Positions 1 to 64,000 of a stretch of 64,000 nucleotides of DNA are shown here, piece by piece. Positions within the stretch are counted from its first letter, which is position 1. Each line of letters opens with the position of its first letter. The position numbers and the translations under genes were made by a program. The notes beneath the pieces are model-generated. The model had not been told where the DNA came from. It ran no database searches and worked only from the letters and a program-made list of their open reading frames with translations. The stretch spans positions 3,798,001 to 3,862,000 of the forward strand of contig LR882958.1 of NCBI GenBank assembly GCA_904830895.1, in the 5' to 3' direction. The stretch is from Planktothrix rubescens CCAP 1459/22 (GTDB taxonomy: Bacteria; Cyanobacteriota; Cyanobacteriia; Cyanobacteriales; Microcoleaceae).

Positions 1-1136
1 TGATAAACTATTGTCTTTTCTTGATTCCCTTTTTCTGTTTTACTTTGGCTTTTTTTACTGGCTTTTTCTGTGCATTTTATTTCTTTTATTTCGTGATATT
101 TCCACGAATCTGATAACATTTTTATCCCAATCTCTGCATCCGCTATGCAAGCATACTCTTGTTTCAATAGCTTCCGCAGTGATGCTTTGGCGTTCTCTAA
201 CTGTTTTTCTACTTGCTCTGATATTTTTTTTAGGGCTGCTTTTTTCCTGGCTTCACTTTCTACTACTAACCATCTTTGTTTTATGTTTGCGTACTCACTT
301 GATTTCGTTGCTATTCTATATCCTTTTATTTGACTCTGCTCCCATTCTTCCTCTTCTATCTCTACAATCTTATTTTGCGCTTCTTTTATACTTAATGGTA
401 CTCTTGTTATCCATTTCATTCCTGCCATTGCTCCTATATTCTCTGCTGTGTATAATGCACTGTCTGCTACACATATTCCTTCAAATGTCCATTGCTTTTT
501 AAATTCTTTTAGTCTTTCTACAAATACGCTTTTATCATCGGCGTTTCCGTCATCTATTTTTAGATATAATGGCACATCTCCGTCTCCGCTTACTACCATA
601 TCTATTATAAATTGTTTCAGATCTGGTCTTTTATCTCTTGAGTATCCATGCACTATTTTTATGGCTTTCATTTCTTCTTCTATTTCCTGATTTTCTTCTT
701 CTTTACTTTTGTATTCTCCCTCTACTGATATCGAACTGCTATCTAGGTGTACGCTTTCCTTTTCTACTTGGAATTTTTGGGCGGCTTTTAGGGCTATTGC
801 TGTGAATAGATTTGTTGTTCCTACTTCATAATATTTATCTAATGCTCTCCCGATTCTGTCATCATTTAGTTGCTCTGCTATTACTCCTTCTCCTATTAAA
901 TGTTCTGTTGCTTTCCCTACGAAAAAGTTCTCGAATAGGTACAGCGGCGCGCTCAAAAACCCTAATCCATTCAAAATCATTGCTTTCATTACCTGTCCTG
1001 GGCTTATGGCTTCTTTTCCTCTTAATCCCACTTTTTTATTCACTTCTTCTACTAATTCCATCTCATCTATTACGCCTGCTACTATTCCTAAATGGTCTAA
1101 ATTCACGATTTCTATCGCTTCTAGGGGGTTTTTCAT
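1..1136 (-). CDS. IS1634-type transposase, 3' part beyond window edge
   Basis: I translated the minus strand from the ATG at 1136 to the window edge and found about 378 uninterrupted codons, so the gene looks intact but partial. Visible blocks are GLRGKEAISPGQVMKAMILN near residue 39, DDRIGRALDKYYEVG near 93, HLDSSSISVEGEY near 134, GDGDVPLYLKIDDGNADDKS near 184 and VADSALYTAENI near 226. These match the DDE transposases of the IS1634 family, which cut and paste their own element. A terminal-repeat candidate lies 120 bp upstream of the start (1257-1275) and a hairpin lies in the leader. The plus-strand frames here give only low-complexity hydrophobic translations and are shadows. Family assignment is by motif recognition; the exact IS name is not known. 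Confidence 0.85.
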   Translation of the reverse strand, partial: MKNPLEAIEIVNLDHLGIVAGVIDEMELVEEVNKKVGLRGKEAISPGQVMKAMILNGLGFLSAPLYLFENFFVGKATEHLIGEGVIAEQLNDDRIGRALDKYYEVGTTNLFTAIALKAAQKFQVEKESVHLDSSSISVEGEYKSKEEENQEIEEEMKAIKIVHGYSRDKRPDLKQFIIDMVVSGDGDVPLYLKIDDGNADDKSVFVERLKEFKKQWTFEGICVADSALYTAENIGAMAGMKWITRVPLSIKEAQNKIVEIEEEEWEQSQIKGYRIATKSSEYANIKQRWLVVESEARKKAALKKISEQVEKQLENAKASLRKLLKQEYACIADAEIGIKMLSDSWKYHEIKEIKCTEKASKKSQSKTEKGNQEKTIVY

Positions 1137-1182
1137 ATTTTTATTTGTTCAGCTACTCTAATTATTATTCTACATTGAAAAT

Positions 1183-1215
1183 AGCCCAAATGATTGCCAT
1201 ATAATGATTTGGGCT
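1183..1215. terminator. Bidirectional terminator-like hairpin in the transposase leader
   Basis: A 9-bp perfect stem (AGCCCAAAT at 1183-1191, ATTTGGGCT at 1207-1215) encloses a 15-nt loop. It is followed on the plus strand by TTTATTTATT and on the minus strand by ATTTTC. It sits between the element end and the transposase start. Hairpins in this position commonly shield IS transposases from outside transcription, which is the inferred role here. Confidence 0.5.
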
Positions 1216-1250
1216 TTTATTTATTCCAATTTAATTGGCAATTCAATTGG

Positions 1251-1275
1251 CTTAAATATCTGCGGAATGTGGGTT
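1251..1275 (+). repeat. Terminal inverted repeat of the left IS element
   Basis: This 25-nt sequence ends in TATCTGCGGAATGTGGGTT. Its perfect inverted copy is at 1893-1917, and a 19-nt direct copy is at 2079-2097. Lying 120 bp upstream of the transposase start, it is best read as the right end of the IS whose transposase runs off the window. Confidence 0.65.
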
Positions 1276-1302
1276 GAAAATCATTCAAAAGTCACAAGGT
1301 AG

Positions 1303-1322
1303 GGGCGAGGCGCGCCTCGCCC
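1303..1322. repeat. GC-rich perfect palindrome
   Basis: A perfect 20-nt palindrome, GGGCGAGGCG followed by CGCCTCGCCC, lies in an otherwise AT-rich stretch just outside the IS end and downstream of the small operon. Such hairpin-forming repeats are dispersed in filamentous cyanobacteria. It could also end transcription of the 87-aa gene, but there is no T-tract. Confidence 0.6.
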
Positions 1323-1353
1323 ATACAGGGGGATAACTTGATCATTAACAATA

Positions 1354-1617
1354 TTATTCTAACAATTCAGAATCAGGCAACTGTTCTAATTCTTCAGCAA
1401 TTAAAGTTTGCAAATCTTCGCCACAATGGGTTTGTAGATGAATCATTGCTGTCAATAATTCGGCTAAACTATCCCCCTTTTCACTATTGTTTAATTGGTT
1501 TCCTGTTTTAATTTTATCTAAAAGCTGAATGACTATTTGACATTCTTCGCCCAACTCCGTTAACAAGGTTTCCAAGGTTGAACTTTTAATAAAAGATTTG
1601 CGATCGCTAATTTGCAT
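1354..1617 (-). CDS. Hypothetical protein, second gene of a small operon
   Basis: This codes for an 87-residue soluble, acidic, probably all-helical protein rich in Leu and Glu (C-terminal EELEQLPDSELLE). I do not recognise a family. Its ATG shares one base with the stop of the upstream gene (TAATG), and an AGGAGG ribosome site lies inside the end of that gene, so the two are translationally coupled. The pair is flanked on both sides by copies of the same IS-type terminal repeat. A toxin-antitoxin role is conceivable from the size and overlap, but no toxin motif is visible and I do not claim it. Confidence 0.6.
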   Translation of the reverse strand: MQISDRKSFIKSSTLETLLTELGEECQIVIQLLDKIKTGNQLNNSEKGDSLAELLTAMIHLQTHCGEDLQTLIAEELEQLPDSELLE

Positions 1618-1805
1618 TATAACCTCCTAAGTCGTTTTAGTGCTTGTTGAACTCCTTTCTCAAAAGCGCGGATTTCTGTTTGCCAATGTTTAATTAATCC
1701 CTGATCAGGATAATCCTTTTGTAACTCCTTGTTGATTTTATCTTCATGTTCAGCAATTCTCCTTTGCAAACTACGAATTGCTTTTTTATGGTTTTGATTC
1801 CCCAT
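1617..1805 (-). CDS. Hypothetical coiled-coil protein, first gene of a small operon
   Basis: About 62 residues, very basic and helical, with heptad-like spacing (SLQRRIAEHEDKINKELQK) and an Arg/Leu-rich end (QALKRLRRL), suggesting a short coiled coil or a nucleic-acid- or partner-binding peptide. I chose the ATG at 1805. A TTG two codons upstream (1811) is possible but has no better ribosome site. The final codons double as the AGGAGG site of the next gene. The basic/acidic charge pairing of the two products would suit a complex, which is an inference. No family recognised. Confidence 0.5.
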   Translation of the reverse strand: MGNQNHKKAIRSLQRRIAEHEDKINKELQKDYPDQGLIKHWQTEIRAFEKGVQQALKRLRRL

Positions 1806-1827
1806 TGTCAAATTGATTATTTTGAAT

Positions 1828-1833
1828 ATTGTA
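1828..1833 (-). promoter_or_regulatory. Possible extended -10 promoter of the small operon
   Basis: On the minus strand TGCTACAAT is an extended -10 (TGn plus TACAAT) about 22 bp before the 62-aa gene. No convincing -35 was found, so this is tentative. Confidence 0.35.
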
Positions 1834-1892
1834 GCACAGGTTCATCTTGTATATCCCTCTTCTGTCACTCTTTGGTTTTTCCTATAATTAGT

Positions 1893-2097
1893 AACCCACA
1901 TTCCGCAGATATTTAAGCAAATCTAATTGAAGATAAAACTTAGTGAATAAATAGCAATTATTTATGTTTAGTTAAATAGCGGTAAACTAGCTATATAATT
2001 TGATAGTAAAGCCTCGGAAGTTCACCGAAAAATTGGAATGGGTTCCTATTTTTTAGAATTAGTGGAAAATTTGACCCCTATCTGCGGAATGTGGGTT
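1893..2097. mobile_element. 205-bp MITE-like element with 19-bp terminal inverted repeats
   Basis: The segment starts with AACCCACATTCCGCAGATA (1893-1911) and ends with its exact reverse complement (2079-2097). It has no coding capacity. The same terminal sequence lies at the end of the IS1634-type element at 1257-1275, so this looks like a non-autonomous derivative moved by that transposase. Flanking bases (..TTAGT and TTGAA..) show no clear target duplication. Its right end overlaps the 3' end of the thioesterase NRPS gene and supplies that gene's last codons and stop. Confidence 0.6.
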
Positions 2098-5000
2098 TGA
2101 ATATTTGGCATTGATGCAAACTTTTAACTGTTCGGCTAACACTTGAACATGGGGTTCCGCCATAATTGTGATATGATTACCTAACACATAATGAATATCC
2201 ACTGCTTCCGAAGAAAACTCACTCCAGCCGAGGGATAAATCCTCGGAACACTCAGCAACTAACTCACGATTGGGATCATCGGGTAAATCTTCGTTAGCGC
2301 GTAGAATCGTAATTTTGTTGGGATAAATTTGTTTAGGGAGATAATCAACTAGACATAAACAGCTAGTTTTATAGGCTTGTACAATATTTTCAAGTTGTGT
2401 AGTTTTCGCATTAGGAGGAAGCATATTCGCCATTTTAAAAAAGTTTAAAACGTATTTTAATTGTTCCTCTACGGTCAACGATTGAAGGGTTTCATAGGAA
2501 ATATCTACAGTTTTATCTAAATAAATTTCTATACCTTTGCTCACTTCCGCTAACCATCTCGCATGATCCCAATTAATATAATCAAGCAACATTTGCTTAT
2601 CTTTATAAGTTGGGGCTGAGGAATCAATTATGGCTAGTAATGCCACTTTTTGACCCTGCTTAACTAACTGTTGAGCCATTTCAAAAACCACATTTCCCCC
2701 ATAGGAATGTCCCCCTAAAAAGTAAGGCCCTTGGGGCTGTAAATCTTGCATGGCTTGAATATAAATACTAGCGATCGCCTCAATCTGAGTAATTGCTCCA
2801 AACTGTTGATAGAGATCATTTTCAAAACTATAAAAAGGCTGATCTTTTCCTAAATAACGTCCTAGATGGTAAAAATAAAAGGGTCGTCCTCCCGCCCCTG
2901 GAACACAGAAGAAAGGCGGCTTGGAACCATTGGGTTGAATGGGGACTAAACAAGACTCACTAGAGTTATCTGAATCGGTTTGGATAATGGTTGCTAATTG
3001 TTCAATAGTGGGGTTTTGAAACAGTGCTGTTAAGGCAATTTCTTTGCCAAACTGTTCCTTAATTTGGGTCGTTAAATAGGGAGCCAAAAGGGAGTGACCA
3101 CCAAGGTCAAAAAAGTTATCCCGAACGCCAATTTTGTCAATTTTTAAAACTTTTGACCAGATTTGTACTAGGCTTAATTCTAGCTGACTACGCGCTTCAA
3201 TGAATCTGTCTGAATCACTGGTGTTACTAGGAGCCTTTAACGCACGGCGATCAATTTTTCCGTTAGCGGTTAAGGGCAAAAATTCCAGCATCACAAAGGC
3301 ACTCGGAACCATGTAACCAGGCAATTTATGGGTCAGGAACTGACGCAAATCTTCGCTTGTCATTGTCACCCCTGACTTTGGCACAATGTAGGCAACTAAC
3401 CGCTTCTCTCCTGGATTGTCTTCACGAACAATCACACAAGCCGACTGTACATCTCCATTTTGACCGATTACAGCCTCAATTTCCCCCAATTCAATGCGAA
3501 AACCGCGAATTTTTACTTGATTGTCAATCCGCCCGATATATTCAATATTACCATCAGGCAAATAACGAGCTAAATCTCCCGTTTTATAAAGACGAGAATC
3601 TGGGTAATTACTAAAAGGATTAGGAATAAATTTCTCTTGGGTTAATTCGGGACGGTTAAGATAACCTCTGGCTAATCCTGCACCACCAATATGTAATTCT
3701 CCTACTACACCAATGGGAACGGGTTGCAGGTTTTTATCTAGCAAATAGATTTGGGTATTGGCGATCGCCTTACCAATGGGAATAGTTGTCGCTGTAGCGG
3801 GTAAGTTCTCCACTAAATACCAAGAAGAAAACGTCGTATTTTCCGTTGGCCCATAGACATGAAGCAACCGTTGCGGCGCACCTTTCGACCGTACCTCTTG
3901 TACCCATTTTGGCTCAACTGCTTCGCCCCCAAACAGTAAGCATCGTAAGCCACTAAAAGCTTGCGGAACTAAATTGGCTAACTGATTGAATAGGGCTGTC
4001 GTTAAAAATAAGACACTAATCTGGTTTTCCTTTAAACTTAGGGCAAACTCTTGGGGTGAGAGCAAAACTGATTTAGGGAGAATAATAATCTTAGCTCCGT
4101 TAAGCAAAGCTCCCCAAATTTCAAAAGTAGCTGCATCAAAAGCAATATTAGACGCTTGAACAACGCAATCATCAGTAGTGAACTGGATGTAATTGGTATT
4201 TAATACCAGGCGATTAACTGCTTGATGAGTTACGACAACCCCCTTGGGAGTTCCCGTAGAACCAGAAGTATAAATCACATAAGCCAAATTATCCGCAGAA
4301 ACCGCGCTATTAAAATTCTCTTGATTTGCTTGATTAATTTGTTCCCAATCTTTGTCTAAACAGACGACAATCGCCTCCTGATTTGGAAGAGAAGCAAGCA
4401 AAGATTCCTGAGTTAACAGTATTTTAACCTGAGTGTCTTGGAGCATGAAGCTAATGCGTTCCTTGGGATAATCTGGGTCAATGGGAACATAAGCACCTCC
4501 TGCTTTTAATATCCCCAACAATCCCACAATCATTTCTAAAGAACGTTCTATACAAATCGCCACTAGCTCGTCAGTTTCTAACCCTAAAGATTTTAGGTAA
4601 TGGGCTAATTGATTAGCACGACTATTTAATTCTGAATAGGTTAATTGTTGACCTTCAAAAACTACTGCTACAGAGTCGGGGTTGTGTTTTACCTGTTCTT
4701 CAAATAATTGATGAATACATTTATCCTGGGGATAATCTGTTTGAGTTTCGTTCCGGGATACCAACAATTGATGACGTTCTGCATCACTCAACATCGGTAA
4801 TTCAAAAATTCCCAGGCTGGGATTAGCGGCGATCGCGGTTAAGAGATTTTGAAAATGTTGCCCCATTTGGGTAATAGTGCCAGCAGTAAACAAATCCGTG
4901 CTATAGCACCAAACCGCATCTAAACTATCAGAAACTTCCCAAAAATTGACTTCTAAATCAAATCGAGCTTTAGTATCAATCGGTAAGGGCAAATTCTCTA

Positions 5001-6321
5001 TTTTTAAGCCCGACAAACTGCCTTCCGATTGGGGCGTATTTTGCAGAGAAAACATCACTTGTACCAAAGGATTACGGCTTAAATCGCGGTCTAATTGCAA
5101 CCTTTCTACTAACATTTCAAAGGGCAAATCTTGATGAGCATAGGCTGATAGGGTCGTTTGCTTTACTCTTTCTAATAACGCCAGAAAACTGGGATTTCCT
5201 GATAGATCGCCCCTTAAAGCCAAAGTATTAGCAAAAAAGCCCATCAATTTCTCGATCGCGGAACTATTCCGATTAGCGATCGGAGAACCCACCAACACAT
5301 CTAATTGACCACTATAACGAGAAATTAGAACAAAAAAAGCCGCCAGTAAAGTCATAAATAGGGTTGTCCCTGACTCTTGGCTCAACTGTTTGAGACGTTG
5401 GGTTAAGCCTCGATCTAGTCGAAAAACCGCCCCATCACCTCGGAAACTAGGAATGGGGGGACGGGGATAATCCGTCGGCAGTTCTAAGATAGTCGGCGCA
5501 TCTGTCAACTGTCCTCGCCAGTAATTAAGTTGACGCTCCAAGACTTCACCTGTGAGCCATTGACGTTGCCAGACAGAAAAATCGGCATACTGGATCGATA
5601 ATTCAGCGAGAGGGGAAGGCAAACCCTGGACAAAGGCCGCATAAAGTTGAGACAATTCACCAAAAAAGATGCTCAAAGACCAACCATCGTAAATAATATG
5701 GTGCATCTTCAACAGTAATACATACTCCTGGGAACTCAGTTTAAACAAGGTAAATTGTGCCAACGGTTCCCCCGCTAGATCGAAGGGTTTTAAGGAGAGG
5801 GCGATCGCCATTTCCCGCAGACACTCTGTTTGTTTTTCTGTTGATAAATCCTGTAAATCTTGGAGGGGTAAACTGACGGGGGAAGAGGGAGCAATGCGCT
5901 GAATGGGTTGCCCTTCTAACATCGGAAAAGTGGTTCTTAAAACTTCGTGACGGCGAATCAGTTCACTGAGACTTTGTTCTAAAGCAAACAGATTGAGGGT
6001 TCCTTCTAACCGTAGAGCTTCCAACAGATTATAGGAATGACTATCGGGAGAAAGTTGGTGTAGAAACCAGAGTCGCTGTTGAGCAAAAGAGAGGGGTAAA
6101 TCCTGATCCCGTGACACAGGAATAATCTCTAACTCAACAGTATTAGTAGGGATTTGTGCTGCTTTTAAAAAGTCCAGAATGTCAGTTTTTTGAGCCGCGA
6201 TCGCCGCTTTAATTTCCGTCGTCATGGCCCCCTTGGGAGCTTGATAACGGAGTTTTTCTTCTTCAATCCACAGTTTAATATCTAAACTCTTCAAATAAGA
6301 TAAAAATTCAACTACTTTCAC
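2059..6321 (-). CDS. ociC: Cyanopeptolin synthetase, final module with thioesterase (docking-C-A-PCP-TE)
   Basis: 1,420 residues that add the last residue and release the product by ring closure. Order: TubC-type docking domain (1-60), condensation domain with MHHIIYDG near 210, adenylation domain (about 540-1030), carrier with GGHS serine near 1077, thioesterase (about 1130-1400) with GGHSYGG near 1205 and GNH near the end. The A-domain pocket reads DAFFLGVTF(K), an Ile/Val-type code, which fits the Ile/Val that esterifies Thr in cyanopeptolins. The start is GTG; MKVVEFL aligns with the start of the 60-residue peptide encoded upstream. The last residues NPHSADRGQIFH are encoded by the end of a mobile element, so the native C-terminus has been replaced. 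The symbol follows the Planktothrix oci cluster by family resemblance. Confidence 0.88.
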   Translation of the reverse strand: MKVVEFLSYLKSLDIKLWIEEEKLRYQAPKGAMTTEIKAAIAAQKTDILDFLKAAQIPTNTVELEIIPVSRDQDLPLSFAQQRLWFLHQLSPDSHSYNLLEALRLEGTLNLFALEQSLSELIRRHEVLRTTFPMLEGQPIQRIAPSSPVSLPLQDLQDLSTEKQTECLREMAIALSLKPFDLAGEPLAQFTLFKLSSQEYVLLLKMHHIIYDGWSLSIFFGELSQLYAAFVQGLPSPLAELSIQYADFSVWQRQWLTGEVLERQLNYWRGQLTDAPTILELPTDYPRPPIPSFRGDGAVFRLDRGLTQRLKQLSQESGTTLFMTLLAAFFVLISRYSGQLDVLVGSPIANRNSSAIEKLMGFFANTLALRGDLSGNPSFLALLERVKQTTLSAYAHQDLPFEMLVERLQLDRDLSRNPLVQVMFSLQNTPQSEGSLSGLKIENLPLPIDTKARFDLEVNFWEVSDSLDAVWCYSTDLFTAGTITQMGQHFQNLLTAIAANPSLGIFELPMLSDAERHQLLVSRNETQTDYPQDKCIHQLFEEQVKHNPDSVAVVFEGQQLTYSELNSRANQLAHYLKSLGLETDELVAICIERSLEMIVGLLGILKAGGAYVPIDPDYPKERISFMLQDTQVKILLTQESLLASLPNQEAIVVCLDKDWEQINQANQENFNSAVSADNLAYVIYTSGSTGTPKGVVVTHQAVNRLVLNTNYIQFTTDDCVVQASNIAFDAATFEIWGALLNGAKIIILPKSVLLSPQEFALSLKENQISVLFLTTALFNQLANLVPQAFSGLRCLLFGGEAVEPKWVQEVRSKGAPQRLLHVYGPTENTTFSSWYLVENLPATATTIPIGKAIANTQIYLLDKNLQPVPIGVVGELHIGGAGLARGYLNRPELTQEKFIPNPFSNYPDSRLYKTGDLARYLPDGNIEYIGRIDNQVKIRGFRIELGEIEAVIGQNGDVQSACVIVREDNPGEKRLVAYIVPKSGVTMTSEDLRQFLTHKLPGYMVPSAFVMLEFLPLTANGKIDRRALKAPSNTSDSDRFIEARSQLELSLVQIWSKVLKIDKIGVRDNFFDLGGHSLLAPYLTTQIKEQFGKEIALTALFQNPTIEQLATIIQTDSDNSSESCLVPIQPNGSKPPFFCVPGAGGRPFYFYHLGRYLGKDQPFYSFENDLYQQFGAITQIEAIASIYIQAMQDLQPQGPYFLGGHSYGGNVVFEMAQQLVKQGQKVALLAIIDSSAPTYKDKQMLLDYINWDHARWLAEVSKGIEIYLDKTVDISYETLQSLTVEEQLKYVLNFFKMANMLPPNAKTTQLENIVQAYKTSCLCLVDYLPKQIYPNKITILRANEDLPDDPNRELVAECSEDLSLGWSEFSSEAVDIHYVLGNHITIMAEPHVQVLAEQLKVCINAKYSNPHSADRGQIFH

Positions 6322-6324
6322 TTA

Positions 6325-6354
6325 CCAATTGCCTCCCCAAGTTGTTGTTTAATT
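6325..6354 (-). repeat. 30-bp direct repeat, copy 1 (upstream of final NRPS gene)
   Basis: It begins CCAATTGCCTCCCCAAGTTG on the plus strand and matches 6806-6835 with two mismatches. The two copies bracket the SnoaL-like gene, marking the edges of the duplication that placed it here. It also carries the GGGGAGG ribosome site for the GTG start at 6321. Confidence 0.75.
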
Positions 6355-6397
6355 AGGTCTAAATCGCAGAATTTACTTTTAGGAAATCAAATGACCG

Positions 6398-6802
6398 CTA
6401 TATTGCTGGTCTAAAAAAGTAGCTTCGCCGAGTTTTAATTTTACCATTTTCAAAAGAATAAACATCGGCAAACATTTCATTAAGTTGGGAGCCATTTTTA
6501 TGTACACCAATAAACTGTCCCCAGCATGAACCATACTTCTCAGCGACAACAATCTTTTCAATGTGATGTTTCCCAGAGGAGATAACTCTATCATACTGAT
6601 AAAAATGTAGGAGTTTATCAATACCAATCAAATCCTGATAACCTGGACGCTGATAGATAATATCTTGGTCAAAATACTTGACTAATAACTCAAAATCAGA
6701 AGAATCAATAGCATCAAATAAACTAACGATTAATTCTTCCTGGGCTGTAATATTTTCAGAATTAATAGACTGATACTTGGTTAATACCTCCGTTGCGTTC
6801 AT
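6398..6802 (-). CDS. SnoaL/NTF2-like small protein inside the cyanopeptolin operon
   Basis: 134 residues from the ATG at 6802, which overlaps the stop of the preceding 60-residue gene (ATGA). A start at 6820 is in frame but lies inside that gene and is less likely. The pattern of an N-terminal helix pair (EELIVSLFDAIDSSDFELLV), DIIYQRPG, a central IDKLLHFY and a C-terminal strand set (NEMFADVYSFENGKIKTRRS) fits the SnoaL-like/NTF2 fold, which includes cyclases, isomerases and hydrolases. Its substrate is unknown. Position between the N-methylating synthetase and the terminating synthetase suggests tailoring of the peptide or of the Ahp residue, but this is only inference. It lies between 30-bp direct repeats, so it was probably acquired by insertion or duplication. 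Confidence 0.75.
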   Translation of the reverse strand: MNATEVLTKYQSINSENITAQEELIVSLFDAIDSSDFELLVKYFDQDIIYQRPGYQDLIGIDKLLHFYQYDRVISSGKHHIEKIVVAEKYGSCWGQFIGVHKNGSQLNEMFADVYSFENGKIKTRRSYFFRPAI

Positions 6803-6981
6803 TTCCCAATTGCCTCCCAAAGTTGTTGTTTGATTGTACTTAAAATGCGGGGTTCGCTCTTAGGATTAAAAAGTTCGGTCGTCATTATTCCCTGGGGTGA
6901 ACGATAGCGGAGCTTATCATTTTCAACCCAGATTTTAATCCCTAACCCGTTGAGATGAGCTAAAAATTCGACTGTTTTCAT
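6799..6981 (-). CDS. Free-standing TubC-type NRPS docking-domain peptide
   Basis: 60 residues. The first 36 (MKTVEFLAHLNGLGIKIWVE through MTTE) closely match the N-terminal docking domain of the final synthetase (MKVVEFLSYLKSLDIKLWIE). The remainder diverges and ends LSTIKQQLWEAIGK. TubC-type domains bind the acidic C-terminal tail of the previous synthetase. The gene overlaps the stop of the four-module synthetase by ATGA and its own stop overlaps the next start by ATGA, so it is in a coupled position. It may be the original start of the final synthetase, separated from it when the SnoaL-like gene entered. Whether it is expressed as a functional adaptor is unknown. Confidence 0.65.
   Translation of the reverse strand: MKTVEFLAHLNGLGIKIWVENDKLRYRSPQGIMTTELFNPKSEPRILSTIKQQLWEAIGK
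6806..6835 (-). repeat. 30-bp direct repeat, copy 2 (end of docking peptide gene)
   Basis: Copy of 6325-6354 with two mismatches. It encodes the TIKQQLWEAIG end of the docking peptide and carries the GGGAGG ribosome site for the SnoaL-like gene. Confidence 0.75.
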
Positions 6982-9900
6982 AATTCACCTTCCTCATAAT
7001 CGTCTAAGCTTTCAGTAATTGCTGGTTGTCCCTGCTGTGCAACGGCAAGAAGTTCAATAATTTGGGCTAAATTAGCGATAGTTGGGTATTCTAGCAAATT
7101 TTGTAAAGACAATTCCACCGAGAAAAGATCGCGGGAACGGGAGATAACCTGAGTTGCTAACAAAGAATGTCCTCCAAGTTCAAAGAAATTATCCTTAATG
7201 CCAATCCGTTCCAATCCCAACACTTCACTCCAAATTTGGCCCATTTGGGTTTCAATGGGGGTACGCGGTGCCAAAAAGCTCGTGGCTAGATTGCGCGTAG
7301 CTGTATCGGGTGTCGGTAAAGCCCGCCGATCTATCTTGCCATTGGGAGTCAGAGGCAGAGCATTGAGCAGCACAAAAGCCTGGGGAACCATATAACTGGG
7401 TAGCTTTTGTTGGACAAACTCCCGCACCTGCGGTACTAGCTTCTGGACTAACTTGCCGTACAGAGGATTATTCGTGTAATCAGTCCAGGATTTAGCAATA
7501 ACCGTCTCATTGTCCCAAAAACTGGGGTATGGTTGGCTATCAACTGCGCTCATTGCAGATTCTAGGATTGAACTCTGGCGATGGAAAACCAGATCAAAGG
7601 AACCGTCTTGACTCCCTTCCCACCAACTGAGGTGAACGGTGTAGCCGAATTTTTCTCCCAGTTGCCACATTTGCTCAGGATTAATCCCCATCCTTGGCTT
7701 TTCTTTTAACAATTGCCGCAATTCTCCCACCGTCGAAACGACCGGCGGATTTTCTAACCAGTCTAAAATTTGTAGGGCTTCTTGTACTCGTTGATTGGGG
7801 ACATCCCTGATGCCTAACCATTCTGCTTGTCCCAGTTTCAGTTGATCTTGCAGTTTTGCTAAGGAAAACCCGTCTCGTTGCCAATTTGACCAAGGAATAA
7901 CCGTTTTTTGAACATCATTACCCAAATGTAAGGTCACATCATAACGGAATTGGGTTAACTCATTTTCAGCTTGACCCCGTTTTGGTGCGATCTCTACCCA
8001 AGAAATTTGAGGAAAACGTTGTTTGAGAGCGATAAAAAACTGAGGCTCAATTAGCAATTCTTCTTCGGTGGCGACACTCTGATTCACCTGCTTTTGCCAT
8101 TGTTCAAGGGTTTTATCCGCGGCGGCACGGGATAACTGTACGGCAGCATGGTAAGGCTCTAGTAAGGGCAGACTACGGATATCACCCAGGAAAATCTTCC
8201 CGTGAGCCGCGATCGCCTTCATGACCCCTTCGAGAACCTGTAATAGATAATCGACACTAGGGAAATACTGGACAACGGAGTTAATAACCACCGTATCAAA
8301 AGCCGCTTGGGGAATCCCTGCCAAATTATCGGCTGTTCGGTGGAATAATCTTACTTTCCCCGCTAAACCCTCAATTGTGCCGCATAACCGTTCCAGGTTG
8401 TCAATGGTGGCAGAGGAATAATCGGCTCCCCAATATTCCTGACAATGTTTAGCCACAGGAAACAGCAATAATCCACTTCCGCAACCAATTTCTAACACTC
8501 GTTGCGGTTTTCCTGCAAGAATTCGGCTCACGGTATTCTCAACCCATTCTCGCATTTCTGCAGCGGTCATCGCTTGCCCCGTATAACTACTATTCCAACC
8601 ACTAATATTAAAGGTGGGGTCATCGGTTGTAGATTGGGATTGACGATAGGAATCTTCATAAATCGTTTGCCAATCACTCACATATTCACTCTGCCATTGG
8701 GCAAGCTGTTCGGGTAAAACTTCACCCTTGAGAGCAGGAACCAAATACCCTACTAAATTAGTATTAAGCTTGTCATGATCATGATCACTTGCATGGTCAG
8801 CACGGGCAATCACAATCGCCTCTTGTACTAAGGGATGTTGGCCCAAAACGGCTTCAATTTCCCCTAACTCGATACGGAAACCCCGCACTTTAACTTGGTT
8901 GTCAATCCGTCCCAGGTATTCAATCTGACCATCGGGTAAATAACGGGCTAAATCTCCCGTTTTATATAATTTTGACGGCTGCTCTCCCCCCTTATCAAGG
9001 GGGGTTAGGGGGGGATCAAGGGAGACAAACGGGTTAGAGATAAACTTCTCGGCGGTCAATTCTGGGCGATTCAGATAACCCCTGGCTAAACCCGCACCGC
9101 CAATATGTAATTCCCCTGGTACTCCGATAGGAACTGCTTGTAAATGAGGGTCTAAAATATAAACCTGCACATTGGGAATGGGGCGACCAATGGTTATTTT
9201 TTCGTCAAAAGGCGTACATTTTGCGATCGCGGTACAAACACTCCCCTCCGTTGGGCCATAACCATTAAAGAAATTTCGTCCTTGTGACCATTTTTTCACC
9301 AACTCAGGAGAACAGGCTTCCCCTGCAACAATGATAGTTTGTAAAGAGGGGAGATTTTCCCAGGGTAGAACCGCTAATGCCGAAGGTGGTAACGTAATGT
9401 GGGTGATGGCATGATCCCGTAATCGCTCCATTAAGGGTAAACCAGGCATTAACGCTTCTTTGGTTCCCAAATAAAGTGTCGCTCCTGCTCCCAAAGCCAT
9501 CAAAATTTCCGAAATACAGGCATCAAAGCTAAAGGAAGCAAACTGAAGCACTCGACTGGAGGGATGCACACCAAGGGTTTCAATTTGAGCTTGAGCGAGA
9601 TTGCACAATCCTTTATGTTCTACCATCACGCCTTTGGGTTTACCCGTAGAACCAGAGGTATAAATCACATTGGCCAAATTAGAGGGGGTTACTTTCGCCG
9701 TCAGGTTATCCTGGCTAGGTTGGGCAGTTTTTTCCCAAATTTCCTCTAAAAAGAGTGTTTGGCCTTGATGGTTGGGGAGTTTATCAATTAGTGAATGTTG
9801 GGTTAGTAGTAAGGGGATTTGGCTATCAAAGAGCATAAATTCTAGGCGTGCTGGGGGATATTCGGGGTCAAGGGGTAGATAGGCCCCGCCTGCTTTAAGA

Positions 9901-12900
9901 ATGCCGATTAAGGCGACAATCATCTCTAGGGAGCGTTCGACACATAAACCGACTATTACCTCCGTTTCTACGCCTAGAGAGCGTAAATAGTGCGCCAATT
10001 GGTTGGCCCGATTATTTAATTGTGCATAGGTCAATTGTTGATTTTCAAAGACTACGGCGATCGCATCGGGGGTGCGTTCTGCTTGTTCCTCAACTAATTG
10101 ATGAATACATTTGTCATAGGAGTAATCGGCTTTTGTCTCATTCCACTCCTCTAACAGTTGATGTTCTGGGGGGGTTAATAAGGGAAGTAAGGCCACTGGT
10201 TGCTGTGGATTTGACCCAATTGCCGCTAACAAAGCCTTGAAATGAGTCATCATGCGGACAATAGTTTCAGCATCAAATAAATCCCTGTTATAGGAGCAAA
10301 AACCTCCTAATCCCTCGGGGACATCCCACAGATAAACCTCTAGGTCAACCCGAACTGAATCAAGTCCCGATGCCAGATCTTCAACTTTAACCCCAGGCAA
10401 ATCCCAAGGCTCCGTTGGCGCATTCTGGAGGGCAAAAACTATCTGTATTAAAGGATTACGGTCTAAATGTCGTTCAATTTGCAATTCTTCGACCAACATC
10501 TCGAAGGGTAAATCCTGATGGTCGTAAGCGTTTTGGGTGGTTTGTCTGACTTGCGCTAGAAAATCCTCAAAGGTCGGTTCTTGGGACAAATCAAATCTTA
10601 AGACTAGGCTATTGACAAAAAAGCCAATGAGTTTTTCGATTTCGGTACGGTTACGATTGGCGATCGGTGAACCAATCACTAAATCGGTTTGTCCACTATA
10701 GCGAGACAGCAATACGGCAAAACCTGCCAGTAAGGTCATAAATAGGGTACTACCAGACTTCTGGCTGAGTTTTTTAAGCTGTTGCGTCAGTTTGTTGTCG
10801 AGTTGCAGTTTTTCCGTTCCACCGCGAAAAGTTTGTATGGCTGGACGGGGGCGATCGCTCGGAAGTTGGTGCAGTAGGGGAACTCCCTTTAACTGTTGCT
10901 TCCAGTAGCTTAATTGGCGTTCTAATACTTCATTGGTTAACCATTGACGCTGCCACACGGCGAAGTCTGCATACTGTATCGGTAAAGTCGGTAAATCTGC
11001 CTTCGTTCCTGTGCTGAAACTGCGATAATAGGCTGATAATTCATCAATTAAAACCCCTAGTGACCAACCATCCGCCGCAATATGGTGAATGGCTAATAAC
11101 AGTACATATTCATCCGCCCCAACTTGCCACAGTTTGACCCGTAATACTGAACCATTGGCTAAATCAAAGGGTTCGGAAGCCGCTTCTGTTATCAGTTGCT
11201 CTACTTGCAGAGGCTGGCTTTGTACTATGGATAACGTAAAGTTGATGCTAGAGGTGATCGCTTGAATCGGTTTATTATCCTTGAGTTTAAACTGAGTCCG
11301 TAAAGGTTCATGGCGTTGAATAATTGCCTGAAAAGCTTTTTCCAGGGCTTTAACATTGAGATTTCCTAGCAAACGCATTGTTAAATCAATGGTGTAGGCT
11401 CCACTTTCTCCTTCTAACTGATTGACAAACCAGAGACGCTCTTGAGCCCAGGAGAGAGGAATGTCATCCTGTCGGTTGAGGGGTACTATTGGTGGAAGCT
11501 TGAGCCGCGAGCCAGTTTGCAGTTCTTTTAAAATCACCGCACTTAACTGGGCAATGGTTGGGGATTCAAACAGATAACGTAGGGGTAACGCAATTTCAAA
11601 GGCTTCCTGACAGCGAGAGATAACCTGGGTCGCTAAGAGGGAATGTCCCCCTAATTCAAAGAAATTATCCTCAATGCTGACTCGTTCTAATTTCAGTACC
11701 TCAGCCCAAATCTGCGCTATTTTTTCCTCAATAGGGTTACGGGGGGCGATATATTCACCTTTGCCCTGTAAATCGGGTGCAGGTAAGGCACGGCGGTCTA
11801 TTTTGCCATTGGGAGTAAGGGGTAAGGCTTCTAAGATAACGAAAGCATTAGGAACCAGGTAATCAGGTAACTTAGCTTTTAAAAATTGCCGTATTTCGTC
11901 AATTGTCAGGGTTATTTCGGGTTGGGGGACAACGTAAGCAACTAGGCGTTTATCTCCTGGGTTATCTTCACGAGCAATCACACAAGCCGACTGTACATCT
12001 TCATTTTGACCGATTACAGCCTCAATTTCTCCCAATTCAATACGGAATCCTCGAATCTTAACTTGATTATCAATGCGTCCTAAGTATTCAATATTACCAT
12101 CAGGTAAATAACGGGCTAAATCCCCAGTTTTATATAATTTGGGGGTTGGGGGTTGGGGGTTGGAATTTTCAAAGAGACTAGGAATAAACCTTTCTGTGGT
12201 CAATTCAGGACGATTGAGATAACCCCTTGTCACTCCTGCACCACCCACATACATCTCCCCAGGCACCCCAACGGGTACGGGTTGTAAATATTCATCGAGT
12301 AAATATACCTGTAGGTCGGGAAGAGGACGACCAATGACGCTGGCTGTACTATTTACATCAGCCCTACTTAAGGGGCGATAAGTAACATGGACGGTAGTTT
12401 CTGTAATTCCGTACATATTAACTAATTGGGGGAATTGGTCGCCGTGTCGGTCAAACCAAGGCTGTAAACTGTTGATTTCTAAAGATTCTCCTCCAAAAAT
12501 AACCAAACGTAAACTTAAATCGTTATCTGTTGCCTGTTCCGCTTGAATTAACTGACGGAAAGCGGTAGGGGTTTGATTAAGAATTGTTACTTTTTCTTGA
12601 CATAATAGGTTTAAGAATGATTCGGGAGAACGAGTCACCAAGTAAGGTACTATTATCAGTCGTCCACCATATAACAATGCTCCCCACATTTCCCACACGG
12701 AAAAGTCAAAAGCGTAAGAATGGAATAGAGTCCAGACATCTTGAGGGTTGAAGTGATACCAGGAGTCTGTTGCTGCAAATAGACGTACTACATTAGAGTG
12801 ATTGACTAAAACGCCTTTCGGTTTACCTGTGGAACCGGATGTATAGATAATATAGGTTAAATTCTCTGGTTTTGCTGCGCTTTCGGGGTTTGACGTGATA

Positions 12901-15900
12901 TTTTGAGCGATTTTTTCCCATTCTGTATCTAAACAGATAAGTTGTGCTTGATGTTCAGGAATAGACTTGACTAATTTTGCTTGAGTTACTAACACTTTTA
13001 CCTGAGAGTCTTCTAACATAAAGCTTAGGCGTTCTTGGGGATACTCAGGATCAAGCGGTACATAAGCCCCGCCTGCCTTGAGAATACCTAATAAACCCAC
13101 CATCATCTCTAAAGAACGCTCAACACAAATTCCGACTAAAGTATCAGCTTTTACGCCTAATTTCTGCAAATAATGGGCTAATTGATTAGCACGACCATTT
13201 AACTCAGTGTATGTTAATTGTTGATTCTCAAACACCACCGCGATCGCATCAGGGGTACGTTCTACTTGTTCCTCGAATAAATGATGAATACACTTAATTT
13301 GAGGATAATCAACTTGAGTATTGTTCCACTCAATTAATAACTGATTAGTCTCACTTTCTGTCAGTAAGGGTAATTGGGAAATCCGCGCTTGAGGATTAGC
13401 CACAATTCCCCCTAATAAGTTGAGAAAATGCCCTGCTAATCGCTCAATAGTGCCGCTATCAAATAAATCAGTATTATATTCCCAGACACCTTTTAAGCCA
13501 TCATCCGTGTGAACCATTGCTAAGGTTAAATCAAACTTAGCGGTTGTATTTTCTAAGGGCAAATCTGTCACCGTTAAGCCTGTCATTTCTATCTCAGACT
13601 TGGGTGTATTTTGTAGGACAAAAGCGACTTGAAAGAGGGGAGTATGGCTTAAATCCCGTTCGGGTTGCAACGCTTCTACTAACATTTCAAAAGGTAAATC
13701 TTGATGAGCGTAGGCATCCATTGCCACTTCCCGAACACGGGTTAATAACTGACTAAAACTCGGATTATCGGCTAAATTCGTCCGCAGGACTAAAGTATTG
13801 ACAAAAAAGCCGATTAAACCCTCAATTTCACTGCGATTACGGTTAGCAATGGGAGTTCCCACTAAAATATCACTAGACCCTGTATAACGATAAAGCAAAG
13901 CATCAAAAGCAGCCAACAGGGTCATAAATAATGTTACCCCTTGTTTGCGGCTCAATTCAGTCAAGGCTTGGCTGAGGGCGGGGGACAGGGAAAATTCTTG
14001 ATAGGCTCCGACAAAACTCTGCACCGCAGGTCGAGGGTGGTCTGTGGGAAGGGATAATAAAGCGGGGGCATCGGCTAGTTGATTTTGCCAGTAATTTAAT
14101 TGAGTTTGCAGTACATCCCCTTGTAACCATTGTCTTTGCCAAATCGCAAAATCTGCATACTGAATCGGCAAGGGAGCTAAATTGGCGGGCTGATTTTGAG
14201 GATAAGCATTGTATAGGGTGGTCAGTTCGTGAATAAATACTTCTATTGACCAACCATCACTGATGATGTGGTGCATACACACTAATAAGAGATGTTCCGT
14301 CTCAGATAGCACCACTAAAGTGATTCTGATTAAAGATTCTTTGGCTAAATCAAAGGGTTGAGTGGCTTGTTTTTGCTTTAATTGCTGTGTTTTTTCTGCT
14401 TGCTCCTGGATGGGTAAATCTTGTAAATCAACGACCGATATTGTCTCCCTTGTTGTTTGAATAACCTGGGTCGGTTGTCCATTAATGGTGACAAAATTAG
14501 TCCGTAATACCTCATGGCGATCGCAAATTGACCATAAACTTTGTTCTAAGGCTCCTTGGTTGAGGTTTCCTTGTAAACGCAATACCATCGGTATATTGTA
14601 CAAGGCACTATTGGGCTGCAACTGGTCTAAAAACCATAAACGCTGTTGAGCAAAAGATAGAGGTAGTTCTGTATCCTTAGTTCTCGGTAAAATCGGGGGG
14701 ACAGTTAGGGTTAGGTTTTGTTGCTGTAATTGTCCAACGAGATGGGCTAATTCTGCCACCGTCGCCGCCGCAAATAGGCTCCGCAAAGGGAGTTCTATTT
14801 TAAATAAACTACGAATACGGGACACCAATTGAGTTGCCAGTAAGGAATGTCCCCCAATTTCAAAGAAGTTATCATAAATTCCCACTTGCCCTACTTTTAG
14901 TACCTCTGTCCAAATTTGCACCAACATCTCCTCGATCGCATTGCGGGGTGCTACATATTGATCGCGGCGATCGCCTTCTAAATTCGGTGCAGGTAAGGCG
15001 CGGCGATCGACCTTACGATTAGTGGTCAGGGGTAAAGATTCCAGAAAAACAAAAGCTTGAGGAACCATGTAAAGGGGCAAATTACCAGCAAGGAACTGAC
15101 GTAGTTCACTAATCATCGGTATCCGTTCATAATGAGACACGATGTAGGCAACTAAATACTTTTGCCCTGGAATGTCTTCACGAATAATCACACAGGATGT
15201 CTGCACATCAAGATGTTGATTAAGTATCGCCTCAATTTCTCCTAATTCGATACGGAAACCGCGAATTTTAACCTGATTGTCAATTCGTCCAAAACATTCA
15301 ATGCTACCATTTGGCAGATAACGGGCTAAATCTCCCGTCTTATACAAACGATTGAAAGGTGCATCAGCAAAGGGATTGTCAATAAATTTTTCAGCCGTCA
15401 ATTCTGGACGATTCAGATAACCCCGCGCTAAACGAACACCGCAGAGATGCAGTTCTCCCTTAACTCCAATGGGGGCAGGTTGCAGATTTTGATCCAATAT
15501 ATAAGCCTTTGTATTGGCAATGGGACGACCAATCAGAACCGAATTCATTTTTTCTGACTGAGAATCCAGCAGATCATGAACAATCGCGGTTACAGATGCT
15601 TCGGTGGGGCCATAGACGTTAATACATTCAACCCGTTTTCCGACCCATTCACGCCAAATATTGACGGTTTCGGGTAAAACTGCATCTCCTCCCACTGCTA
15701 CGACCCGCAGACTGGATGGCACGGTGGCAGAAGATTGTGAAACGGCGATCGCCCATTCATGCCAATAGGCGGGAGTAATATTTAAGAGAGTTAGGCTTTC
15801 TTGTTCAATAAAATCGGCAAAATCTGTTAGGGTTGGGAACATTTGCCAGGGTCTTAAGACTACTGTGCCACCTTTTAACCAGGTGGGGAAAATTTCTTCC

Positions 15901-18900
15901 GCCGCTACATCAAAACCAAAGGACGCAAACTGTAAGACGCGATCGCTTTCCGTTAAACCAAATATTTCACTGATGCCCCAACTATGGTTAACCAAAGCTT
16001 CGTGGGTTAACATCACTCCTTTCGGTTTACCCGTTGAACCAGAAGTGTATAACACACAGAGTAAATTTTCTGGTATTACTTCACTGACGGGATTTTCCAT
16101 GCTTTGAACTGTCAAGATCTCGGCAGATTTATCTAATACGATGACCCCTACATCTTCTACGGGTAAAGAACTGAGTAAACTTTGTTGGGTTAGCAGTAGG
16201 GAAATTTTGGCATCTTCGGCCATGGAGGTTAACCTTTGCTGGGGATAATCGGGGTCTAAAGGGACATAGGCTCCTCCAGCTTTGAGAACGGCTAATAATC
16301 CGACAATCACTAACAGCGATCGCTCCAAATAAATGCCGACCAAAATCTCTGCTCCCACTCCCAGAGATTGTAAGTAATGGGCTAATTGATTGGCTTGAAT
16401 ATTTAACTGTTGATAGGTTAATTTCAGACCTTCAAATACTACTGCTACTGCATTCGGTGTTCGTTCTGCTTGTTCTTCAAATAAATGATGAACACATTGA
16501 TGGAAGGGATAATCTTTTTCCGTCCCATTCCAATCTTTTAATAATTGTTGTGACTCTACCTCTGTTAACAAGGGTAGTTGGGAAATTTGCTGTTGAGGGT
16601 TAGCAACAATTGCTTCTAGCAATGTCACAAAATTCCCCGCCAATCGTTCAATGGTGCTACGCTCAAACAGGTCTGTATTATACTCCCAGCTTCCCCTTAA
16701 TCCTGTATCGGTATTTTCCATTCCCAAGGTTAAATCAAACTTAGCCGTTGCATTTGCTGTTAACAAGGGACTGGCAGTTAATCCTATTAATTCTAACTGG
16801 GATAGGGGTTCATTTTGCAGTAAAAAGTCCACTTGAAAGAGGGGAGCATGGCTTAAATCTCGTTCTGGTTGTAGGACTTCTACTAACATCTCAAAAGGCA
16901 AATCTTGATGAGTGTAAGCATCCATTGCCATTTCTCGAACGCGAATTAATAACTCATTAAAACTAGGATTGCCTGACAAATCAGTTCGTAAAACTAAAGT
17001 ATTAACAAAAAAGCCGATTAATCCTTCCAATTCACTGCAATTACGGTTAGCAATAGGCGTTCCAATTAATATGTCTTCCTGTTCCGTATAACGGTAAAGT
17101 AAGACATCAAAAGCTGTTAACAGGGTCATAAATAAGGTGACACCCTGTTCTTGAGTCAGTTGGGTGAGTTTTTGGCTTAATTCCCAGGAAAGGGTAAAGG
17201 GAAGATGGGAACCAGCAAAACTCTGTACAGCAGGTCGTGGTCGGTCTGTGGGCAGGGATAATAAGGCGGGAGCCTCTGCTAACTGTTTTTGCCAGTAATC
17301 TAATTGACTTTGCAGAATATCTCCCTGTAACCACTGTTTTTGCCAAAGAGTGTAATCACCGTACTGAATCGGTAACGGCTTTAAAGATGAGGGCTGATTT
17401 TGAATGTATGCGTTATAGAGGTCGGTTAATTCCTGAAGAAAGACCCCCATTGACCAGCCATCACTGACAATATGATGCATACAGACTAATAAAATATGTT
17501 CTGTCTCAGATAAGATGACTAAGTTTGCTCTGATTAACGGGTCACGGGCTAAGTCAAAGGGTTGAATGGCCTGGTTTGGGATTAACTCCTGAGAGGCAAT
17601 TTCCTGTTCACTACTAGATAAGTGTTGTAAATCAACGATGTTCACTGTCCAGGGGGTTTGCGTTTGTATAACCTGAGTAGCGACACCATCAACGCTAATG
17701 AAGTTAGTCCTTAAGGCTTCATGGCGATCGCAAATTTCCTCTAAACTCTGGATCAAAACGTCTTGATTAAGGTTTCCCTCTAAACGCAAAGCGAGGGGAA
17801 TATTGTAAAAAGAACTATCGGACTCAAATTGATCTAAAAACCAAAGACGAGTCTGGGCAAAAGATAAAGGTAATTCTGTATCTTTTTCCCTGGGTAAAAT
17901 AGGGAGTTCCGTTCGTTCTTCCTGTTCCGAAACTCGTTTTATGACCTGGGCTAAGGCGGCGACGGTCGGGGCAACAAACAACTCCCGTAGGGGCATTTCT
18001 ACCTTGAACGTCTTACGGATGCGCGAAATCAGTTGAGTTGCTAATAATGAATGTCCGCCCAACTCAAAGAAGTTGTCGTGAATGCCCACCTGTTCAACTT
18101 TTAGGACTTTTACCCAAATAGAAGCCAAAATCTCTTCAATGGGATTACGCGGCGCAATGTATTGTTCTTCACTTTGGAAATCGGGAGCAGGTAAGGCACG
18201 GCGATCGACCTTACCATTAGATGTTAAGGGTAGGGATTCCAAAATGACAAAGGCACTAGGAACCATATACTCTGGTAACTGAGCTTTCAGAAATTGCCGC
18301 AGTTCATTAACACCAAGCAAACTTTGCTCTTGTTGGGCAGAAATTCCCTCTTGGGGGATAACGTAGGCAACTAAACGTTTTTGCTCTGTCTCATCTTCCC
18401 TGGCCATAACAATAGCGGTTTTGACTGCGCTGTGCTGACTGAGAACAGTTTCAATTTCTCCTAATTCAATGCGGAAACCCCGAATTTTTACTTGATTATC
18501 AATTCGTCCTAAATACTCAATATTGCCATCGGGTAAATAACGCGCTAAGTCTCCCGTTTTATAGAGACGAGAATCTGAGTAATTACTAAAAGGATCAGGA
18601 ATAAATTTCTCTTGGGTTAACTCTGGACGATTGAGATAACCTCTGGCTAACCCCGCTCCGCCAATATGTAATTCTCCAGCTACCCCCACAGGAACAGGTT
18701 GCAAGAAAGCATCAAGAATATAAACCTGAATATTACTGATGGATCGCCCAATCGGAACATTGGTTGCACTTGGGGAAGTAAATTCGTATAAAGTCGTTAC
18801 AATAGTTCCTTCCGTTGGACCGTAACGATTAAATAGTTTAGGAAGAGAGGAATTATTAGCTGTAATTGTATGCCATTGCTTGACTTTTGATTGTTGAATG

Positions 18901-21107
18901 GCTTCCCCTCCAACCATAATTAGTTTTATATTGGTGATGATTTGGAGAGCAGTAGGAGTCAGTTCAGAGGCTAATTGATGCCAATAAGCAGTAGGAAAAC
19001 CTAAAACTGTTAATTGCCATTTTTGACAACATTGCCAAAAATCCTCACTAGAGCGCAACATATCTTCTGTTCGCAGTACCAAGGTCGCACCCGATAACAA
19101 ACCACAAAAGATTTCTTCAACGGAAGCATCAAAGCAGATAGAGGAAAATTGCAGAATTTGATCATCTGATGTAAAATTGTACTCTCGAATAGCAGTCAGG
19201 ATATAGTTGACTATTGAGCGATGTTCAATCATTACCCCTTTGGGTTTACCCGTCGAGCCAGAAGTATAAATAATGTAGGCTAGATTGTGCTGATCAACTT
19301 CTACAATCGGGTTTACGGTACTTTGGTTTGCGATTATTGACCAGTCTTGATCTAAACAGATAGTTGTTCCTTGAAATTGAGGAAGTTGCCCAAGGAATTG
19401 AGATTGCGTCAGTAAAATACTAAGTTGACTATCTTCAAGAAGATAGGTAATTCGGTCTTTTGGATAATTAACATCCAAAGGAACATAAGCTCCCCCTGCT
19501 TTAAGGATTCCCAAGATACCGATGATCATCTCTAGGGAACGTTCGACAAAAATTCCCACCAGTCCATCCGCTTTTACTCCCAAAGATTGTAGGTAATGCC
19601 CCAATTGATTCGCACGATTATTTAATTCTTGATAGGTTAAAAATTCATTTTCTAATCTAACGGCGATCGCATCAGGATTTAGTTTTACTTGTTGTTCAAA
19701 TAATTGATGCAGACACAATTCAGGCTTGTAGTCAATTTGAGTCTGATTCCAATCAACTAATAATTGACAACGCTCACTTTCTGTCAATAGGGGTAATTGG
19801 GCAATGGATTGTTCTGGATTAGCAATAATCCCTTTTAATAAGTTAATAAAATGCCCTGACAATCGCTCAATTGTGCTTTGATTAAACAAGTCTGTATTAT
19901 ATTCCCAACTCGTAGTTAATCCAGCTTCTTTTATCTGTATAGATAAACTTAGATCAAATTTAGCTGTCTTAAATTCCAACGGCTGATGGGTGGCTTTTAT
20001 TCCCTCTAAATCTATGGCATTTAGAACTTCATTATCTAACCCAAACATTACCTGAAATAAAGGAGTATAACTCATATTTCTTTCAGGTTGTAAGGCTTCC
20101 ACTAACATTTCAAACGGCAAATCTTGATGGTCGTAAGCATCGGTTGCGGTCTCTCTTACCTGTTTTAATGCCTCGCTAAAACTTGGATTTCTTGCTAAAT
20201 CTGTTCTTAAGACCAATGTATTAACAAAAAAGCCGATCAACCCATCCAGTTCACTACGAGTACGGTTAGCAATGGGAGTCCCAACTAAAATATCCGTTTC
20301 TCCCGTGTAGCGATTGAGTAGGATATTAAAGGCAGTCAAGAGGGTCATAAATAAGGTGACACCTTTTTCACGACTCAACTTATTTAACCCTTGACTAAGT
20401 TCTGGGGAAAGGATACATCTGATTCTATCCCCCTCAAAACGTTGTTCTGGGGGGCGGGGGCGATCGCTGGGTAGATGTAATAAGGCAGGTGCGGCAGATA
20501 ACTGTTTTTGCCAGTAATTTAACTGATTTTGCAGGATTTCTCCCTGTAAATATTCCCTCTGCCAGAGGGCAAAGTCGGCATACTGGATCGGTAACTCTTT
20601 TAAAAGAGGATTTAAACCTTTAGTATAGGCATTATAAAGAGTTGTCAATTCCTGAATAAATACCCCCATTGACCAACCATCAGAGACAACATGGTGCATA
20701 CAAATCAGCAACAAATTTTCTGTGTCTGATAACTCAAGTAGGGTAGCCCGAATGAGGGATTCATTCGCTAAATCAAAGGGTTGATGGCTGTGAATTTCTA
20801 GCCATTGTTTGAGGGCATTCTCTTCTCGATAGTTTTTGCTTTCCTTATCATTAATAATGGTTAATTTCCAATTGCTTTCTGGTTTGATTATCTGCACAGG
20901 ATTTCCGTCAAGGGTAAGGAAATTGGTGCGGAGGGATTCGTGACGCTGAATAATTTCTTGTAAACTCTTTTCTAGGACATCTATTTTGAGTGTTCCCTCT
21001 AAATGCAAGGCAAAGGGAACATTATAAAAAGAACTGTTGGGTTCTAATTGATCTAAGAACCATAAACGCTGTTGAGCATAGGATAGGGGCAATTCTTCGT
21101 AATTCAT
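6978..21107 (-). CDS. ociB: Cyanopeptolin synthetase with Ahp module and N-methyltransferase (4 modules)
   Basis: 4,709 residues, four C-A-PCP modules, the last with an N-methyltransferase. PCP serines lie near residues 1020, 2088, 3156 and 4648. C motifs are MHHVVSDG, MHHIVSDG, MHHIISDG and IHHIAADG. The NMT (about 4125-4410) shows VLEIGCGSGLLLF. Pocket codes: module 1 DAEGMGRIV (unassigned), module 2 DVENAGVVT (the signature reported for the Ahp position), module 3 DFWNIGMVH (Thr), module 4 DASTIAGVC (Tyr, N-methylated). This is the Thr-X-Ahp-Y-N-MeAro-Z core of cyanopeptolins. The A10 motif of module 2 is NRK instead of NGK. The start overlaps the previous gene by ATGA and the C-terminus is an acidic docking tail (DDYEEGEL). 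Repeat-derived peptides interrupt modules 3 and 4. Confidence 0.92.
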   Translation of the reverse strand: MNYEELPLSYAQQRLWFLDQLEPNSSFYNVPFALHLEGTLKIDVLEKSLQEIIQRHESLRTNFLTLDGNPVQIIKPESNWKLTIINDKESKNYREENALKQWLEIHSHQPFDLANESLIRATLLELSDTENLLLICMHHVVSDGWSMGVFIQELTTLYNAYTKGLNPLLKELPIQYADFALWQREYLQGEILQNQLNYWQKQLSAAPALLHLPSDRPRPPEQRFEGDRIRCILSPELSQGLNKLSREKGVTLFMTLLTAFNILLNRYTGETDILVGTPIANRTRSELDGLIGFFVNTLVLRTDLARNPSFSEALKQVRETATDAYDHQDLPFEMLVEALQPERNMSYTPLFQVMFGLDNEVLNAIDLEGIKATHQPLEFKTAKFDLSLSIQIKEAGLTTSWEYNTDLFNQSTIERLSGHFINLLKGIIANPEQSIAQLPLLTESERCQLLVDWNQTQIDYKPELCLHQLFEQQVKLNPDAIAVRLENEFLTYQELNNRANQLGHYLQSLGVKADGLVGIFVERSLEMIIGILGILKAGGAYVPLDVNYPKDRITYLLEDSQLSILLTQSQFLGQLPQFQGTTICLDQDWSIIANQSTVNPIVEVDQHNLAYIIYTSGSTGKPKGVMIEHRSIVNYILTAIREYNFTSDDQILQFSSICFDASVEEIFCGLLSGATLVLRTEDMLRSSEDFWQCCQKWQLTVLGFPTAYWHQLASELTPTALQIITNIKLIMVGGEAIQQSKVKQWHTITANNSSLPKLFNRYGPTEGTIVTTLYEFTSPSATNVPIGRSISNIQVYILDAFLQPVPVGVAGELHIGGAGLARGYLNRPELTQEKFIPDPFSNYSDSRLYKTGDLARYLPDGNIEYLGRIDNQVKIRGFRIELGEIETVLSQHSAVKTAIVMAREDETEQKRLVAYVIPQEGISAQQEQSLLGVNELRQFLKAQLPEYMVPSAFVILESLPLTSNGKVDRRALPAPDFQSEEQYIAPRNPIEEILASIWVKVLKVEQVGIHDNFFELGGHSLLATQLISRIRKTFKVEMPLRELFVAPTVAALAQVIKRVSEQEERTELPILPREKDTELPLSFAQTRLWFLDQFESDSSFYNIPLALRLEGNLNQDVLIQSLEEICDRHEALRTNFISVDGVATQVIQTQTPWTVNIVDLQHLSSSEQEIASQELIPNQAIQPFDLARDPLIRANLVILSETEHILLVCMHHIVSDGWSMGVFLQELTDLYNAYIQNQPSSLKPLPIQYGDYTLWQKQWLQGDILQSQLDYWQKQLAEAPALLSLPTDRPRPAVQSFAGSHLPFTLSWELSQKLTQLTQEQGVTLFMTLLTAFDVLLYRYTEQEDILIGTPIANRNCSELEGLIGFFVNTLVLRTDLSGNPSFNELLIRVREMAMDAYTHQDLPFEMLVEVLQPERDLSHAPLFQVDFLLQNEPLSQLELIGLTASPLLTANATAKFDLTLGMENTDTGLRGSWEYNTDLFERSTIERLAGNFVTLLEAIVANPQQQISQLPLLTEVESQQLLKDWNGTEKDYPFHQCVHHLFEEQAERTPNAVAVVFEGLKLTYQQLNIQANQLAHYLQSLGVGAEILVGIYLERSLLVIVGLLAVLKAGGAYVPLDPDYPQQRLTSMAEDAKISLLLTQQSLLSSLPVEDVGVIVLDKSAEILTVQSMENPVSEVIPENLLCVLYTSGSTGKPKGVMLTHEALVNHSWGISEIFGLTESDRVLQFASFGFDVAAEEIFPTWLKGGTVVLRPWQMFPTLTDFADFIEQESLTLLNITPAYWHEWAIAVSQSSATVPSSLRVVAVGGDAVLPETVNIWREWVGKRVECINVYGPTEASVTAIVHDLLDSQSEKMNSVLIGRPIANTKAYILDQNLQPAPIGVKGELHLCGVRLARGYLNRPELTAEKFIDNPFADAPFNRLYKTGDLARYLPNGSIECFGRIDNQVKIRGFRIELGEIEAILNQHLDVQTSCVIIREDIPGQKYLVAYIVSHYERIPMISELRQFLAGNLPLYMVPQAFVFLESLPLTTNRKVDRRALPAPNLEGDRRDQYVAPRNAIEEMLVQIWTEVLKVGQVGIYDNFFEIGGHSLLATQLVSRIRSLFKIELPLRSLFAAATVAELAHLVGQLQQQNLTLTVPPILPRTKDTELPLSFAQQRLWFLDQLQPNSALYNIPMVLRLQGNLNQGALEQSLWSICDRHEVLRTNFVTINGQPTQVIQTTRETISVVDLQDLPIQEQAEKTQQLKQKQATQPFDLAKESLIRITLVVLSETEHLLLVCMHHIISDGWSIEVFIHELTTLYNAYPQNQPANLAPLPIQYADFAIWQRQWLQGDVLQTQLNYWQNQLADAPALLSLPTDHPRPAVQSFVGAYQEFSLSPALSQALTELSRKQGVTLFMTLLAAFDALLYRYTGSSDILVGTPIANRNRSEIEGLIGFFVNTLVLRTNLADNPSFSQLLTRVREVAMDAYAHQDLPFEMLVEALQPERDLSHTPLFQVAFVLQNTPKSEIEMTGLTVTDLPLENTTAKFDLTLAMVHTDDGLKGVWEYNTDLFDSGTIERLAGHFLNLLGGIVANPQARISQLPLLTESETNQLLIEWNNTQVDYPQIKCIHHLFEEQVERTPDAIAVVFENQQLTYTELNGRANQLAHYLQKLGVKADTLVGICVERSLEMMVGLLGILKAGGAYVPLDPEYPQERLSFMLEDSQVKVLVTQAKLVKSIPEHQAQLICLDTEWEKIAQNITSNPESAAKPENLTYIIYTSGSTGKPKGVLVNHSNVVRLFAATDSWYHFNPQDVWTLFHSYAFDFSVWEMWGALLYGGRLIIVPYLVTRSPESFLNLLCQEKVTILNQTPTAFRQLIQAEQATDNDLSLRLVIFGGESLEINSLQPWFDRHGDQFPQLVNMYGITETTVHVTYRPLSRADVNSTASVIGRPLPDLQVYLLDEYLQPVPVGVPGEMYVGGAGVTRGYLNRPELTTERFIPSLFENSNPQPPTPKLYKTGDLARYLPDGNIEYLGRIDNQVKIRGFRIELGEIEAVIGQNEDVQSACVIAREDNPGDKRLVAYVVPQPEITLTIDEIRQFLKAKLPDYLVPNAFVILEALPLTPNGKIDRRALPAPDLQGKGEYIAPRNPIEEKIAQIWAEVLKLERVSIEDNFFELGGHSLLATQVISRCQEAFEIALPLRYLFESPTIAQLSAVILKELQTGSRLKLPPIVPLNRQDDIPLSWAQERLWFVNQLEGESGAYTIDLTMRLLGNLNVKALEKAFQAIIQRHEPLRTQFKLKDNKPIQAITSSINFTLSIVQSQPLQVEQLITEAASEPFDLANGSVLRVKLWQVGADEYVLLLAIHHIAADGWSLGVLIDELSAYYRSFSTGTKADLPTLPIQYADFAVWQRQWLTNEVLERQLSYWKQQLKGVPLLHQLPSDRPRPAIQTFRGGTEKLQLDNKLTQQLKKLSQKSGSTLFMTLLAGFAVLLSRYSGQTDLVIGSPIANRNRTEIEKLIGFFVNSLVLRFDLSQEPTFEDFLAQVRQTTQNAYDHQDLPFEMLVEELQIERHLDRNPLIQIVFALQNAPTEPWDLPGVKVEDLASGLDSVRVDLEVYLWDVPEGLGGFCSYNRDLFDAETIVRMMTHFKALLAAIGSNPQQPVALLPLLTPPEHQLLEEWNETKADYSYDKCIHQLVEEQAERTPDAIAVVFENQQLTYAQLNNRANQLAHYLRSLGVETEVIVGLCVERSLEMIVALIGILKAGGAYLPLDPEYPPARLEFMLFDSQIPLLLTQHSLIDKLPNHQGQTLFLEEIWEKTAQPSQDNLTAKVTPSNLANVIYTSGSTGKPKGVMVEHKGLCNLAQAQIETLGVHPSSRVLQFASFSFDACISEILMALGAGATLYLGTKEALMPGLPLMERLRDHAITHITLPPSALAVLPWENLPSLQTIIVAGEACSPELVKKWSQGRNFFNGYGPTEGSVCTAIAKCTPFDEKITIGRPIPNVQVYILDPHLQAVPIGVPGELHIGGAGLARGYLNRPELTAEKFISNPFVSLDPPLTPLDKGGEQPSKLYKTGDLARYLPDGQIEYLGRIDNQVKVRGFRIELGEIEAVLGQHPLVQEAIVIARADHASDHDHDKLNTNLVGYLVPALKGEVLPEQLAQWQSEYVSDWQTIYEDSYRQSQSTTDDPTFNISGWNSSYTGQAMTAAEMREWVENTVSRILAGKPQRVLEIGCGSGLLLFPVAKHCQEYWGADYSSATIDNLERLCGTIEGLAGKVRLFHRTADNLAGIPQAAFDTVVINSVVQYFPSVDYLLQVLEGVMKAIAAHGKIFLGDIRSLPLLEPYHAAVQLSRAAADKTLEQWQKQVNQSVATEEELLIEPQFFIALKQRFPQISWVEIAPKRGQAENELTQFRYDVTLHLGNDVQKTVIPWSNWQRDGFSLAKLQDQLKLGQAEWLGIRDVPNQRVQEALQILDWLENPPVVSTVGELRQLLKEKPRMGINPEQMWQLGEKFGYTVHLSWWEGSQDGSFDLVFHRQSSILESAMSAVDSQPYPSFWDNETVIAKSWTDYTNNPLYGKLVQKLVPQVREFVQQKLPSYMVPQAFVLLNALPLTPNGKIDRRALPTPDTATRNLATSFLAPRTPIETQMGQIWSEVLGLERIGIKDNFFELGGHSLLATQVISRSRDLFSVELSLQNLLEYPTIANLAQIIELLAVAQQGQPAITESLDDYEEGEL
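8983..9024. repeat. C/G-rich cyanobacterial repeat inside the N-MeTyr A domain
   Basis: CCCCCCTTATCAAGGGGGG (8986-9004) and the following GTTAGGGGGGGATC are a typical dispersed cyanobacterial repeat. Read in frame it encodes DPPLTPLDKGG in ociB module 4, inserted in the loop before the LYKTGDL core motif. Confidence 0.75.
12139..12163. repeat. TTGGGGG heptamer tandem repeat inside the second Thr A domain
   Basis: Three TTGGGGG units and a partial fourth, encoding PQPPTP in ociB module 3 before LYKTGDL. The site corresponds to the insertion points at 8983 and 21801, so this loop tolerates repeat invasion. Confidence 0.7.
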
Positions 21108-24100
21108 TTTCTTCTCCTCGGTAAAATGGCTGTAACGATGGGGGCTAATTTTTGCTGTTTTAACTGTTCAATTCCTTGGGCTAATTCAGCTAGGGTTGCT
21201 GTGTTGAATAACTGACGTAGGGGAAGCTCAATTTTCAGGCGATCGCGAATCTGTGCTACTAATTGAGTCGCCAGTAGGGAATGTCCTCCAAGTTCAAAGA
21301 AGTTATCATTGATTCCCACTTTCTCTACTTTTAGAACTTCTGACCAAATTGTTGCCAGTATTTCCTCCATCGGGGTACGAGGGGCAACATATTTGTCTGA
21401 TACTTCACTACCTGATTCAGGTGGCGGTAAAGCACGACGGTCTATTTTACCATTAGTAGTAAGGGGTAAGGCTTCTAAGATAACGAAAGCATTAGGAACC
21501 ATGTAATCAGGTAATTTAGCTTTCAGAAATTGGCGGATTTCGTCAATTATGATTGTTATTTCGGGCTGGGGTACGATATATGCGACAAGACGCTTATCCC
21601 CCGCCGTATCATCCCAAACTAGCACCACCGTCTCCCAAATCTGGGGATGAGATGCCAATAATGCCTCAATTTCCCCTAATTCAATACGGAATCCCCGAAT
21701 CTTAACTTGATTATCAATGCGCCCTAAATATTCTAACTCGCCATTAGGCAAATAACGGGCTAAATCCCCCGTTTTATACAATTTTGCTCCTCCTTGAGTG
21801 CCTCCCTTATTAAGGGGGGGTAGGGGGGGATCAAAAGGACTAGAAATAAACCTTTCTGTGGTCAATTCAGGACGATTGAGATAACCTTTTGCCACTCCTG
21901 CACCGCCCACATACATTTCCCCAGGCACCCCAACGGGTACGGGTTGTAAATATTGATCGAGTAAATACACCTGTAAATCGGGAAGAGGACGACCAATGAC
22001 GCTGGCTGTACTATTGACATCAGCCATACTTAAGGGGCGATAGGTAACATGAACGGTAGTTTCCGTAATTCCGTACATATTAACTAATTGGGGAAGTTGG
22101 TCGCCGTGTCGGTCAAACCAAGGCTGTAAACTGTTGATTTCTAAAGATTCTCCGCCAAAAATTACCAAACGTAAACTTAAATCGGTCTCTGTGACTGAAT
22201 CCTTCCCAACCTCTCTTAATAAGGGGGAAATGTCCCCTTTTACGGATTCTTCAGCTTGAATTAACTGGCGGAAAGCGGTAGGGGTTTGATTGAGAATCGT
22301 TACTTTTTCTTGACACAATAACTCATAAAATGATTCGGGAGAACGAGTCACTAAGTAAGGGACTATTACCAGTCGTCCACCATAGAGTAAAGCCCCCCAC
22401 ATTTCCCACACGGAAAAGTCAAAAGCGTAAGAATGGAATAGAGTCCAGACATCTTGGTAATTGAAATGATACCAGGAGTCTGTTGCCGCAAACAGTCGCA
22501 CGACATTAGCGTGATTGACTAAAACCCCTTTCGGTTTACCCGTAGAACCCGATGTATAGATAATATAGGTTAAATTATCGGGTTTTACTCCGCTTTCAGG
22601 GTTTGACGTGATATTTTGAGCGATTTTTTCCCAGTCCGTATCTAAACAGATAAGTTGTGCTTGATGTTGAGGAATAGACTCGACTAATTTTGCTTGAGTT
22701 ACTAATACTTTCACCTGAGAGTCTTCTAACATAAAACTAATCCGTTCAAGCGGATATTTTGGGTCAAGGGGAACATAAGCACCACCCGCTTTTAATATCC
22801 CCAATAATCCCACAATCATCTCTAAAGAGCGTTCTACACCAATTCCCACCAATTCATCAGGTTTAATACCCAAAGATTGCAAATAATGTGCTAACTGATT
22901 AGCCCGACAATTTAACTCATTATAGGTTAATTGTTGCCCTTCAAATACCACCGCTACAGCATTAGGAGTCCGTTCAACCTGCTCCTCAAATAACTGATGA
23001 ATACACTTGTCATCAGGATAATCTACCTCAGTATTATTCCAATCAATTAATAACTGTTGTTGTTCAACTTTTGTTAATAAAGGTAATTGAGAAACTCGCT
23101 CCCTCGGATTAGCAATAATCCCCTCAAGTAAAGTCATAAAATGACCGTTCATTCGTTCAATAGTCTCGCTATTAAATAGGTCAGTATTATATTCCCAAAC
23201 CCCCATTAATCCCGTCTCTGTATTTTGCATTGACAAGGTTAAATCAAACTTAGCTGTTTCACCTTCTAAGGGTAAAGAATTAACAGTCAAACCGCTCATT
23301 TCTACTTCAGATAAAGGAGTATTTTGAAGTACAAACATTACCTGAAATAGAGGAGTATGACTAAGATTTCTCTCTGGTTGTAACGCTTCTACTAACATTT
23401 CAAAAGGTAAATCTTGATGAGCATAAGCACCTAAAGACATTTCCCGCACTCTCATCAATAATTCCTGAAAACTAGGATTTTCTGAACAGTCAGTTCTCAT
23501 TACTAAGGTGTTCACAAAAAAGCCGATTAAACTCTCTATTTCACGACGGTTACGGTTAGCTATAGGTGTCCCTATTAAGATGTCTGATTGTCCTGTATAA
23601 CGATAAAGTAATGTCCCATAAACTGCTAACAATGTCATAAACATTGTCACCCCTTGTTGCTGACTTAATTGCGTTAGCTTTTGAGTAAGTTCAAGGGATA
23701 GTTGAAACTCTTGATATGCACCTGTAAACGTTTGTATTACTGGACGGGGTTTATCTGTTGGTAAGGGTAAGAAAGTTGGTGCGTCTGCTAGTTGTTTTTG
23801 CCAGTAATTTAATTGGTTTTCTAAGACTTCTCCTTGTAACCATTGTCTTTGCCAAACTGCAAAATCAGCGTACTGAATTGGTAAGGGTTTTAAGGGTGAA
23901 GGTTGACCCTGATTATAAGCATTATATAACGCTGTTAATTCTTCAATAAATACACCCATTGACCAACCATCACTAATCACATGGTGCAGACATAATAATA
24001 ACCAATACTCGTTATTATTCAGCACGATTAAAGTGGCTCTTACTAATGCTTCATTAGCTAAATCAAAGGGTTTAAATGATTCTCCCTTAACTAAATTAGT

Positions 24101-27100
24101 TGCAGCAATTTCTTGTTCTTCTGGTGATAAATGCTGCAAGTTAATTACTGATACTGTCCAATTTGTTACTGTTTGAATAACCTGAGTTGGTTGTCCATTG
24201 ACGTTAACAAAGTTGGTGCGTAATGCTTCGTGACGTTGAATAATTTCCTCTAAACTTTGTATCAAAGCTGCTTGATTAAGATGGCCTTGCAAACGTAAAG
24301 CTACAGGGATATTATAGAAAGCGCTATTAGTTTCTAATTGGTCTAAAAACCATAAACGAGTTTGTGCATAAGACAATAATAATTCAGATTGTTCACCCCT
24401 TGGTAATATGGGGGGTGCGGATAGAGTTAAATCCTGTTGCTGTAACTGTTGAATTTGCTGTCCTAATTCTTCAATTGTTGGTGCTGCAAATAGACTACGC
24501 AAAGGGATTTCTATTTGTAAATTAGTGCGAATACGGGAGATGAGTTGAGTAGCTAATAATGAGTGTCCTCCTAGTTCAAAGAAGTTATCATTAATGCTTA
24601 CTTGTTTGACCTTTAAAACCTCAGACCAAATTGTTACCAGTATTTCTTCAATAGGGTTGCGTGGTAAGATAAATTTGTCTGTTCTTTCGTAACTTTGTTC
24701 GGGTTCAGGTAAAGCGCGACGGTCAATTTTACCATTAGGTGTTAAGGGTAATGATTCCAGTATTACGAAAGCACTGGGAATCATATATTCTGGCAGCTTT
24801 TCCTTGAGGAATTGCCGTAATTCATTGGGGGTTGGTGTTGCATCTTTTTGAGGGACAATATAGGCAACTAAACGTTTATTTCCTGGTGTATCTTCGCAGG
24901 CAATAATAACCGATGATTGCACTTGAGGATTTTGAGTTAATACTGTCTCAATTTCTCCTAATTCTATACGGAATCCCCGTATTTTAACTTGATTGTCAAT
25001 GCGTCCTAAATATTCAATATTACCGTCAGGTAAATAACGCGCTAAGTCCCCCGTTTTATAGAGTCGAGAATCTGGGTAATTACTAAAAGGATTAGGAATG
25101 AATTTTTCTTGTGTTAATTCTGGACGGTTGAGATAACCTCTTGCTAATCCTGCTCCACCGATGTGTAATTCTCCTGGAATACCTACAGGTACTGGTTGAA
25201 GATTGGAGTCTAAAATGTAGATTTGTGTGTTAAAGATTGGACGACCAATGGGGATACGTTGTCCATACATTTCTCTCTGACAATTCCAAAAAGTTACATC
25301 AATACAACATTCTGTCGGTCCATAAAGATTGCACAAATTCACATTTAGCTGGCTAAATAATTTCTCTTGCAAAGCAACTGGCAAGATTTCACCACCACAG
25401 AAGACTCGTTTGAGTAACTGACAATTTTCGATTCCTCCCTGTTCTAAAAGCATTTGCAGTAAGGATGGCACAAGTTGAACAGTAGTTACTTGCTGTTGGG
25501 CAATTGTTTTTAAGAGGTAATCGCTGTCAGTATGACCTCCTGGTTGAGCTATTAACAACTGTCCACCTACTAATAAAGGAGCATAAAATTCCCAAACTGA
25601 CGCATCAAAACTAAAGGAAGTTTTTTGCAGAACTCTGTCCGCTCTAGTTAGGGGGAATGTTTCCTGCATCCAGAACATATGATTGGACAGGTTACTGTGG
25701 GACAGCATTACCCCCTTCGGTTGACCAGTAGAACCTGATGTATAAATAACATAAGCTAAATTAGTTGCTTGTATATCAGTAATTAGATTGTCCCGACTGA
25801 ACTGAAAAATCAACTCCCAGTCAGCATCTAAACAAATAAGTTGCGCTTGATGTTCAGGTAATTTATTAATCAATTTCTGTTGAGTTAATAACACATTAAC
25901 AGCAGCATCTTCTAACATGAAGCTTAAACGTTCAAGCGGATATTCAGGGTCAAGAGGAACATAAGCACCACCCGCTTTTAATATCCCCAATAATCCCACA
26001 ATCATTTCTAAAGAGCGTTCAACACAAATCCCAACTAATTCATCAGCTTTTACTCCCAAAGATTGTAAATAATGTGCTAATTGATTAGTCCGACAATTTA
26101 ACTCATTATAGGTTAATTGTTGCCCTTCAAATACCACCGCTACAGCATTAGGAGTCCGTTCAACCTGCTCCTCAAATAACTGATGAATACACTTGTCATC
26201 AGGATAATCTACCTCAGTATTATTCCAATCAATTAATAACTGTTGTTGTTCAACTTTTGTTAATAAAGGTAATTGAGAAACTCGCTCCCTCGGATTAGCA
26301 ATAATCCCCTCAAGTAAAGTCATAAAATGACCGTTCATTCGTTCAATAGTCTCGCTATTAAATAGGTCAGTATTATATTCCCAAACCCCCATTAATCCCG
26401 TCTCTGTATTTTGCATTGACAAGGTTAAATCAAACTTAGCTGTTTCACCTTCTAAGGGTAAAGAATTAACAGTCAAACCGCTCATTTCTACTTCAGATAA
26501 AGGAGTATTTTGAAGTACAAACATTACCTGAAATAGAGGAGTATGACTAAGATTTCTCTCTGGTTGTAACGCTTCTACTAACATTTCAAAAGGTAAATCT
26601 TGATGAGCATAAGCACCTAAAGACATTTCCCGCACTCTCATCAATAATTCCTGAAAACTAGGATTTTCTGAACAGTCAGTTCTCATTACTAAGGTGTTCA
26701 CAAAAAAGCCGATTAAACTCTCTATTTCACGACGGTTACGGTTAGCTATAGGTGTCCCTATTAAGATGTCTGATTGTCCTGTATAACGATAAAGTAATGT
26801 CCCATAAACTGCTAACAATGTCATAAACATTGTCACCCCTTGTTGCTGACTTAATTGCGTTAGCTTTTGAGTAAGTTCAAGGGATAGTTGAAACTCTTGA
26901 TATGCACCTGTAAACGTTTGTATTACTGGACGGGGTTTATCTGTTGGTAAGGGTAAGAAAGTTGGTGCGTCTGCTAGTTGTTTTTGCCAGTAATTTAATT
27001 GGTTTTCTAAGACTTCTCCTTGTAACCATTGTCTTTGCCAAACTGCAAAATCAGCGTACTGAATTGGTAAGGGTTTTAAGGGTGAAGGTTGACCCTGATT

Positions 27101-30100
27101 ATAAGCATTATATAACGCTGTTAATTCTTCAATAAATACACCCATTGACCAACCATCACTAATCACATGGTGCAGACATAATAATAACCAATACTCGTTA
27201 TTATTCAGCACGATTAAAGTGGCTCTTACTAATGCTTCATTAGCTAAATCAAAGGGTTTAAATGATTCTCCCTTAACTAAATTAGTTGCAGCAATTTCTT
27301 GTTCTTCTGGTGATAAATGCTGCAAGTTAATTACTGATACTGTCCAATTTGTTACTGTTTGAATAACCTGAGTTGGTTGTCCATTGACGTTAACAAAGTT
27401 GGTGCGTAATGCTTCGTGACGTTGAATAATTTCCTCTAAACTTTGTATCAAAGCTGCTTGATTAAGATGGCCTTGCAAACGTAAAGCTACAGGGATATTA
27501 TAGAAAGCGCTATTAGTTTCTAATTGGTCTAAAAACCATAAACGAGTTTGTGCATAAGACAATAATAATTCAGATTGTTCACCCCTTGGTAATATGGGGG
27601 GTGCGGATAGAGTTAAATCCTGTTGCTGTAACTGTTGAATTTGCTGTCCTAATTCTTCAATTGTTGGTGCTGCAAATAGACTACGCAAAGGGATTTCTAT
27701 TTGTAAATTAGTGCGAATACGGGAGATGAGTTGAGTAGCTAATAATGAGTGTCCTCCTAGTTCAAAGAAGTTATCATTAATGCTTACTTGTTTGACCTTT
27801 AAAACCTCAGACCAAATTGTTACCAGTATTTCTTCAATAGGGTTGCGTGGTAAGATAAATTTGTCTGTTCTTTCGTAACTTTGTTCGGGTTCAGGTAAAG
27901 CGCGACGGTCAATTTTACCATTAGGTGTTAAGGGTAATGATTCCAGTATTACGAAAGCACTGGGAATCATATATTCTGGCAGCTTTTCCTTGAGGAATTG
28001 CCGTAATTCATTGGGGGTTGGTGTTGCATCTTTTTGAGGGACAATATAGGCAACTAAACGTTTATTTCCTGGTGTATCTTCGCAGGCAATAATAACCGAT
28101 GATTGCACTTGAGGATTTTGAGTTAATACTGTCTCAATTTCTCCTAATTCTATACGGAATCCCCGTATTTTAACTTGATTGTCAATGCGTCCTAAATATT
28201 CAATATTACCGTCAGGTAAATAACGCGCTAAGTCCCCCGTTTTATAGAGTCGAGAATCTGGGTAATTACTAAAAGGATTAGGAATGAATTTTTCTTGTGT
28301 TAATTCTGGTCTGTTAAGATAGCTTCTGGCTAACCCTGCCCCCCCAATATGCAATTCTCCTGGTACACCAATCGGAACTGGCTGTAAGTAAGAGTCTAAA
28401 ATATAAATTTGAGTATTAGAGACAGGACGACCAATAGAAACTTTCTCCTCGTCCTTAGTAAATCTCGCTACAGTCGCACAAACAGTTGTTTCCGTTGGCC
28501 CATAAGCATTAAAGAAATTTCGTCCTTTTGACCACTCAGTTATTAATTTTGCGGTACAAGCTTCACCACCGACGGTTAGAGATTGTAAATTAGATAAGGT
28601 TGCTTGAGGTAAAACAGACAAAGCCGAAGGAGATAAAAAAGCGTGAGAAATTTGGTTCTCCGTTAACAAATCAACCAATATTTGACTGGGTAATAGGGTT
28701 TCTTTTTGGGCTAAGTACAAACTAGCACCTGCGGCTAAAGCAGTGGCAATTTCACCAATAGATAAATCGAAACTTAGGGAACCGAACTGGAGTACACGGC
28801 TATGATTTTGAATTTGAAAAACGTCACTCCAAGCCAAAGCCAGATTAACAATGCTTCTATTTTCAATCATCACCCCTTTCGGTTTTCCTGTTGAACCAGA
28901 AGTATAAATCACATAGGCTAAACTATCAGTTTTAGTTTGAGAACTGGGATTATCGGTTAATAAGGGTGAAAAACTTTGTTCATCTAGATACAATATTTGA
29001 TTAGGATTTTTTAGATTAGTTAATAGTAATTTTTCTTTAAGAAAACCTTGAGTGAGCAACAATAATATACCAGAATCTTCTAAGATAAACTGAAGGCGTT
29101 CTGGTGGATATTCGGGGTCAAGGGGTAGATAGGCAGCACCCGCTTTAAGAATGCCTAATATTCCTATTATCATTTCTAAAGAACGTTCGACACAAATTCC
29201 CACTAAAGTATCTGGTTTAATCTGATAGTTTTGACGCAGATAATGGGCTAATTGATTAGCACGATTATTTAATTCTCGATAAGTTAAGGATTCATTTTCA
29301 TAAGTTACTGCTACAGCATCAGGAGTCCGTTCTACTTGCTCCTCAAATAACTGATGAATACACTTATCAACAGGGTAATCTACTTGAGTATTATTCCACT
29401 CAATTAATAACTGTTTTTGCTCTAATTGTGTCAATAATGGCAATTCTGCAAGAGTTTCTTTCTGATTTGTGACAATTCCTTCTAACAGTGTCAGAAAATG
29501 ACCTGTCATCCGTTCAATTGTATCTGGGCTAAACAAATCTGTATTATATTCCCAGACTCCCACCAGTCCAGCATCAGTGTTTTCCATTGCTAAACTTAAA
29601 TCAAATTTAGCAGTATTGGTTTCTACCTGAACAGAACTGATACTTAACCCTGTTAACTCTACCGTCGATAGAGGCGTATTTTGAAGGACAAACATCACCT
29701 GAAATAAGGGTGTATAGCTGATATCCCTTTCCGGTTGTAATGCTTCCACTAGCATTTCAAAGGGTAAGTCTTGATGAGAGTAGGCTTCTAAGGCTACTTC
29801 TCGCACCTGTGCCAATAATTGCTCAAAACTGGAATTTTCTGCTAAATTAGTTCTTAATACTAAGGTATTGACAAAAAAGCCAATTAACCCTTCTATTTCA
29901 CTATGATTACGGTTCGCTATGGGTGTTCCGACTAAAATATCTGTTTGTCCAGTATAGCGATACAATAAGACATCAAAGGCGGCAAACAGGGTCATAAACA
30001 AGGTAACGCCTTGCTCTTGACTCAATTTTGTCAGTTTTTGGCTTAATTCTGGTGAGAGGATAAATTCTTGATGTGCGCCGACAAAGGTTTGTACTGCTGG

Positions 30101-32938
30101 CCTTGGTTTATCGGTGGGTAGGGGTAAGAAAGTGGTTGCACCTGCTAATTGTTTTTGCCAATAAGCCAATTGGGTTTCTAGAACATCCTCTTGTAACCAT
30201 TGTCGCTGCCAAAGGGCAAAATCGGCATACTGAATGGGTAATGGTGCTAAAGGTGAGAGTTTTCCTTGAGTATAAGCATTATACAATACTGCTAATTCTT
30301 GCACAAATACACCCATTGACCAGCCATCACTAACGACATGGTGCATACATACTAGCAAGACCTGTTCGGTCTGGGAAAGTGTGAGTAATGTTACTCTAAT
30401 TAAGGGTTCGGTTGCTAAGTCAAAGGGTTGAATTGCTTGAGTATTAATTAATTGCTGACAAGTTATTTCTCTCTCACTCTTTCTTGGGGGTTGGAGGGGG
30501 TGAACTATTGATATTGTCCAATTTGTTTCTGTTTGAATGATTTGAGTGGGTTTTCCTTCAATTGTTAGGAAATTGGTGCGTAAGGCTTCGTGTCGCTCAA
30601 TAATTGTTTGTAAGGCTTGTTCTAAGGCAACTTGATTGAGATTTCCTTCGAGACGCAAGGCGAGCGGAATGTTGTATAAGGCACTATTTGGCTGGAATTG
30701 GTCTAAAAACCATAAACGCTGTTGTGCGTAAGACAGGGGTATTTGTGCATCTCCTGTCCTTGGTAGTATGGTTAATGCTGTTAATTCTAAGTTTTTTTGC
30801 CCCCATTGCTCAATTTCTTGAGCCAATGTAGTAACTGTTGTTGCTGTGAATATGCTCGGTAATGGGAGTTCAACTTTTAAGCTGGTGCGGATGCGTGAAA
30901 TAAGTTGCGTAGCTTGTAGTGAGTCTCCTCCAAGGACAAAAAAGTCATCATCTATCCCCACTCGGTCAAGTTTAAGAACTTCTATAAATAGAGACGCGAT
31001 CGCTTTTTCTAGAGGAGTACGAGGAGCCACAAACTCTCCATCTGACTGACGTTGACGCTGTTGTTGGCAAGCAATCTCTTGGAGAATGAGTTCAGGATTG
31101 CATAAATTTTGGGCAATATTTTCAAAGAATTGATAATTCAAGATTCGATAGCTTAAACTATCTGATTTAGCAGTTGTTTCTTCTAAATTTATCTTCGTCT
31201 TCTGGTTTAAACTATCTACATTAGATCGGGGACTAAAAATAGTTTCAGAGGCAATTTGAGCAGAAAACTCAAATAAAACACCATCTTTTTTTTCTTGCAG
31301 GAGTCCTTTCTCAATACCCGTTAAAAAATCACAGATCGGTTTATTTTTCGGGGTAGATTTATAAAAAAGCTCGACTTTTGCTAATCTTTTTTCTTGGGCA
31401 ACCGTTCCCAAATAAGCCAACATTTGATGTTCTACACCGCGACCCAATACCCGACAACTGAGTAAAAAAGTATCTACAATTAGGGAATCTTCCTGGGCAG
31501 TAAATAATAGTAAACCCACTAAACCATAGTCCCCAAAGCGGTCTTTTACCTTAACCCCCCGACAGTCCAATTCCCCTGAATTACAAAGTTGTTTAATTTG
31601 GGATTCTGAGCGTCGGATAGTTGTTAAGTTAAATTGGTTAGTCCGTTGAGTGAGTTGAGCAACTCGCGTCAATTCCTCCTTTTGTACGGGGGAAATCTCT
31701 ATTTCTAAGTTAAGTTGGGCAAGAAAATCCTCAAAAGAAAGGGAATCTTCTTGCAAACGCTGACGTTGAATATTTTGTTGATAAAGATTCGTTCTTTGTT
31801 GGTCTTCTTGAGTGGTTTGAAGTTGATCAAAAGCCCAAATATGAGCTAAAAATTGGGGGATTTTTTCGCTTTCTTGAGGAAGTTGTAATGTCAAAACTTC
31901 GGGACAGTTGGCCCTAACTTCAGCACACTCTATTGGGTTATCATCAATAAAGATAAAGCTATCTAACCCTAGTTGCAATTCCTCTGCTAAAGACTGCAAA
32001 TTTTGAGATTTTTCTTGCCAGTTAATACGCCAATTGACTAAATGATTTCGCTTTAGCAACATATCGGGATGTTGTTCAAAGACAGCAAAGACATCATCGG
32101 CTTGATTCTTACTACATAAACAGATTAACTTTCCAGTTGCTTGCTGGGCGATGATAAATTCTTGTAAAGCTCGAAATGGAGCATTAATTTTAACTCCTTT
32201 AACTCCATCTTCTCCACAAATTCCATTCCACAAAGTATTATCGCAGTCCAGGGCAATCACTTTGTAGGGAGAGCTTTTCAACGCTAAAATTTTTCTAGCT
32301 AATATTGTCCCCAAAGCTGTGAAAAAGGTTAGATTATAGGGAATATGTCCTAATTCGTCTCCGTAGGGATCATAATACTCCTGCACAGGATAGGTTCTGA
32401 GTAATTCTTGACTTTTAATTAGACAGATGCTAGGGTTTTTCTGGAGTTCTATTTCTAATTGTTCTTGTAATTTCTCATGTAACTCATTGAACGCTTTCTC
32501 ATCGGTGGGAGAGGGGGGACAAATACAGACTAGGTGGGGATTGGGCGATCGCGTTGTCGCTGTTTTTAAGGCATTAGCAAAATCCTGGACAGTTTGCTCG
32601 ATTTGCGTAATATTCTCTCCTAATTCCCGTGACCTTGAATTTTCATTCTGGAAAAATTCTGCTTTGACAGCAGTTTTGGGGATTGGTTGGAGACGATTTT
32701 CAGTTTCTTGCCAGTCTTCAAACCTCACTAAAATGACATTGACCCCATTGTGATTCGTCGCTAAAAGACTCGATGGATTGAGTAATTCTTGAAAGACTTG
32801 ATTGTACTGGGCAAATTCTATTGAATCAGGAAATCCCATTGCTTTGAGCCAATAGGAGAGAGAATCTTCCACTGGTTCACTGGTAAATGTGGCTGTGATA
32901 GCGATTTTCTGATTAGCAAGGGCTGGGATCGTTGGCAT
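21104..32938 (-). CDS. ociA: Cyanopeptolin synthetase, glyceric-acid loading plus 3 modules
   Basis: 3,944 residues. The N-terminal 600 are an FkbH-like HAD domain (IALDCDNTLWNG near 230) of the type that loads a glyceryl unit onto a carrier. A PCP with GGDS (serine near 671) follows, then three C-A-PCP modules (serines near 1731, 2793 and 3886). Codes: module 1 DLGFTGAVC (close to the Hty code of apnC module 1), module 2 DAWQFGLID (Gln), module 3 DFWNIGMVH (Thr, the ring-closing residue). The HHVxSDG motifs are intact. No sulfotransferase domain is present, unlike the published Planktothrix oci cluster. A strong promoter lies 41 bp upstream. Modules 2 and 3 share a 2,220-bp repeat that appears identical. 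Stop and next start overlap (ATGA). Confidence 0.92.
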   Translation of the reverse strand: MPTIPALANQKIAITATFTSEPVEDSLSYWLKAMGFPDSIEFAQYNQVFQELLNPSSLLATNHNGVNVILVRFEDWQETENRLQPIPKTAVKAEFFQNENSRSRELGENITQIEQTVQDFANALKTATTRSPNPHLVCICPPSPTDEKAFNELHEKLQEQLEIELQKNPSICLIKSQELLRTYPVQEYYDPYGDELGHIPYNLTFFTALGTILARKILALKSSPYKVIALDCDNTLWNGICGEDGVKGVKINAPFRALQEFIIAQQATGKLICLCSKNQADDVFAVFEQHPDMLLKRNHLVNWRINWQEKSQNLQSLAEELQLGLDSFIFIDDNPIECAEVRANCPEVLTLQLPQESEKIPQFLAHIWAFDQLQTTQEDQQRTNLYQQNIQRQRLQEDSLSFEDFLAQLNLEIEISPVQKEELTRVAQLTQRTNQFNLTTIRRSESQIKQLCNSGELDCRGVKVKDRFGDYGLVGLLLFTAQEDSLIVDTFLLSCRVLGRGVEHQMLAYLGTVAQEKRLAKVELFYKSTPKNKPICDFLTGIEKGLLQEKKDGVLFEFSAQIASETIFSPRSNVDSLNQKTKINLEETTAKSDSLSYRILNYQFFENIAQNLCNPELILQEIACQQQRQRQSDGEFVAPRTPLEKAIASLFIEVLKLDRVGIDDDFFVLGGDSLQATQLISRIRTSLKVELPLPSIFTATTVTTLAQEIEQWGQKNLELTALTILPRTGDAQIPLSYAQQRLWFLDQFQPNSALYNIPLALRLEGNLNQVALEQALQTIIERHEALRTNFLTIEGKPTQIIQTETNWTISIVHPLQPPRKSEREITCQQLINTQAIQPFDLATEPLIRVTLLTLSQTEQVLLVCMHHVVSDGWSMGVFVQELAVLYNAYTQGKLSPLAPLPIQYADFALWQRQWLQEDVLETQLAYWQKQLAGATTFLPLPTDKPRPAVQTFVGAHQEFILSPELSQKLTKLSQEQGVTLFMTLFAAFDVLLYRYTGQTDILVGTPIANRNHSEIEGLIGFFVNTLVLRTNLAENSSFEQLLAQVREVALEAYSHQDLPFEMLVEALQPERDISYTPLFQVMFVLQNTPLSTVELTGLSISSVQVETNTAKFDLSLAMENTDAGLVGVWEYNTDLFSPDTIERMTGHFLTLLEGIVTNQKETLAELPLLTQLEQKQLLIEWNNTQVDYPVDKCIHQLFEEQVERTPDAVAVTYENESLTYRELNNRANQLAHYLRQNYQIKPDTLVGICVERSLEMIIGILGILKAGAAYLPLDPEYPPERLQFILEDSGILLLLTQGFLKEKLLLTNLKNPNQILYLDEQSFSPLLTDNPSSQTKTDSLAYVIYTSGSTGKPKGVMIENRSIVNLALAWSDVFQIQNHSRVLQFGSLSFDLSIGEIATALAAGASLYLAQKETLLPSQILVDLLTENQISHAFLSPSALSVLPQATLSNLQSLTVGGEACTAKLITEWSKGRNFFNAYGPTETTVCATVARFTKDEEKVSIGRPVSNTQIYILDSYLQPVPIGVPGELHIGGAGLARSYLNRPELTQEKFIPNPFSNYPDSRLYKTGDLARYLPDGNIEYLGRIDNQVKIRGFRIELGEIETVLTQNPQVQSSVIIACEDTPGNKRLVAYIVPQKDATPTPNELRQFLKEKLPEYMIPSAFVILESLPLTPNGKIDRRALPEPEQSYERTDKFILPRNPIEEILVTIWSEVLKVKQVSINDNFFELGGHSLLATQLISRIRTNLQIEIPLRSLFAAPTIEELGQQIQQLQQQDLTLSAPPILPRGEQSELLLSYAQTRLWFLDQLETNSAFYNIPVALRLQGHLNQAALIQSLEEIIQRHEALRTNFVNVNGQPTQVIQTVTNWTVSVINLQHLSPEEQEIAATNLVKGESFKPFDLANEALVRATLIVLNNNEYWLLLCLHHVISDGWSMGVFIEELTALYNAYNQGQPSPLKPLPIQYADFAVWQRQWLQGEVLENQLNYWQKQLADAPTFLPLPTDKPRPVIQTFTGAYQEFQLSLELTQKLTQLSQQQGVTMFMTLLAVYGTLLYRYTGQSDILIGTPIANRNRREIESLIGFFVNTLVMRTDCSENPSFQELLMRVREMSLGAYAHQDLPFEMLVEALQPERNLSHTPLFQVMFVLQNTPLSEVEMSGLTVNSLPLEGETAKFDLTLSMQNTETGLMGVWEYNTDLFNSETIERMNGHFMTLLEGIIANPRERVSQLPLLTKVEQQQLLIDWNNTEVDYPDDKCIHQLFEEQVERTPNAVAVVFEGQQLTYNELNCRTNQLAHYLQSLGVKADELVGICVERSLEMIVGLLGILKAGGAYVPLDPEYPLERLSFMLEDAAVNVLLTQQKLINKLPEHQAQLICLDADWELIFQFSRDNLITDIQATNLAYVIYTSGSTGQPKGVMLSHSNLSNHMFWMQETFPLTRADRVLQKTSFSFDASVWEFYAPLLVGGQLLIAQPGGHTDSDYLLKTIAQQQVTTVQLVPSLLQMLLEQGGIENCQLLKRVFCGGEILPVALQEKLFSQLNVNLCNLYGPTECCIDVTFWNCQREMYGQRIPIGRPIFNTQIYILDSNLQPVPVGIPGELHIGGAGLARGYLNRPELTQEKFIPNPFSNYPDSRLYKTGDLARYLPDGNIEYLGRIDNQVKIRGFRIELGEIETVLTQNPQVQSSVIIACEDTPGNKRLVAYIVPQKDATPTPNELRQFLKEKLPEYMIPSAFVILESLPLTPNGKIDRRALPEPEQSYERTDKFILPRNPIEEILVTIWSEVLKVKQVSINDNFFELGGHSLLATQLISRIRTNLQIEIPLRSLFAAPTIEELGQQIQQLQQQDLTLSAPPILPRGEQSELLLSYAQTRLWFLDQLETNSAFYNIPVALRLQGHLNQAALIQSLEEIIQRHEALRTNFVNVNGQPTQVIQTVTNWTVSVINLQHLSPEEQEIAATNLVKGESFKPFDLANEALVRATLIVLNNNEYWLLLCLHHVISDGWSMGVFIEELTALYNAYNQGQPSPLKPLPIQYADFAVWQRQWLQGEVLENQLNYWQKQLADAPTFLPLPTDKPRPVIQTFTGAYQEFQLSLELTQKLTQLSQQQGVTMFMTLLAVYGTLLYRYTGQSDILIGTPIANRNRREIESLIGFFVNTLVMRTDCSENPSFQELLMRVREMSLGAYAHQDLPFEMLVEALQPERNLSHTPLFQVMFVLQNTPLSEVEMSGLTVNSLPLEGETAKFDLTLSMQNTETGLMGVWEYNTDLFNSETIERMNGHFMTLLEGIIANPRERVSQLPLLTKVEQQQLLIDWNNTEVDYPDDKCIHQLFEEQVERTPNAVAVVFEGQQLTYNELNCRANQLAHYLQSLGIKPDELVGIGVERSLEMIVGLLGILKAGGAYVPLDPKYPLERISFMLEDSQVKVLVTQAKLVESIPQHQAQLICLDTDWEKIAQNITSNPESGVKPDNLTYIIYTSGSTGKPKGVLVNHANVVRLFAATDSWYHFNYQDVWTLFHSYAFDFSVWEMWGALLYGGRLVIVPYLVTRSPESFYELLCQEKVTILNQTPTAFRQLIQAEESVKGDISPLLREVGKDSVTETDLSLRLVIFGGESLEINSLQPWFDRHGDQLPQLVNMYGITETTVHVTYRPLSMADVNSTASVIGRPLPDLQVYLLDQYLQPVPVGVPGEMYVGGAGVAKGYLNRPELTTERFISSPFDPPLPPLNKGGTQGGAKLYKTGDLARYLPNGELEYLGRIDNQVKIRGFRIELGEIEALLASHPQIWETVVLVWDDTAGDKRLVAYIVPQPEITIIIDEIRQFLKAKLPDYMVPNAFVILEALPLTTNGKIDRRALPPPESGSEVSDKYVAPRTPMEEILATIWSEVLKVEKVGINDNFFELGGHSLLATQLVAQIRDRLKIELPLRQLFNTATLAELAQGIEQLKQQKLAPIVTAILPRRRK
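21801..21832. repeat. C/G-rich cyanobacterial repeat inside ociA module 3
   Basis: CCTCCCTTATTAAGGGGGGG followed by TAGGGGGGGATC. In frame it encodes DPPLPPLNKGG before LYKTGDL, at the same domain position as the insertion at 8983-9024. Confidence 0.75.
22196..22250. repeat. Repeat-derived in-frame insertion in ociA module 3
   Basis: The region around CTCTTAATAAGGGGGAAATG encodes SVKGDISPLLREVGKDSVTE. The corresponding Thr A domain in ociB has only a few residues here, so this is a local insertion of about 16 codons in a surface loop ahead of core LRLVIFGGES. Confidence 0.6.
22904..25123. repeat. 2.2-kb direct repeat in ociA, copy at the module 2-3 junction
   Basis: This segment appears identical over 2,220 bp to 26090-28309 (offset 3,186 bp, one module). 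It encodes the A-domain C-terminal part, the PCP, a full C domain and the start of the next A domain. The left border is at C22903/T26089, within NELNC(R)ANQ versus NELNC(R)TNQ. The right border is at 25123/28309, within LNRPELTQ. Translations of the two copies are the same throughout. Base-level identity was compared only in samples. Confidence 0.9.
26090..28309. repeat. 2.2-kb direct repeat in ociA, copy at the module 1-2 junction
   Basis: Partner of 22904-25123. Outside the repeat the A-domain cores differ (Hty-like, Gln and Thr codes). The pattern is therefore of identical scaffolds carrying different specificity cores. Confidence 0.9.
30484..30501. repeat. G-rich repeat inside ociA module 1 C domain
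   Basis: TTGGGGGTTGGAGGGGGT encodes HPLQPPRK in the first condensation domain, in a loop after the second strand region. Similar in composition to the TTGGGGG repeat at 12139-12163. Confidence 0.5.
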
Positions 32939-32978
32939 GGGCTAGTCTGTCGGCAGCATCAAGGGATAATTCTAGCTG

Positions 32979-33007
32979 ATTCTATTCCCAAAAACTTTTT
33001 TTGTCAA
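32979..33007 (-). promoter_or_regulatory. Strong sigma-70-type promoter of the cyanopeptolin operon
   Basis: On the minus strand TTGACA (33007-33002), a 17-bp spacer and TAGAAT (32984-32979) form a near-consensus promoter about 41 bp from the ociA start, giving a leader of roughly 34 nt. No operator-like dyad was seen. Confidence 0.7.
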
Positions 33008-33080
33008 TCTTTAAAAAGCGGCCCTAGTTAAGGATCGGGTTTGAAACCCAAATTTTCGATAAAACTGGACTAGGTATTGA

Positions 33081-33109
33081 TTGTCAGAATAATGGGCGTG
33101 TAGTAAGAT
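33081..33109 (+). promoter_or_regulatory. Putative promoter of the first ABC exporter
   Basis: TTGTCA (33081-33086), a 17-bp spacer and TAAGAT (33104-33109) lie about 112 bp before the exporter start. It is divergent from the ociA promoter, with about 73 bp between the two -35 boxes. The 283-bp region 32939-33221 holds no gene. Confidence 0.5.
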
Positions 33110-33221
33110 AACTGGGAGTCAAAAAGTTGTCAAACTCGAACTAGATTAAAGTCTTGTCAATTTTGCCTGTTTAGCACAATTCAAGAGCATTAAACCTAAA
33201 ATTGTCCTCATTACTGAAAAT

Positions 33222-35285
33222 ATGTCACCCCAAGTCTCTCAAGATCAAGCGACAACTAATCCTATCTCCAATGTCACCAAATTTTGGGCAAGTGTAAAGG
33301 CGATCGCGGCCCCCTATTGGTATCCGACTATGGCGGGGGGAAGAGCTTTTTCTGATGTGATTAAAGCTTGGGCAATGCTGATTTTATTAATCGGAGTAAT
33401 TCTAACCGTTGTGGGTTTAAATGCCTTCAATAGTTTTGTGAGTAATTATTTAGTTGATGTCATTATTGCCAAGGATGATTTTGATAAATTTGTAAAAACT
33501 TTGGTGGTTTTCGCGGTTGGACTGCTCTTGGTCACGCTTTTGGTGGGATTGCTTAAATTTCTCAGGAAAAGAATCGCCCTGGATTGGTATGAATGGCTCA
33601 ATAGCTGGATTCTCGCAAAATATTTCAGCGATCGCGCTTATTACAAAATTAATTTTAAATCCGATTTAGATAACCCAGATCAACGCCTATCCCAGGAAAT
33701 TGAGCCGATTACCAGTAACGCCCTCAGTTTTTTTACGGTTTGCCTAGAAAATGTCCTAGAGATGATCACTTTTTTAGTGATTCTCTGGTTAATTTCCCCT
33801 TTTGTTGCCATTCTTTTAGTCGTTTGGACAGTCCTCGGTAACGCCATTGCTATCTATCTAAACCAAGCCTTAAATAAAATTACCCAAGAAGAATTAGAAC
33901 TTAAAGCTAATTACAATTATGCTCTAACTCATGTTCGGACTCATGCAGAATCAATCGCTTTCTTTGATGGAGAAACCCAAGAATTAAGTATTATTCAGCG
34001 TAGATTTAATAATATTTTGAACAGTGCTAAACGTAAAATTGATTGGGAGAGAGGCACAGAAATATTTAATCGGGGCTATCAGGCGGCGATCCAAGTATTT
34101 ACCTTTGTCATTCTAGGGCCTTTGTATATGAATAGTGAGGGCATTAGCTTCGGACAGGTCGGGCAAGCCTGTTTAGCAGCTAATTTGTTTGCTAGTGCGC
34201 TAGGGGAATTAATCGGTGAATTTGGCACTTCGGGACGATTTAGCAGTTATGTTGAACGTCTATCGGAATTTTCTCAAGCCCTAGAAGAAGTCGTTAAACA
34301 ACCCGAAAATGTAAGCACGATTAAGACCATCGAAGAAAACCATTTTGCCTTTGAAAATGTGACTTTGCAAACTCCCGATTATGAACAGGTAATTGTTGAA
34401 AACCTTTCCCTTTCTGTTCAGCCTGGGCAAGGTCTATTGATTGTCGGGCCGAGTGGTCGGGGTAAAAGTTCCTTGCTTCGGGCGATCGCTGGTTTATGGA
34501 ATGCAGGAACAGGCCGATTAGTGCGTCCCCCCCTAGAAGAAGTATTATTTTTGCCCCAACGTCCCTACATAATATTAGGAACCTTGCGAGAACAGTTACT
34601 TTATCCCAATCGCAATCAAGAAAAAAGTGAGGCAGAATTAAGAGAAGTTTTACAACAAGTCAATCTCCAAAATCTGTTAAATCGAATCAATGGTTTTGAT
34701 ACAGAAGAGTCTTGGGAAAACATTTTATCTCTAGGAGAGCAACAACGTTTGGCTTTTGCCAGGGTATTAATTACCCGTCCCAGTTTTACTATCCTAGATG
34801 AAGCCACCAGTGCTTTGGACTTCAAAAATGAGGGGAATTTATATCAACAATTACAAAAAACTAACACAACTTTTATTAGTGTCGGACATCGGGAAAGTCT
34901 CTTTAACTATCATCAATGGGTTTTAGAACTCTCTGAGGATTCCCATTGGCAACTGCTCACAGTTCAGGACTATCGCCGACAAAAAGCTAAAGAAATTAGT
35001 AGTGTTCCTGGCGATAATTCCCAAGCTAGAGTCGAAAATTCACCTCATCAGCAAGCCGCAATGAAACCTCAAATTAATTCTTCCCAGGAACTCCTCCTTG
35101 AATCTCCAACGACAACAATCCTGACAGAAGAAGGACTTTCCCACGCACAAATGACGAAATTAAGCAACTATTCCGTCAGTAGTATTAGAAACCTAGCCAG
35201 TCGGGGAAAATCCATTACGGGAAATGATGGACTTACCTATCACTATGATAAAGACCCTAAAATCTTAAAATGGCTAAGGATTTAG
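33222..35285 (+). CDS. ABC exporter, SbmA/BacA-like membrane domain fused to ATPase (cyanopeptolin export)
   Basis: 687 residues. Several membrane segments occupy the first 350 residues (e.g. MLILLIGVILTVVGLNAF and FVVGLL-type stretches), followed by an ATPase with Walker A GPSGRGKS near 409, FLPQRPYIILGTLREQL, signature LSLGEQQRL near 503, Walker B FTILDEATSALD near 523 and switch GHR. This layout is the ABC_membrane_2 type found with cyanobacterial peptide clusters, and cyanopeptolin clusters are known to carry such a transporter. It probably exports the peptide. It is divergent from ociA. About 85 residues follow the ATPase and end in a segment (SITGNDGLTYHYDKD) also present in the second exporter. 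It is closely paralogous to the exporter at 61771-63807. Confidence 0.85.
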   Translation: MSPQVSQDQATTNPISNVTKFWASVKAIAAPYWYPTMAGGRAFSDVIKAWAMLILLIGVILTVVGLNAFNSFVSNYLVDVIIAKDDFDKFVKTLVVFAVGLLLVTLLVGLLKFLRKRIALDWYEWLNSWILAKYFSDRAYYKINFKSDLDNPDQRLSQEIEPITSNALSFFTVCLENVLEMITFLVILWLISPFVAILLVVWTVLGNAIAIYLNQALNKITQEELELKANYNYALTHVRTHAESIAFFDGETQELSIIQRRFNNILNSAKRKIDWERGTEIFNRGYQAAIQVFTFVILGPLYMNSEGISFGQVGQACLAANLFASALGELIGEFGTSGRFSSYVERLSEFSQALEEVVKQPENVSTIKTIEENHFAFENVTLQTPDYEQVIVENLSLSVQPGQGLLIVGPSGRGKSSLLRAIAGLWNAGTGRLVRPPLEEVLFLPQRPYIILGTLREQLLYPNRNQEKSEAELREVLQQVNLQNLLNRINGFDTEESWENILSLGEQQRLAFARVLITRPSFTILDEATSALDFKNEGNLYQQLQKTNTTFISVGHRESLFNYHQWVLELSEDSHWQLLTVQDYRRQKAKEISSVPGDNSQARVENSPHQQAAMKPQINSSQELLLESPTTTILTEEGLSHAQMTKLSNYSVSSIRNLASRGKSITGNDGLTYHYDKDPKILKWLRI

Positions 35286-35342
35286 CCGATACAGGGATAG
35301 TTAAAAACAACGTCAAACCATCACATTAATTTAGGAGCAAAA

Positions 35343-35489
35343 ATGACTCTAACTTTAGTTAACGAAAAAGAATTAAGCTGTTACGCATTTAAACTTGATA
35401 ACCTAGCGAGCGAGGACGCTCGCACTACAAGGGTTTTACGATTTCCGAATCACCAATTTAGGTGCTTAACAGCTTATTACAGGAAATAG
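35343..35489 (+). pseudogene. Truncated remnant of the gene that follows the exporter
   Basis: An ATG with a TTAGGAG ribosome site opens a 48-codon frame beginning MTLTLVNEKEL, which resembles MTIALVNEQNL at 63855, the gene following the second exporter. After about 11 codons the similarity ends. The frame continues through a dispersed palindrome (encoding LASEDARTT) and into the opposite-strand nuclease remnant. Best read as the 5' stub of a gene lost by recombination. Expression of a 48-residue peptide cannot be excluded. Confidence 0.6.
35406..35423. repeat. Dispersed cyanobacterial palindrome
   Basis: GCGAGCG-AGGA-CGCTCGC, a 7-bp perfect stem with a 4-nt loop, followed by CACTACAAGG. It is a common interspersed repeat in filamentous cyanobacteria and marks the breakpoint of the truncated gene at 35343. 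Confidence 0.7.
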
Positions 35490-35664
35490 TTCTTTCCTCC
35501 TCAAATTGTTGAATTTTAAAATCTAAACTTTCTTGTAAAGGATTAGGTAAAGTCATCATTCTGTCAATAATTTGAAACAGCTTGATAATCTTTTCTCTCG
35601 TTAAGCCCCGATCATACAACCCTCGAATTAAAGACCACTTCCAAGTTCTACGGCGGAGAGGATG
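35458..35664 (-). pseudogene. C-terminal remnant of an Rpn-type nuclease/putative transposase
   Basis: The minus strand is open from a TGA at 35667 to the TAA at 35458-35460 but has no suitable start. The translation (RTWKWSLIRGLYDRGLTREK, then IDRMMTLP and FEEERTI) matches the C-terminal pattern of cyanobacterial Rpn/DUF4351-type proteins, which carry a PD-(D/E)XK nuclease at the missing N-terminus. Only about 69 codons remain, so it is a fragment. With 35343-35489 it fills most of the 393-bp gap 35286-35678. Confidence 0.6.
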
Positions 35665-35678
35665 TCAACAGAAAAGTA

Positions 35679-37388
35679 TTAATCAAGATTGGCAGTAATT
35701 TTTCCTTTAATAGCTGAAATTGCGACAGTTCTAGGGGAAGCCAAATAATTTTTAGCGGTAGGGTCGCCACTACGTCCTTTAAAATTACGATTGGTGGCAT
35801 AGACTCCCGTTTCTTCCTTGTCTAATACTCCCTTTCCTGAATTAATACAAGCTCCACAACCAGATTTGAGCAGTTGCGCCCCAGATTCTTCAAAAATAGC
35901 AAGATAGCCCAATTCTTCGGCTTTTTGACGTACCTCCATTGAAGCTGGCACTACGAATAAATCTACCCCCTGGGCAACCTGACGATCTTTTAAGACAGCC
36001 GCCGCTTGGGCGAGATCGTAGAGTTTTCCGCCAGTACAAGAGCCGATGAAGGCTTTGGTGATGGGAACATCTTCTAATTGACTAATGTTAACTACCTGAT
36101 CTGGTTTAGGGGGACGGGCAACCTGGGGTTCCAAATGGCTCAGATCGAATTTATAAACAGCTTCATACTCGGCATCGGGGTCAGCGATCGCGTATTCAAA
36201 CCCAATTGGTGTGCGACTGGTAACATAATGGTTTGTCACCTCATCCGCCGCAATTAAACCACACATAGCACCACATTCAATGGCCATATTAGCCAAGGTC
36301 AGGCGTTCATCTAAGGGCAATTGTTCAATGATAGAGCCACGAAATTCCATAACTTTACTGGTGGCTCCCCCACAGCCCAATTTGCCTAGAATAAACAAGA
36401 TAATATCCTTGGCACTAATCTGAGGAGGAAGGGTTCCCGATAACTCAAACACCAGGGTTGGCGGGACTCGTATCCACATATCCCCCATTGCAAAAATATT
36501 GGCCATGTCTGTGGTTCCTACCCCTGTGGAAAAGGCTCCTAAAGCTCCATAGGTACAGGTATGGGAGTCCGTTCCTGCAATGATCATTCCAGGGCGAATA
36601 AATCCTTTTTCTGGCAACAAAACATGACAGATACCAGCCGCTTCCCCTGGGGAAACCAGATCAAATAGATGACAGCCTTGAGCTTGGGCAAATTTGACCA
36701 TCTGCTCATACATAACCGGGGCTTTGTTATCAAGGCGAATGTCATTAATTTGGATAAAGTGATCAGCGACTAATACCACCCGTTGCGGATCCCATAATTG
36801 GGCGGTTTTTCCATAATTGTCATAAAATACCTTCGCGACCGAACTAGCCACCGCGTCATGGGATAAAGCCAGATCAATCTTGGCAAACACCCCTTCCCCT
36901 GGTTTCACATAATCATTGCCCGAAGCTTTTGCTAACATCTTTTCCACCCTGGTCATGGGACGGGCAGGGGTGACACTAGGCGGAATTTTAACCTCTCCTT
37001 GACGACGCTTTTGATTAAAGGCCATTAATCCCCCAGCAGTGGCGATCGCTTCTACCACAGGGTTTTGTTCCGTCTCCCCAATAATTTCTAAGGGGAGTCC
37101 AATATTAATACTATTGCGATAGAAAATTTCGGCGAACGATCGCGCTTTAACTTTTTTGATGCCAGCCGCTTTTAGGGCAATGGGGGCAATTTCTCGACTT
37201 GATCCACAGCCAAAATTATTCCCTGCTTCGATCTCATCATATTGTAGTAGTTCTCCCACGCCAATGATGTGTTCTAAAGCATATTGTTTTAAGTGGTCTG
37301 GATCATCATTAGTCCCTCTTTTAGCGGGAATAATATCGTCAGTATTAATATCATTTCCCAGGTACAGGATTTTGTTAGCATCAGTCAT
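35679..37388 (-). CDS. hphCD: Fused aconitase-type isomerase for homotyrosine/homophenylalanine
   Basis: 569 residues. The N-terminal 170 are the small (LeuD-like) subunit with [15 protein letters not shown] and [10 protein letters not shown]. The rest is the large (LeuC-like) subunit with [23 protein letters not shown] and [10 protein letters not shown], the cysteines that hold the 4Fe-4S cluster. It isomerises the benzylmalate-type intermediate in the chain-extension pathway from (4-hydroxy)phenylpyruvate to Hty/Hph. In primary leucine synthesis the two subunits are separate genes, so the small-then-large fusion, plus location beside an anabaenopeptin cluster, favours HphCD over LeuCD. It lies 12 bp after hphB, with a GGAG site. 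Confidence 0.85.
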
Positions 37389-37400
37389 GGATTAAACTCC

Positions 37401-38465
37401 TTATTCAGTAGGTTGTTCAAGGGAAATTTCTTCAAGGAATAGGTCAACGAGGGTAGCCGTATTGACCAAAGTTTCGTGGTTTTGAGGGAACAAATCGGCG
37501 GTGCGGTATCCTTTGCCTAACAGTCGCTCCTGGGCCTTGAGAATCCGTTGGGCTGCCTTGATTTCTCCCCATTGTTGTAGCATCAAAACACAACCCGCTA
37601 GAGTACCCAGGGGGTTGGCAATGCCCTTGCCAGCAATATCTGGGGCAGTTCCATGAATGGCTTCATACATCCCCAAACCCTGGTTATTGAGACTGGCCGA
37701 TCCCAATAATCCAATTGAACCTACCAACGCTCCACCAATATCACTGAGAATGTCCCCAAACATATTCCCTGCCAAAATCACATCAAATTGTTGGGGATTG
37801 AGAACCAGTTGCATGGCTAAGTTATCAACGAGCATTGGGGACACCACCACATCAGGAAAATTGGTAGCTTCCTCTTGTACCAATCGAGTCCAAGGAATCT
37901 GAGGTAGGGCATTTTCTTTGTGGGCAACGGTAAGTAAACCTCGACGTTCCTGGGCTTTTTGGAGGGCTACCTTTGCAATACGACGAATTTCCTGATCGTA
38001 ATACCACATGGTGTGATAGCCGTAGGCTCCCTTTTCATCCGTACCCCGACCTGCTGGGCCAAAATAGATGCCACTGACCAATTCTCGAACGATTAAAATA
38101 TCGAGGGCTTGCACTTTCTCCGGTCGCAGACTAGATGTATGCAGTAAACTTGGGCAACTGCGAATGGGTCGCAGATTAATAAAAAAGTCGAAGTGCCTCC
38201 GTAGTTCCAGAAGTCCCCCTTGACTTACTGCGCCAAAGACAATGCCATCAGACCCTTCACACTGTTGGATAGTTTCTGGGGGAAAAGCACTACCTAATTT
38301 TTCTAAGGCCATTCCACCGAGCAAGCCATAGTTTATCGTTAAGGCAAATCCCTCAAGTTGGGCAACTTGGCGCAGAATGGTTAAAGACGCTTCGACGACT
38401 TCAGGGCCAATACCTTCTCCTGGGATGGCGACGATACGATAGGATGATTTACTCAAAGGTTCCAT
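37401..38465 (-). CDS. hphB: 3-isopropylmalate-dehydrogenase-like enzyme for homotyrosine/homophenylalanine
   Basis: 354 residues of the LeuB/isocitrate dehydrogenase fold. Visible are the N-terminal GEGIGPEVVEASL, VRELVSGIYFG, the metal/substrate block AGNMFGDILSDIGGAL and the cofactor loop HGTAPDIAGKGIANPLG. It oxidatively decarboxylates the isomerised intermediate to the 2-oxo acid one carbon longer than the input, before transamination to Hty/Hph. It overlaps hphA by 17 bp and precedes hphCD. No aminotransferase lies in the window; a general one would be needed. Primary LeuB is the alternative, rejected because of context. Confidence 0.83.
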   Translation of the reverse strand: MEPLSKSSYRIVAIPGEGIGPEVVEASLTILRQVAQLEGFALTINYGLLGGMALEKLGSAFPPETIQQCEGSDGIVFGAVSQGGLLELRRHFDFFINLRPIRSCPSLLHTSSLRPEKVQALDILIVRELVSGIYFGPAGRGTDEKGAYGYHTMWYYDQEIRRIAKVALQKAQERRGLLTVAHKENALPQIPWTRLVQEEATNFPDVVVSPMLVDNLAMQLVLNPQQFDVILAGNMFGDILSDIGGALVGSIGLLGSASLNNQGLGMYEAIHGTAPDIAGKGIANPLGTLAGCVLMLQQWGEIKAAQRILKAQERLLGKGYRTADLFPQNHETLVNTATLVDLFLEEISLEQPTE

Positions 38466-39627
38466 TTTTCCATAACTCCACTACCTCTTCGGCGGTAAAA
38501 TACCGTTCTTGTTCTACAGCCAAGGTTTTGATCACAGAGCGCATTTTCTCGTATTGTTCCTTGGGTTGGGGATGATTGAGTTCTTTTTCAAATAAATAAC
38601 GGAAATTGCTCGCACCACTCCATTTTCCAAAGAGAATCTCAATCGTGTTGTGGGGTAAGACAGCATAACTTTTAGGATCGCTGAACAAAGACTTAACATG
38701 AATGCCAGATTCATGGCGTTGTGCTTGTTGGGAGTAAGGAGCGGCGGGACGAATGCCTTTTTGTTCCATATAATCCAGAACTGGGGCGATCGCGTCATAG
38801 TTAATGCCTTCGACTTCAATGCCAAAGCGAACTTTTAAGCCGTTTAATACCTGTTCAATGGCAACATTCCCAGAACGCTCACCAATGCCGCCAAAGGTTC
38901 CCGACACGATGGTCGCGCCTGCCATCACTGATTGGAGGGTATTTTCTAAAGCTAGGCCTAAATCATTATGGTAGTGTACTCCTAGATTGACCCCTGTGGT
39001 ACTTTGCAAGAGATCGTTAACCCAAATATAACTTTTTTCGGGACTGAGAACCCCAACGGTATCAGAGAGGTAAAAGTCTTCAACATAAGGACTGAAGGTA
39101 CGCAAGCACTCAACCAAAAAGTCAAAATCGGCCCTTGAGGCATCCTCGATCGCAAATTTTACCCTTAATCCTGCTTCTTGAGTTGCATAGCGTAAATGGT
39201 TAACAATTTCATCAATGGCATTTTCACGGATTCGGTTAATAATGTGGGCAGGAATGTGATCATCAATGGTCTTTCCTTGAAACTCTTTCATCTGAGAGAT
39301 TTCCCGATCGCGTAGAAAAAGTAAGCGATCAGAGAGTCCTTTAAAAAGTACGATCTGACCAAGATCACAGTCTTTAGCTATATTTATAAAGTCCTTTTTG
39401 ATCGGGGTGGCAGCCACAATTTGATGCTTTAATCCTTGCGCTACTAAGGTTTTGACTAATTTTGTTTCGTCATCACAAACACAAGGCATTATTTCGATCT
39501 CAGACACCCCTGTTTGGGCAATTAAATGAGCAAATTCCTGTTTCATTTCATAGGGAAAGAACAATCCAGCTTGTTGTTCCCCATCTCGTAGGGTCGTATC
39601 TGAAATTTTAATAGGAAGAGTTTGCAT
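38449..39627 (-). CDS. hphA: Isopropylmalate/homocitrate-synthase-like enzyme for homotyrosine/homophenylalanine
   Basis: 392 residues of the DRE-TIM metallolyase family: DTTLRDGEQQAG near 12, LSDTVGVLSPE in the middle and HYHNDLGLALENT with metal-binding His residues. It condenses acetyl-CoA with an aromatic 2-oxo acid, the first step of Hty/Hph synthesis. It is shorter than typical LeuA (about 510-540 residues) because the C-terminal leucine feedback domain is missing, which fits a secondary-metabolism enzyme. GAGGAAAAA precedes the ATG. It is divergent from apnA with a shared promoter region. Confidence 0.87.
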   Translation of the reverse strand: MQTLPIKISDTTLRDGEQQAGLFFPYEMKQEFAHLIAQTGVSEIEIMPCVCDDETKLVKTLVAQGLKHQIVAATPIKKDFINIAKDCDLGQIVLFKGLSDRLLFLRDREISQMKEFQGKTIDDHIPAHIINRIRENAIDEIVNHLRYATQEAGLRVKFAIEDASRADFDFLVECLRTFSPYVEDFYLSDTVGVLSPEKSYIWVNDLLQSTTGVNLGVHYHNDLGLALENTLQSVMAGATIVSGTFGGIGERSGNVAIEQVLNGLKVRFGIEVEGINYDAIAPVLDYMEQKGIRPAAPYSQQAQRHESGIHVKSLFSDPKSYAVLPHNTIEILFGKWSGASNFRYLFEKELNHPQPKEQYEKMRSVIKTLAVEQERYFTAEEVVELWKNGTFE

Positions 39628-39688
39628 TTTTTCCTCTAGTTCATTACAATTACCACAGATGCTTGCCGATAAGTCGATTGACTTACGG

Positions 39689-39708
39689 CATTGATGTTAC
39701 TATCAATG
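39689..39708. promoter_or_regulatory. Operator-like inverted repeat over the hphA -10 box
   Basis: CATTGAT-N6-ATCAATG, a perfect 7-bp dyad that encloses the hphA -10. A dimeric regulator binding here would block hphA and lie just upstream of the apnA -35. No regulator gene is in the window. Confidence 0.45.
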
Positions 39709-39722
39709 TTGAATGTTGACAA
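39694..39722 (-). promoter_or_regulatory. hphA: Putative hphA promoter
   Basis: On the minus strand TTGTCA (39722-39717), a 17-bp spacer and TAACAT (39699-39694) lie about 67 bp before the hphA start. The -35 box shares bases with the apnA -35 on the other strand. Confidence 0.55.
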
Positions 39723-39744
39723 TTGAGGTTGATAAGAGTAGATT
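39716..39744 (+). promoter_or_regulatory. apnA: Putative apnA promoter
   Basis: TTGACA (39716-39721), a 17-bp spacer and TAGATT (39739-39744) give a leader of about 127 nt before apnA. The -35 overlaps the hphA -35 on the opposite strand, so the two promoters cannot easily be occupied at once. Confidence 0.55.
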
Positions 39745-39758
39745 TATCTGAGGCTTTT

Positions 39759-39776
39759 GTTACCCCGTCAGGTAAC
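39759..39776 (+). promoter_or_regulatory. Leader hairpin in the apnA 5' UTR
   Basis: GTTACC-CCGTCA-GGTAAC, a 6-bp stem near the predicted transcript start, followed by GACTTTTTAA. It could be a weak attenuator or an mRNA-stabilising hairpin. The stem is short. Confidence 0.35.
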
Positions 39777-39877
39777 GACTTTTTAAGCGATCGCCTTTTA
39801 ACCTGGCCCCCTTTGTGTAATTATTGTTTAAGCTCCTGTGGACTTCTAGTTCATGACTTCTCTAAGGATTTTCCTCC

Positions 39878-42800
39878 ATGTTCAAGCAATCTATCCACCA
39901 GTTATTTGAAACCCAAGTTGAACGCACACCAGAAGCAGTGGCCGTCCTTTCAGAACAAGGGCAATTGACCTATGAGGAATTAAATACTAAAGCGAATCAA
40001 CTAGCCCATTATTTGCGAACCCTGGGGGTTAAGTCCGAGACATTGGTGGGAGTTTGTGTTGATCGCTCCCTAGAGATGGTCATTGGCTTATTGGCTATTC
40101 TCAAGGCGGGGGGAGCCTATGTGCCGCTCGATCCAACTTATCCCAGGGAAAGATTGACCTACATGGTGCAGGATGCTCAAATATCCGTGTTGGTCACGCA
40201 AACGCAATGGTCTAACTTAATTTCCGACTATCAAGGACAGGTGATTTGCTTAGATAGTCAATGGGCAAAAATTGCCAGTTATAGTCAAGAAAATCTGGTT
40301 AATACGGTAAATCCTGAGAATTTAGCCTATGTCATCTATACATCGGGATCAACGGGAAAACCCAAGGGGGTAATGATTGAACACCAATCCTTGGTAAACT
40401 TCACTAAACTAGCGATCGCCCAATATCAGATCACGACAAGCGATCGCACTCTTCAATTTGTCTCTATCAGTTTTGATGTGGCCGCAGAGGAAATCTATGT
40501 TACTCTTTGTTCTGGTGCTACCTTAATCTTACGAACTGAAGAAATGATCAGTTCTATTCCTTCATTTGTTCAAAAATCCCAAGATTGGCAAATAACTGTT
40601 TGGAGCTTACCCACCGCTTACTGGCATTTATTAGTCAATGAATTAGTTAAGAGTAAAATAGCATTACCAGACAGCTTGCGATTAGTCATTATCGGCGGAG
40701 AAAGAGTTCAACCAGAATTGGTGAGAATGTGGTTTAAAAATGTAGGAAATTTTCCTGAATTAATTAATGTTTATGGCCCTACGGAAGGGACAATTGCGGT
40801 AAGCCTTTGTCGCCTATCACAACTAACAGAAAGTCAACGCAACAGGACAGAAATTCCTATTGGAAAGAGTTTAGGAGAAAATATTTCAGTTTATGTTTTA
40901 GATGAAACCTTAAAAACCGTTCCTCCTGAAACACCAGGAGAAATTTATATCGGGGGTACTGCGCTTGCCAGGGGTTATTTGAATCGTCCAGAATTAACTG
41001 CTCAAAAATTTATTCAAGATCCCTTTAGCCCCTCAGAAAGATTATATAAAACCGGAGATTTAGGCAGATATTTAGCCGACGGTAATTTAGAGTATTTAGG
41101 AAGAGTCGATCATCAAGTTAAAATCAACGGTTTTAGAGTTGAATTAGGAGAAATTGAAACCGTTTTACTTCAACATCATCAAGTCGCTCAAGCCGTTGTT
41201 ATTGATCGAGAAGATCCTCTGGGAAATAAAAGATTAGTTGCTTATCTTGTTCCCCATTCAACCGAGGAAAATTTAACCGTAACTCTGCAACAATTTTTGA
41301 AGAATAAGCTTCCGAGCTATATGATTCCTGCGACTTTTGTTGTATTAAATGAGTTGCCCCTTAGTCCCAATGGAAAAATTGATCGTAAAGCTTTACCCAT
41401 ACCAGACTATGACGGAAACGAGCGTCAAACCCCCTTTATTGCCCCTCGTAATCACCAAGAAGAAAAATTAGCAAATATTTGGCATCAGGTATTTGGATTA
41501 GAAAAAATTGGAGTCAATGACAACTTTTTTCACTTGGGGGGACATTCCCTCATTGCCACACAAATTTTATCTCGAATACGGGATATTTTTGAGATTGAAG
41601 TTTCCTTTAAAAAATTGTTGGAGAATCCCACAATTGGAGATTTAAGTCAAACAATTACAGAGCAACAGCAAGATAAAAAAACAACTAGCTTTAAAACAAT
41701 CAAGCCTATTGCACGGGACGGTTATTTGCCTGTTTCTTTTGCTCAAGAAAGGGTTTATTTTATTGAACAATTAGCCCCCTCGATCACAGCCTATCAATTT
41801 CAAGAAAGTTTACGCATTAAAGGCTTTTTAGATGTATCTATTTTAGAAAAAAGTATCAGTGAAATTCTACGTCGTCATGAAATATTCCGCACCACATTTC
41901 CCTCTGTAGCGGGGAAACTGGTACAAGTCATTCATCCACCCGAACCCGTTACAATACCCATTATTGACTTACAAAATATTTCCAAAGATAAACAGCAAGA
42001 AGAGGTTCAAAAACTGACTGAGCAGGCAATCCACAAACCCTTTGATATTAGTCAATTACCGTTAATACATTGGACATTGTTAAAATTAAATGAGCAAGAA
42101 TGGGTGTTAATTCATGTGGAACATCACATGGTACATGATGGCTGGTCATTTAATTTATTTTTAAAGGAATTAGTCACCCTTTATCAAGCATTTTCTCAAG
42201 GAAAACCTTCTCCATTAAGTGAACCTTCCTTACAGTTTGTGGACTTTGCTCATTGGCAGCGAGAATGGACGAAAACAGAGGAAGCAACAACACAACTCAA
42301 CTATTGGCATCAAAAATTAGCGGGTATTCCTCCTCTATTGGAATTACCCTATGATCGTCCTCGGCCAACCGAGCAAACCTATGGGGGCGGAAGGGTACGG
42401 GTGGATCTTCCCTTAGATATTTGCCAACTCCTGAGAAGCCTGGGTCGTCAAGAGGGGGTAACGCTCTTCATGAGTATGTTTGCAGTCTTTGTCGCACAGA
42501 TTTATCGCTATACAGGCCAAGAAGACATCTGTGTGGGTTCTGGAGTGGCTAACCGACGGTTGCGGGAGACAGAGGGACTTATTGGCATGATTGTCAATAA
42601 TATCGTGCTTCGTACTGATGTTTCGGGAAATCCTACCTTTAAACAACTGTTAGAGCAAGTACGTCAAGTTACCCTGGAAGGCTATGCTAATGAAGACTTA
42701 CCTTTTGATAAAGTTGTCGAAGTGTTAAAACCCGTTCGTCACTTAAGTTATAACCCCTTATTTCAGGTAATGTTTAGTTTCCATGATGCTCAATTGCCTG

Positions 42801-45800
42801 ATTTGAATTTGCCTGGGTTGACCATTAAACCGAACGATGCCCTTACTAATAATTCGGCAAAATTTGATTTAGATATTGTGGTCATTCCTCGTTCTGAGCA
42901 ACGGGTTGGACGTAATTCTACCGCAGAAACCAAGGGAATTGAGACCGAAGGAATTACGATGGTTTGGGAATATAATACGGGACTCTTCGAGGAATCTACT
43001 ATCAACAGAATGGTCGAAGATTATCAAACCCTATTACAAGGGATTTTAGCGAATCCCAACCAAAAACTATCTCAATATTCTCTGTTAACAGAGCAACAGA
43101 AACATCAGTTATTAGTGGAATGGAATAACACTCAAGCTGAGTATCCGAAAGTTAAGGGAATTCATCAACTCTTTGAAGAACAAGTCAAGAAAACACCAGA
43201 GGCGATCGCTGTTATATTTGAGGATAAGTACCTCAGCTATCAACAATTAAACGAACAGGCAAACCAACTTGCTCATTATCTCCAAACATTAGGGGTTAAA
43301 CCTGACAACCTAGTGGGAATTTTTCTAGAACGTTCCCTAGAAATGTTCATTGGACTATTGGGAATACTCAAAGCAGGCGGGGCCTATTTACCCCTAGATC
43401 CCACCTATCCAGAAGACAGATTAGCCTATATGGTTAATGATGCTCAAATTTCTACGATTGTTACTTTGGAAAAATGGGCAAATTTGGCCACTCAACAGGA
43501 ACTTAACTGGGTTTGCTTAGATAGTCAAAAAGATATTATTGCTCAACAAAGTAGTAGTAATATTGATGCGGTAATAGAAGCCAAAAATCTTGCCTATGTC
43601 ATCTATACATCAGGCTCTACGGGACAACCCAAAGGGGTCTTGATTGAACATCAATCCTTAATTAACTTTACTAAAAGTGCGATAGAAAAATATGAAATCA
43701 CGGAGCGAGATACTGTTTTACAATTTGCCTCCATCAATTTTGACGCGGCGGCTGAAGAAATTTACCCCTGTTTAAGTCGTGGGGGAACCTTGGTGCTGAG
43801 AACAGAAGAAATGATGAAATCTGTCTCAGCATTTATCCAAGAATCTCAGAAAAAAGAAGTAACAATTTGGGATTTACCCACCGCTTACTGGCATTTATTA
43901 GTCAGTGAAATTATTCAAGAAAATCTCCAATTACCGCCATCTTTGAGACTGGTAATTTTAGGGGGTGAGCGGGTGTTACCAGAAAGGGTAAAAATGTGGC
44001 AGGAATACGTGGGACAATATCCCCAATTAGTTAATAGTTATGGCCCGACAGAATCCACCGTTGTCTCTACCCTACACTATCTGGAAGAAATACCTATTAA
44101 TCAAGCAGAAATTCCCATCGGAAAACCCATTAATAACGTCCAAGTTTACATCTTAGATCAATACTTACAACCGATGCCCATTGGCGTACCTGGAGAACTT
44201 CATATCGGGGGTTTAGGGATAGCAAGGGGGTATTTAAACCGACCAGAATTAACGGTAGAAAAATTTATAGATAACCCTTTTAAAACAGGAGAAAAACTCT
44301 ATAAAACAGGAGATTTAGTCCGCTATAAATTCAACGGTAATTTAGAATTTTTAGGACGCATTGACTCTCAAGTTAAAATTCGGGGTTTTCGCATTGAATT
44401 GACTGAAATTGAAACAGTCTTAAATCAATATTCATCCATCAAACAATCGGTAGTTATTGCCAGGGAAGATAGTCCAGGGATTAAGCGATTAGTTGCCTAT
44501 ATCGTAGGGAATAAAAATCAAAACAAAATCGAAGAAATTCGCTATTATCTTAAGCAGAAATTACCGCCTTATATGGTTCCCTCTGCTTTCGTTTTCCTGG
44601 AAGAAATTCCCATAACGACTAACGGAAAAGTTGACCATCGTGCCTTACCTATTCCAGAAACAACTTCCTCGTTAGAAAGCGAGTTTACTGCTCCTAAAAC
44701 ACCCATAGAAGAACGTTTAACCGCAATTTGGGCTGAGGTCTTAAGACTGGAAAAAGTTAGTATCCATGATAACTTCTTTGAACTGGGAGGGGATTCAATT
44801 ATTAGTATCCAGATGATTTCCAAGGCGAATCAAATGGGATTACAATTAAGTCCTAAGCAACTTTTTCAGTATCAAACGATTGCAGAATTAGCTACCGTTG
44901 TCGGAACAGATAAGCAAATAAAAGCTAATCAAGAATTAGTCACAGGAATTATCCCTTTAACGCCCATTCAACATTGGTTGTTTAAGCAAGATTTACCTGA
45001 TGTTAATTACTTTAATCAATCAGCATTAATTGAAGTTCCAGCAACAGTAAACCCAGAACGATTAAAGCAAGTTATACAAGCATTATTGAATCATCATGAT
45101 GCTTTGCGGTTGCATTATATTCAAGAAGATGAAAGTCTAACTCAAATTAGTGATACCACAAAAAATGCCATACCTTTAGAGGTAATTGATTTATCACAAC
45201 TGTCTCCAAGCGCACAAAAAACAGCAATTATAGCCAAAGATGAAGAAACTCAAAGGAGTCTAAACCTAACCACAGGAGATATTGTCAAAGTTGTTTTATT
45301 TAACTTAGGAAATGAACAACCAAGTCAATTACTCATCGTAATTCATCACTTAGCGATCGATGGAATTTCTTGGCGTATTTTACTTGAAGATTTAGCTACA
45401 GCTTATCAACAAATTAGTCAAAGTCAAGAAATTAAATTACCACTAAAAACCACTTCATTTCAAGATTGGTCTAACCAATTAGTCACCTATAGTCAATCTG
45501 AAAAATTAAAACAAGAAAGGGATTATTGGATATCCCAATTAACAAAAGAAATTGCTTCTTTACCTATGGATTATTCTGGGACAAAAGAGAGTAATCAGTT
45601 AAGTTCGGCAAAAGCCATTAACCTATTTTTAAATGAAGAAGAAACTCGTGGATTATTACAAGATGTTCCTGGTGTTTACAATACCCAAATTAACGATATC
45701 TTGTTAACTGCTTTATTGGAAAGTTTTAGCCAATGGACAGGAGAAAAATCTTTAATTGTTGACTTAGAAGGCCATGGACGGGAAGATTTATTTGAAGTAA

Positions 45801-46378
45801 TAGACTTGTCTCGTACTGTTGGTTGGTTTACCACCCTATTTCCAGTGCGACTAGAAGGCAGTAAAACGGGACAACTTCCAGAAACCTTAAAATCAGTTAA
45901 AGAGCAACTGCGTCGTTTACCCAATCGTGGTATAGGTCATGGTATTTTGAAGTATTTGTCTAAAGATCAAGAGGTTAAAAAGCAATTTCAGGACTTAATA
46001 AAAGCACAAGTTAGTTTCAATTATTTAGGTCAATTTGATCAGGTACTATCGGCATCAGGAGTTTTAGGAGAAGTCAAAGAATGGAAAACGGAACGAAGTC
46101 TTGTGGGAAACCGCAGTCATTTGTTAGAAATTAGTGGATTAATTCGTTCCCAGAAATTAGAAATGCAATTTGTTTATAGTGAGAAAGTTCATCAACGAGA
46201 GACCATTGAAAGATTGGCAAATGGATTTATGAGCGTCTTAAAAAGTCTAATTATTCACTGTCAGTCGTCCAAGGATAAAGGTTATACACCATCAGACTTT
46301 TCTGCTGCTCAAGTTAGTCAAGAACAGCTAGATAAATTCCTATCCAAAATCAATCAAAAGAAAGGTAAAACGAGGTAA
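39878..46378 (+). CDS. apnA: Anabaenopeptin synthetase: A-PCP-C-A-PCP-E starter protein
   Basis: 2,166 residues. It begins directly with an A domain (no C), as expected of the starter of anabaenopeptins (aptA in Anabaena). Order: A1 (1-510), PCP with GGHS near 557, C with HHMVHDG near 749, A2 (about 1085-1600), PCP with GGDS near 1640 (usual before an epimerase), E domain with IHHLAIDG near 1823. Codes: A1 DVESIGVIA, with the Glu/Ser/Ala pattern described for the Arg/Tyr-bispecific ApnA A1; A2 DAEDIGSVV (Lys). It therefore loads the exocyclic Arg/Tyr joined by a ureido bond to D-Lys. TAAGGA lies about 10 nt before the ATG. Confidence 0.92.
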   Translation: MFKQSIHQLFETQVERTPEAVAVLSEQGQLTYEELNTKANQLAHYLRTLGVKSETLVGVCVDRSLEMVIGLLAILKAGGAYVPLDPTYPRERLTYMVQDAQISVLVTQTQWSNLISDYQGQVICLDSQWAKIASYSQENLVNTVNPENLAYVIYTSGSTGKPKGVMIEHQSLVNFTKLAIAQYQITTSDRTLQFVSISFDVAAEEIYVTLCSGATLILRTEEMISSIPSFVQKSQDWQITVWSLPTAYWHLLVNELVKSKIALPDSLRLVIIGGERVQPELVRMWFKNVGNFPELINVYGPTEGTIAVSLCRLSQLTESQRNRTEIPIGKSLGENISVYVLDETLKTVPPETPGEIYIGGTALARGYLNRPELTAQKFIQDPFSPSERLYKTGDLGRYLADGNLEYLGRVDHQVKINGFRVELGEIETVLLQHHQVAQAVVIDREDPLGNKRLVAYLVPHSTEENLTVTLQQFLKNKLPSYMIPATFVVLNELPLSPNGKIDRKALPIPDYDGNERQTPFIAPRNHQEEKLANIWHQVFGLEKIGVNDNFFHLGGHSLIATQILSRIRDIFEIEVSFKKLLENPTIGDLSQTITEQQQDKKTTSFKTIKPIARDGYLPVSFAQERVYFIEQLAPSITAYQFQESLRIKGFLDVSILEKSISEILRRHEIFRTTFPSVAGKLVQVIHPPEPVTIPIIDLQNISKDKQQEEVQKLTEQAIHKPFDISQLPLIHWTLLKLNEQEWVLIHVEHHMVHDGWSFNLFLKELVTLYQAFSQGKPSPLSEPSLQFVDFAHWQREWTKTEEATTQLNYWHQKLAGIPPLLELPYDRPRPTEQTYGGGRVRVDLPLDICQLLRSLGRQEGVTLFMSMFAVFVAQIYRYTGQEDICVGSGVANRRLRETEGLIGMIVNNIVLRTDVSGNPTFKQLLEQVRQVTLEGYANEDLPFDKVVEVLKPVRHLSYNPLFQVMFSFHDAQLPDLNLPGLTIKPNDALTNNSAKFDLDIVVIPRSEQRVGRNSTAETKGIETEGITMVWEYNTGLFEESTINRMVEDYQTLLQGILANPNQKLSQYSLLTEQQKHQLLVEWNNTQAEYPKVKGIHQLFEEQVKKTPEAIAVIFEDKYLSYQQLNEQANQLAHYLQTLGVKPDNLVGIFLERSLEMFIGLLGILKAGGAYLPLDPTYPEDRLAYMVNDAQISTIVTLEKWANLATQQELNWVCLDSQKDIIAQQSSSNIDAVIEAKNLAYVIYTSGSTGQPKGVLIEHQSLINFTKSAIEKYEITERDTVLQFASINFDAAAEEIYPCLSRGGTLVLRTEEMMKSVSAFIQESQKKEVTIWDLPTAYWHLLVSEIIQENLQLPPSLRLVILGGERVLPERVKMWQEYVGQYPQLVNSYGPTESTVVSTLHYLEEIPINQAEIPIGKPINNVQVYILDQYLQPMPIGVPGELHIGGLGIARGYLNRPELTVEKFIDNPFKTGEKLYKTGDLVRYKFNGNLEFLGRIDSQVKIRGFRIELTEIETVLNQYSSIKQSVVIAREDSPGIKRLVAYIVGNKNQNKIEEIRYYLKQKLPPYMVPSAFVFLEEIPITTNGKVDHRALPIPETTSSLESEFTAPKTPIEERLTAIWAEVLRLEKVSIHDNFFELGGDSIISIQMISKANQMGLQLSPKQLFQYQTIAELATVVGTDKQIKANQELVTGIIPLTPIQHWLFKQDLPDVNYFNQSALIEVPATVNPERLKQVIQALLNHHDALRLHYIQEDESLTQISDTTKNAIPLEVIDLSQLSPSAQKTAIIAKDEETQRSLNLTTGDIVKVVLFNLGNEQPSQLLIVIHHLAIDGISWRILLEDLATAYQQISQSQEIKLPLKTTSFQDWSNQLVTYSQSEKLKQERDYWISQLTKEIASLPMDYSGTKESNQLSSAKAINLFLNEEETRGLLQDVPGVYNTQINDILLTALLESFSQWTGEKSLIVDLEGHGREDLFEVIDLSRTVGWFTTLFPVRLEGSKTGQLPETLKSVKEQLRRLPNRGIGHGILKYLSKDQEVKKQFQDLIKAQVSFNYLGQFDQVLSASGVLGEVKEWKTERSLVGNRSHLLEISGLIRSQKLEMQFVYSEKVHQRETIERLANGFMSVLKSLIIHCQSSKDKGYTPSDFSAAQVSQEQLDKFLSKINQKKGKTR

Positions 46379-46383
46379 TTTTG

Positions 46384-49300
46384 ATGAACAACATTGAAGA
46401 TATTTATTCTCTCTCTCCAATGCAACAAGGTATGCTCTTTCATACCCTTTATTCCCCAGAGTCTGAGGTTTATTTTGAGCAGCTAGTTTGTACTTTGAAA
46501 GGACAATTAAATCTTTCATTTTTTCAAGAGGCTTGGCAAAAAGTTGTGGCCAAATATCCTGTGTTAAGAAGTTCTTTTCATTGGGAAGAAATTGAAAAGC
46601 CTCTGCAAATGGTCAGTCAGAAAGTAGAATTACCTTGGATGGTTTATGACTGGAAACATTGGGATAATTTACAACAAAAAGAAGCGTTAGAGTCGTTTTT
46701 GAAAGGCGATCGCGTTTTAGGGATTGAACTTGATCAACCACCTTTAATGCGTTTTGCTTTAATACAGTTAGAAACCGACAGTTACCAATTTATTTGGAGT
46801 CATCATCATATTCTCTTTGATGGTTGGTCAATGCAGATCATTCTTCAAGAGGTTTTTGATTTATATGAAAGTTATAATCGAGGTGAATCTTTACAATTAA
46901 AATCCTGTCATCCCTATCGGGAATATATTAGTTGGTTACAGCAACAAGATAGTTCTCAAGCTCAGAAGTTTTGGCAACAAAGACTTAAGGGGATTGAAGC
47001 ACCTACACCTCTGGTTGTTGATAAATTGATTGATAATAAACCCCAAGAAGAGGCTTATCAAGAAATACCTTTTAAGTTATCTTTTGAGATTACAAACCAA
47101 TTACAATCATTGGCACAAAAACATCATTTAACCCTTAATAATTTAGTGCAAGGAGCTTGGGGTTTACTGCTTTCTCGTTATAGTGGAGAAAGGGATATTG
47201 TTTTTGGCGCAACGGTATCTGGTCGCCCTAGTGAATTGCAAAATATTGATAGAATGGTTGGGCTATTTATCAATACCTTACCAGTGCGATTACAAATTTC
47301 CGAGAAAGAGGAATTAATTCCTTGGTTAAAAGCATTACAAAGTCAGCAATTTGAACAAGAACCCTATACTTATTATTCCCTAGCTGATATTCAGAAAAAT
47401 AGTGATATTCCGCCTAAAATGTCTTTATTTGAAAGTATTTTGGTATTTGAAAATTATCCCGTAGATTCCTCGAAAAATGCTCCGCAAAGAACCTTAGAAA
47501 TTACCGATATTCGGTGTTTAGAAAGAACAAACTATCCTTTGACAGTTGTGATTATTCCTAATGTAGAATTATCAGGAAGAATTGTCTATGATACCCGTCG
47601 CTTTGAAGCGGAAACGATTGAGCGTATGATTGGACATTTGCAAACCTTATTAGCAGGAATGGCGAATCATCCAGAACTACGTCTTTCTGAATTTTCATTA
47701 TTAACTAAAGCGGAAGAAGAACAATTAATATTGGCAGAAAATCAAAATGATTCCCTGATCAAAACTATTGACTATCAATGTATTCATCGGTTATTTGAGA
47801 AACAGGTAGAAAAGACTCCTAATGCGATCGCGATCGTTTATAAAGATGAACAATTAACCTATCAAGAATTAAACCAAAGAGCTAATCAATTAGCCCATTA
47901 TTTACAATTTCTAGGTATAAAATTAGAGGATAAAATAGGGGTTTGCATTGAAAGATCACCTTTAATGGCGATCGCAATTTTAGGGATTCTTAAAGCAGGA
48001 GGAGCTTATTTTCCTTTAGATTCTGCTTATCCAGTTGAAAGATTAGCTTTCATGCTCGAAGATGTAAAATGCCCCATACTTTTAACTGAAACTCATTTAT
48101 CTAATCAATTATCAGTTGATGATATTAAACAGGTCATTAATATCGAATCAGAATGGAAAAATATTAGTCAATATTCCTCTGACAATTTATTAACTCAAGT
48201 TACTCCTGATAACTTAGCTTATATTATTTACACGTCAGGTTCAACTGGAACCCCGAAAGGAACAGAAATTCCTCATCGTAGCTTCATCGGTTTTATGTTT
48301 GGGGTTAATTATATTAAGCTGGGGGCTGACAATATTTGGCTACAACATTCTTCAATTTCTTGGGATGCTTTAACTTTAGAATTGTGGACACCATTGCTTT
48401 ATGGGGGGCGTTGTGTGCTTTATCCAGACAATATTACGACTCCTGAAAACTTGAGCAAAATTATCAAAGAAGAAGGGGTTAATATTCTCTGGCTGACTTG
48501 TGCTTTATTTAACCTAATTATTGATACAATGCCAGAAGCTTTATTAGAAGTTAAACAATTAATAATAGGAGGAGAATCTTTATCTGTTTCTCATGTTCGT
48601 CGTGCTTTAAATTTATTACCACAAACACAAATTATTAATGGTTATGGCCCTTCAGAATGTACTGTATTTACCGCTTGTTATGTGATTCCCAAACAACTCG
48701 ATCAAAATGTCAATTCAATTCCCATTGGTAAACCGATTGGAGATAGAAGAGTTTACTTATTTGATCAGAATTTACAACGAGTTCCGATCGCGGTTCCTGG
48801 GGAAGTTTACATAGGCGGAAAAAGTGTTGCCAGGGGTTATTTGAATCAGCCAATATTAACTCACGAAAAGTTTATTGATAATCCTTTTGTTGATGGAGAT
48901 ACTCTTTATAAAACAGGAGATTTAGTGCGTCGTCTGAGCGATGAAAATCTAGAATTTTTAGGACGTATTGATAATCAGGTCAAAATTCGCGGTTTTCGCA
49001 TTGAATTAGGGGAAATTGAGACGGTTTTAACTAATTATTCTGAAATAAGGGAAGCGATTGTTACAATACGAGAAGATCAACCTGGAGATAAATCTTTAGT
49101 TGCTTATATTGTTCCCCATAATCATCAATTAACTACTCGTGATCTCAGAAATTTTCTGAGTCAAAAGTTGCCTAATTATATGATTCCGAATGCTTTTGTC
49201 TTTTTAGACAAATTTCCTCTCACTCCTAATGGTAAAATTAATCGTCTTGGTTTACCTGCTCCCAATATTTCTCAGCAGAATTTAGGGATTGAATTTGTTG

Positions 49301-49620
49301 CTCCTCGGACTTCTACAGAACGGGAATTAGTAACAATTTGGACTGAGGTTCTACAGTTGACAAAAGTAGGAATATATGATAATTTTTTTGAATTAGGAGG
49401 TCATTCTTTACTAGCAACTCAACTGATTTCTCGATTAAAAGAAACCTTTGAAATTGAGTTTCCTTTCCGCTACTTATTTGAAAATCCTACCATTAGCCAA
49501 CTAGCAGAGAAAGTTGTTAACCAACAGATTGAACTAGCAGAAGGTGATGAATTTGCGCAAATCTTAGGGGAGATTGACGAGTTATCTGAAGATGAAGTGG
49601 CACAACAATTATTTTTATGA
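46384..49620 (+). CDS. apnB: Anabaenopeptin synthetase: C-A-PCP module for Val
   Basis: 1,078 residues from the ATG at 46384. A TTG one codon earlier is possible, but GAGG at good spacing favours the ATG. The C domain begins YSLSPMQQGMLFHTL, the form typical of domains that accept a D-configured donor, consistent with the preceding epimerase. HHHILFDG is near 140. The A domain (about 460-970) has code DALWIGGVF (Val). The PCP GGHS is near 1008. The acidic end EIDELSEDEVAQQLFL may be a docking tail. It lies 5 bp after apnA, so it is probably one transcript. Confidence 0.92.
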   Translation: MNNIEDIYSLSPMQQGMLFHTLYSPESEVYFEQLVCTLKGQLNLSFFQEAWQKVVAKYPVLRSSFHWEEIEKPLQMVSQKVELPWMVYDWKHWDNLQQKEALESFLKGDRVLGIELDQPPLMRFALIQLETDSYQFIWSHHHILFDGWSMQIILQEVFDLYESYNRGESLQLKSCHPYREYISWLQQQDSSQAQKFWQQRLKGIEAPTPLVVDKLIDNKPQEEAYQEIPFKLSFEITNQLQSLAQKHHLTLNNLVQGAWGLLLSRYSGERDIVFGATVSGRPSELQNIDRMVGLFINTLPVRLQISEKEELIPWLKALQSQQFEQEPYTYYSLADIQKNSDIPPKMSLFESILVFENYPVDSSKNAPQRTLEITDIRCLERTNYPLTVVIIPNVELSGRIVYDTRRFEAETIERMIGHLQTLLAGMANHPELRLSEFSLLTKAEEEQLILAENQNDSLIKTIDYQCIHRLFEKQVEKTPNAIAIVYKDEQLTYQELNQRANQLAHYLQFLGIKLEDKIGVCIERSPLMAIAILGILKAGGAYFPLDSAYPVERLAFMLEDVKCPILLTETHLSNQLSVDDIKQVINIESEWKNISQYSSDNLLTQVTPDNLAYIIYTSGSTGTPKGTEIPHRSFIGFMFGVNYIKLGADNIWLQHSSISWDALTLELWTPLLYGGRCVLYPDNITTPENLSKIIKEEGVNILWLTCALFNLIIDTMPEALLEVKQLIIGGESLSVSHVRRALNLLPQTQIINGYGPSECTVFTACYVIPKQLDQNVNSIPIGKPIGDRRVYLFDQNLQRVPIAVPGEVYIGGKSVARGYLNQPILTHEKFIDNPFVDGDTLYKTGDLVRRLSDENLEFLGRIDNQVKIRGFRIELGEIETVLTNYSEIREAIVTIREDQPGDKSLVAYIVPHNHQLTTRDLRNFLSQKLPNYMIPNAFVFLDKFPLTPNGKINRLGLPAPNISQQNLGIEFVAPRTSTERELVTIWTEVLQLTKVGIYDNFFELGGHSLLATQLISRLKETFEIEFPFRYLFENPTISQLAEKVVNQQIELAEGDEFAQILGEIDELSEDEVAQQLFL

Positions 49621-49639
49621 TTTTCAAGTCAAATAATGT

Positions 49640-49645
49640 TATAAT
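49640..49645 (+). promoter_or_regulatory. Possible internal promoter before apnC
   Basis: A perfect TATAAT lies in the 139-bp gap 49621-49759, with no good -35 (TTTTCA at 13-bp spacing). It may give extra apnC-E transcription. Tentative. Confidence 0.3.
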
Positions 49646-49759
49646 GGTAGGTAGGAATGAGGAATACAAAATGTGACCACTAATGGTAATTCTACATAAC
49701 TTCTAAAAGTCTTTCTTTTTTGCTTCTATTTTTTTAAAAACTAATCTTCCATAAATCCT

Positions 49760-52700
49760 ATGAGTGATCTGCTAAAACGTTTAGAAAATCTTTCTCCTGA
49801 AAAACGAGAATTAGTGCTACAAAAGCTGAAGCAGCAGCAATCAAAAACAAGTAATAATCAAAAGAAACAAAAATTATCATTGATTCCTGTACCAAGAGAA
49901 GGAGATATTCCTCTATCTTTTGCTCAAACGAGACTCTGGTTTTTAGCTCAATTTGATCAAGAAAATTCTCCTTATCATGTGCCTATTTTTTGGCAAATTA
50001 AGGGAAGTCTTAATTTAAACGCCCTAGAGCAAGCGATCGCAGAAATTATTGACCGTCATGAAGTATTACGGACGACTTTTTCTGTGGTTAATGAGTCTCC
50101 TGTACAGGTTATTAATCCTCCTTATCAGTTAAGCATACCAGTAATTAATTTAGAGGGAGAGACAGAAAATATTAAATTAGAGAAGGCGCGACAATTAGCA
50201 ACCGAAGAACTGCAAACCTCTTTTGACTTATCAATAAGTCCTTTATTACGGGTAAAATTACTCAAAATTAACCCTCAATTTCATATTTTATTGTTGGTTA
50301 TTCATCACATTATTTTTGATGGTTGGTCGGTTGATCTATTCCGTCAAGAATTATCTACTCTTTATAGCTCTTTTTCCCTTAATAAACCTGCTTCTTTACC
50401 AAAATTAGCTCTTCAATACGCTGATTTTGCCCATTGGCAGCGACAATGGTTACAGGGAGAAATACTAGAAACCCAACTTAATTATTGGCGGCAACAGTTA
50501 AAAAATGCTCCCCCTCTCTTAGAATTCCCCATTGATAAACCTCGTCCCTCTCTACAAACCTATGAGGGTTCTAGTCAATCTATACATCTCAATCTGACTT
50601 TAACGCAGCAATTGAAGGGATTAAGTCAAACATCAGGAACAACTCTGTTTATGACCCTTCTAACTGCCTTTACCGTCCTACTTTATCGCTATAGTGAACA
50701 GGAAGATATTGTCATTGGAACGGCGATCGCTAATCGAAATCGTCAAGAATTAGAGCCATTAATGGGCTTTTTTGTTAACACTTTAGCTTTACGAACTAAT
50801 TTGCAAGGTCATCTTACTTTTTTAGAATTATTGCAACAAGTTAAGGATAGAACTCTGGAATCCTATGATCATCAAGACTTACCCTTTGAGAAATTAATTG
50901 ATGAATTACACATTGAGCGATCGCTGAGTAATCATCCCTTATTTCAAGTATTTTTTACCCTACAGAATGAAGCTAAAGAGACCTTAGAATTGCCAGAATT
51001 AACTATCAGTAATTTTGATTGGGAAAACAAAATAACGTTATTTGATTTAGGATTAATTTGTCGAGAAACTCCCCAAGGGTTAATCGCAGAATTAGAATAT
51101 CGGACAGATTTATTTGCAGCCAAAACTATTCAAGGAATAGTAGAACATTTAGAAATTTTATTACATGGAATTGTTGATAATCCTCAACAGTCAATTAATA
51201 CTTTACCTTTACTAACAGAATCTAATCAAAAACAACTAGAAATTTGGAATCAAACGGATAGTAACTATTTTCAAGATAAAACTTTAATTGATTTATTTGA
51301 AGAACAAGTAAATAAAACCCCTGACAAGACAGCATTGGTCTTTGAACAGACAAGTTTAACTTATCAAGAACTAAATCAAAAAGCTAATCAGTTGGCTCAT
51401 TATTTACGAGAAAACTATCAGATTGAACCAGATAGCTTAATTGGCATTTGTACCGAACGTTCATTAGAGATGGTTATCGGTTTATTAGGTGTTTTAAAAG
51501 CGGGTGCTGCTTATGTTCCGATTGACTCCGATTATCCAGAAGATAGAATTAGATTTATTTTAGAAAATAGTAAAATTTCAGTCTTATTAACCCAGAGTTT
51601 TGTTCAAGATAAATTATCCCTATCTTACTTAAAATCTTTAAGTAAGTTTATTGATTTAGATCATTTTGATTATGACTTATTTCCTAACTATAATTTAACA
51701 GTTCAAAGTAAACCTAATCACCTAGCTTATGTGATTTATACTTCTGGTTCAACAGGACAACCTAAAGGGGTAATGATTGAACACCAATCAATTGTTAATC
51801 TTTGCTTAAATTGGGGCAAACTATTTCACGTTAATCCGCAAAGTCGTTTACTTCAATTTGGGTCTTTTAGTTTTGATTTATCTATTGGAGAAATTGCCAC
51901 TAATCTTAGTCATGGTGCTTGTTTATATTTAGCAGGAAAAGAAACATTACTACCCACTCAAACCTTAGTAAACTTTCTGGAAACGAACCAAATCACCCAT
52001 AGCTTTTTATCTCCTTCAGCCCTATCTGTTTTACCTCAAGCCAACTTATCCCATTTAGAAAATATAACGGTTGGAGGTGAAGCTTGTTCTTCTGAAGTCG
52101 TAGAAAAATGGGCAAATCAAAGACGTTTATTCAACTGCTATGGCCCTACAGAAACGACGGTAACAGCGACATTTTCTCCTTGTGAAGCAAATGGTCAAAA
52201 ACCCAATATTGGTAAACCATTAGATAATATTCGCGCCTATATTTTAGATAGGAATCAGCAAATCTTACCACCAGGAATACCAGGAGAATTATGTATTGCA
52301 GGAGTCTGTTTAGCGAGGGGTTATTTGAATCGTCCAGACTTAACGGCTGAGAAATTTGTTGAAGTTAACCTATTAGGAAAAACTGAACGAATTTATAAAA
52401 CAGGGGATTTAGCAAAATGTGGAGATGATGGAAATCTGGAATTTTTGGGACGTATTGACCAGCAAGTAAAACTGCGAGGATTTCGCATTGAATTAGGGGA
52501 AATTGAAGCAGTTTTGTTGGAGCATCCTGTTGTTAAAGAAGCTGTTGTTAACCTATATGAAACAGAAAATAATCAGCAATTAGTGGCTTATATTATCCCG
52601 CAAGAAAAACAGCGTGATGTTAGGGATGAACTGAAAAGCTTACTGAAAAGCCGTTTGCCAAATTACATGATTCCAAGTCAGATTATGATCTTGGAAACTC

Positions 52701-55700
52701 TTCCCCTAACCCCTAATGGAAAATTAGATAAAAAAGCCCTACCGATCCCTGATTTAAAAATATTTACCGATGGCGAAATGCCTGTTACTCCCACAGAAGA
52801 GTTATTAGCCAATCTATGGCAAGACCTCTTGAAAATCAAGTCTGTAGGTCGTCGGGATAATTTCTTTGAATTGGGGGGACATTCTCTATTAGCTACCCAA
52901 TTAGTCACCCGTATTCGTAACAGTTTTGGGGTCGAATTAGCCGTTCGGAAAGTATTTGAACATCCCCAATTATCAGAATTAGCAACAGAAATTAGTCAAG
53001 TATCATCAGCAGTTAGTTTACCTCCCATTATTCCCCAAGCCAAAAACGCCCCAAAAACCCTCTCTTTTGCTCAATCAAGACTTTGGTTTTTAGCCCAACT
53101 TGAAGGGTTAGGAATATCGGCAATTTATAATATGCCTATGGCATTACAACTTCAAGGAAATCTAAATCTAGAAGCGTTGAAGTTAAGCTTTTTCTATTTA
53201 ATTGAACGTCATTCAATTTTACGCACTTATTTTCCCTCCATCGCTGGAAAACCTCAAGTTATCATTCAAAATTCTGAAGAAATAGAAGTTTTAGCTATTG
53301 AAAATTTACAAAATCTTGATTCTCAAACGCAAAAAGAAACCCTACAAGAATTGGTCAATAATCACGCACAAGAACCTTTTAACTTAAATACTGGCCCTCT
53401 GTTTAAAGCCAAATTATTACAATTAGGGGAAAGGGATTTTGTCCTCTTAATTAATATGCACCACATCATCAGTGATGGTTGGTCAATGGGAGTATTTAAG
53501 CGAGAATGGCAACAACTTTATCGTGCCTTAGTTAAAGGTCAAACTCCTCAATGGGAACCTTTACCGATTGACTATACTGATTATGCAGCTTGGCAACAAA
53601 ATTGGCTACAAGGAGATGTTTTAGAAACCCAATTAAACTATTGGAAAAATCAACTCAACCATGCACCCGCTTTATTAGAACTCCCCACAGACTATTCTCG
53701 TCCGCCACAGCAGAGTTATAAAGGGGTTCTCTATGAATGTGAGTTGACGGCAGAATTAACCCATAAACTTAAACATTTAAGCCAAAAACAGGGCGTTACC
53801 CTTTTTATGACTGCCTTAGCTGCTTTTAGTGTTTTACTGTCCCGATACAGTGGTCAAAGTGATTTGTGTATTGGTTCCCCTATTGCTAACCGCACCCATA
53901 GTCAAACTGAAGATTTGATGGGCTTTTTTGTCAATACCTTGGTATTAAGAAATAAGATTAATTTTGATAACAGTTTCATAGATTTATTGCAACAAACTCG
54001 ACAAATTTGTTTAGATGCCTATGCTCATCAGGATATCCCATTTGAGTATTTAGTCGAACAATTACAACCAGAAAGAAGTCTCAGTTATAACCCCTTATTT
54101 CAGGTTATGTTAGTATTGCAAAATACCGCAGAAGTAGGTACTAAAATTAGTTTACCAGAACTTGAGATTAAATGGTTTGAACAGAATTATCCCTTTGCTA
54201 AGTTTGATTTGAAATTAGATTTATCAGAGTATGATAATAAGCTTCATTGTGTTTGGGAATATGCTACAGATTTATTTGCAGGGGAAACCATTCAAAGGAT
54301 GGCACAACATTGGGAAATTTTGCTAGAAGCAATTGTTGATTCTCCTCAACAACCTATTTATGAATTACCGTTCATTACAACAACAGAAATCGAACAATTT
54401 AAAATTTGGAATCAAACCGATATTGATTATCCAAAAGATCAAACTTTGGTCACTTTGTTTGAATATCAAGCAACAAAAACCCCTGACAATATTGCAGTTA
54501 TATTTAAAGAACAAAGCCTAACTTATCAGCAACTCAACGAAAAAGCTAATCAACTAGCCAATTATTTATCAGATTTTAAAAAACAACATCAATTACCAAA
54601 TAATTCGTTAATAGGAATTTGTGTTGAGCGATCGCCTGACATGATCATCAGCTTATTAGCTATTCTGAAAACAGGTAGTGCCTACGTTCCCATTGATCCT
54701 AATTATCCCCGCGATCGCATTCAGTTTATACTTGAAGATAGTCAAGTACACCTATTAATAACAACTGATTTATTTCAAGAAAAGTTATCAATAAAACAAC
54801 AAAATAATTCTTGTGTTGTCATCTCATTAGATCAGAAAAAATGGCAAAATCAATTAATTAATAATCCTCCTCGTCAAAGTAATCCCCATGATTTAGCTTA
54901 TATCATTTATACCTCTGGTTCCACAGGTAAACCCAAAGGGGTTGCTATTGCCCATTATAGTCCCGCCGTGCTGCTCAAATGGGCGCATTCCGTCTTCAGT
55001 GCAGAACAACTTTCAGGGGTCTTAGCATCAACCTCAATTTGTTTCGATCTTTCCATCTTTGAAATGTTTGTTTCCCTAACTCAAGGGGGTAGTATTATTA
55101 TCGTTAAAAATGCCCTTGATACTGAACAAATTCGTAACAGCATTGTGCCTATTACCTTAATTAATACCGTACCAAGTGCTGCGGCTGAATTGCTTAATAT
55201 GAATGCTATTCCAGCAACAGTTCAAGTGATAAATTTAGCAGGTGAACCATTAAAAAATAGCTTAGTACAAGCTTTATATAAACAGACATCTGCCAAATTG
55301 ATTTATAATCTTTATGGCCCATCGGAAGACACGACTTATTCTACCTTTACAAAAGTGTTCAGAAATGCTCAACAAGAACCAACTATCGGTAAAGCGATCG
55401 CGAATACCCGCATCTATATTTTGGACAGTTATAATCAACCTGTTGCTCCTGGTATTCCTGGAGAACTTTGTATTGCAGGTTCAGGTTTAGCTCAAGGTTA
55501 TTGGAATCATCCCGATCTTAGCGCGGAAAAATTCATTAATCTTAATCTATTTAATCAAACTGAGCGAATTTATAAAACGGGGGATCTTGCTCGTTGGCTA
55601 TTAGATGGTAATTTACAATACTTAGGTCGCATTGATCATCAAGTCAAAATTAGAGGTTTTCGCATTGAATTAGGAGAAATTGAAGCATCTTTAGTCAAAC

Positions 55701-57487
55701 ATCCCGACATCAAGGAAGCTGTTGTTATTGCACGAAAAAATACAGATTTTGATGCCAATTTAGTGGCTTATATTGTTCTCTCTAAAAAAGACTCAGAAAC
55801 TGAATATTTACAAGGAGAACAGGTGGAAATGTGGCAGGAAGTTTTCAATAAAGCTTACTTTCAACCCCAGACTCCTGAAAATGATTTTACCCTTAATTTA
55901 GCAGGGTGGAATGATAGCTATACAGGAGAACCTATTCCTCAAAATTTGATGGAAGAATGGCGAGACAAAACTGTTGAACAAATTCTAGAATTAGCACCTA
56001 AACGAGTTTGGGAAATTGGCTGTGGAACAGGGATGTTATTATTTAAAATTGCGCCCCATTGTCAAACCTTTATCGGGACGGATTTTTCAACCAAAGCTTT
56101 ACAGTATGTTCAGGAAAATTTAACATCACAAAATCTTGAGAAAAAGGTTACATTAAAACAGAGTCCAGCAAACCAATTTGAGGGAATTGTCCCCCAAAGT
56201 TATGACTTAGTTATTCTCAATTCTGTGATTCAATATTTCCCCTCAGTTGATTACTTATTGGCTGTTTTAGATGGGGTAATCAACTCTATAGAGACAGGGG
56301 GTAAAATCTTAATTGGGGATGTGAGAAACTTTAAACTTCTAGAGGCTTTCCATACAGCCGTTGAATTCTATCGTGCGGATGATGACCTATCCATTAAAGA
56401 ATTACGTCAACGAATTAGAAACAGTCTGAGAACAGAAGAAGAATTACTGATTGATCCAAATCTCTTTATTTACTTAAAACAAAAATATCCTCGTATTAGT
56501 CAAGTCCAAATTGAATTAAAACGGGGTTATAATCAGACAGAAATGAATCGTTTTCGTTACGATGTTGTTCTATATTTAGATCAACCTCAAACATTAGTTA
56601 CACAATGGCAATGGTTAGACTGGCAAGTTGAAAAACTCAATCTAAAAACGATCCAAAATATTTTAAACACTCAAGAGCCTGATTTGTTAGGGATTGAAAA
56701 TATTCCCAATATTCGTCTGATTTCAGAAATGGTATTATTGGAAAAAATTCCTGAGTTTGAGGGAACTATTAAACAATTAAAAGCTATTTTAAGCCAGATG
56801 GAAATTGGTATCAACCCTGAAGCATTACGAACCTTAACGGAGGACTTACCCTATACTCCATTTGTTCAATATAGCGATCGCGAATTTTCCACTTATCAAG
56901 TTATTTTTCAACGCAATACAACCTATCCTTTTAGTCAGCCTCGTTTTGCTTCTAAAAATAGCTTAGATCCCCTAAACTGGAAAAATTATGCTAACCAACC
57001 TTTAACCCTAGACACTAATCATGTTGATCCCGCTTTGATTGCCCAGTTCCGAGAGTTTTTAGGGCAAACCCTCCCTGATTATATGATTCCCAGTCATTTT
57101 GTTCAACTGGAGAAATTACCCTTAACGCCCAATGGAAAAATAGATCGTAAAGTCCTTCCTGATCCGAATACACCTATCTTATTAACTGACATTGAATTAC
57201 CTGAAAACCCTACAGAAGAATTACTGGCGGGTTTATGGGCTAAACTACTTAAATATGAGGTAATTTCTCGACAAGATAATTTCTTTAATTTGGGAGGGCA
57301 TTCACTTTTAGCTACCCAATTAATTGCCCGTATTCGTGATCAATTAAAAGTAGAATTACCTTTAAGTAAAGTATTTGAATATCCCATTCTTAAGGAATTA
57401 GCGAACTATCTTGATACCTGTTTATGGGTTAATGCTTCAGAAGATTCTCAACCTTTAGATTTAAATGAAGAGGAAATTGAATTATGA
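49760..57487 (+). CDS. apnC: Anabaenopeptin synthetase: Hty module and N-methyl-Ala module
   Basis: 2,575 residues, C-A-PCP-C-A-NMT-PCP. A short N-terminal helical segment (SDLLKRLENLSPEKRELVLQ) precedes C1 (IHHIIFDG). A1 (about 510-1010) has code DLGFTGCVT, the pattern I know for homotyrosine. PCP1 GGHS is near 1042. C2 has MHHIISDG. A2 has code DLFNNALTY (Ala). The N-methyltransferase shows VWEIGCGTGMLLF near 2084, and PCP2 is near 2515. The product is Hty then N-MeAla. Hty comes from the hph operon upstream. The C-terminal tail LNEEEIEL is acidic and suits the TubC-type docking domain of the next protein, whose start overlaps (ATGA). Confidence 0.93.
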   Translation: MSDLLKRLENLSPEKRELVLQKLKQQQSKTSNNQKKQKLSLIPVPREGDIPLSFAQTRLWFLAQFDQENSPYHVPIFWQIKGSLNLNALEQAIAEIIDRHEVLRTTFSVVNESPVQVINPPYQLSIPVINLEGETENIKLEKARQLATEELQTSFDLSISPLLRVKLLKINPQFHILLLVIHHIIFDGWSVDLFRQELSTLYSSFSLNKPASLPKLALQYADFAHWQRQWLQGEILETQLNYWRQQLKNAPPLLEFPIDKPRPSLQTYEGSSQSIHLNLTLTQQLKGLSQTSGTTLFMTLLTAFTVLLYRYSEQEDIVIGTAIANRNRQELEPLMGFFVNTLALRTNLQGHLTFLELLQQVKDRTLESYDHQDLPFEKLIDELHIERSLSNHPLFQVFFTLQNEAKETLELPELTISNFDWENKITLFDLGLICRETPQGLIAELEYRTDLFAAKTIQGIVEHLEILLHGIVDNPQQSINTLPLLTESNQKQLEIWNQTDSNYFQDKTLIDLFEEQVNKTPDKTALVFEQTSLTYQELNQKANQLAHYLRENYQIEPDSLIGICTERSLEMVIGLLGVLKAGAAYVPIDSDYPEDRIRFILENSKISVLLTQSFVQDKLSLSYLKSLSKFIDLDHFDYDLFPNYNLTVQSKPNHLAYVIYTSGSTGQPKGVMIEHQSIVNLCLNWGKLFHVNPQSRLLQFGSFSFDLSIGEIATNLSHGACLYLAGKETLLPTQTLVNFLETNQITHSFLSPSALSVLPQANLSHLENITVGGEACSSEVVEKWANQRRLFNCYGPTETTVTATFSPCEANGQKPNIGKPLDNIRAYILDRNQQILPPGIPGELCIAGVCLARGYLNRPDLTAEKFVEVNLLGKTERIYKTGDLAKCGDDGNLEFLGRIDQQVKLRGFRIELGEIEAVLLEHPVVKEAVVNLYETENNQQLVAYIIPQEKQRDVRDELKSLLKSRLPNYMIPSQIMILETLPLTPNGKLDKKALPIPDLKIFTDGEMPVTPTEELLANLWQDLLKIKSVGRRDNFFELGGHSLLATQLVTRIRNSFGVELAVRKVFEHPQLSELATEISQVSSAVSLPPIIPQAKNAPKTLSFAQSRLWFLAQLEGLGISAIYNMPMALQLQGNLNLEALKLSFFYLIERHSILRTYFPSIAGKPQVIIQNSEEIEVLAIENLQNLDSQTQKETLQELVNNHAQEPFNLNTGPLFKAKLLQLGERDFVLLINMHHIISDGWSMGVFKREWQQLYRALVKGQTPQWEPLPIDYTDYAAWQQNWLQGDVLETQLNYWKNQLNHAPALLELPTDYSRPPQQSYKGVLYECELTAELTHKLKHLSQKQGVTLFMTALAAFSVLLSRYSGQSDLCIGSPIANRTHSQTEDLMGFFVNTLVLRNKINFDNSFIDLLQQTRQICLDAYAHQDIPFEYLVEQLQPERSLSYNPLFQVMLVLQNTAEVGTKISLPELEIKWFEQNYPFAKFDLKLDLSEYDNKLHCVWEYATDLFAGETIQRMAQHWEILLEAIVDSPQQPIYELPFITTTEIEQFKIWNQTDIDYPKDQTLVTLFEYQATKTPDNIAVIFKEQSLTYQQLNEKANQLANYLSDFKKQHQLPNNSLIGICVERSPDMIISLLAILKTGSAYVPIDPNYPRDRIQFILEDSQVHLLITTDLFQEKLSIKQQNNSCVVISLDQKKWQNQLINNPPRQSNPHDLAYIIYTSGSTGKPKGVAIAHYSPAVLLKWAHSVFSAEQLSGVLASTSICFDLSIFEMFVSLTQGGSIIIVKNALDTEQIRNSIVPITLINTVPSAAAELLNMNAIPATVQVINLAGEPLKNSLVQALYKQTSAKLIYNLYGPSEDTTYSTFTKVFRNAQQEPTIGKAIANTRIYILDSYNQPVAPGIPGELCIAGSGLAQGYWNHPDLSAEKFINLNLFNQTERIYKTGDLARWLLDGNLQYLGRIDHQVKIRGFRIELGEIEASLVKHPDIKEAVVIARKNTDFDANLVAYIVLSKKDSETEYLQGEQVEMWQEVFNKAYFQPQTPENDFTLNLAGWNDSYTGEPIPQNLMEEWRDKTVEQILELAPKRVWEIGCGTGMLLFKIAPHCQTFIGTDFSTKALQYVQENLTSQNLEKKVTLKQSPANQFEGIVPQSYDLVILNSVIQYFPSVDYLLAVLDGVINSIETGGKILIGDVRNFKLLEAFHTAVEFYRADDDLSIKELRQRIRNSLRTEEELLIDPNLFIYLKQKYPRISQVQIELKRGYNQTEMNRFRYDVVLYLDQPQTLVTQWQWLDWQVEKLNLKTIQNILNTQEPDLLGIENIPNIRLISEMVLLEKIPEFEGTIKQLKAILSQMEIGINPEALRTLTEDLPYTPFVQYSDREFSTYQVIFQRNTTYPFSQPRFASKNSLDPLNWKNYANQPLTLDTNHVDPALIAQFREFLGQTLPDYMIPSHFVQLEKLPLTPNGKIDRKVLPDPNTPILLTDIELPENPTEELLAGLWAKLLKYEVISRQDNFFNLGGHSLLATQLIARIRDQLKVELPLSKVFEYPILKELANYLDTCLWVNASEDSQPLDLNEEEIEL

Positions 57488-60400
57488 GTAATGATCAACA
57501 AATTATCGCATTAATGAGTCAGTTGCGGGATCTGGGATGTCGCATCTCTGCTGATGGAGACAAGTTACGTCTTCGGAAAACAAAAAATGATATTCCTGCT
57601 GAATTAATCCAACAAATAAAAATTAATAAAACAGAAATTTTAGCTTTTTTAAATACAGCTAAAGACCAAGCTGTTACATCTCAAAAAGATATTCCTAAAT
57701 TACCTACAAATGCCTTAAAACAGCTTTCTTTTGCTCAACAAAGGCTTTGGTTTTTAGGGAAAATGGAACCCTCTAATGCCTCATATAATATGTCCATGGG
57801 TTTACAATTAGAGGGAAAGCTTGATGTTAATGCTCTTTCTGAGAGTTTAGCCTATGTCATCAATCGCCATGAAAGTTTGCGGATGTATTTTCCGACTATG
57901 GAAGGACAGCCCCAAATTCGGATTAAAAAGATAGAAAATTTCAATGTTTTGAGCATACAAGATTTAAGCAATCTTGATCAACTCACTCAGTCTGTAACGG
58001 TTGAAACATTAATTAATAATAATGTTCAAGAACCGTTTAATCTCAACACTGGCCCTTTATTTAAAGCTAAATTACTACAATTAAAAGACAACCAATTTAT
58101 TTTGCTGCTAAATATGCACCATATCAGCAGTGATGGCTGGTCAATGGGTATCTTTATTCGTGAATTACGCCATGCTTATCTTGCCTTTTCCCAAGGACAA
58201 AAACCAACCCTTGAACCCTTACCAATTCAATATAGTGACTTTGCAACTTGGCAGCGAAATTGGTTACAAGGAGAGGTATTAGAAACTCAGATTAACTATT
58301 GGAAAAAACAACTAAAAGACGCACCACAACGATTAGAATTACCCGCAGATCATCCTCGTCCCCCAATACAAAGTTACAAAGGATCTCATTATAGCCAGAC
58401 CTTAACCCCTGAATTAACTCAGCAATTAAACAGCCTCAGTCAACAACAAGGGGTAAGTCTATATATGCTTTTATTGGCGGTTTTTAACCTTTTACTCTCT
58501 CGTTATAGCCGCCAAAATGACATCTGTATTGGTTCACCCATTGCCAATCGTCCCCATCGTCAAACTGAAGGATTAATCGGCTTTTTTGCCAATACTTTAG
58601 TGCTGCGAAATCAAATTAAATCGGAACAAAGTTTTCAAGAATTTTTACAGCAAACTCGTCAAACTTGTTTAGAAGCTTATCATTATCAGGATATTCCTTT
58701 TGAGTTTCTTGTTGAACAATTAAAGCCTGTTCGTAGTCTGAGCTATAATCCTATTTTTCAAGTAATGTTTACTGTAGAAAATAATGACAGTGAAGCTCTC
58801 AATTTGCCAGGATTAAAGATTGAATGGCTAGACTCAAGTTATCCCTTTGCTAAGTTTGATTTATCCCTTTTAGCTTTAGAATCTGATGGTCAATTAAATT
58901 GTACCTGGGAATATGCAACCGATCTATTTGAAACAATAACCATTCAACGAATGGCAGAACATTGGGAAGTTTTGTTACAACAAATTGTTACTAACCCACA
59001 GCAAAAAATTTCTAACCTATCTTGGCTAACAAAAGCTGACCAAAAACAATTAGAACTTTGGAATCAAACGAATAGGAATTATCCTCAAGATAAAACCTTA
59101 GTGGATTTATTTGAAGAACAAGTCAAAAGCTATCCTAATAATATAGCCCTAGTCTTTGAAGAACAAAGTTTAACTTATCAAGAACTTAACGAAAAAGCTA
59201 ACCAATTAGCTCATTTCTTGCATCAAAATTATCAAATTAAACCTGATACCTTAATTGGAATTTGTGTTGAACGTTCTTTAGACATGGCGATCGCATTATT
59301 GGGAGTTCTTAAAGCAGGTGCTGCTTATGTTCCAGTTGATCCGAGTTATCCAGAAGAGCGAATTAAATATATATTAGAAAATAGTAAAATTTCGTTATTA
59401 TTAACCCAAAGTTTTATCAATGATAAATTATCTGGGTTTTTCTCGGAGCTTTCTGCTCAGTTGATTAATTTAGATCGGCTTAATTTTGAGTCATTTCCCT
59501 GCCATAATTTAGCACTTCAAACTAAGCCTAATGACCTGGTTTATGTGATTTATACTTCTGGTTCTACAGGTAAACCCAAAGGGGTGATGGTTGAACATAA
59601 AGGGTTGTATAACTTAGCTCTGACTGAAATTGAAACTTTTGGTGTGCATCCCTCAAGTCGAGTGCTTCAGTTTGCTTCCTTTAGTTTTGATGCTTTTATC
59701 TGGGAAGTTTTTATGGCTTGGGGAGGGGGAGCAACGCTTTATTTGGGAAATAAAGACAATTTAATGCCTGGTTTACCCTTAGTTGAGCGATTACGGGATG
59801 ATGCTATTACCCATATTACTTTACCGCCATCAGCCTTAGCAGTGCTACCCTGGGAAAATCTACCCTCTTTGCAAACTATTATTGTTGCGGGGGAAGCCTG
59901 TTCCCCTGAGTTGGTGAAAAAATGGTCACAAGGACGAAATTTCTTTAATGGTTATGGCCCAACGGAGGGAAGTGTTTGTGCAACGATCGCCAAATATACA
60001 TCTTTTGATGAGAAAATAACCATTGGTCGTCCGATTCCCAATGTGCAGGTTTATATTTTAGACTCTCACTTACAACCAGTTCCTATCGGAGTACCAGGGG
60101 AATTACATATCGGAGGAGCAGGATTAGCCAGGGGTTATCTGGATCGTCCAGACTTAACGGCTGAGAAATTTATTGAAGTTAACCTATTAGGAAAAATCGA
60201 ACGAATTTACAAAACGGGAGACTTAGCTAAATGGCAAAATGATGGCAATATTGAATTTTTAGGACGCATTGATCATCAAATCAAATTGCGGGGATTTCGT
60301 ATTGAATTAGGGGAAATTGAAGCAGTATTGTTAAAGCATCCTGTTGTTAAAGAAGTTATTGTCAATTTACATAAAACTGAAAATAATCAGCAATTAGTGG

Positions 60401-61695
60401 CCTATGTCACAGGAGAACCAATTGATGATCTTTCTCAAAAATTAAAACAACACATCAAAACTCATTTACCTGATTATATGATTCCTAGCCAAATTATCAG
60501 GTTAGATGAATTTCCCTTAACCCCCAATGGCAAAATTGATCGTCAAGCTTTACCCCATCCTAATCATGAATCCCAAAGTCTATATGAAGCTCCTCGTAAC
60601 AACATTGAACAACAATTAATCGAAATTTGGTCTTTAATAGTTGAATGTGAAAAAATCAGCATTCATGATAACTTTTTTGATTTAGGCGGCCATTCAATAC
60701 TAGCGATTAAGCTCCTAAATGAGATTCAAAAAAACTTTAACCAGGAACTGTCTTTAACCAGTTTGTTTCAGAATCCCACCATTGCTCAATTGGCACAACA
60801 ACTGTCTCAATTTGAGGTACAACCGTCCATTTCTGACTTATTAGTATTGCAAGCTTCGGGACAAAAAACACCAATATTTTGTGTCGCTGGTGCTAATGGA
60901 CACGCCTTCTATTTTCGAGATTTTGCCATGAATTTTGCCGATGAACATCCTGTTTATGGACTAGAAACACCAGGCAGGGACGGTTCTCATCCTCTCCCTA
61001 TTTCGGTAGAAGATCATGCCAGTTCCCTGATTGAAACCTTGCAACAAAAACAACCGAAAGGGCCTTATATCTTAACAGGATATTCATCAGGTTGTTCTGT
61101 TACTTTAGAAATGGCTTTCCAACTAGAACAACAAGGAGAAACAATCAGTTTATTGGGAATATTTGATGCGGGACTGGTGGCTAATCCTGATTATATTACC
61201 CAAAGAAGCGACCTAGATTGGATCTGGAATATGATTGAACGGATTGAAGCTGTTAAAGAGATTTCTTTGGGTCTTAACTATGAGCAATTAGCAGCCCAAT
61301 CTGATGATCAAAAACGTTGGGAGCTTGCGGCGGAGGCTTTATATTATCACAATGTTTTACCAGAACATTCTACCCTATCTTTGCTCAAAACCAATCTTGA
61401 GGTGATGAAACGAGTTACTCTTAATTATGCGGATTACCAACCCAATTTTGTGATTTCTGCCCCTATTGTTTTATTTCGCGCCCAAGATGTCAAAGAAATT
61501 GTGGTGCAAGAACATCAAGCCATGTCCCATTATGAGCAATCCGATTGGGGATGGCAACCTTATAGTAACAAACCTGTGCAAGTGGTTTCCGTACAAGGAA
61601 ATCATGGACAAATGCTCTATGAACCCAATGTCAAAATTCTGGCTGATCAACTTAAAAAATCCATACAAGAATATTTTAATCAACCTGAAACCTAA
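57484..61695 (+). CDS. apnD: Anabaenopeptin synthetase: Phe module with thioesterase
   Basis: 1,403 residues: TubC-type docking domain (1-60), C domain with MHHISSDG near 212, A domain (about 540-1035), PCP GGHS near 1071, thioesterase with GYSSGCS near 1202, FDAGL and the final GNHGQ. The A code DAWTIAGVC is a clear Phe signature. The TE joins the Phe carboxyl to the Lys side-chain amine, closing the ring. The A-domain core is nearly the same as that of ociB module 4 (Tyr), which suggests domain exchange between the clusters. Confidence 0.93.
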   Translation: MSNDQQIIALMSQLRDLGCRISADGDKLRLRKTKNDIPAELIQQIKINKTEILAFLNTAKDQAVTSQKDIPKLPTNALKQLSFAQQRLWFLGKMEPSNASYNMSMGLQLEGKLDVNALSESLAYVINRHESLRMYFPTMEGQPQIRIKKIENFNVLSIQDLSNLDQLTQSVTVETLINNNVQEPFNLNTGPLFKAKLLQLKDNQFILLLNMHHISSDGWSMGIFIRELRHAYLAFSQGQKPTLEPLPIQYSDFATWQRNWLQGEVLETQINYWKKQLKDAPQRLELPADHPRPPIQSYKGSHYSQTLTPELTQQLNSLSQQQGVSLYMLLLAVFNLLLSRYSRQNDICIGSPIANRPHRQTEGLIGFFANTLVLRNQIKSEQSFQEFLQQTRQTCLEAYHYQDIPFEFLVEQLKPVRSLSYNPIFQVMFTVENNDSEALNLPGLKIEWLDSSYPFAKFDLSLLALESDGQLNCTWEYATDLFETITIQRMAEHWEVLLQQIVTNPQQKISNLSWLTKADQKQLELWNQTNRNYPQDKTLVDLFEEQVKSYPNNIALVFEEQSLTYQELNEKANQLAHFLHQNYQIKPDTLIGICVERSLDMAIALLGVLKAGAAYVPVDPSYPEERIKYILENSKISLLLTQSFINDKLSGFFSELSAQLINLDRLNFESFPCHNLALQTKPNDLVYVIYTSGSTGKPKGVMVEHKGLYNLALTEIETFGVHPSSRVLQFASFSFDAFIWEVFMAWGGGATLYLGNKDNLMPGLPLVERLRDDAITHITLPPSALAVLPWENLPSLQTIIVAGEACSPELVKKWSQGRNFFNGYGPTEGSVCATIAKYTSFDEKITIGRPIPNVQVYILDSHLQPVPIGVPGELHIGGAGLARGYLDRPDLTAEKFIEVNLLGKIERIYKTGDLAKWQNDGNIEFLGRIDHQIKLRGFRIELGEIEAVLLKHPVVKEVIVNLHKTENNQQLVAYVTGEPIDDLSQKLKQHIKTHLPDYMIPSQIIRLDEFPLTPNGKIDRQALPHPNHESQSLYEAPRNNIEQQLIEIWSLIVECEKISIHDNFFDLGGHSILAIKLLNEIQKNFNQELSLTSLFQNPTIAQLAQQLSQFEVQPSISDLLVLQASGQKTPIFCVAGANGHAFYFRDFAMNFADEHPVYGLETPGRDGSHPLPISVEDHASSLIETLQQKQPKGPYILTGYSSGCSVTLEMAFQLEQQGETISLLGIFDAGLVANPDYITQRSDLDWIWNMIERIEAVKEISLGLNYEQLAAQSDDQKRWELAAEALYYHNVLPEHSTLSLLKTNLEVMKRVTLNYADYQPNFVISAPIVLFRAQDVKEIVVQEHQAMSHYEQSDWGWQPYSNKPVQVVSVQGNHGQMLYEPNVKILADQLKKSIQEYFNQPET

Positions 61696-61770
61696 AGCAA
61701 AGTTTTGCTTACTGATCTGTAATTTAATCAACTAACCTATTGGAAAAATTTATTTACTTAATTTATAACT

Positions 61771-63807
61771 ATGCAATCACAACATACTCCTAAAGAATCG
61801 CAAAAAAACTCTGATTCAAATCTTAATTTTCTGGAATTTTGGAATAAGCTGAAGTTAGTTCTTGGAGCCTATTGGTATCCAATGGAAGCAGATGGTAGAG
61901 TTTTTTCTGAGGTTATTAAATCCTGGGGAATGTTAATACTTTTACTATCATTAATCATCGGTTTAGTGGCTGTTAGTGCCTTCAATAGTTTTGTTTTGCG
62001 TCAATTGGTTAATGTAATTGATGAGAAAAATTTATCTGGGTTTACGAACAATCTTTCTATTTTGATTGTTAGCTTTGTGTTGATCACTCTCTTGACGGGA
62101 CTTTCTAAGTTTGTGAGAGAGAAAATGGCCATTGACTGGTATGAATGGCTGAATAATTATATGTTGCAGAAATATTTTAGCAATCGTGCCTATTATAAGA
62201 TTAACTTTGACTCAAATATTGATAATCCTGATCAACGTCTAACCCAAGAAATTAAACCCATCGCCAAAACAACCCTCAGTTTTTTTGCAACTTGTGTCGA
62301 GAAAATCTTGGAAATGATAGTTTTTTTCGTGATTCTCTGGCAGATTTCTAAAACCATTGGAGTGGTTTTGATTATTTATACCACTATCGGTAATTTGATT
62401 GCCTTTTATTTAAGCCAAGAATTTAATAAGATTAACCAAGAAGAACTTGAAGTTGAAGCCAATTATAATTATGCTGTTACCCATGTTCGTAATCATGCTG
62501 AATCTATTGCTTTTTTTCAGGGAGAAGATCAAGAATTTAATATTCTTAAAAAACGATTTAGTTCTTTGATTCAAACTGCTTTGCAAAAGATTAATTGGGA
62601 AAGAAGTAAGAATTTTTTTGACCGAGGCTATCAGTCAATTATTAACGTTTTTCCCTTTTTACTCGTCGCCCCTTTATATATTAGAGATGAAATTGATTTT
62701 GGACAGGTAAATCAGGCTAGTTTAGCCGCCAATCTTTTTGCCACAGCTTTGGGTACATTGATCACTGAATTTGCAACTTCAGGAAGACTTTCTAGTTATA
62801 TTGAGCGTTTGGTGAATTTTTCAGAAACCTTAGAAACAATTACCCAACAAGCTGAGGGTGTAAGTACCATTAAAAGTATTGAAGAAAACCGTCTCGCTTT
62901 TGAGGATGTTACCTTACAAACTCCTAATTATGAAAAAGTAATCGTTGAAAATTTAACAATTGAGTTAGCACCAGAACAGGGTTTATTAATTGTTGGACCG
63001 AGTGGACGGGGCAAAAGTTCTCTTTTAAGAGCGATCGCTAGTTTATGGAATTCAGGCACTGGACGTTTAATACGACCACCAGGAAAAGAAATCCTATTTC
63101 TACCCCAGCGTCCATATATCATTCTCGGAACATTACGCGAACAATTACTTTATCCGAATGTGGATCGTCAAGTGAGCGATCAAGAACTCAGTGAAGTTCT
63201 ACAACAAGTGAATCTTCAAGATGTGCTTACCAGGGTCGGAGGCTTTGATCAAGAAGTCCCTTGGGAAAATATATTATCACTAGGGGAACAACAACGTTTG
63301 GCTTTTGCCCGAATATTAGTGACCCGTCCTCATTTTGTTATCTTAGATGAATCAACTAGTGCTTTGGATTTGATCAATGAAAAGAATTTATATCAACAGT
63401 TAAAAGAAACAAAAACAACCTTTATTAGTGTGGGACATCGGGAAAGTCTTTTTGATTACCACCAATGGGTTTTGGAACTCTCACCCGATTCTGGTTGGCA
63501 ACTGTTAACCGTACAGGATTATCAGCGGCAAAAATCTAAAGAAATTATCAATATTCCCCTTGACAATGCTCAAATCACCATAGACAATCTTTCTAGTAAT
63601 GAATCCCCGACTCAGCCCATACCTGAAATAGCGGTATTAACTGACAAATTTGAGGGATTTTCCCATAAAGAAATGGAGGTCTTGACCAACTACTCAATAG
63701 GCACTATCAGAAGTAAAGCCAGCCTTGGTAAGTCTATTACTGGCAATGACGGCTTTACCTATCGCTATAACAAAGATTCCCGGGTCTCGAAGTGGCTAAG
63801 GGTTTAG
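61771..63807 (+). CDS. apnE: ABC exporter for anabaenopeptin
   Basis: 678 residues, same architecture as the exporter at 33222-35285: membrane domain with several TM segments (MLILLLSLIIGLVAVSAF), Walker A GPSGRGKS near 409, LPQRPYIILGTLREQL, signature LSLGEQQRL near 502, Walker B FVILDESTSALD. It lies 75 bp after apnD in the same direction, matching aptE/apnE of known clusters. The C-terminal segment (SITGNDGFTYRYNKD) is conserved with the first exporter. The two exporters are similar along their whole length, so one arose by duplication. Confidence 0.88.
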   Translation: MQSQHTPKESQKNSDSNLNFLEFWNKLKLVLGAYWYPMEADGRVFSEVIKSWGMLILLLSLIIGLVAVSAFNSFVLRQLVNVIDEKNLSGFTNNLSILIVSFVLITLLTGLSKFVREKMAIDWYEWLNNYMLQKYFSNRAYYKINFDSNIDNPDQRLTQEIKPIAKTTLSFFATCVEKILEMIVFFVILWQISKTIGVVLIIYTTIGNLIAFYLSQEFNKINQEELEVEANYNYAVTHVRNHAESIAFFQGEDQEFNILKKRFSSLIQTALQKINWERSKNFFDRGYQSIINVFPFLLVAPLYIRDEIDFGQVNQASLAANLFATALGTLITEFATSGRLSSYIERLVNFSETLETITQQAEGVSTIKSIEENRLAFEDVTLQTPNYEKVIVENLTIELAPEQGLLIVGPSGRGKSSLLRAIASLWNSGTGRLIRPPGKEILFLPQRPYIILGTLREQLLYPNVDRQVSDQELSEVLQQVNLQDVLTRVGGFDQEVPWENILSLGEQQRLAFARILVTRPHFVILDESTSALDLINEKNLYQQLKETKTTFISVGHRESLFDYHQWVLELSPDSGWQLLTVQDYQRQKSKEIINIPLDNAQITIDNLSSNESPTQPIPEIAVLTDKFEGFSHKEMEVLTNYSIGTIRSKASLGKSITGNDGFTYRYNKDSRVSKWLRV

Positions 63808-63854
63808 CGGTAAATCAAAATATAATTTGCATCAAAATTCAGGACAGATAAAAA

Positions 63855-64000
63855 ATGACAATAGCCCTCGTAAACGAACAAAATTTAGTCAAACAAGTAG
63901 TTCAAGATATTCAGCAAAATGAAATTACTATTGCTGCCAAAAAATTGCGTCAACAGGCTGAAAATTCTTGTGAACTTCCCCACGAATGGCTACTAAAAAC
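63855..64000 (+). CDS. Unknown gene after apnE, 5' part only
   Basis: The ATG at 63855, 47 bp after apnE, opens a frame continuing to the window edge: MTIALVNEQNLVKQVVQDIQ, then helical ITIAAKKLRQQAENS and LPHEWLLK. I do not recognise it. The same start (MT-x-x-LVNE) follows the other exporter at 35343 as a truncated copy, so exporter and this gene probably travelled as a unit. The product would be soluble and helical at the N-terminus. Confidence 0.55.
   Translation, partial: MTIALVNEQNLVKQVVQDIQQNEITIAAKKLRQQAENSCELPHEWLLK

Follow-up and report, generated by a model that had tools for sequence, protein, structure and literature searches.

The closest described counterpart of the cyanopeptolin synthetase (oci) cluster analysed here is that of Planktothrix rubescens NIVA-CYA 98, for which Rounge et al. 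(2009; PMC2739229) reported a contig of the cyanopeptolin cluster to be present in two repeats, based on PCR, Sanger sequencing and a twofold read depth. The NIVA-CYA 98 cluster comprises eight modules instead of seven, the domains C2 and C3 of its ociA are identical, and a rearrangement of modules by intra-cluster recombination was considered likely (PMC2739229). Compared by this published description, the present cluster is like that of NIVA-CYA 98, most likely a different strain, in having eight modules and identical ociA C2 and C3 domains. According to the accessible part of that report, both the observation and its main interpretation have been in print since 2009 for NIVA-CYA 98; the same part gives neither a repeat length nor borders at A-core edges.

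Duplication or triplication of ociA modules has also been named as a source of cyanopeptolin variants (PMC13253841, citing PMC9366434), and large ociA insertions were described in some isolates (PMC9398003). The former account concerns a change of module number in ociA, as here, and in its accessible part comes without borders or copy identity; PMC9366434 itself does not use the word "module" in its main text. The exchange of A cores has been described as largely restricted to the core itself, leaving the C-A linker and the A subdomain in place (Baunach et al. 2021; PMC8097286). Such exchange units swap parts of modules whereas ociA probably gained a module in the present case, the preference for certain borders being alike. 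In the wollamide system a duplication was likewise combined with a new A core, which was acquired by intragenomic A-domain recombination (PMC9205934). However, that case involves the duplication of a whole gene, a branched pathway and a donor in the same genome, while in ociA one module within one gene is concerned and no close donor appeared among the matches listed from the genomes searched.

As far as a limited literature search on these points allows, the present analysis adds the exact borders of the repeat at the A-core edges, the comparison of its links with those of a seven-module cluster, the missing donor and a tentative one-step crossover model of the gain. As such an arrangement has been on record since 2009 (PMC2739229), the value of the locus lies in being a well-resolved example of a known process.

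Cluster organisation and the repeat in ociA

In the window, a stretch of 64,000 nucleotides of Planktothrix rubescens DNA, the oci cluster spans 33.2 kb (2059-35285) and encodes 3+4+1 = 8 A domains in OciA, OciB and OciC, corresponding to eight modules (Table 1). Its affiliation to the cyanopeptolin synthetases is indicated by the code DFWNIGMVH closing OciA, by DVENAGVVT together with a methyltransferase in OciB, by the thioesterase in OciC and by the ABC transporter gene. Seven modules were originally described for oci, as opposed to the eight found here; seven are also present in the only further P. rubescens genome compared (G001).

Table 1. Features of the oci cluster, with positions and strands as in the window.
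Feature	Position	Strand	Basis
ociC, last module with thioesterase	2059..6321	-	ORF, Pfam, codes
ociB, four modules, including DVENAGVVT (Ahp precursor) and methyltransferase	6978..21107	-	ORF, Pfam, codes
ociA, cyanopeptolin synthetase subunit, 3,944 aa	21104..32938	-	ORF; Pfam; motifs, codes
A core of module 3, DFWNIGMVH, Thr	21872..22903	-	codes
Repeat copy 2; its junction with the Thr core is shared with G001	22904..25123	-	identity
A core of the extra module, DAWQFGLID, Gln	25124..26089	-	Pfam, code
Repeat copy 1, read before copy 2	26090..28309	-	identity, Pfam
A core of module 1, DLGFTGAVC, Hty; linked to copy 1 by a junction shared with G001	28310..29257	-	codes, aligned extent
ABC transporter gene, called ociD in the literature	33222..35285	+	ORF, Pfam

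OciA consists of an N-terminal loading region with a PCP followed by three NRPS modules (Hty, Gln, Thr), and Pfam detected three Condensation, three AMP-binding and four PP-binding stretches in the protein. The codes of the three A cores correspond, in order, to Hty, Gln and Thr, which bears out an earlier claim made from the sequence alone that the cores enclosed by the repeat differ (Hty-like, Gln, Thr); one position of the Hty code fell into an alignment gap and was read by eye. DAWQFGLID denotes Gln, and DVENAGVVT the Ahp precursor. For Hty and Thr, the codes match those tabulated in PMC2533009.

Direct base comparison of the two copies revealed 2220 matches in 2220 bases at an offset of 3,186 bases, and the maximal exact tract between them ends precisely at the borders listed in Table 1. 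The sequence-only reading was therefore right in describing an identical 2,220-bp repeat at an offset of exactly one module (3,186 bp), and the full base alignment that it had proposed as a check is free of scattered differences. Both copies lie in frame and comprise 740 codons each (codons 1544-2283 for the copy read first in the gene, codons 2606-3345 for the second). Beyond the repeat the identity declines on the low-coordinate side to 88, 83, 63 and 62 per 100 bases in successive rows, and on the high-coordinate side to 80 (row 25100, which still includes 24 repeat bases) and 50 (row 25200) and then to background. In the reading direction of the gene, the 120 bases just before the repeat are 74% alike between the copies, and the 150 bases just after it are 89% alike.

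Pfam analysis of the 740-aa segment placed AMP-binding_C at residues 57-132, PP-binding at 161-222 and Condensation at 245-692; the segment contains the A subdomain, the PCP, the C domain and the first residues of the next A core. The spacer of 966 bases (322 residues) between the copies matches positions 32-384 of the 384 positions of the Pfam AMP-binding profile. Based on this placement of repeat and spacer the copied unit is a whole module minus its A core. The segment retains the A subdomain and the C-A linker, features of an A-core exchange unit, and its borders lie near the A1 and A6 motifs.

The segment was further used to search the whole genome (five contigs, 5,698,378 bases, including the chromosome contig of 5,464,396 bases and contig C2 of 78,572 bases), which gave 47 matches with 40 of 91 candidates scored. 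Among these, only the two copies matched at 100%; the remaining full or near-full-length relatives are 67-70% identical, a partial relative covering 1,642 query positions reaches 72%, and short similar pieces reach at most 85% (65 bases). Taking these values into account, neither ordinary module homology nor chance can yield the repeat. A plasmid collection gave two records, neither of them with 80% of the segment. A comparable repeat (at least 95% identity over at least 500 bases) was found in none of 66 related loci (0/66), a count biased by the selection of the loci by similarity, by the location of several of them on common contigs, by flanks of at most 10 kb and by the possible collapse of such repeats in short-read assemblies.

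Apart from ociA, the cluster has a Thr core at position 5 (in ociB, approximately 12.1-13.0 kb), at which G001 carries a different core and a methyltransferase. This Thr core is about 91% like that of ociA along most of its length, its preceding flank about 75%. Position 5 bears a second sign of A-core replacement in the cluster.

Origin of the Gln-selecting module

The ociA gene of G001 comprises two modules with the same Hty core, a single copy of the segment and the same Thr core. The comparison with an ociA having one module fewer, which had been proposed along with the repeat, could thus be run on one genome of the same species, and it agrees with the proposal. Two adjacent identical copies at a one-module offset, together with a single copy in one close relative, are features of a recent tandem duplication. 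The G001 segment differs from the copies at 107 of 2220 sites (0.048), which affect 93 codons (61 synonymous, 32 non-synonymous). Between the copies themselves there are 0 differences in 2220 bases (95% upper bound 0.00135 per site), so that the copies look far younger than the divergence of the strains at ociA. The Hty core, along approximately 450 bases before the segment, and the Thr core, beyond approximately its first 171 bases, show 0-3 differences to G001 per 90 bases. Since the links between Hty core and segment and between segment and Thr core are common to both strains, both new junctions are those flanking the Gln core.

Taken together, these findings make it probable that ociA recently gained a Gln-selecting eighth module by unequal homologous recombination within A domains. 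The ancestral gene would have had the order Hty core, segment (A subdomain, PCP, C domain, A start), Thr core, and the event would have left the Gln core and an identical second segment between the first segment and the Thr core, with the Gln core either brought in or swapped in. We infer gain rather than loss as the direction, which is the simplest one in this lineage, and the seven-module relative is then likely to represent the state before the event. If so, ociA shows how an assembly line in nature has very recently grown by one module with its reading frame kept.

A plain tandem duplication does not fit, as it would also have copied an A core and the middle core is neither Hty-like nor a Thr/Hty hybrid. 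The middle core being no copy of the Hty or Thr core, it either would have been replaced after a duplication or would stem from a crossover between a Hty-first and a Gln-first gene, and both fit the data. From the sequences of the genomes compared, three courses would be indistinguishable: a duplication with subsequent replacement of the core, one unequal crossover between a Hty-type and a Gln-type allele, and a later homogenisation. Of the sequence-only reading, which had proposed a module duplication or gene conversion with A-core replacement, the recent gain and the joining of different A cores by identical linker parts are supported. Its further suggestion that the borders of the repeat show where recombination cuts A domains stands insofar as the borders coincide with the A-core edges. 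The borders of perfect identity, however, only bound the crossover points, since the bases outside are still 74% (5') and 89% (3') alike. With this qualification, the points at which the identity stops hint at where A cores can naturally be linked to the remainder of a module while the enzyme stays intact.

A one-step gain may tentatively be considered as a special form of the preferred account, and we rate it as possible rather than probable. Two ociA alleles of one population, one Hty-first (Hty-segment-Thr) and the other Gln-first (Gln-segment-Thr), would have undergone a single unequal crossover that fused the beginning of the Thr A domain from one allele with the beginning of the Gln A domain from its counterpart. 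The Gln core and the second copy of the segment would thereby have been inserted together, without any later core replacement. The model requires a seven-module, Gln-first strain with the same segment, and none was present in the genomes compared. If it is true, swaps of A cores at position 1 would feed the gain of modules.

The zero differences in 2220 bases could also result from gene conversion, in which case a cluster already having eight modules with diverged segments would recently have had one segment copied over by the other. Conversion can hide the history of a duplication (PMC9205934), and in a Symploca locus (L088) the order X-Gln-Thr occurs with segments around the Gln core that are 73% alike. 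This order is therefore not always recent, which lends some weight to conversion. On the other hand, G001 and two published Planktothrix oci clusters have seven modules, and the identical tract extends all the way from one A core to the next, so that a conversion tract would need to have ended at both core borders. We therefore regard conversion as unlikely.

Loss of the Gln unit would reverse the direction: an eight-module form with identical segments would be the older one, and recombination between the copies would lead exactly to the Hty-segment-Thr form of G001. However, the zero differences between the copies argue for their youth, and seven modules appear as the simpler ancestral state, considering that a figure legend gives seven C domains for the published Planktothrix and Microcystis clusters and six for Anabaena, and that a related cluster in another species of the genus (G007) has seven A domains, one of them before Thr. 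The latter is a weak outgroup, as its module order after Thr and Ahp differs from that of oci. A loss thus seems quite unlikely. A duplicated contig end, an assembly error that could likewise produce 2.2 kb of perfect identity, is highly improbable, given that the copies sit between different A cores with the reading frame kept, that 10-kb PacBio libraries are described for PCC7821, the strain inferred for this genome (PMC9366434), and that a repeat in the oci cluster of NIVA-CYA 98 was checked by PCR, Sanger sequencing and depth (PMC2739229).

The differences to G001 are unevenly distributed, with 33 in the first 1380 bases of the segment and 74 in the last 840, and in the Thr core 21 of 90 sites differ at 22733-22822. 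This clustering suggests that one of the strains underwent another exchange, and the tract is left unexplained by a simple gain of the module. If the change took place on the side of the present strain, the copying would be later than the origin of the divergent tract, as both copies carry the same variants.

Source of the Gln core and predicted product

The 966-base Gln core was searched in 195 genomes of the order, including its own, of which 145 gave a match with two candidates scored per genome. Among the matches listed no close donor was detected, the best others showing 74-76% identity over at least 700 bases and shorter ones up to 80% over 379 bases. From its own genome, the matches listed (2 of 3) were the Gln core itself and, at 78% over 379 bases, the beginning of the Thr A domain. 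Four 120-base windows from the middle of the core had no match in the 64-kb window or in the stretches compared from G001 (40 kb) and from G007 (32 kb).

A derivation of the Gln core from the neighbouring Hty or Thr core is ruled out by the codes and by these unmatched middle windows. The 966-base core thus being no copy of either, the module was not copied as a whole including its A core. The Gln core presumably came from outside the present genome.

Clusters with Gln in first or second position were sought among the 66 related loci, 29 of which carry a DVENAG or DFWN code. A Desmonostoc locus (L052) has the order Gln-Thr-Thr-Ahp and the Symploca locus the order Ile/Leu-Gln-Thr; the cores of both are 74-76% like the Gln core described here.

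With regard to the product, two studies of Planktothrix peptides (PMC10891876 and PMC8398151) do not mention Gln in their main texts. The codes predict that the synthetase inserts Gln after Hty and before Thr. For the lactone glycerate-Hty-Gln-Thr-Leu-Ahp-Thr-MeTyr-Ile we calculated an [M+H]+ of 1112.55, and 984.49 without Gln; oscillapeptin G, the cyanopeptolin of P. rubescens PCC7821 (PMC9366434), is listed at 1112.7 (PMC4368186). As glycerate, Leu (position 3) and MeTyr were assumed and not read from the codes DAEEMGRIV and DASTIAGVC, the match in mass serves as a consistency check only, which other compositions could fit as well. NIVA-CYA 98 has likewise been reported to make oscillapeptin G. 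Judging from the reported product, the function of the enlarged synthetase was probably kept.

Loading region and first C domain of OciA

In G001, the genome of the same species carrying a seven-module oci cluster, Pfam analysis detected an FkbM-type methyltransferase and a sulfotransferase domain in the loading region of the cyanopeptolin synthetase subunit OciA. Neither domain is present in the loading region of the window's OciA. The alignment of both regions revealed one 798-base gap and further gaps. The absence of both domains is consistent with an unmodified glycerate in the predicted product.

In the first C domain about one quarter to one half of the sites per 90 bases differ from G001, perhaps because it is directly preceded by a PCP instead of the sulfotransferase domain.

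Further differences from G001

One tract of ociA, comprising the C domain end and the start of the Thr A domain, differs from G001 far more than the flanking sequence (74 of 840 sites within the 2,220-bp repeated segment; 21 of 90 at 22733-22822).

Furthermore, comparison with G001 revealed a second replaced A core, at position 5 of ociB, where the window encodes a Thr core and G001 the code DAFFFGV with an inserted methyltransferase. This Thr core is approximately 91% like the ociA Thr core over most of its length.

Features in the window
Feature	Coordinates	Remark
ociB position 5	12100-13100	A-core replacement
C domain end and Thr A domain start	22733-23739	ociA
First C domain	~29340-30960	OciA
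Loading region as compared	30001-32938	against L035:7652-11851 of G001
Aconitase-like, isocitrate/isopropylmalate dehydrogenase-like and homocitrate-synthase-like genes	35679-39627	between the two peptide clusters

Neighbouring genes and a distant parallel

The aconitase-like and associated genes presumably represent an hph-type route to homotyrosine, which could be used by both peptide clusters.

In Symploca sp. SIO2E9 (locus L088) an ORF starting at 1082 (3222 aa) encodes the modules Ile/Leu-Gln-Thr with diverged linker segments. Compared with Hty-Gln-Thr in OciA, it is a distant parallel in module order.
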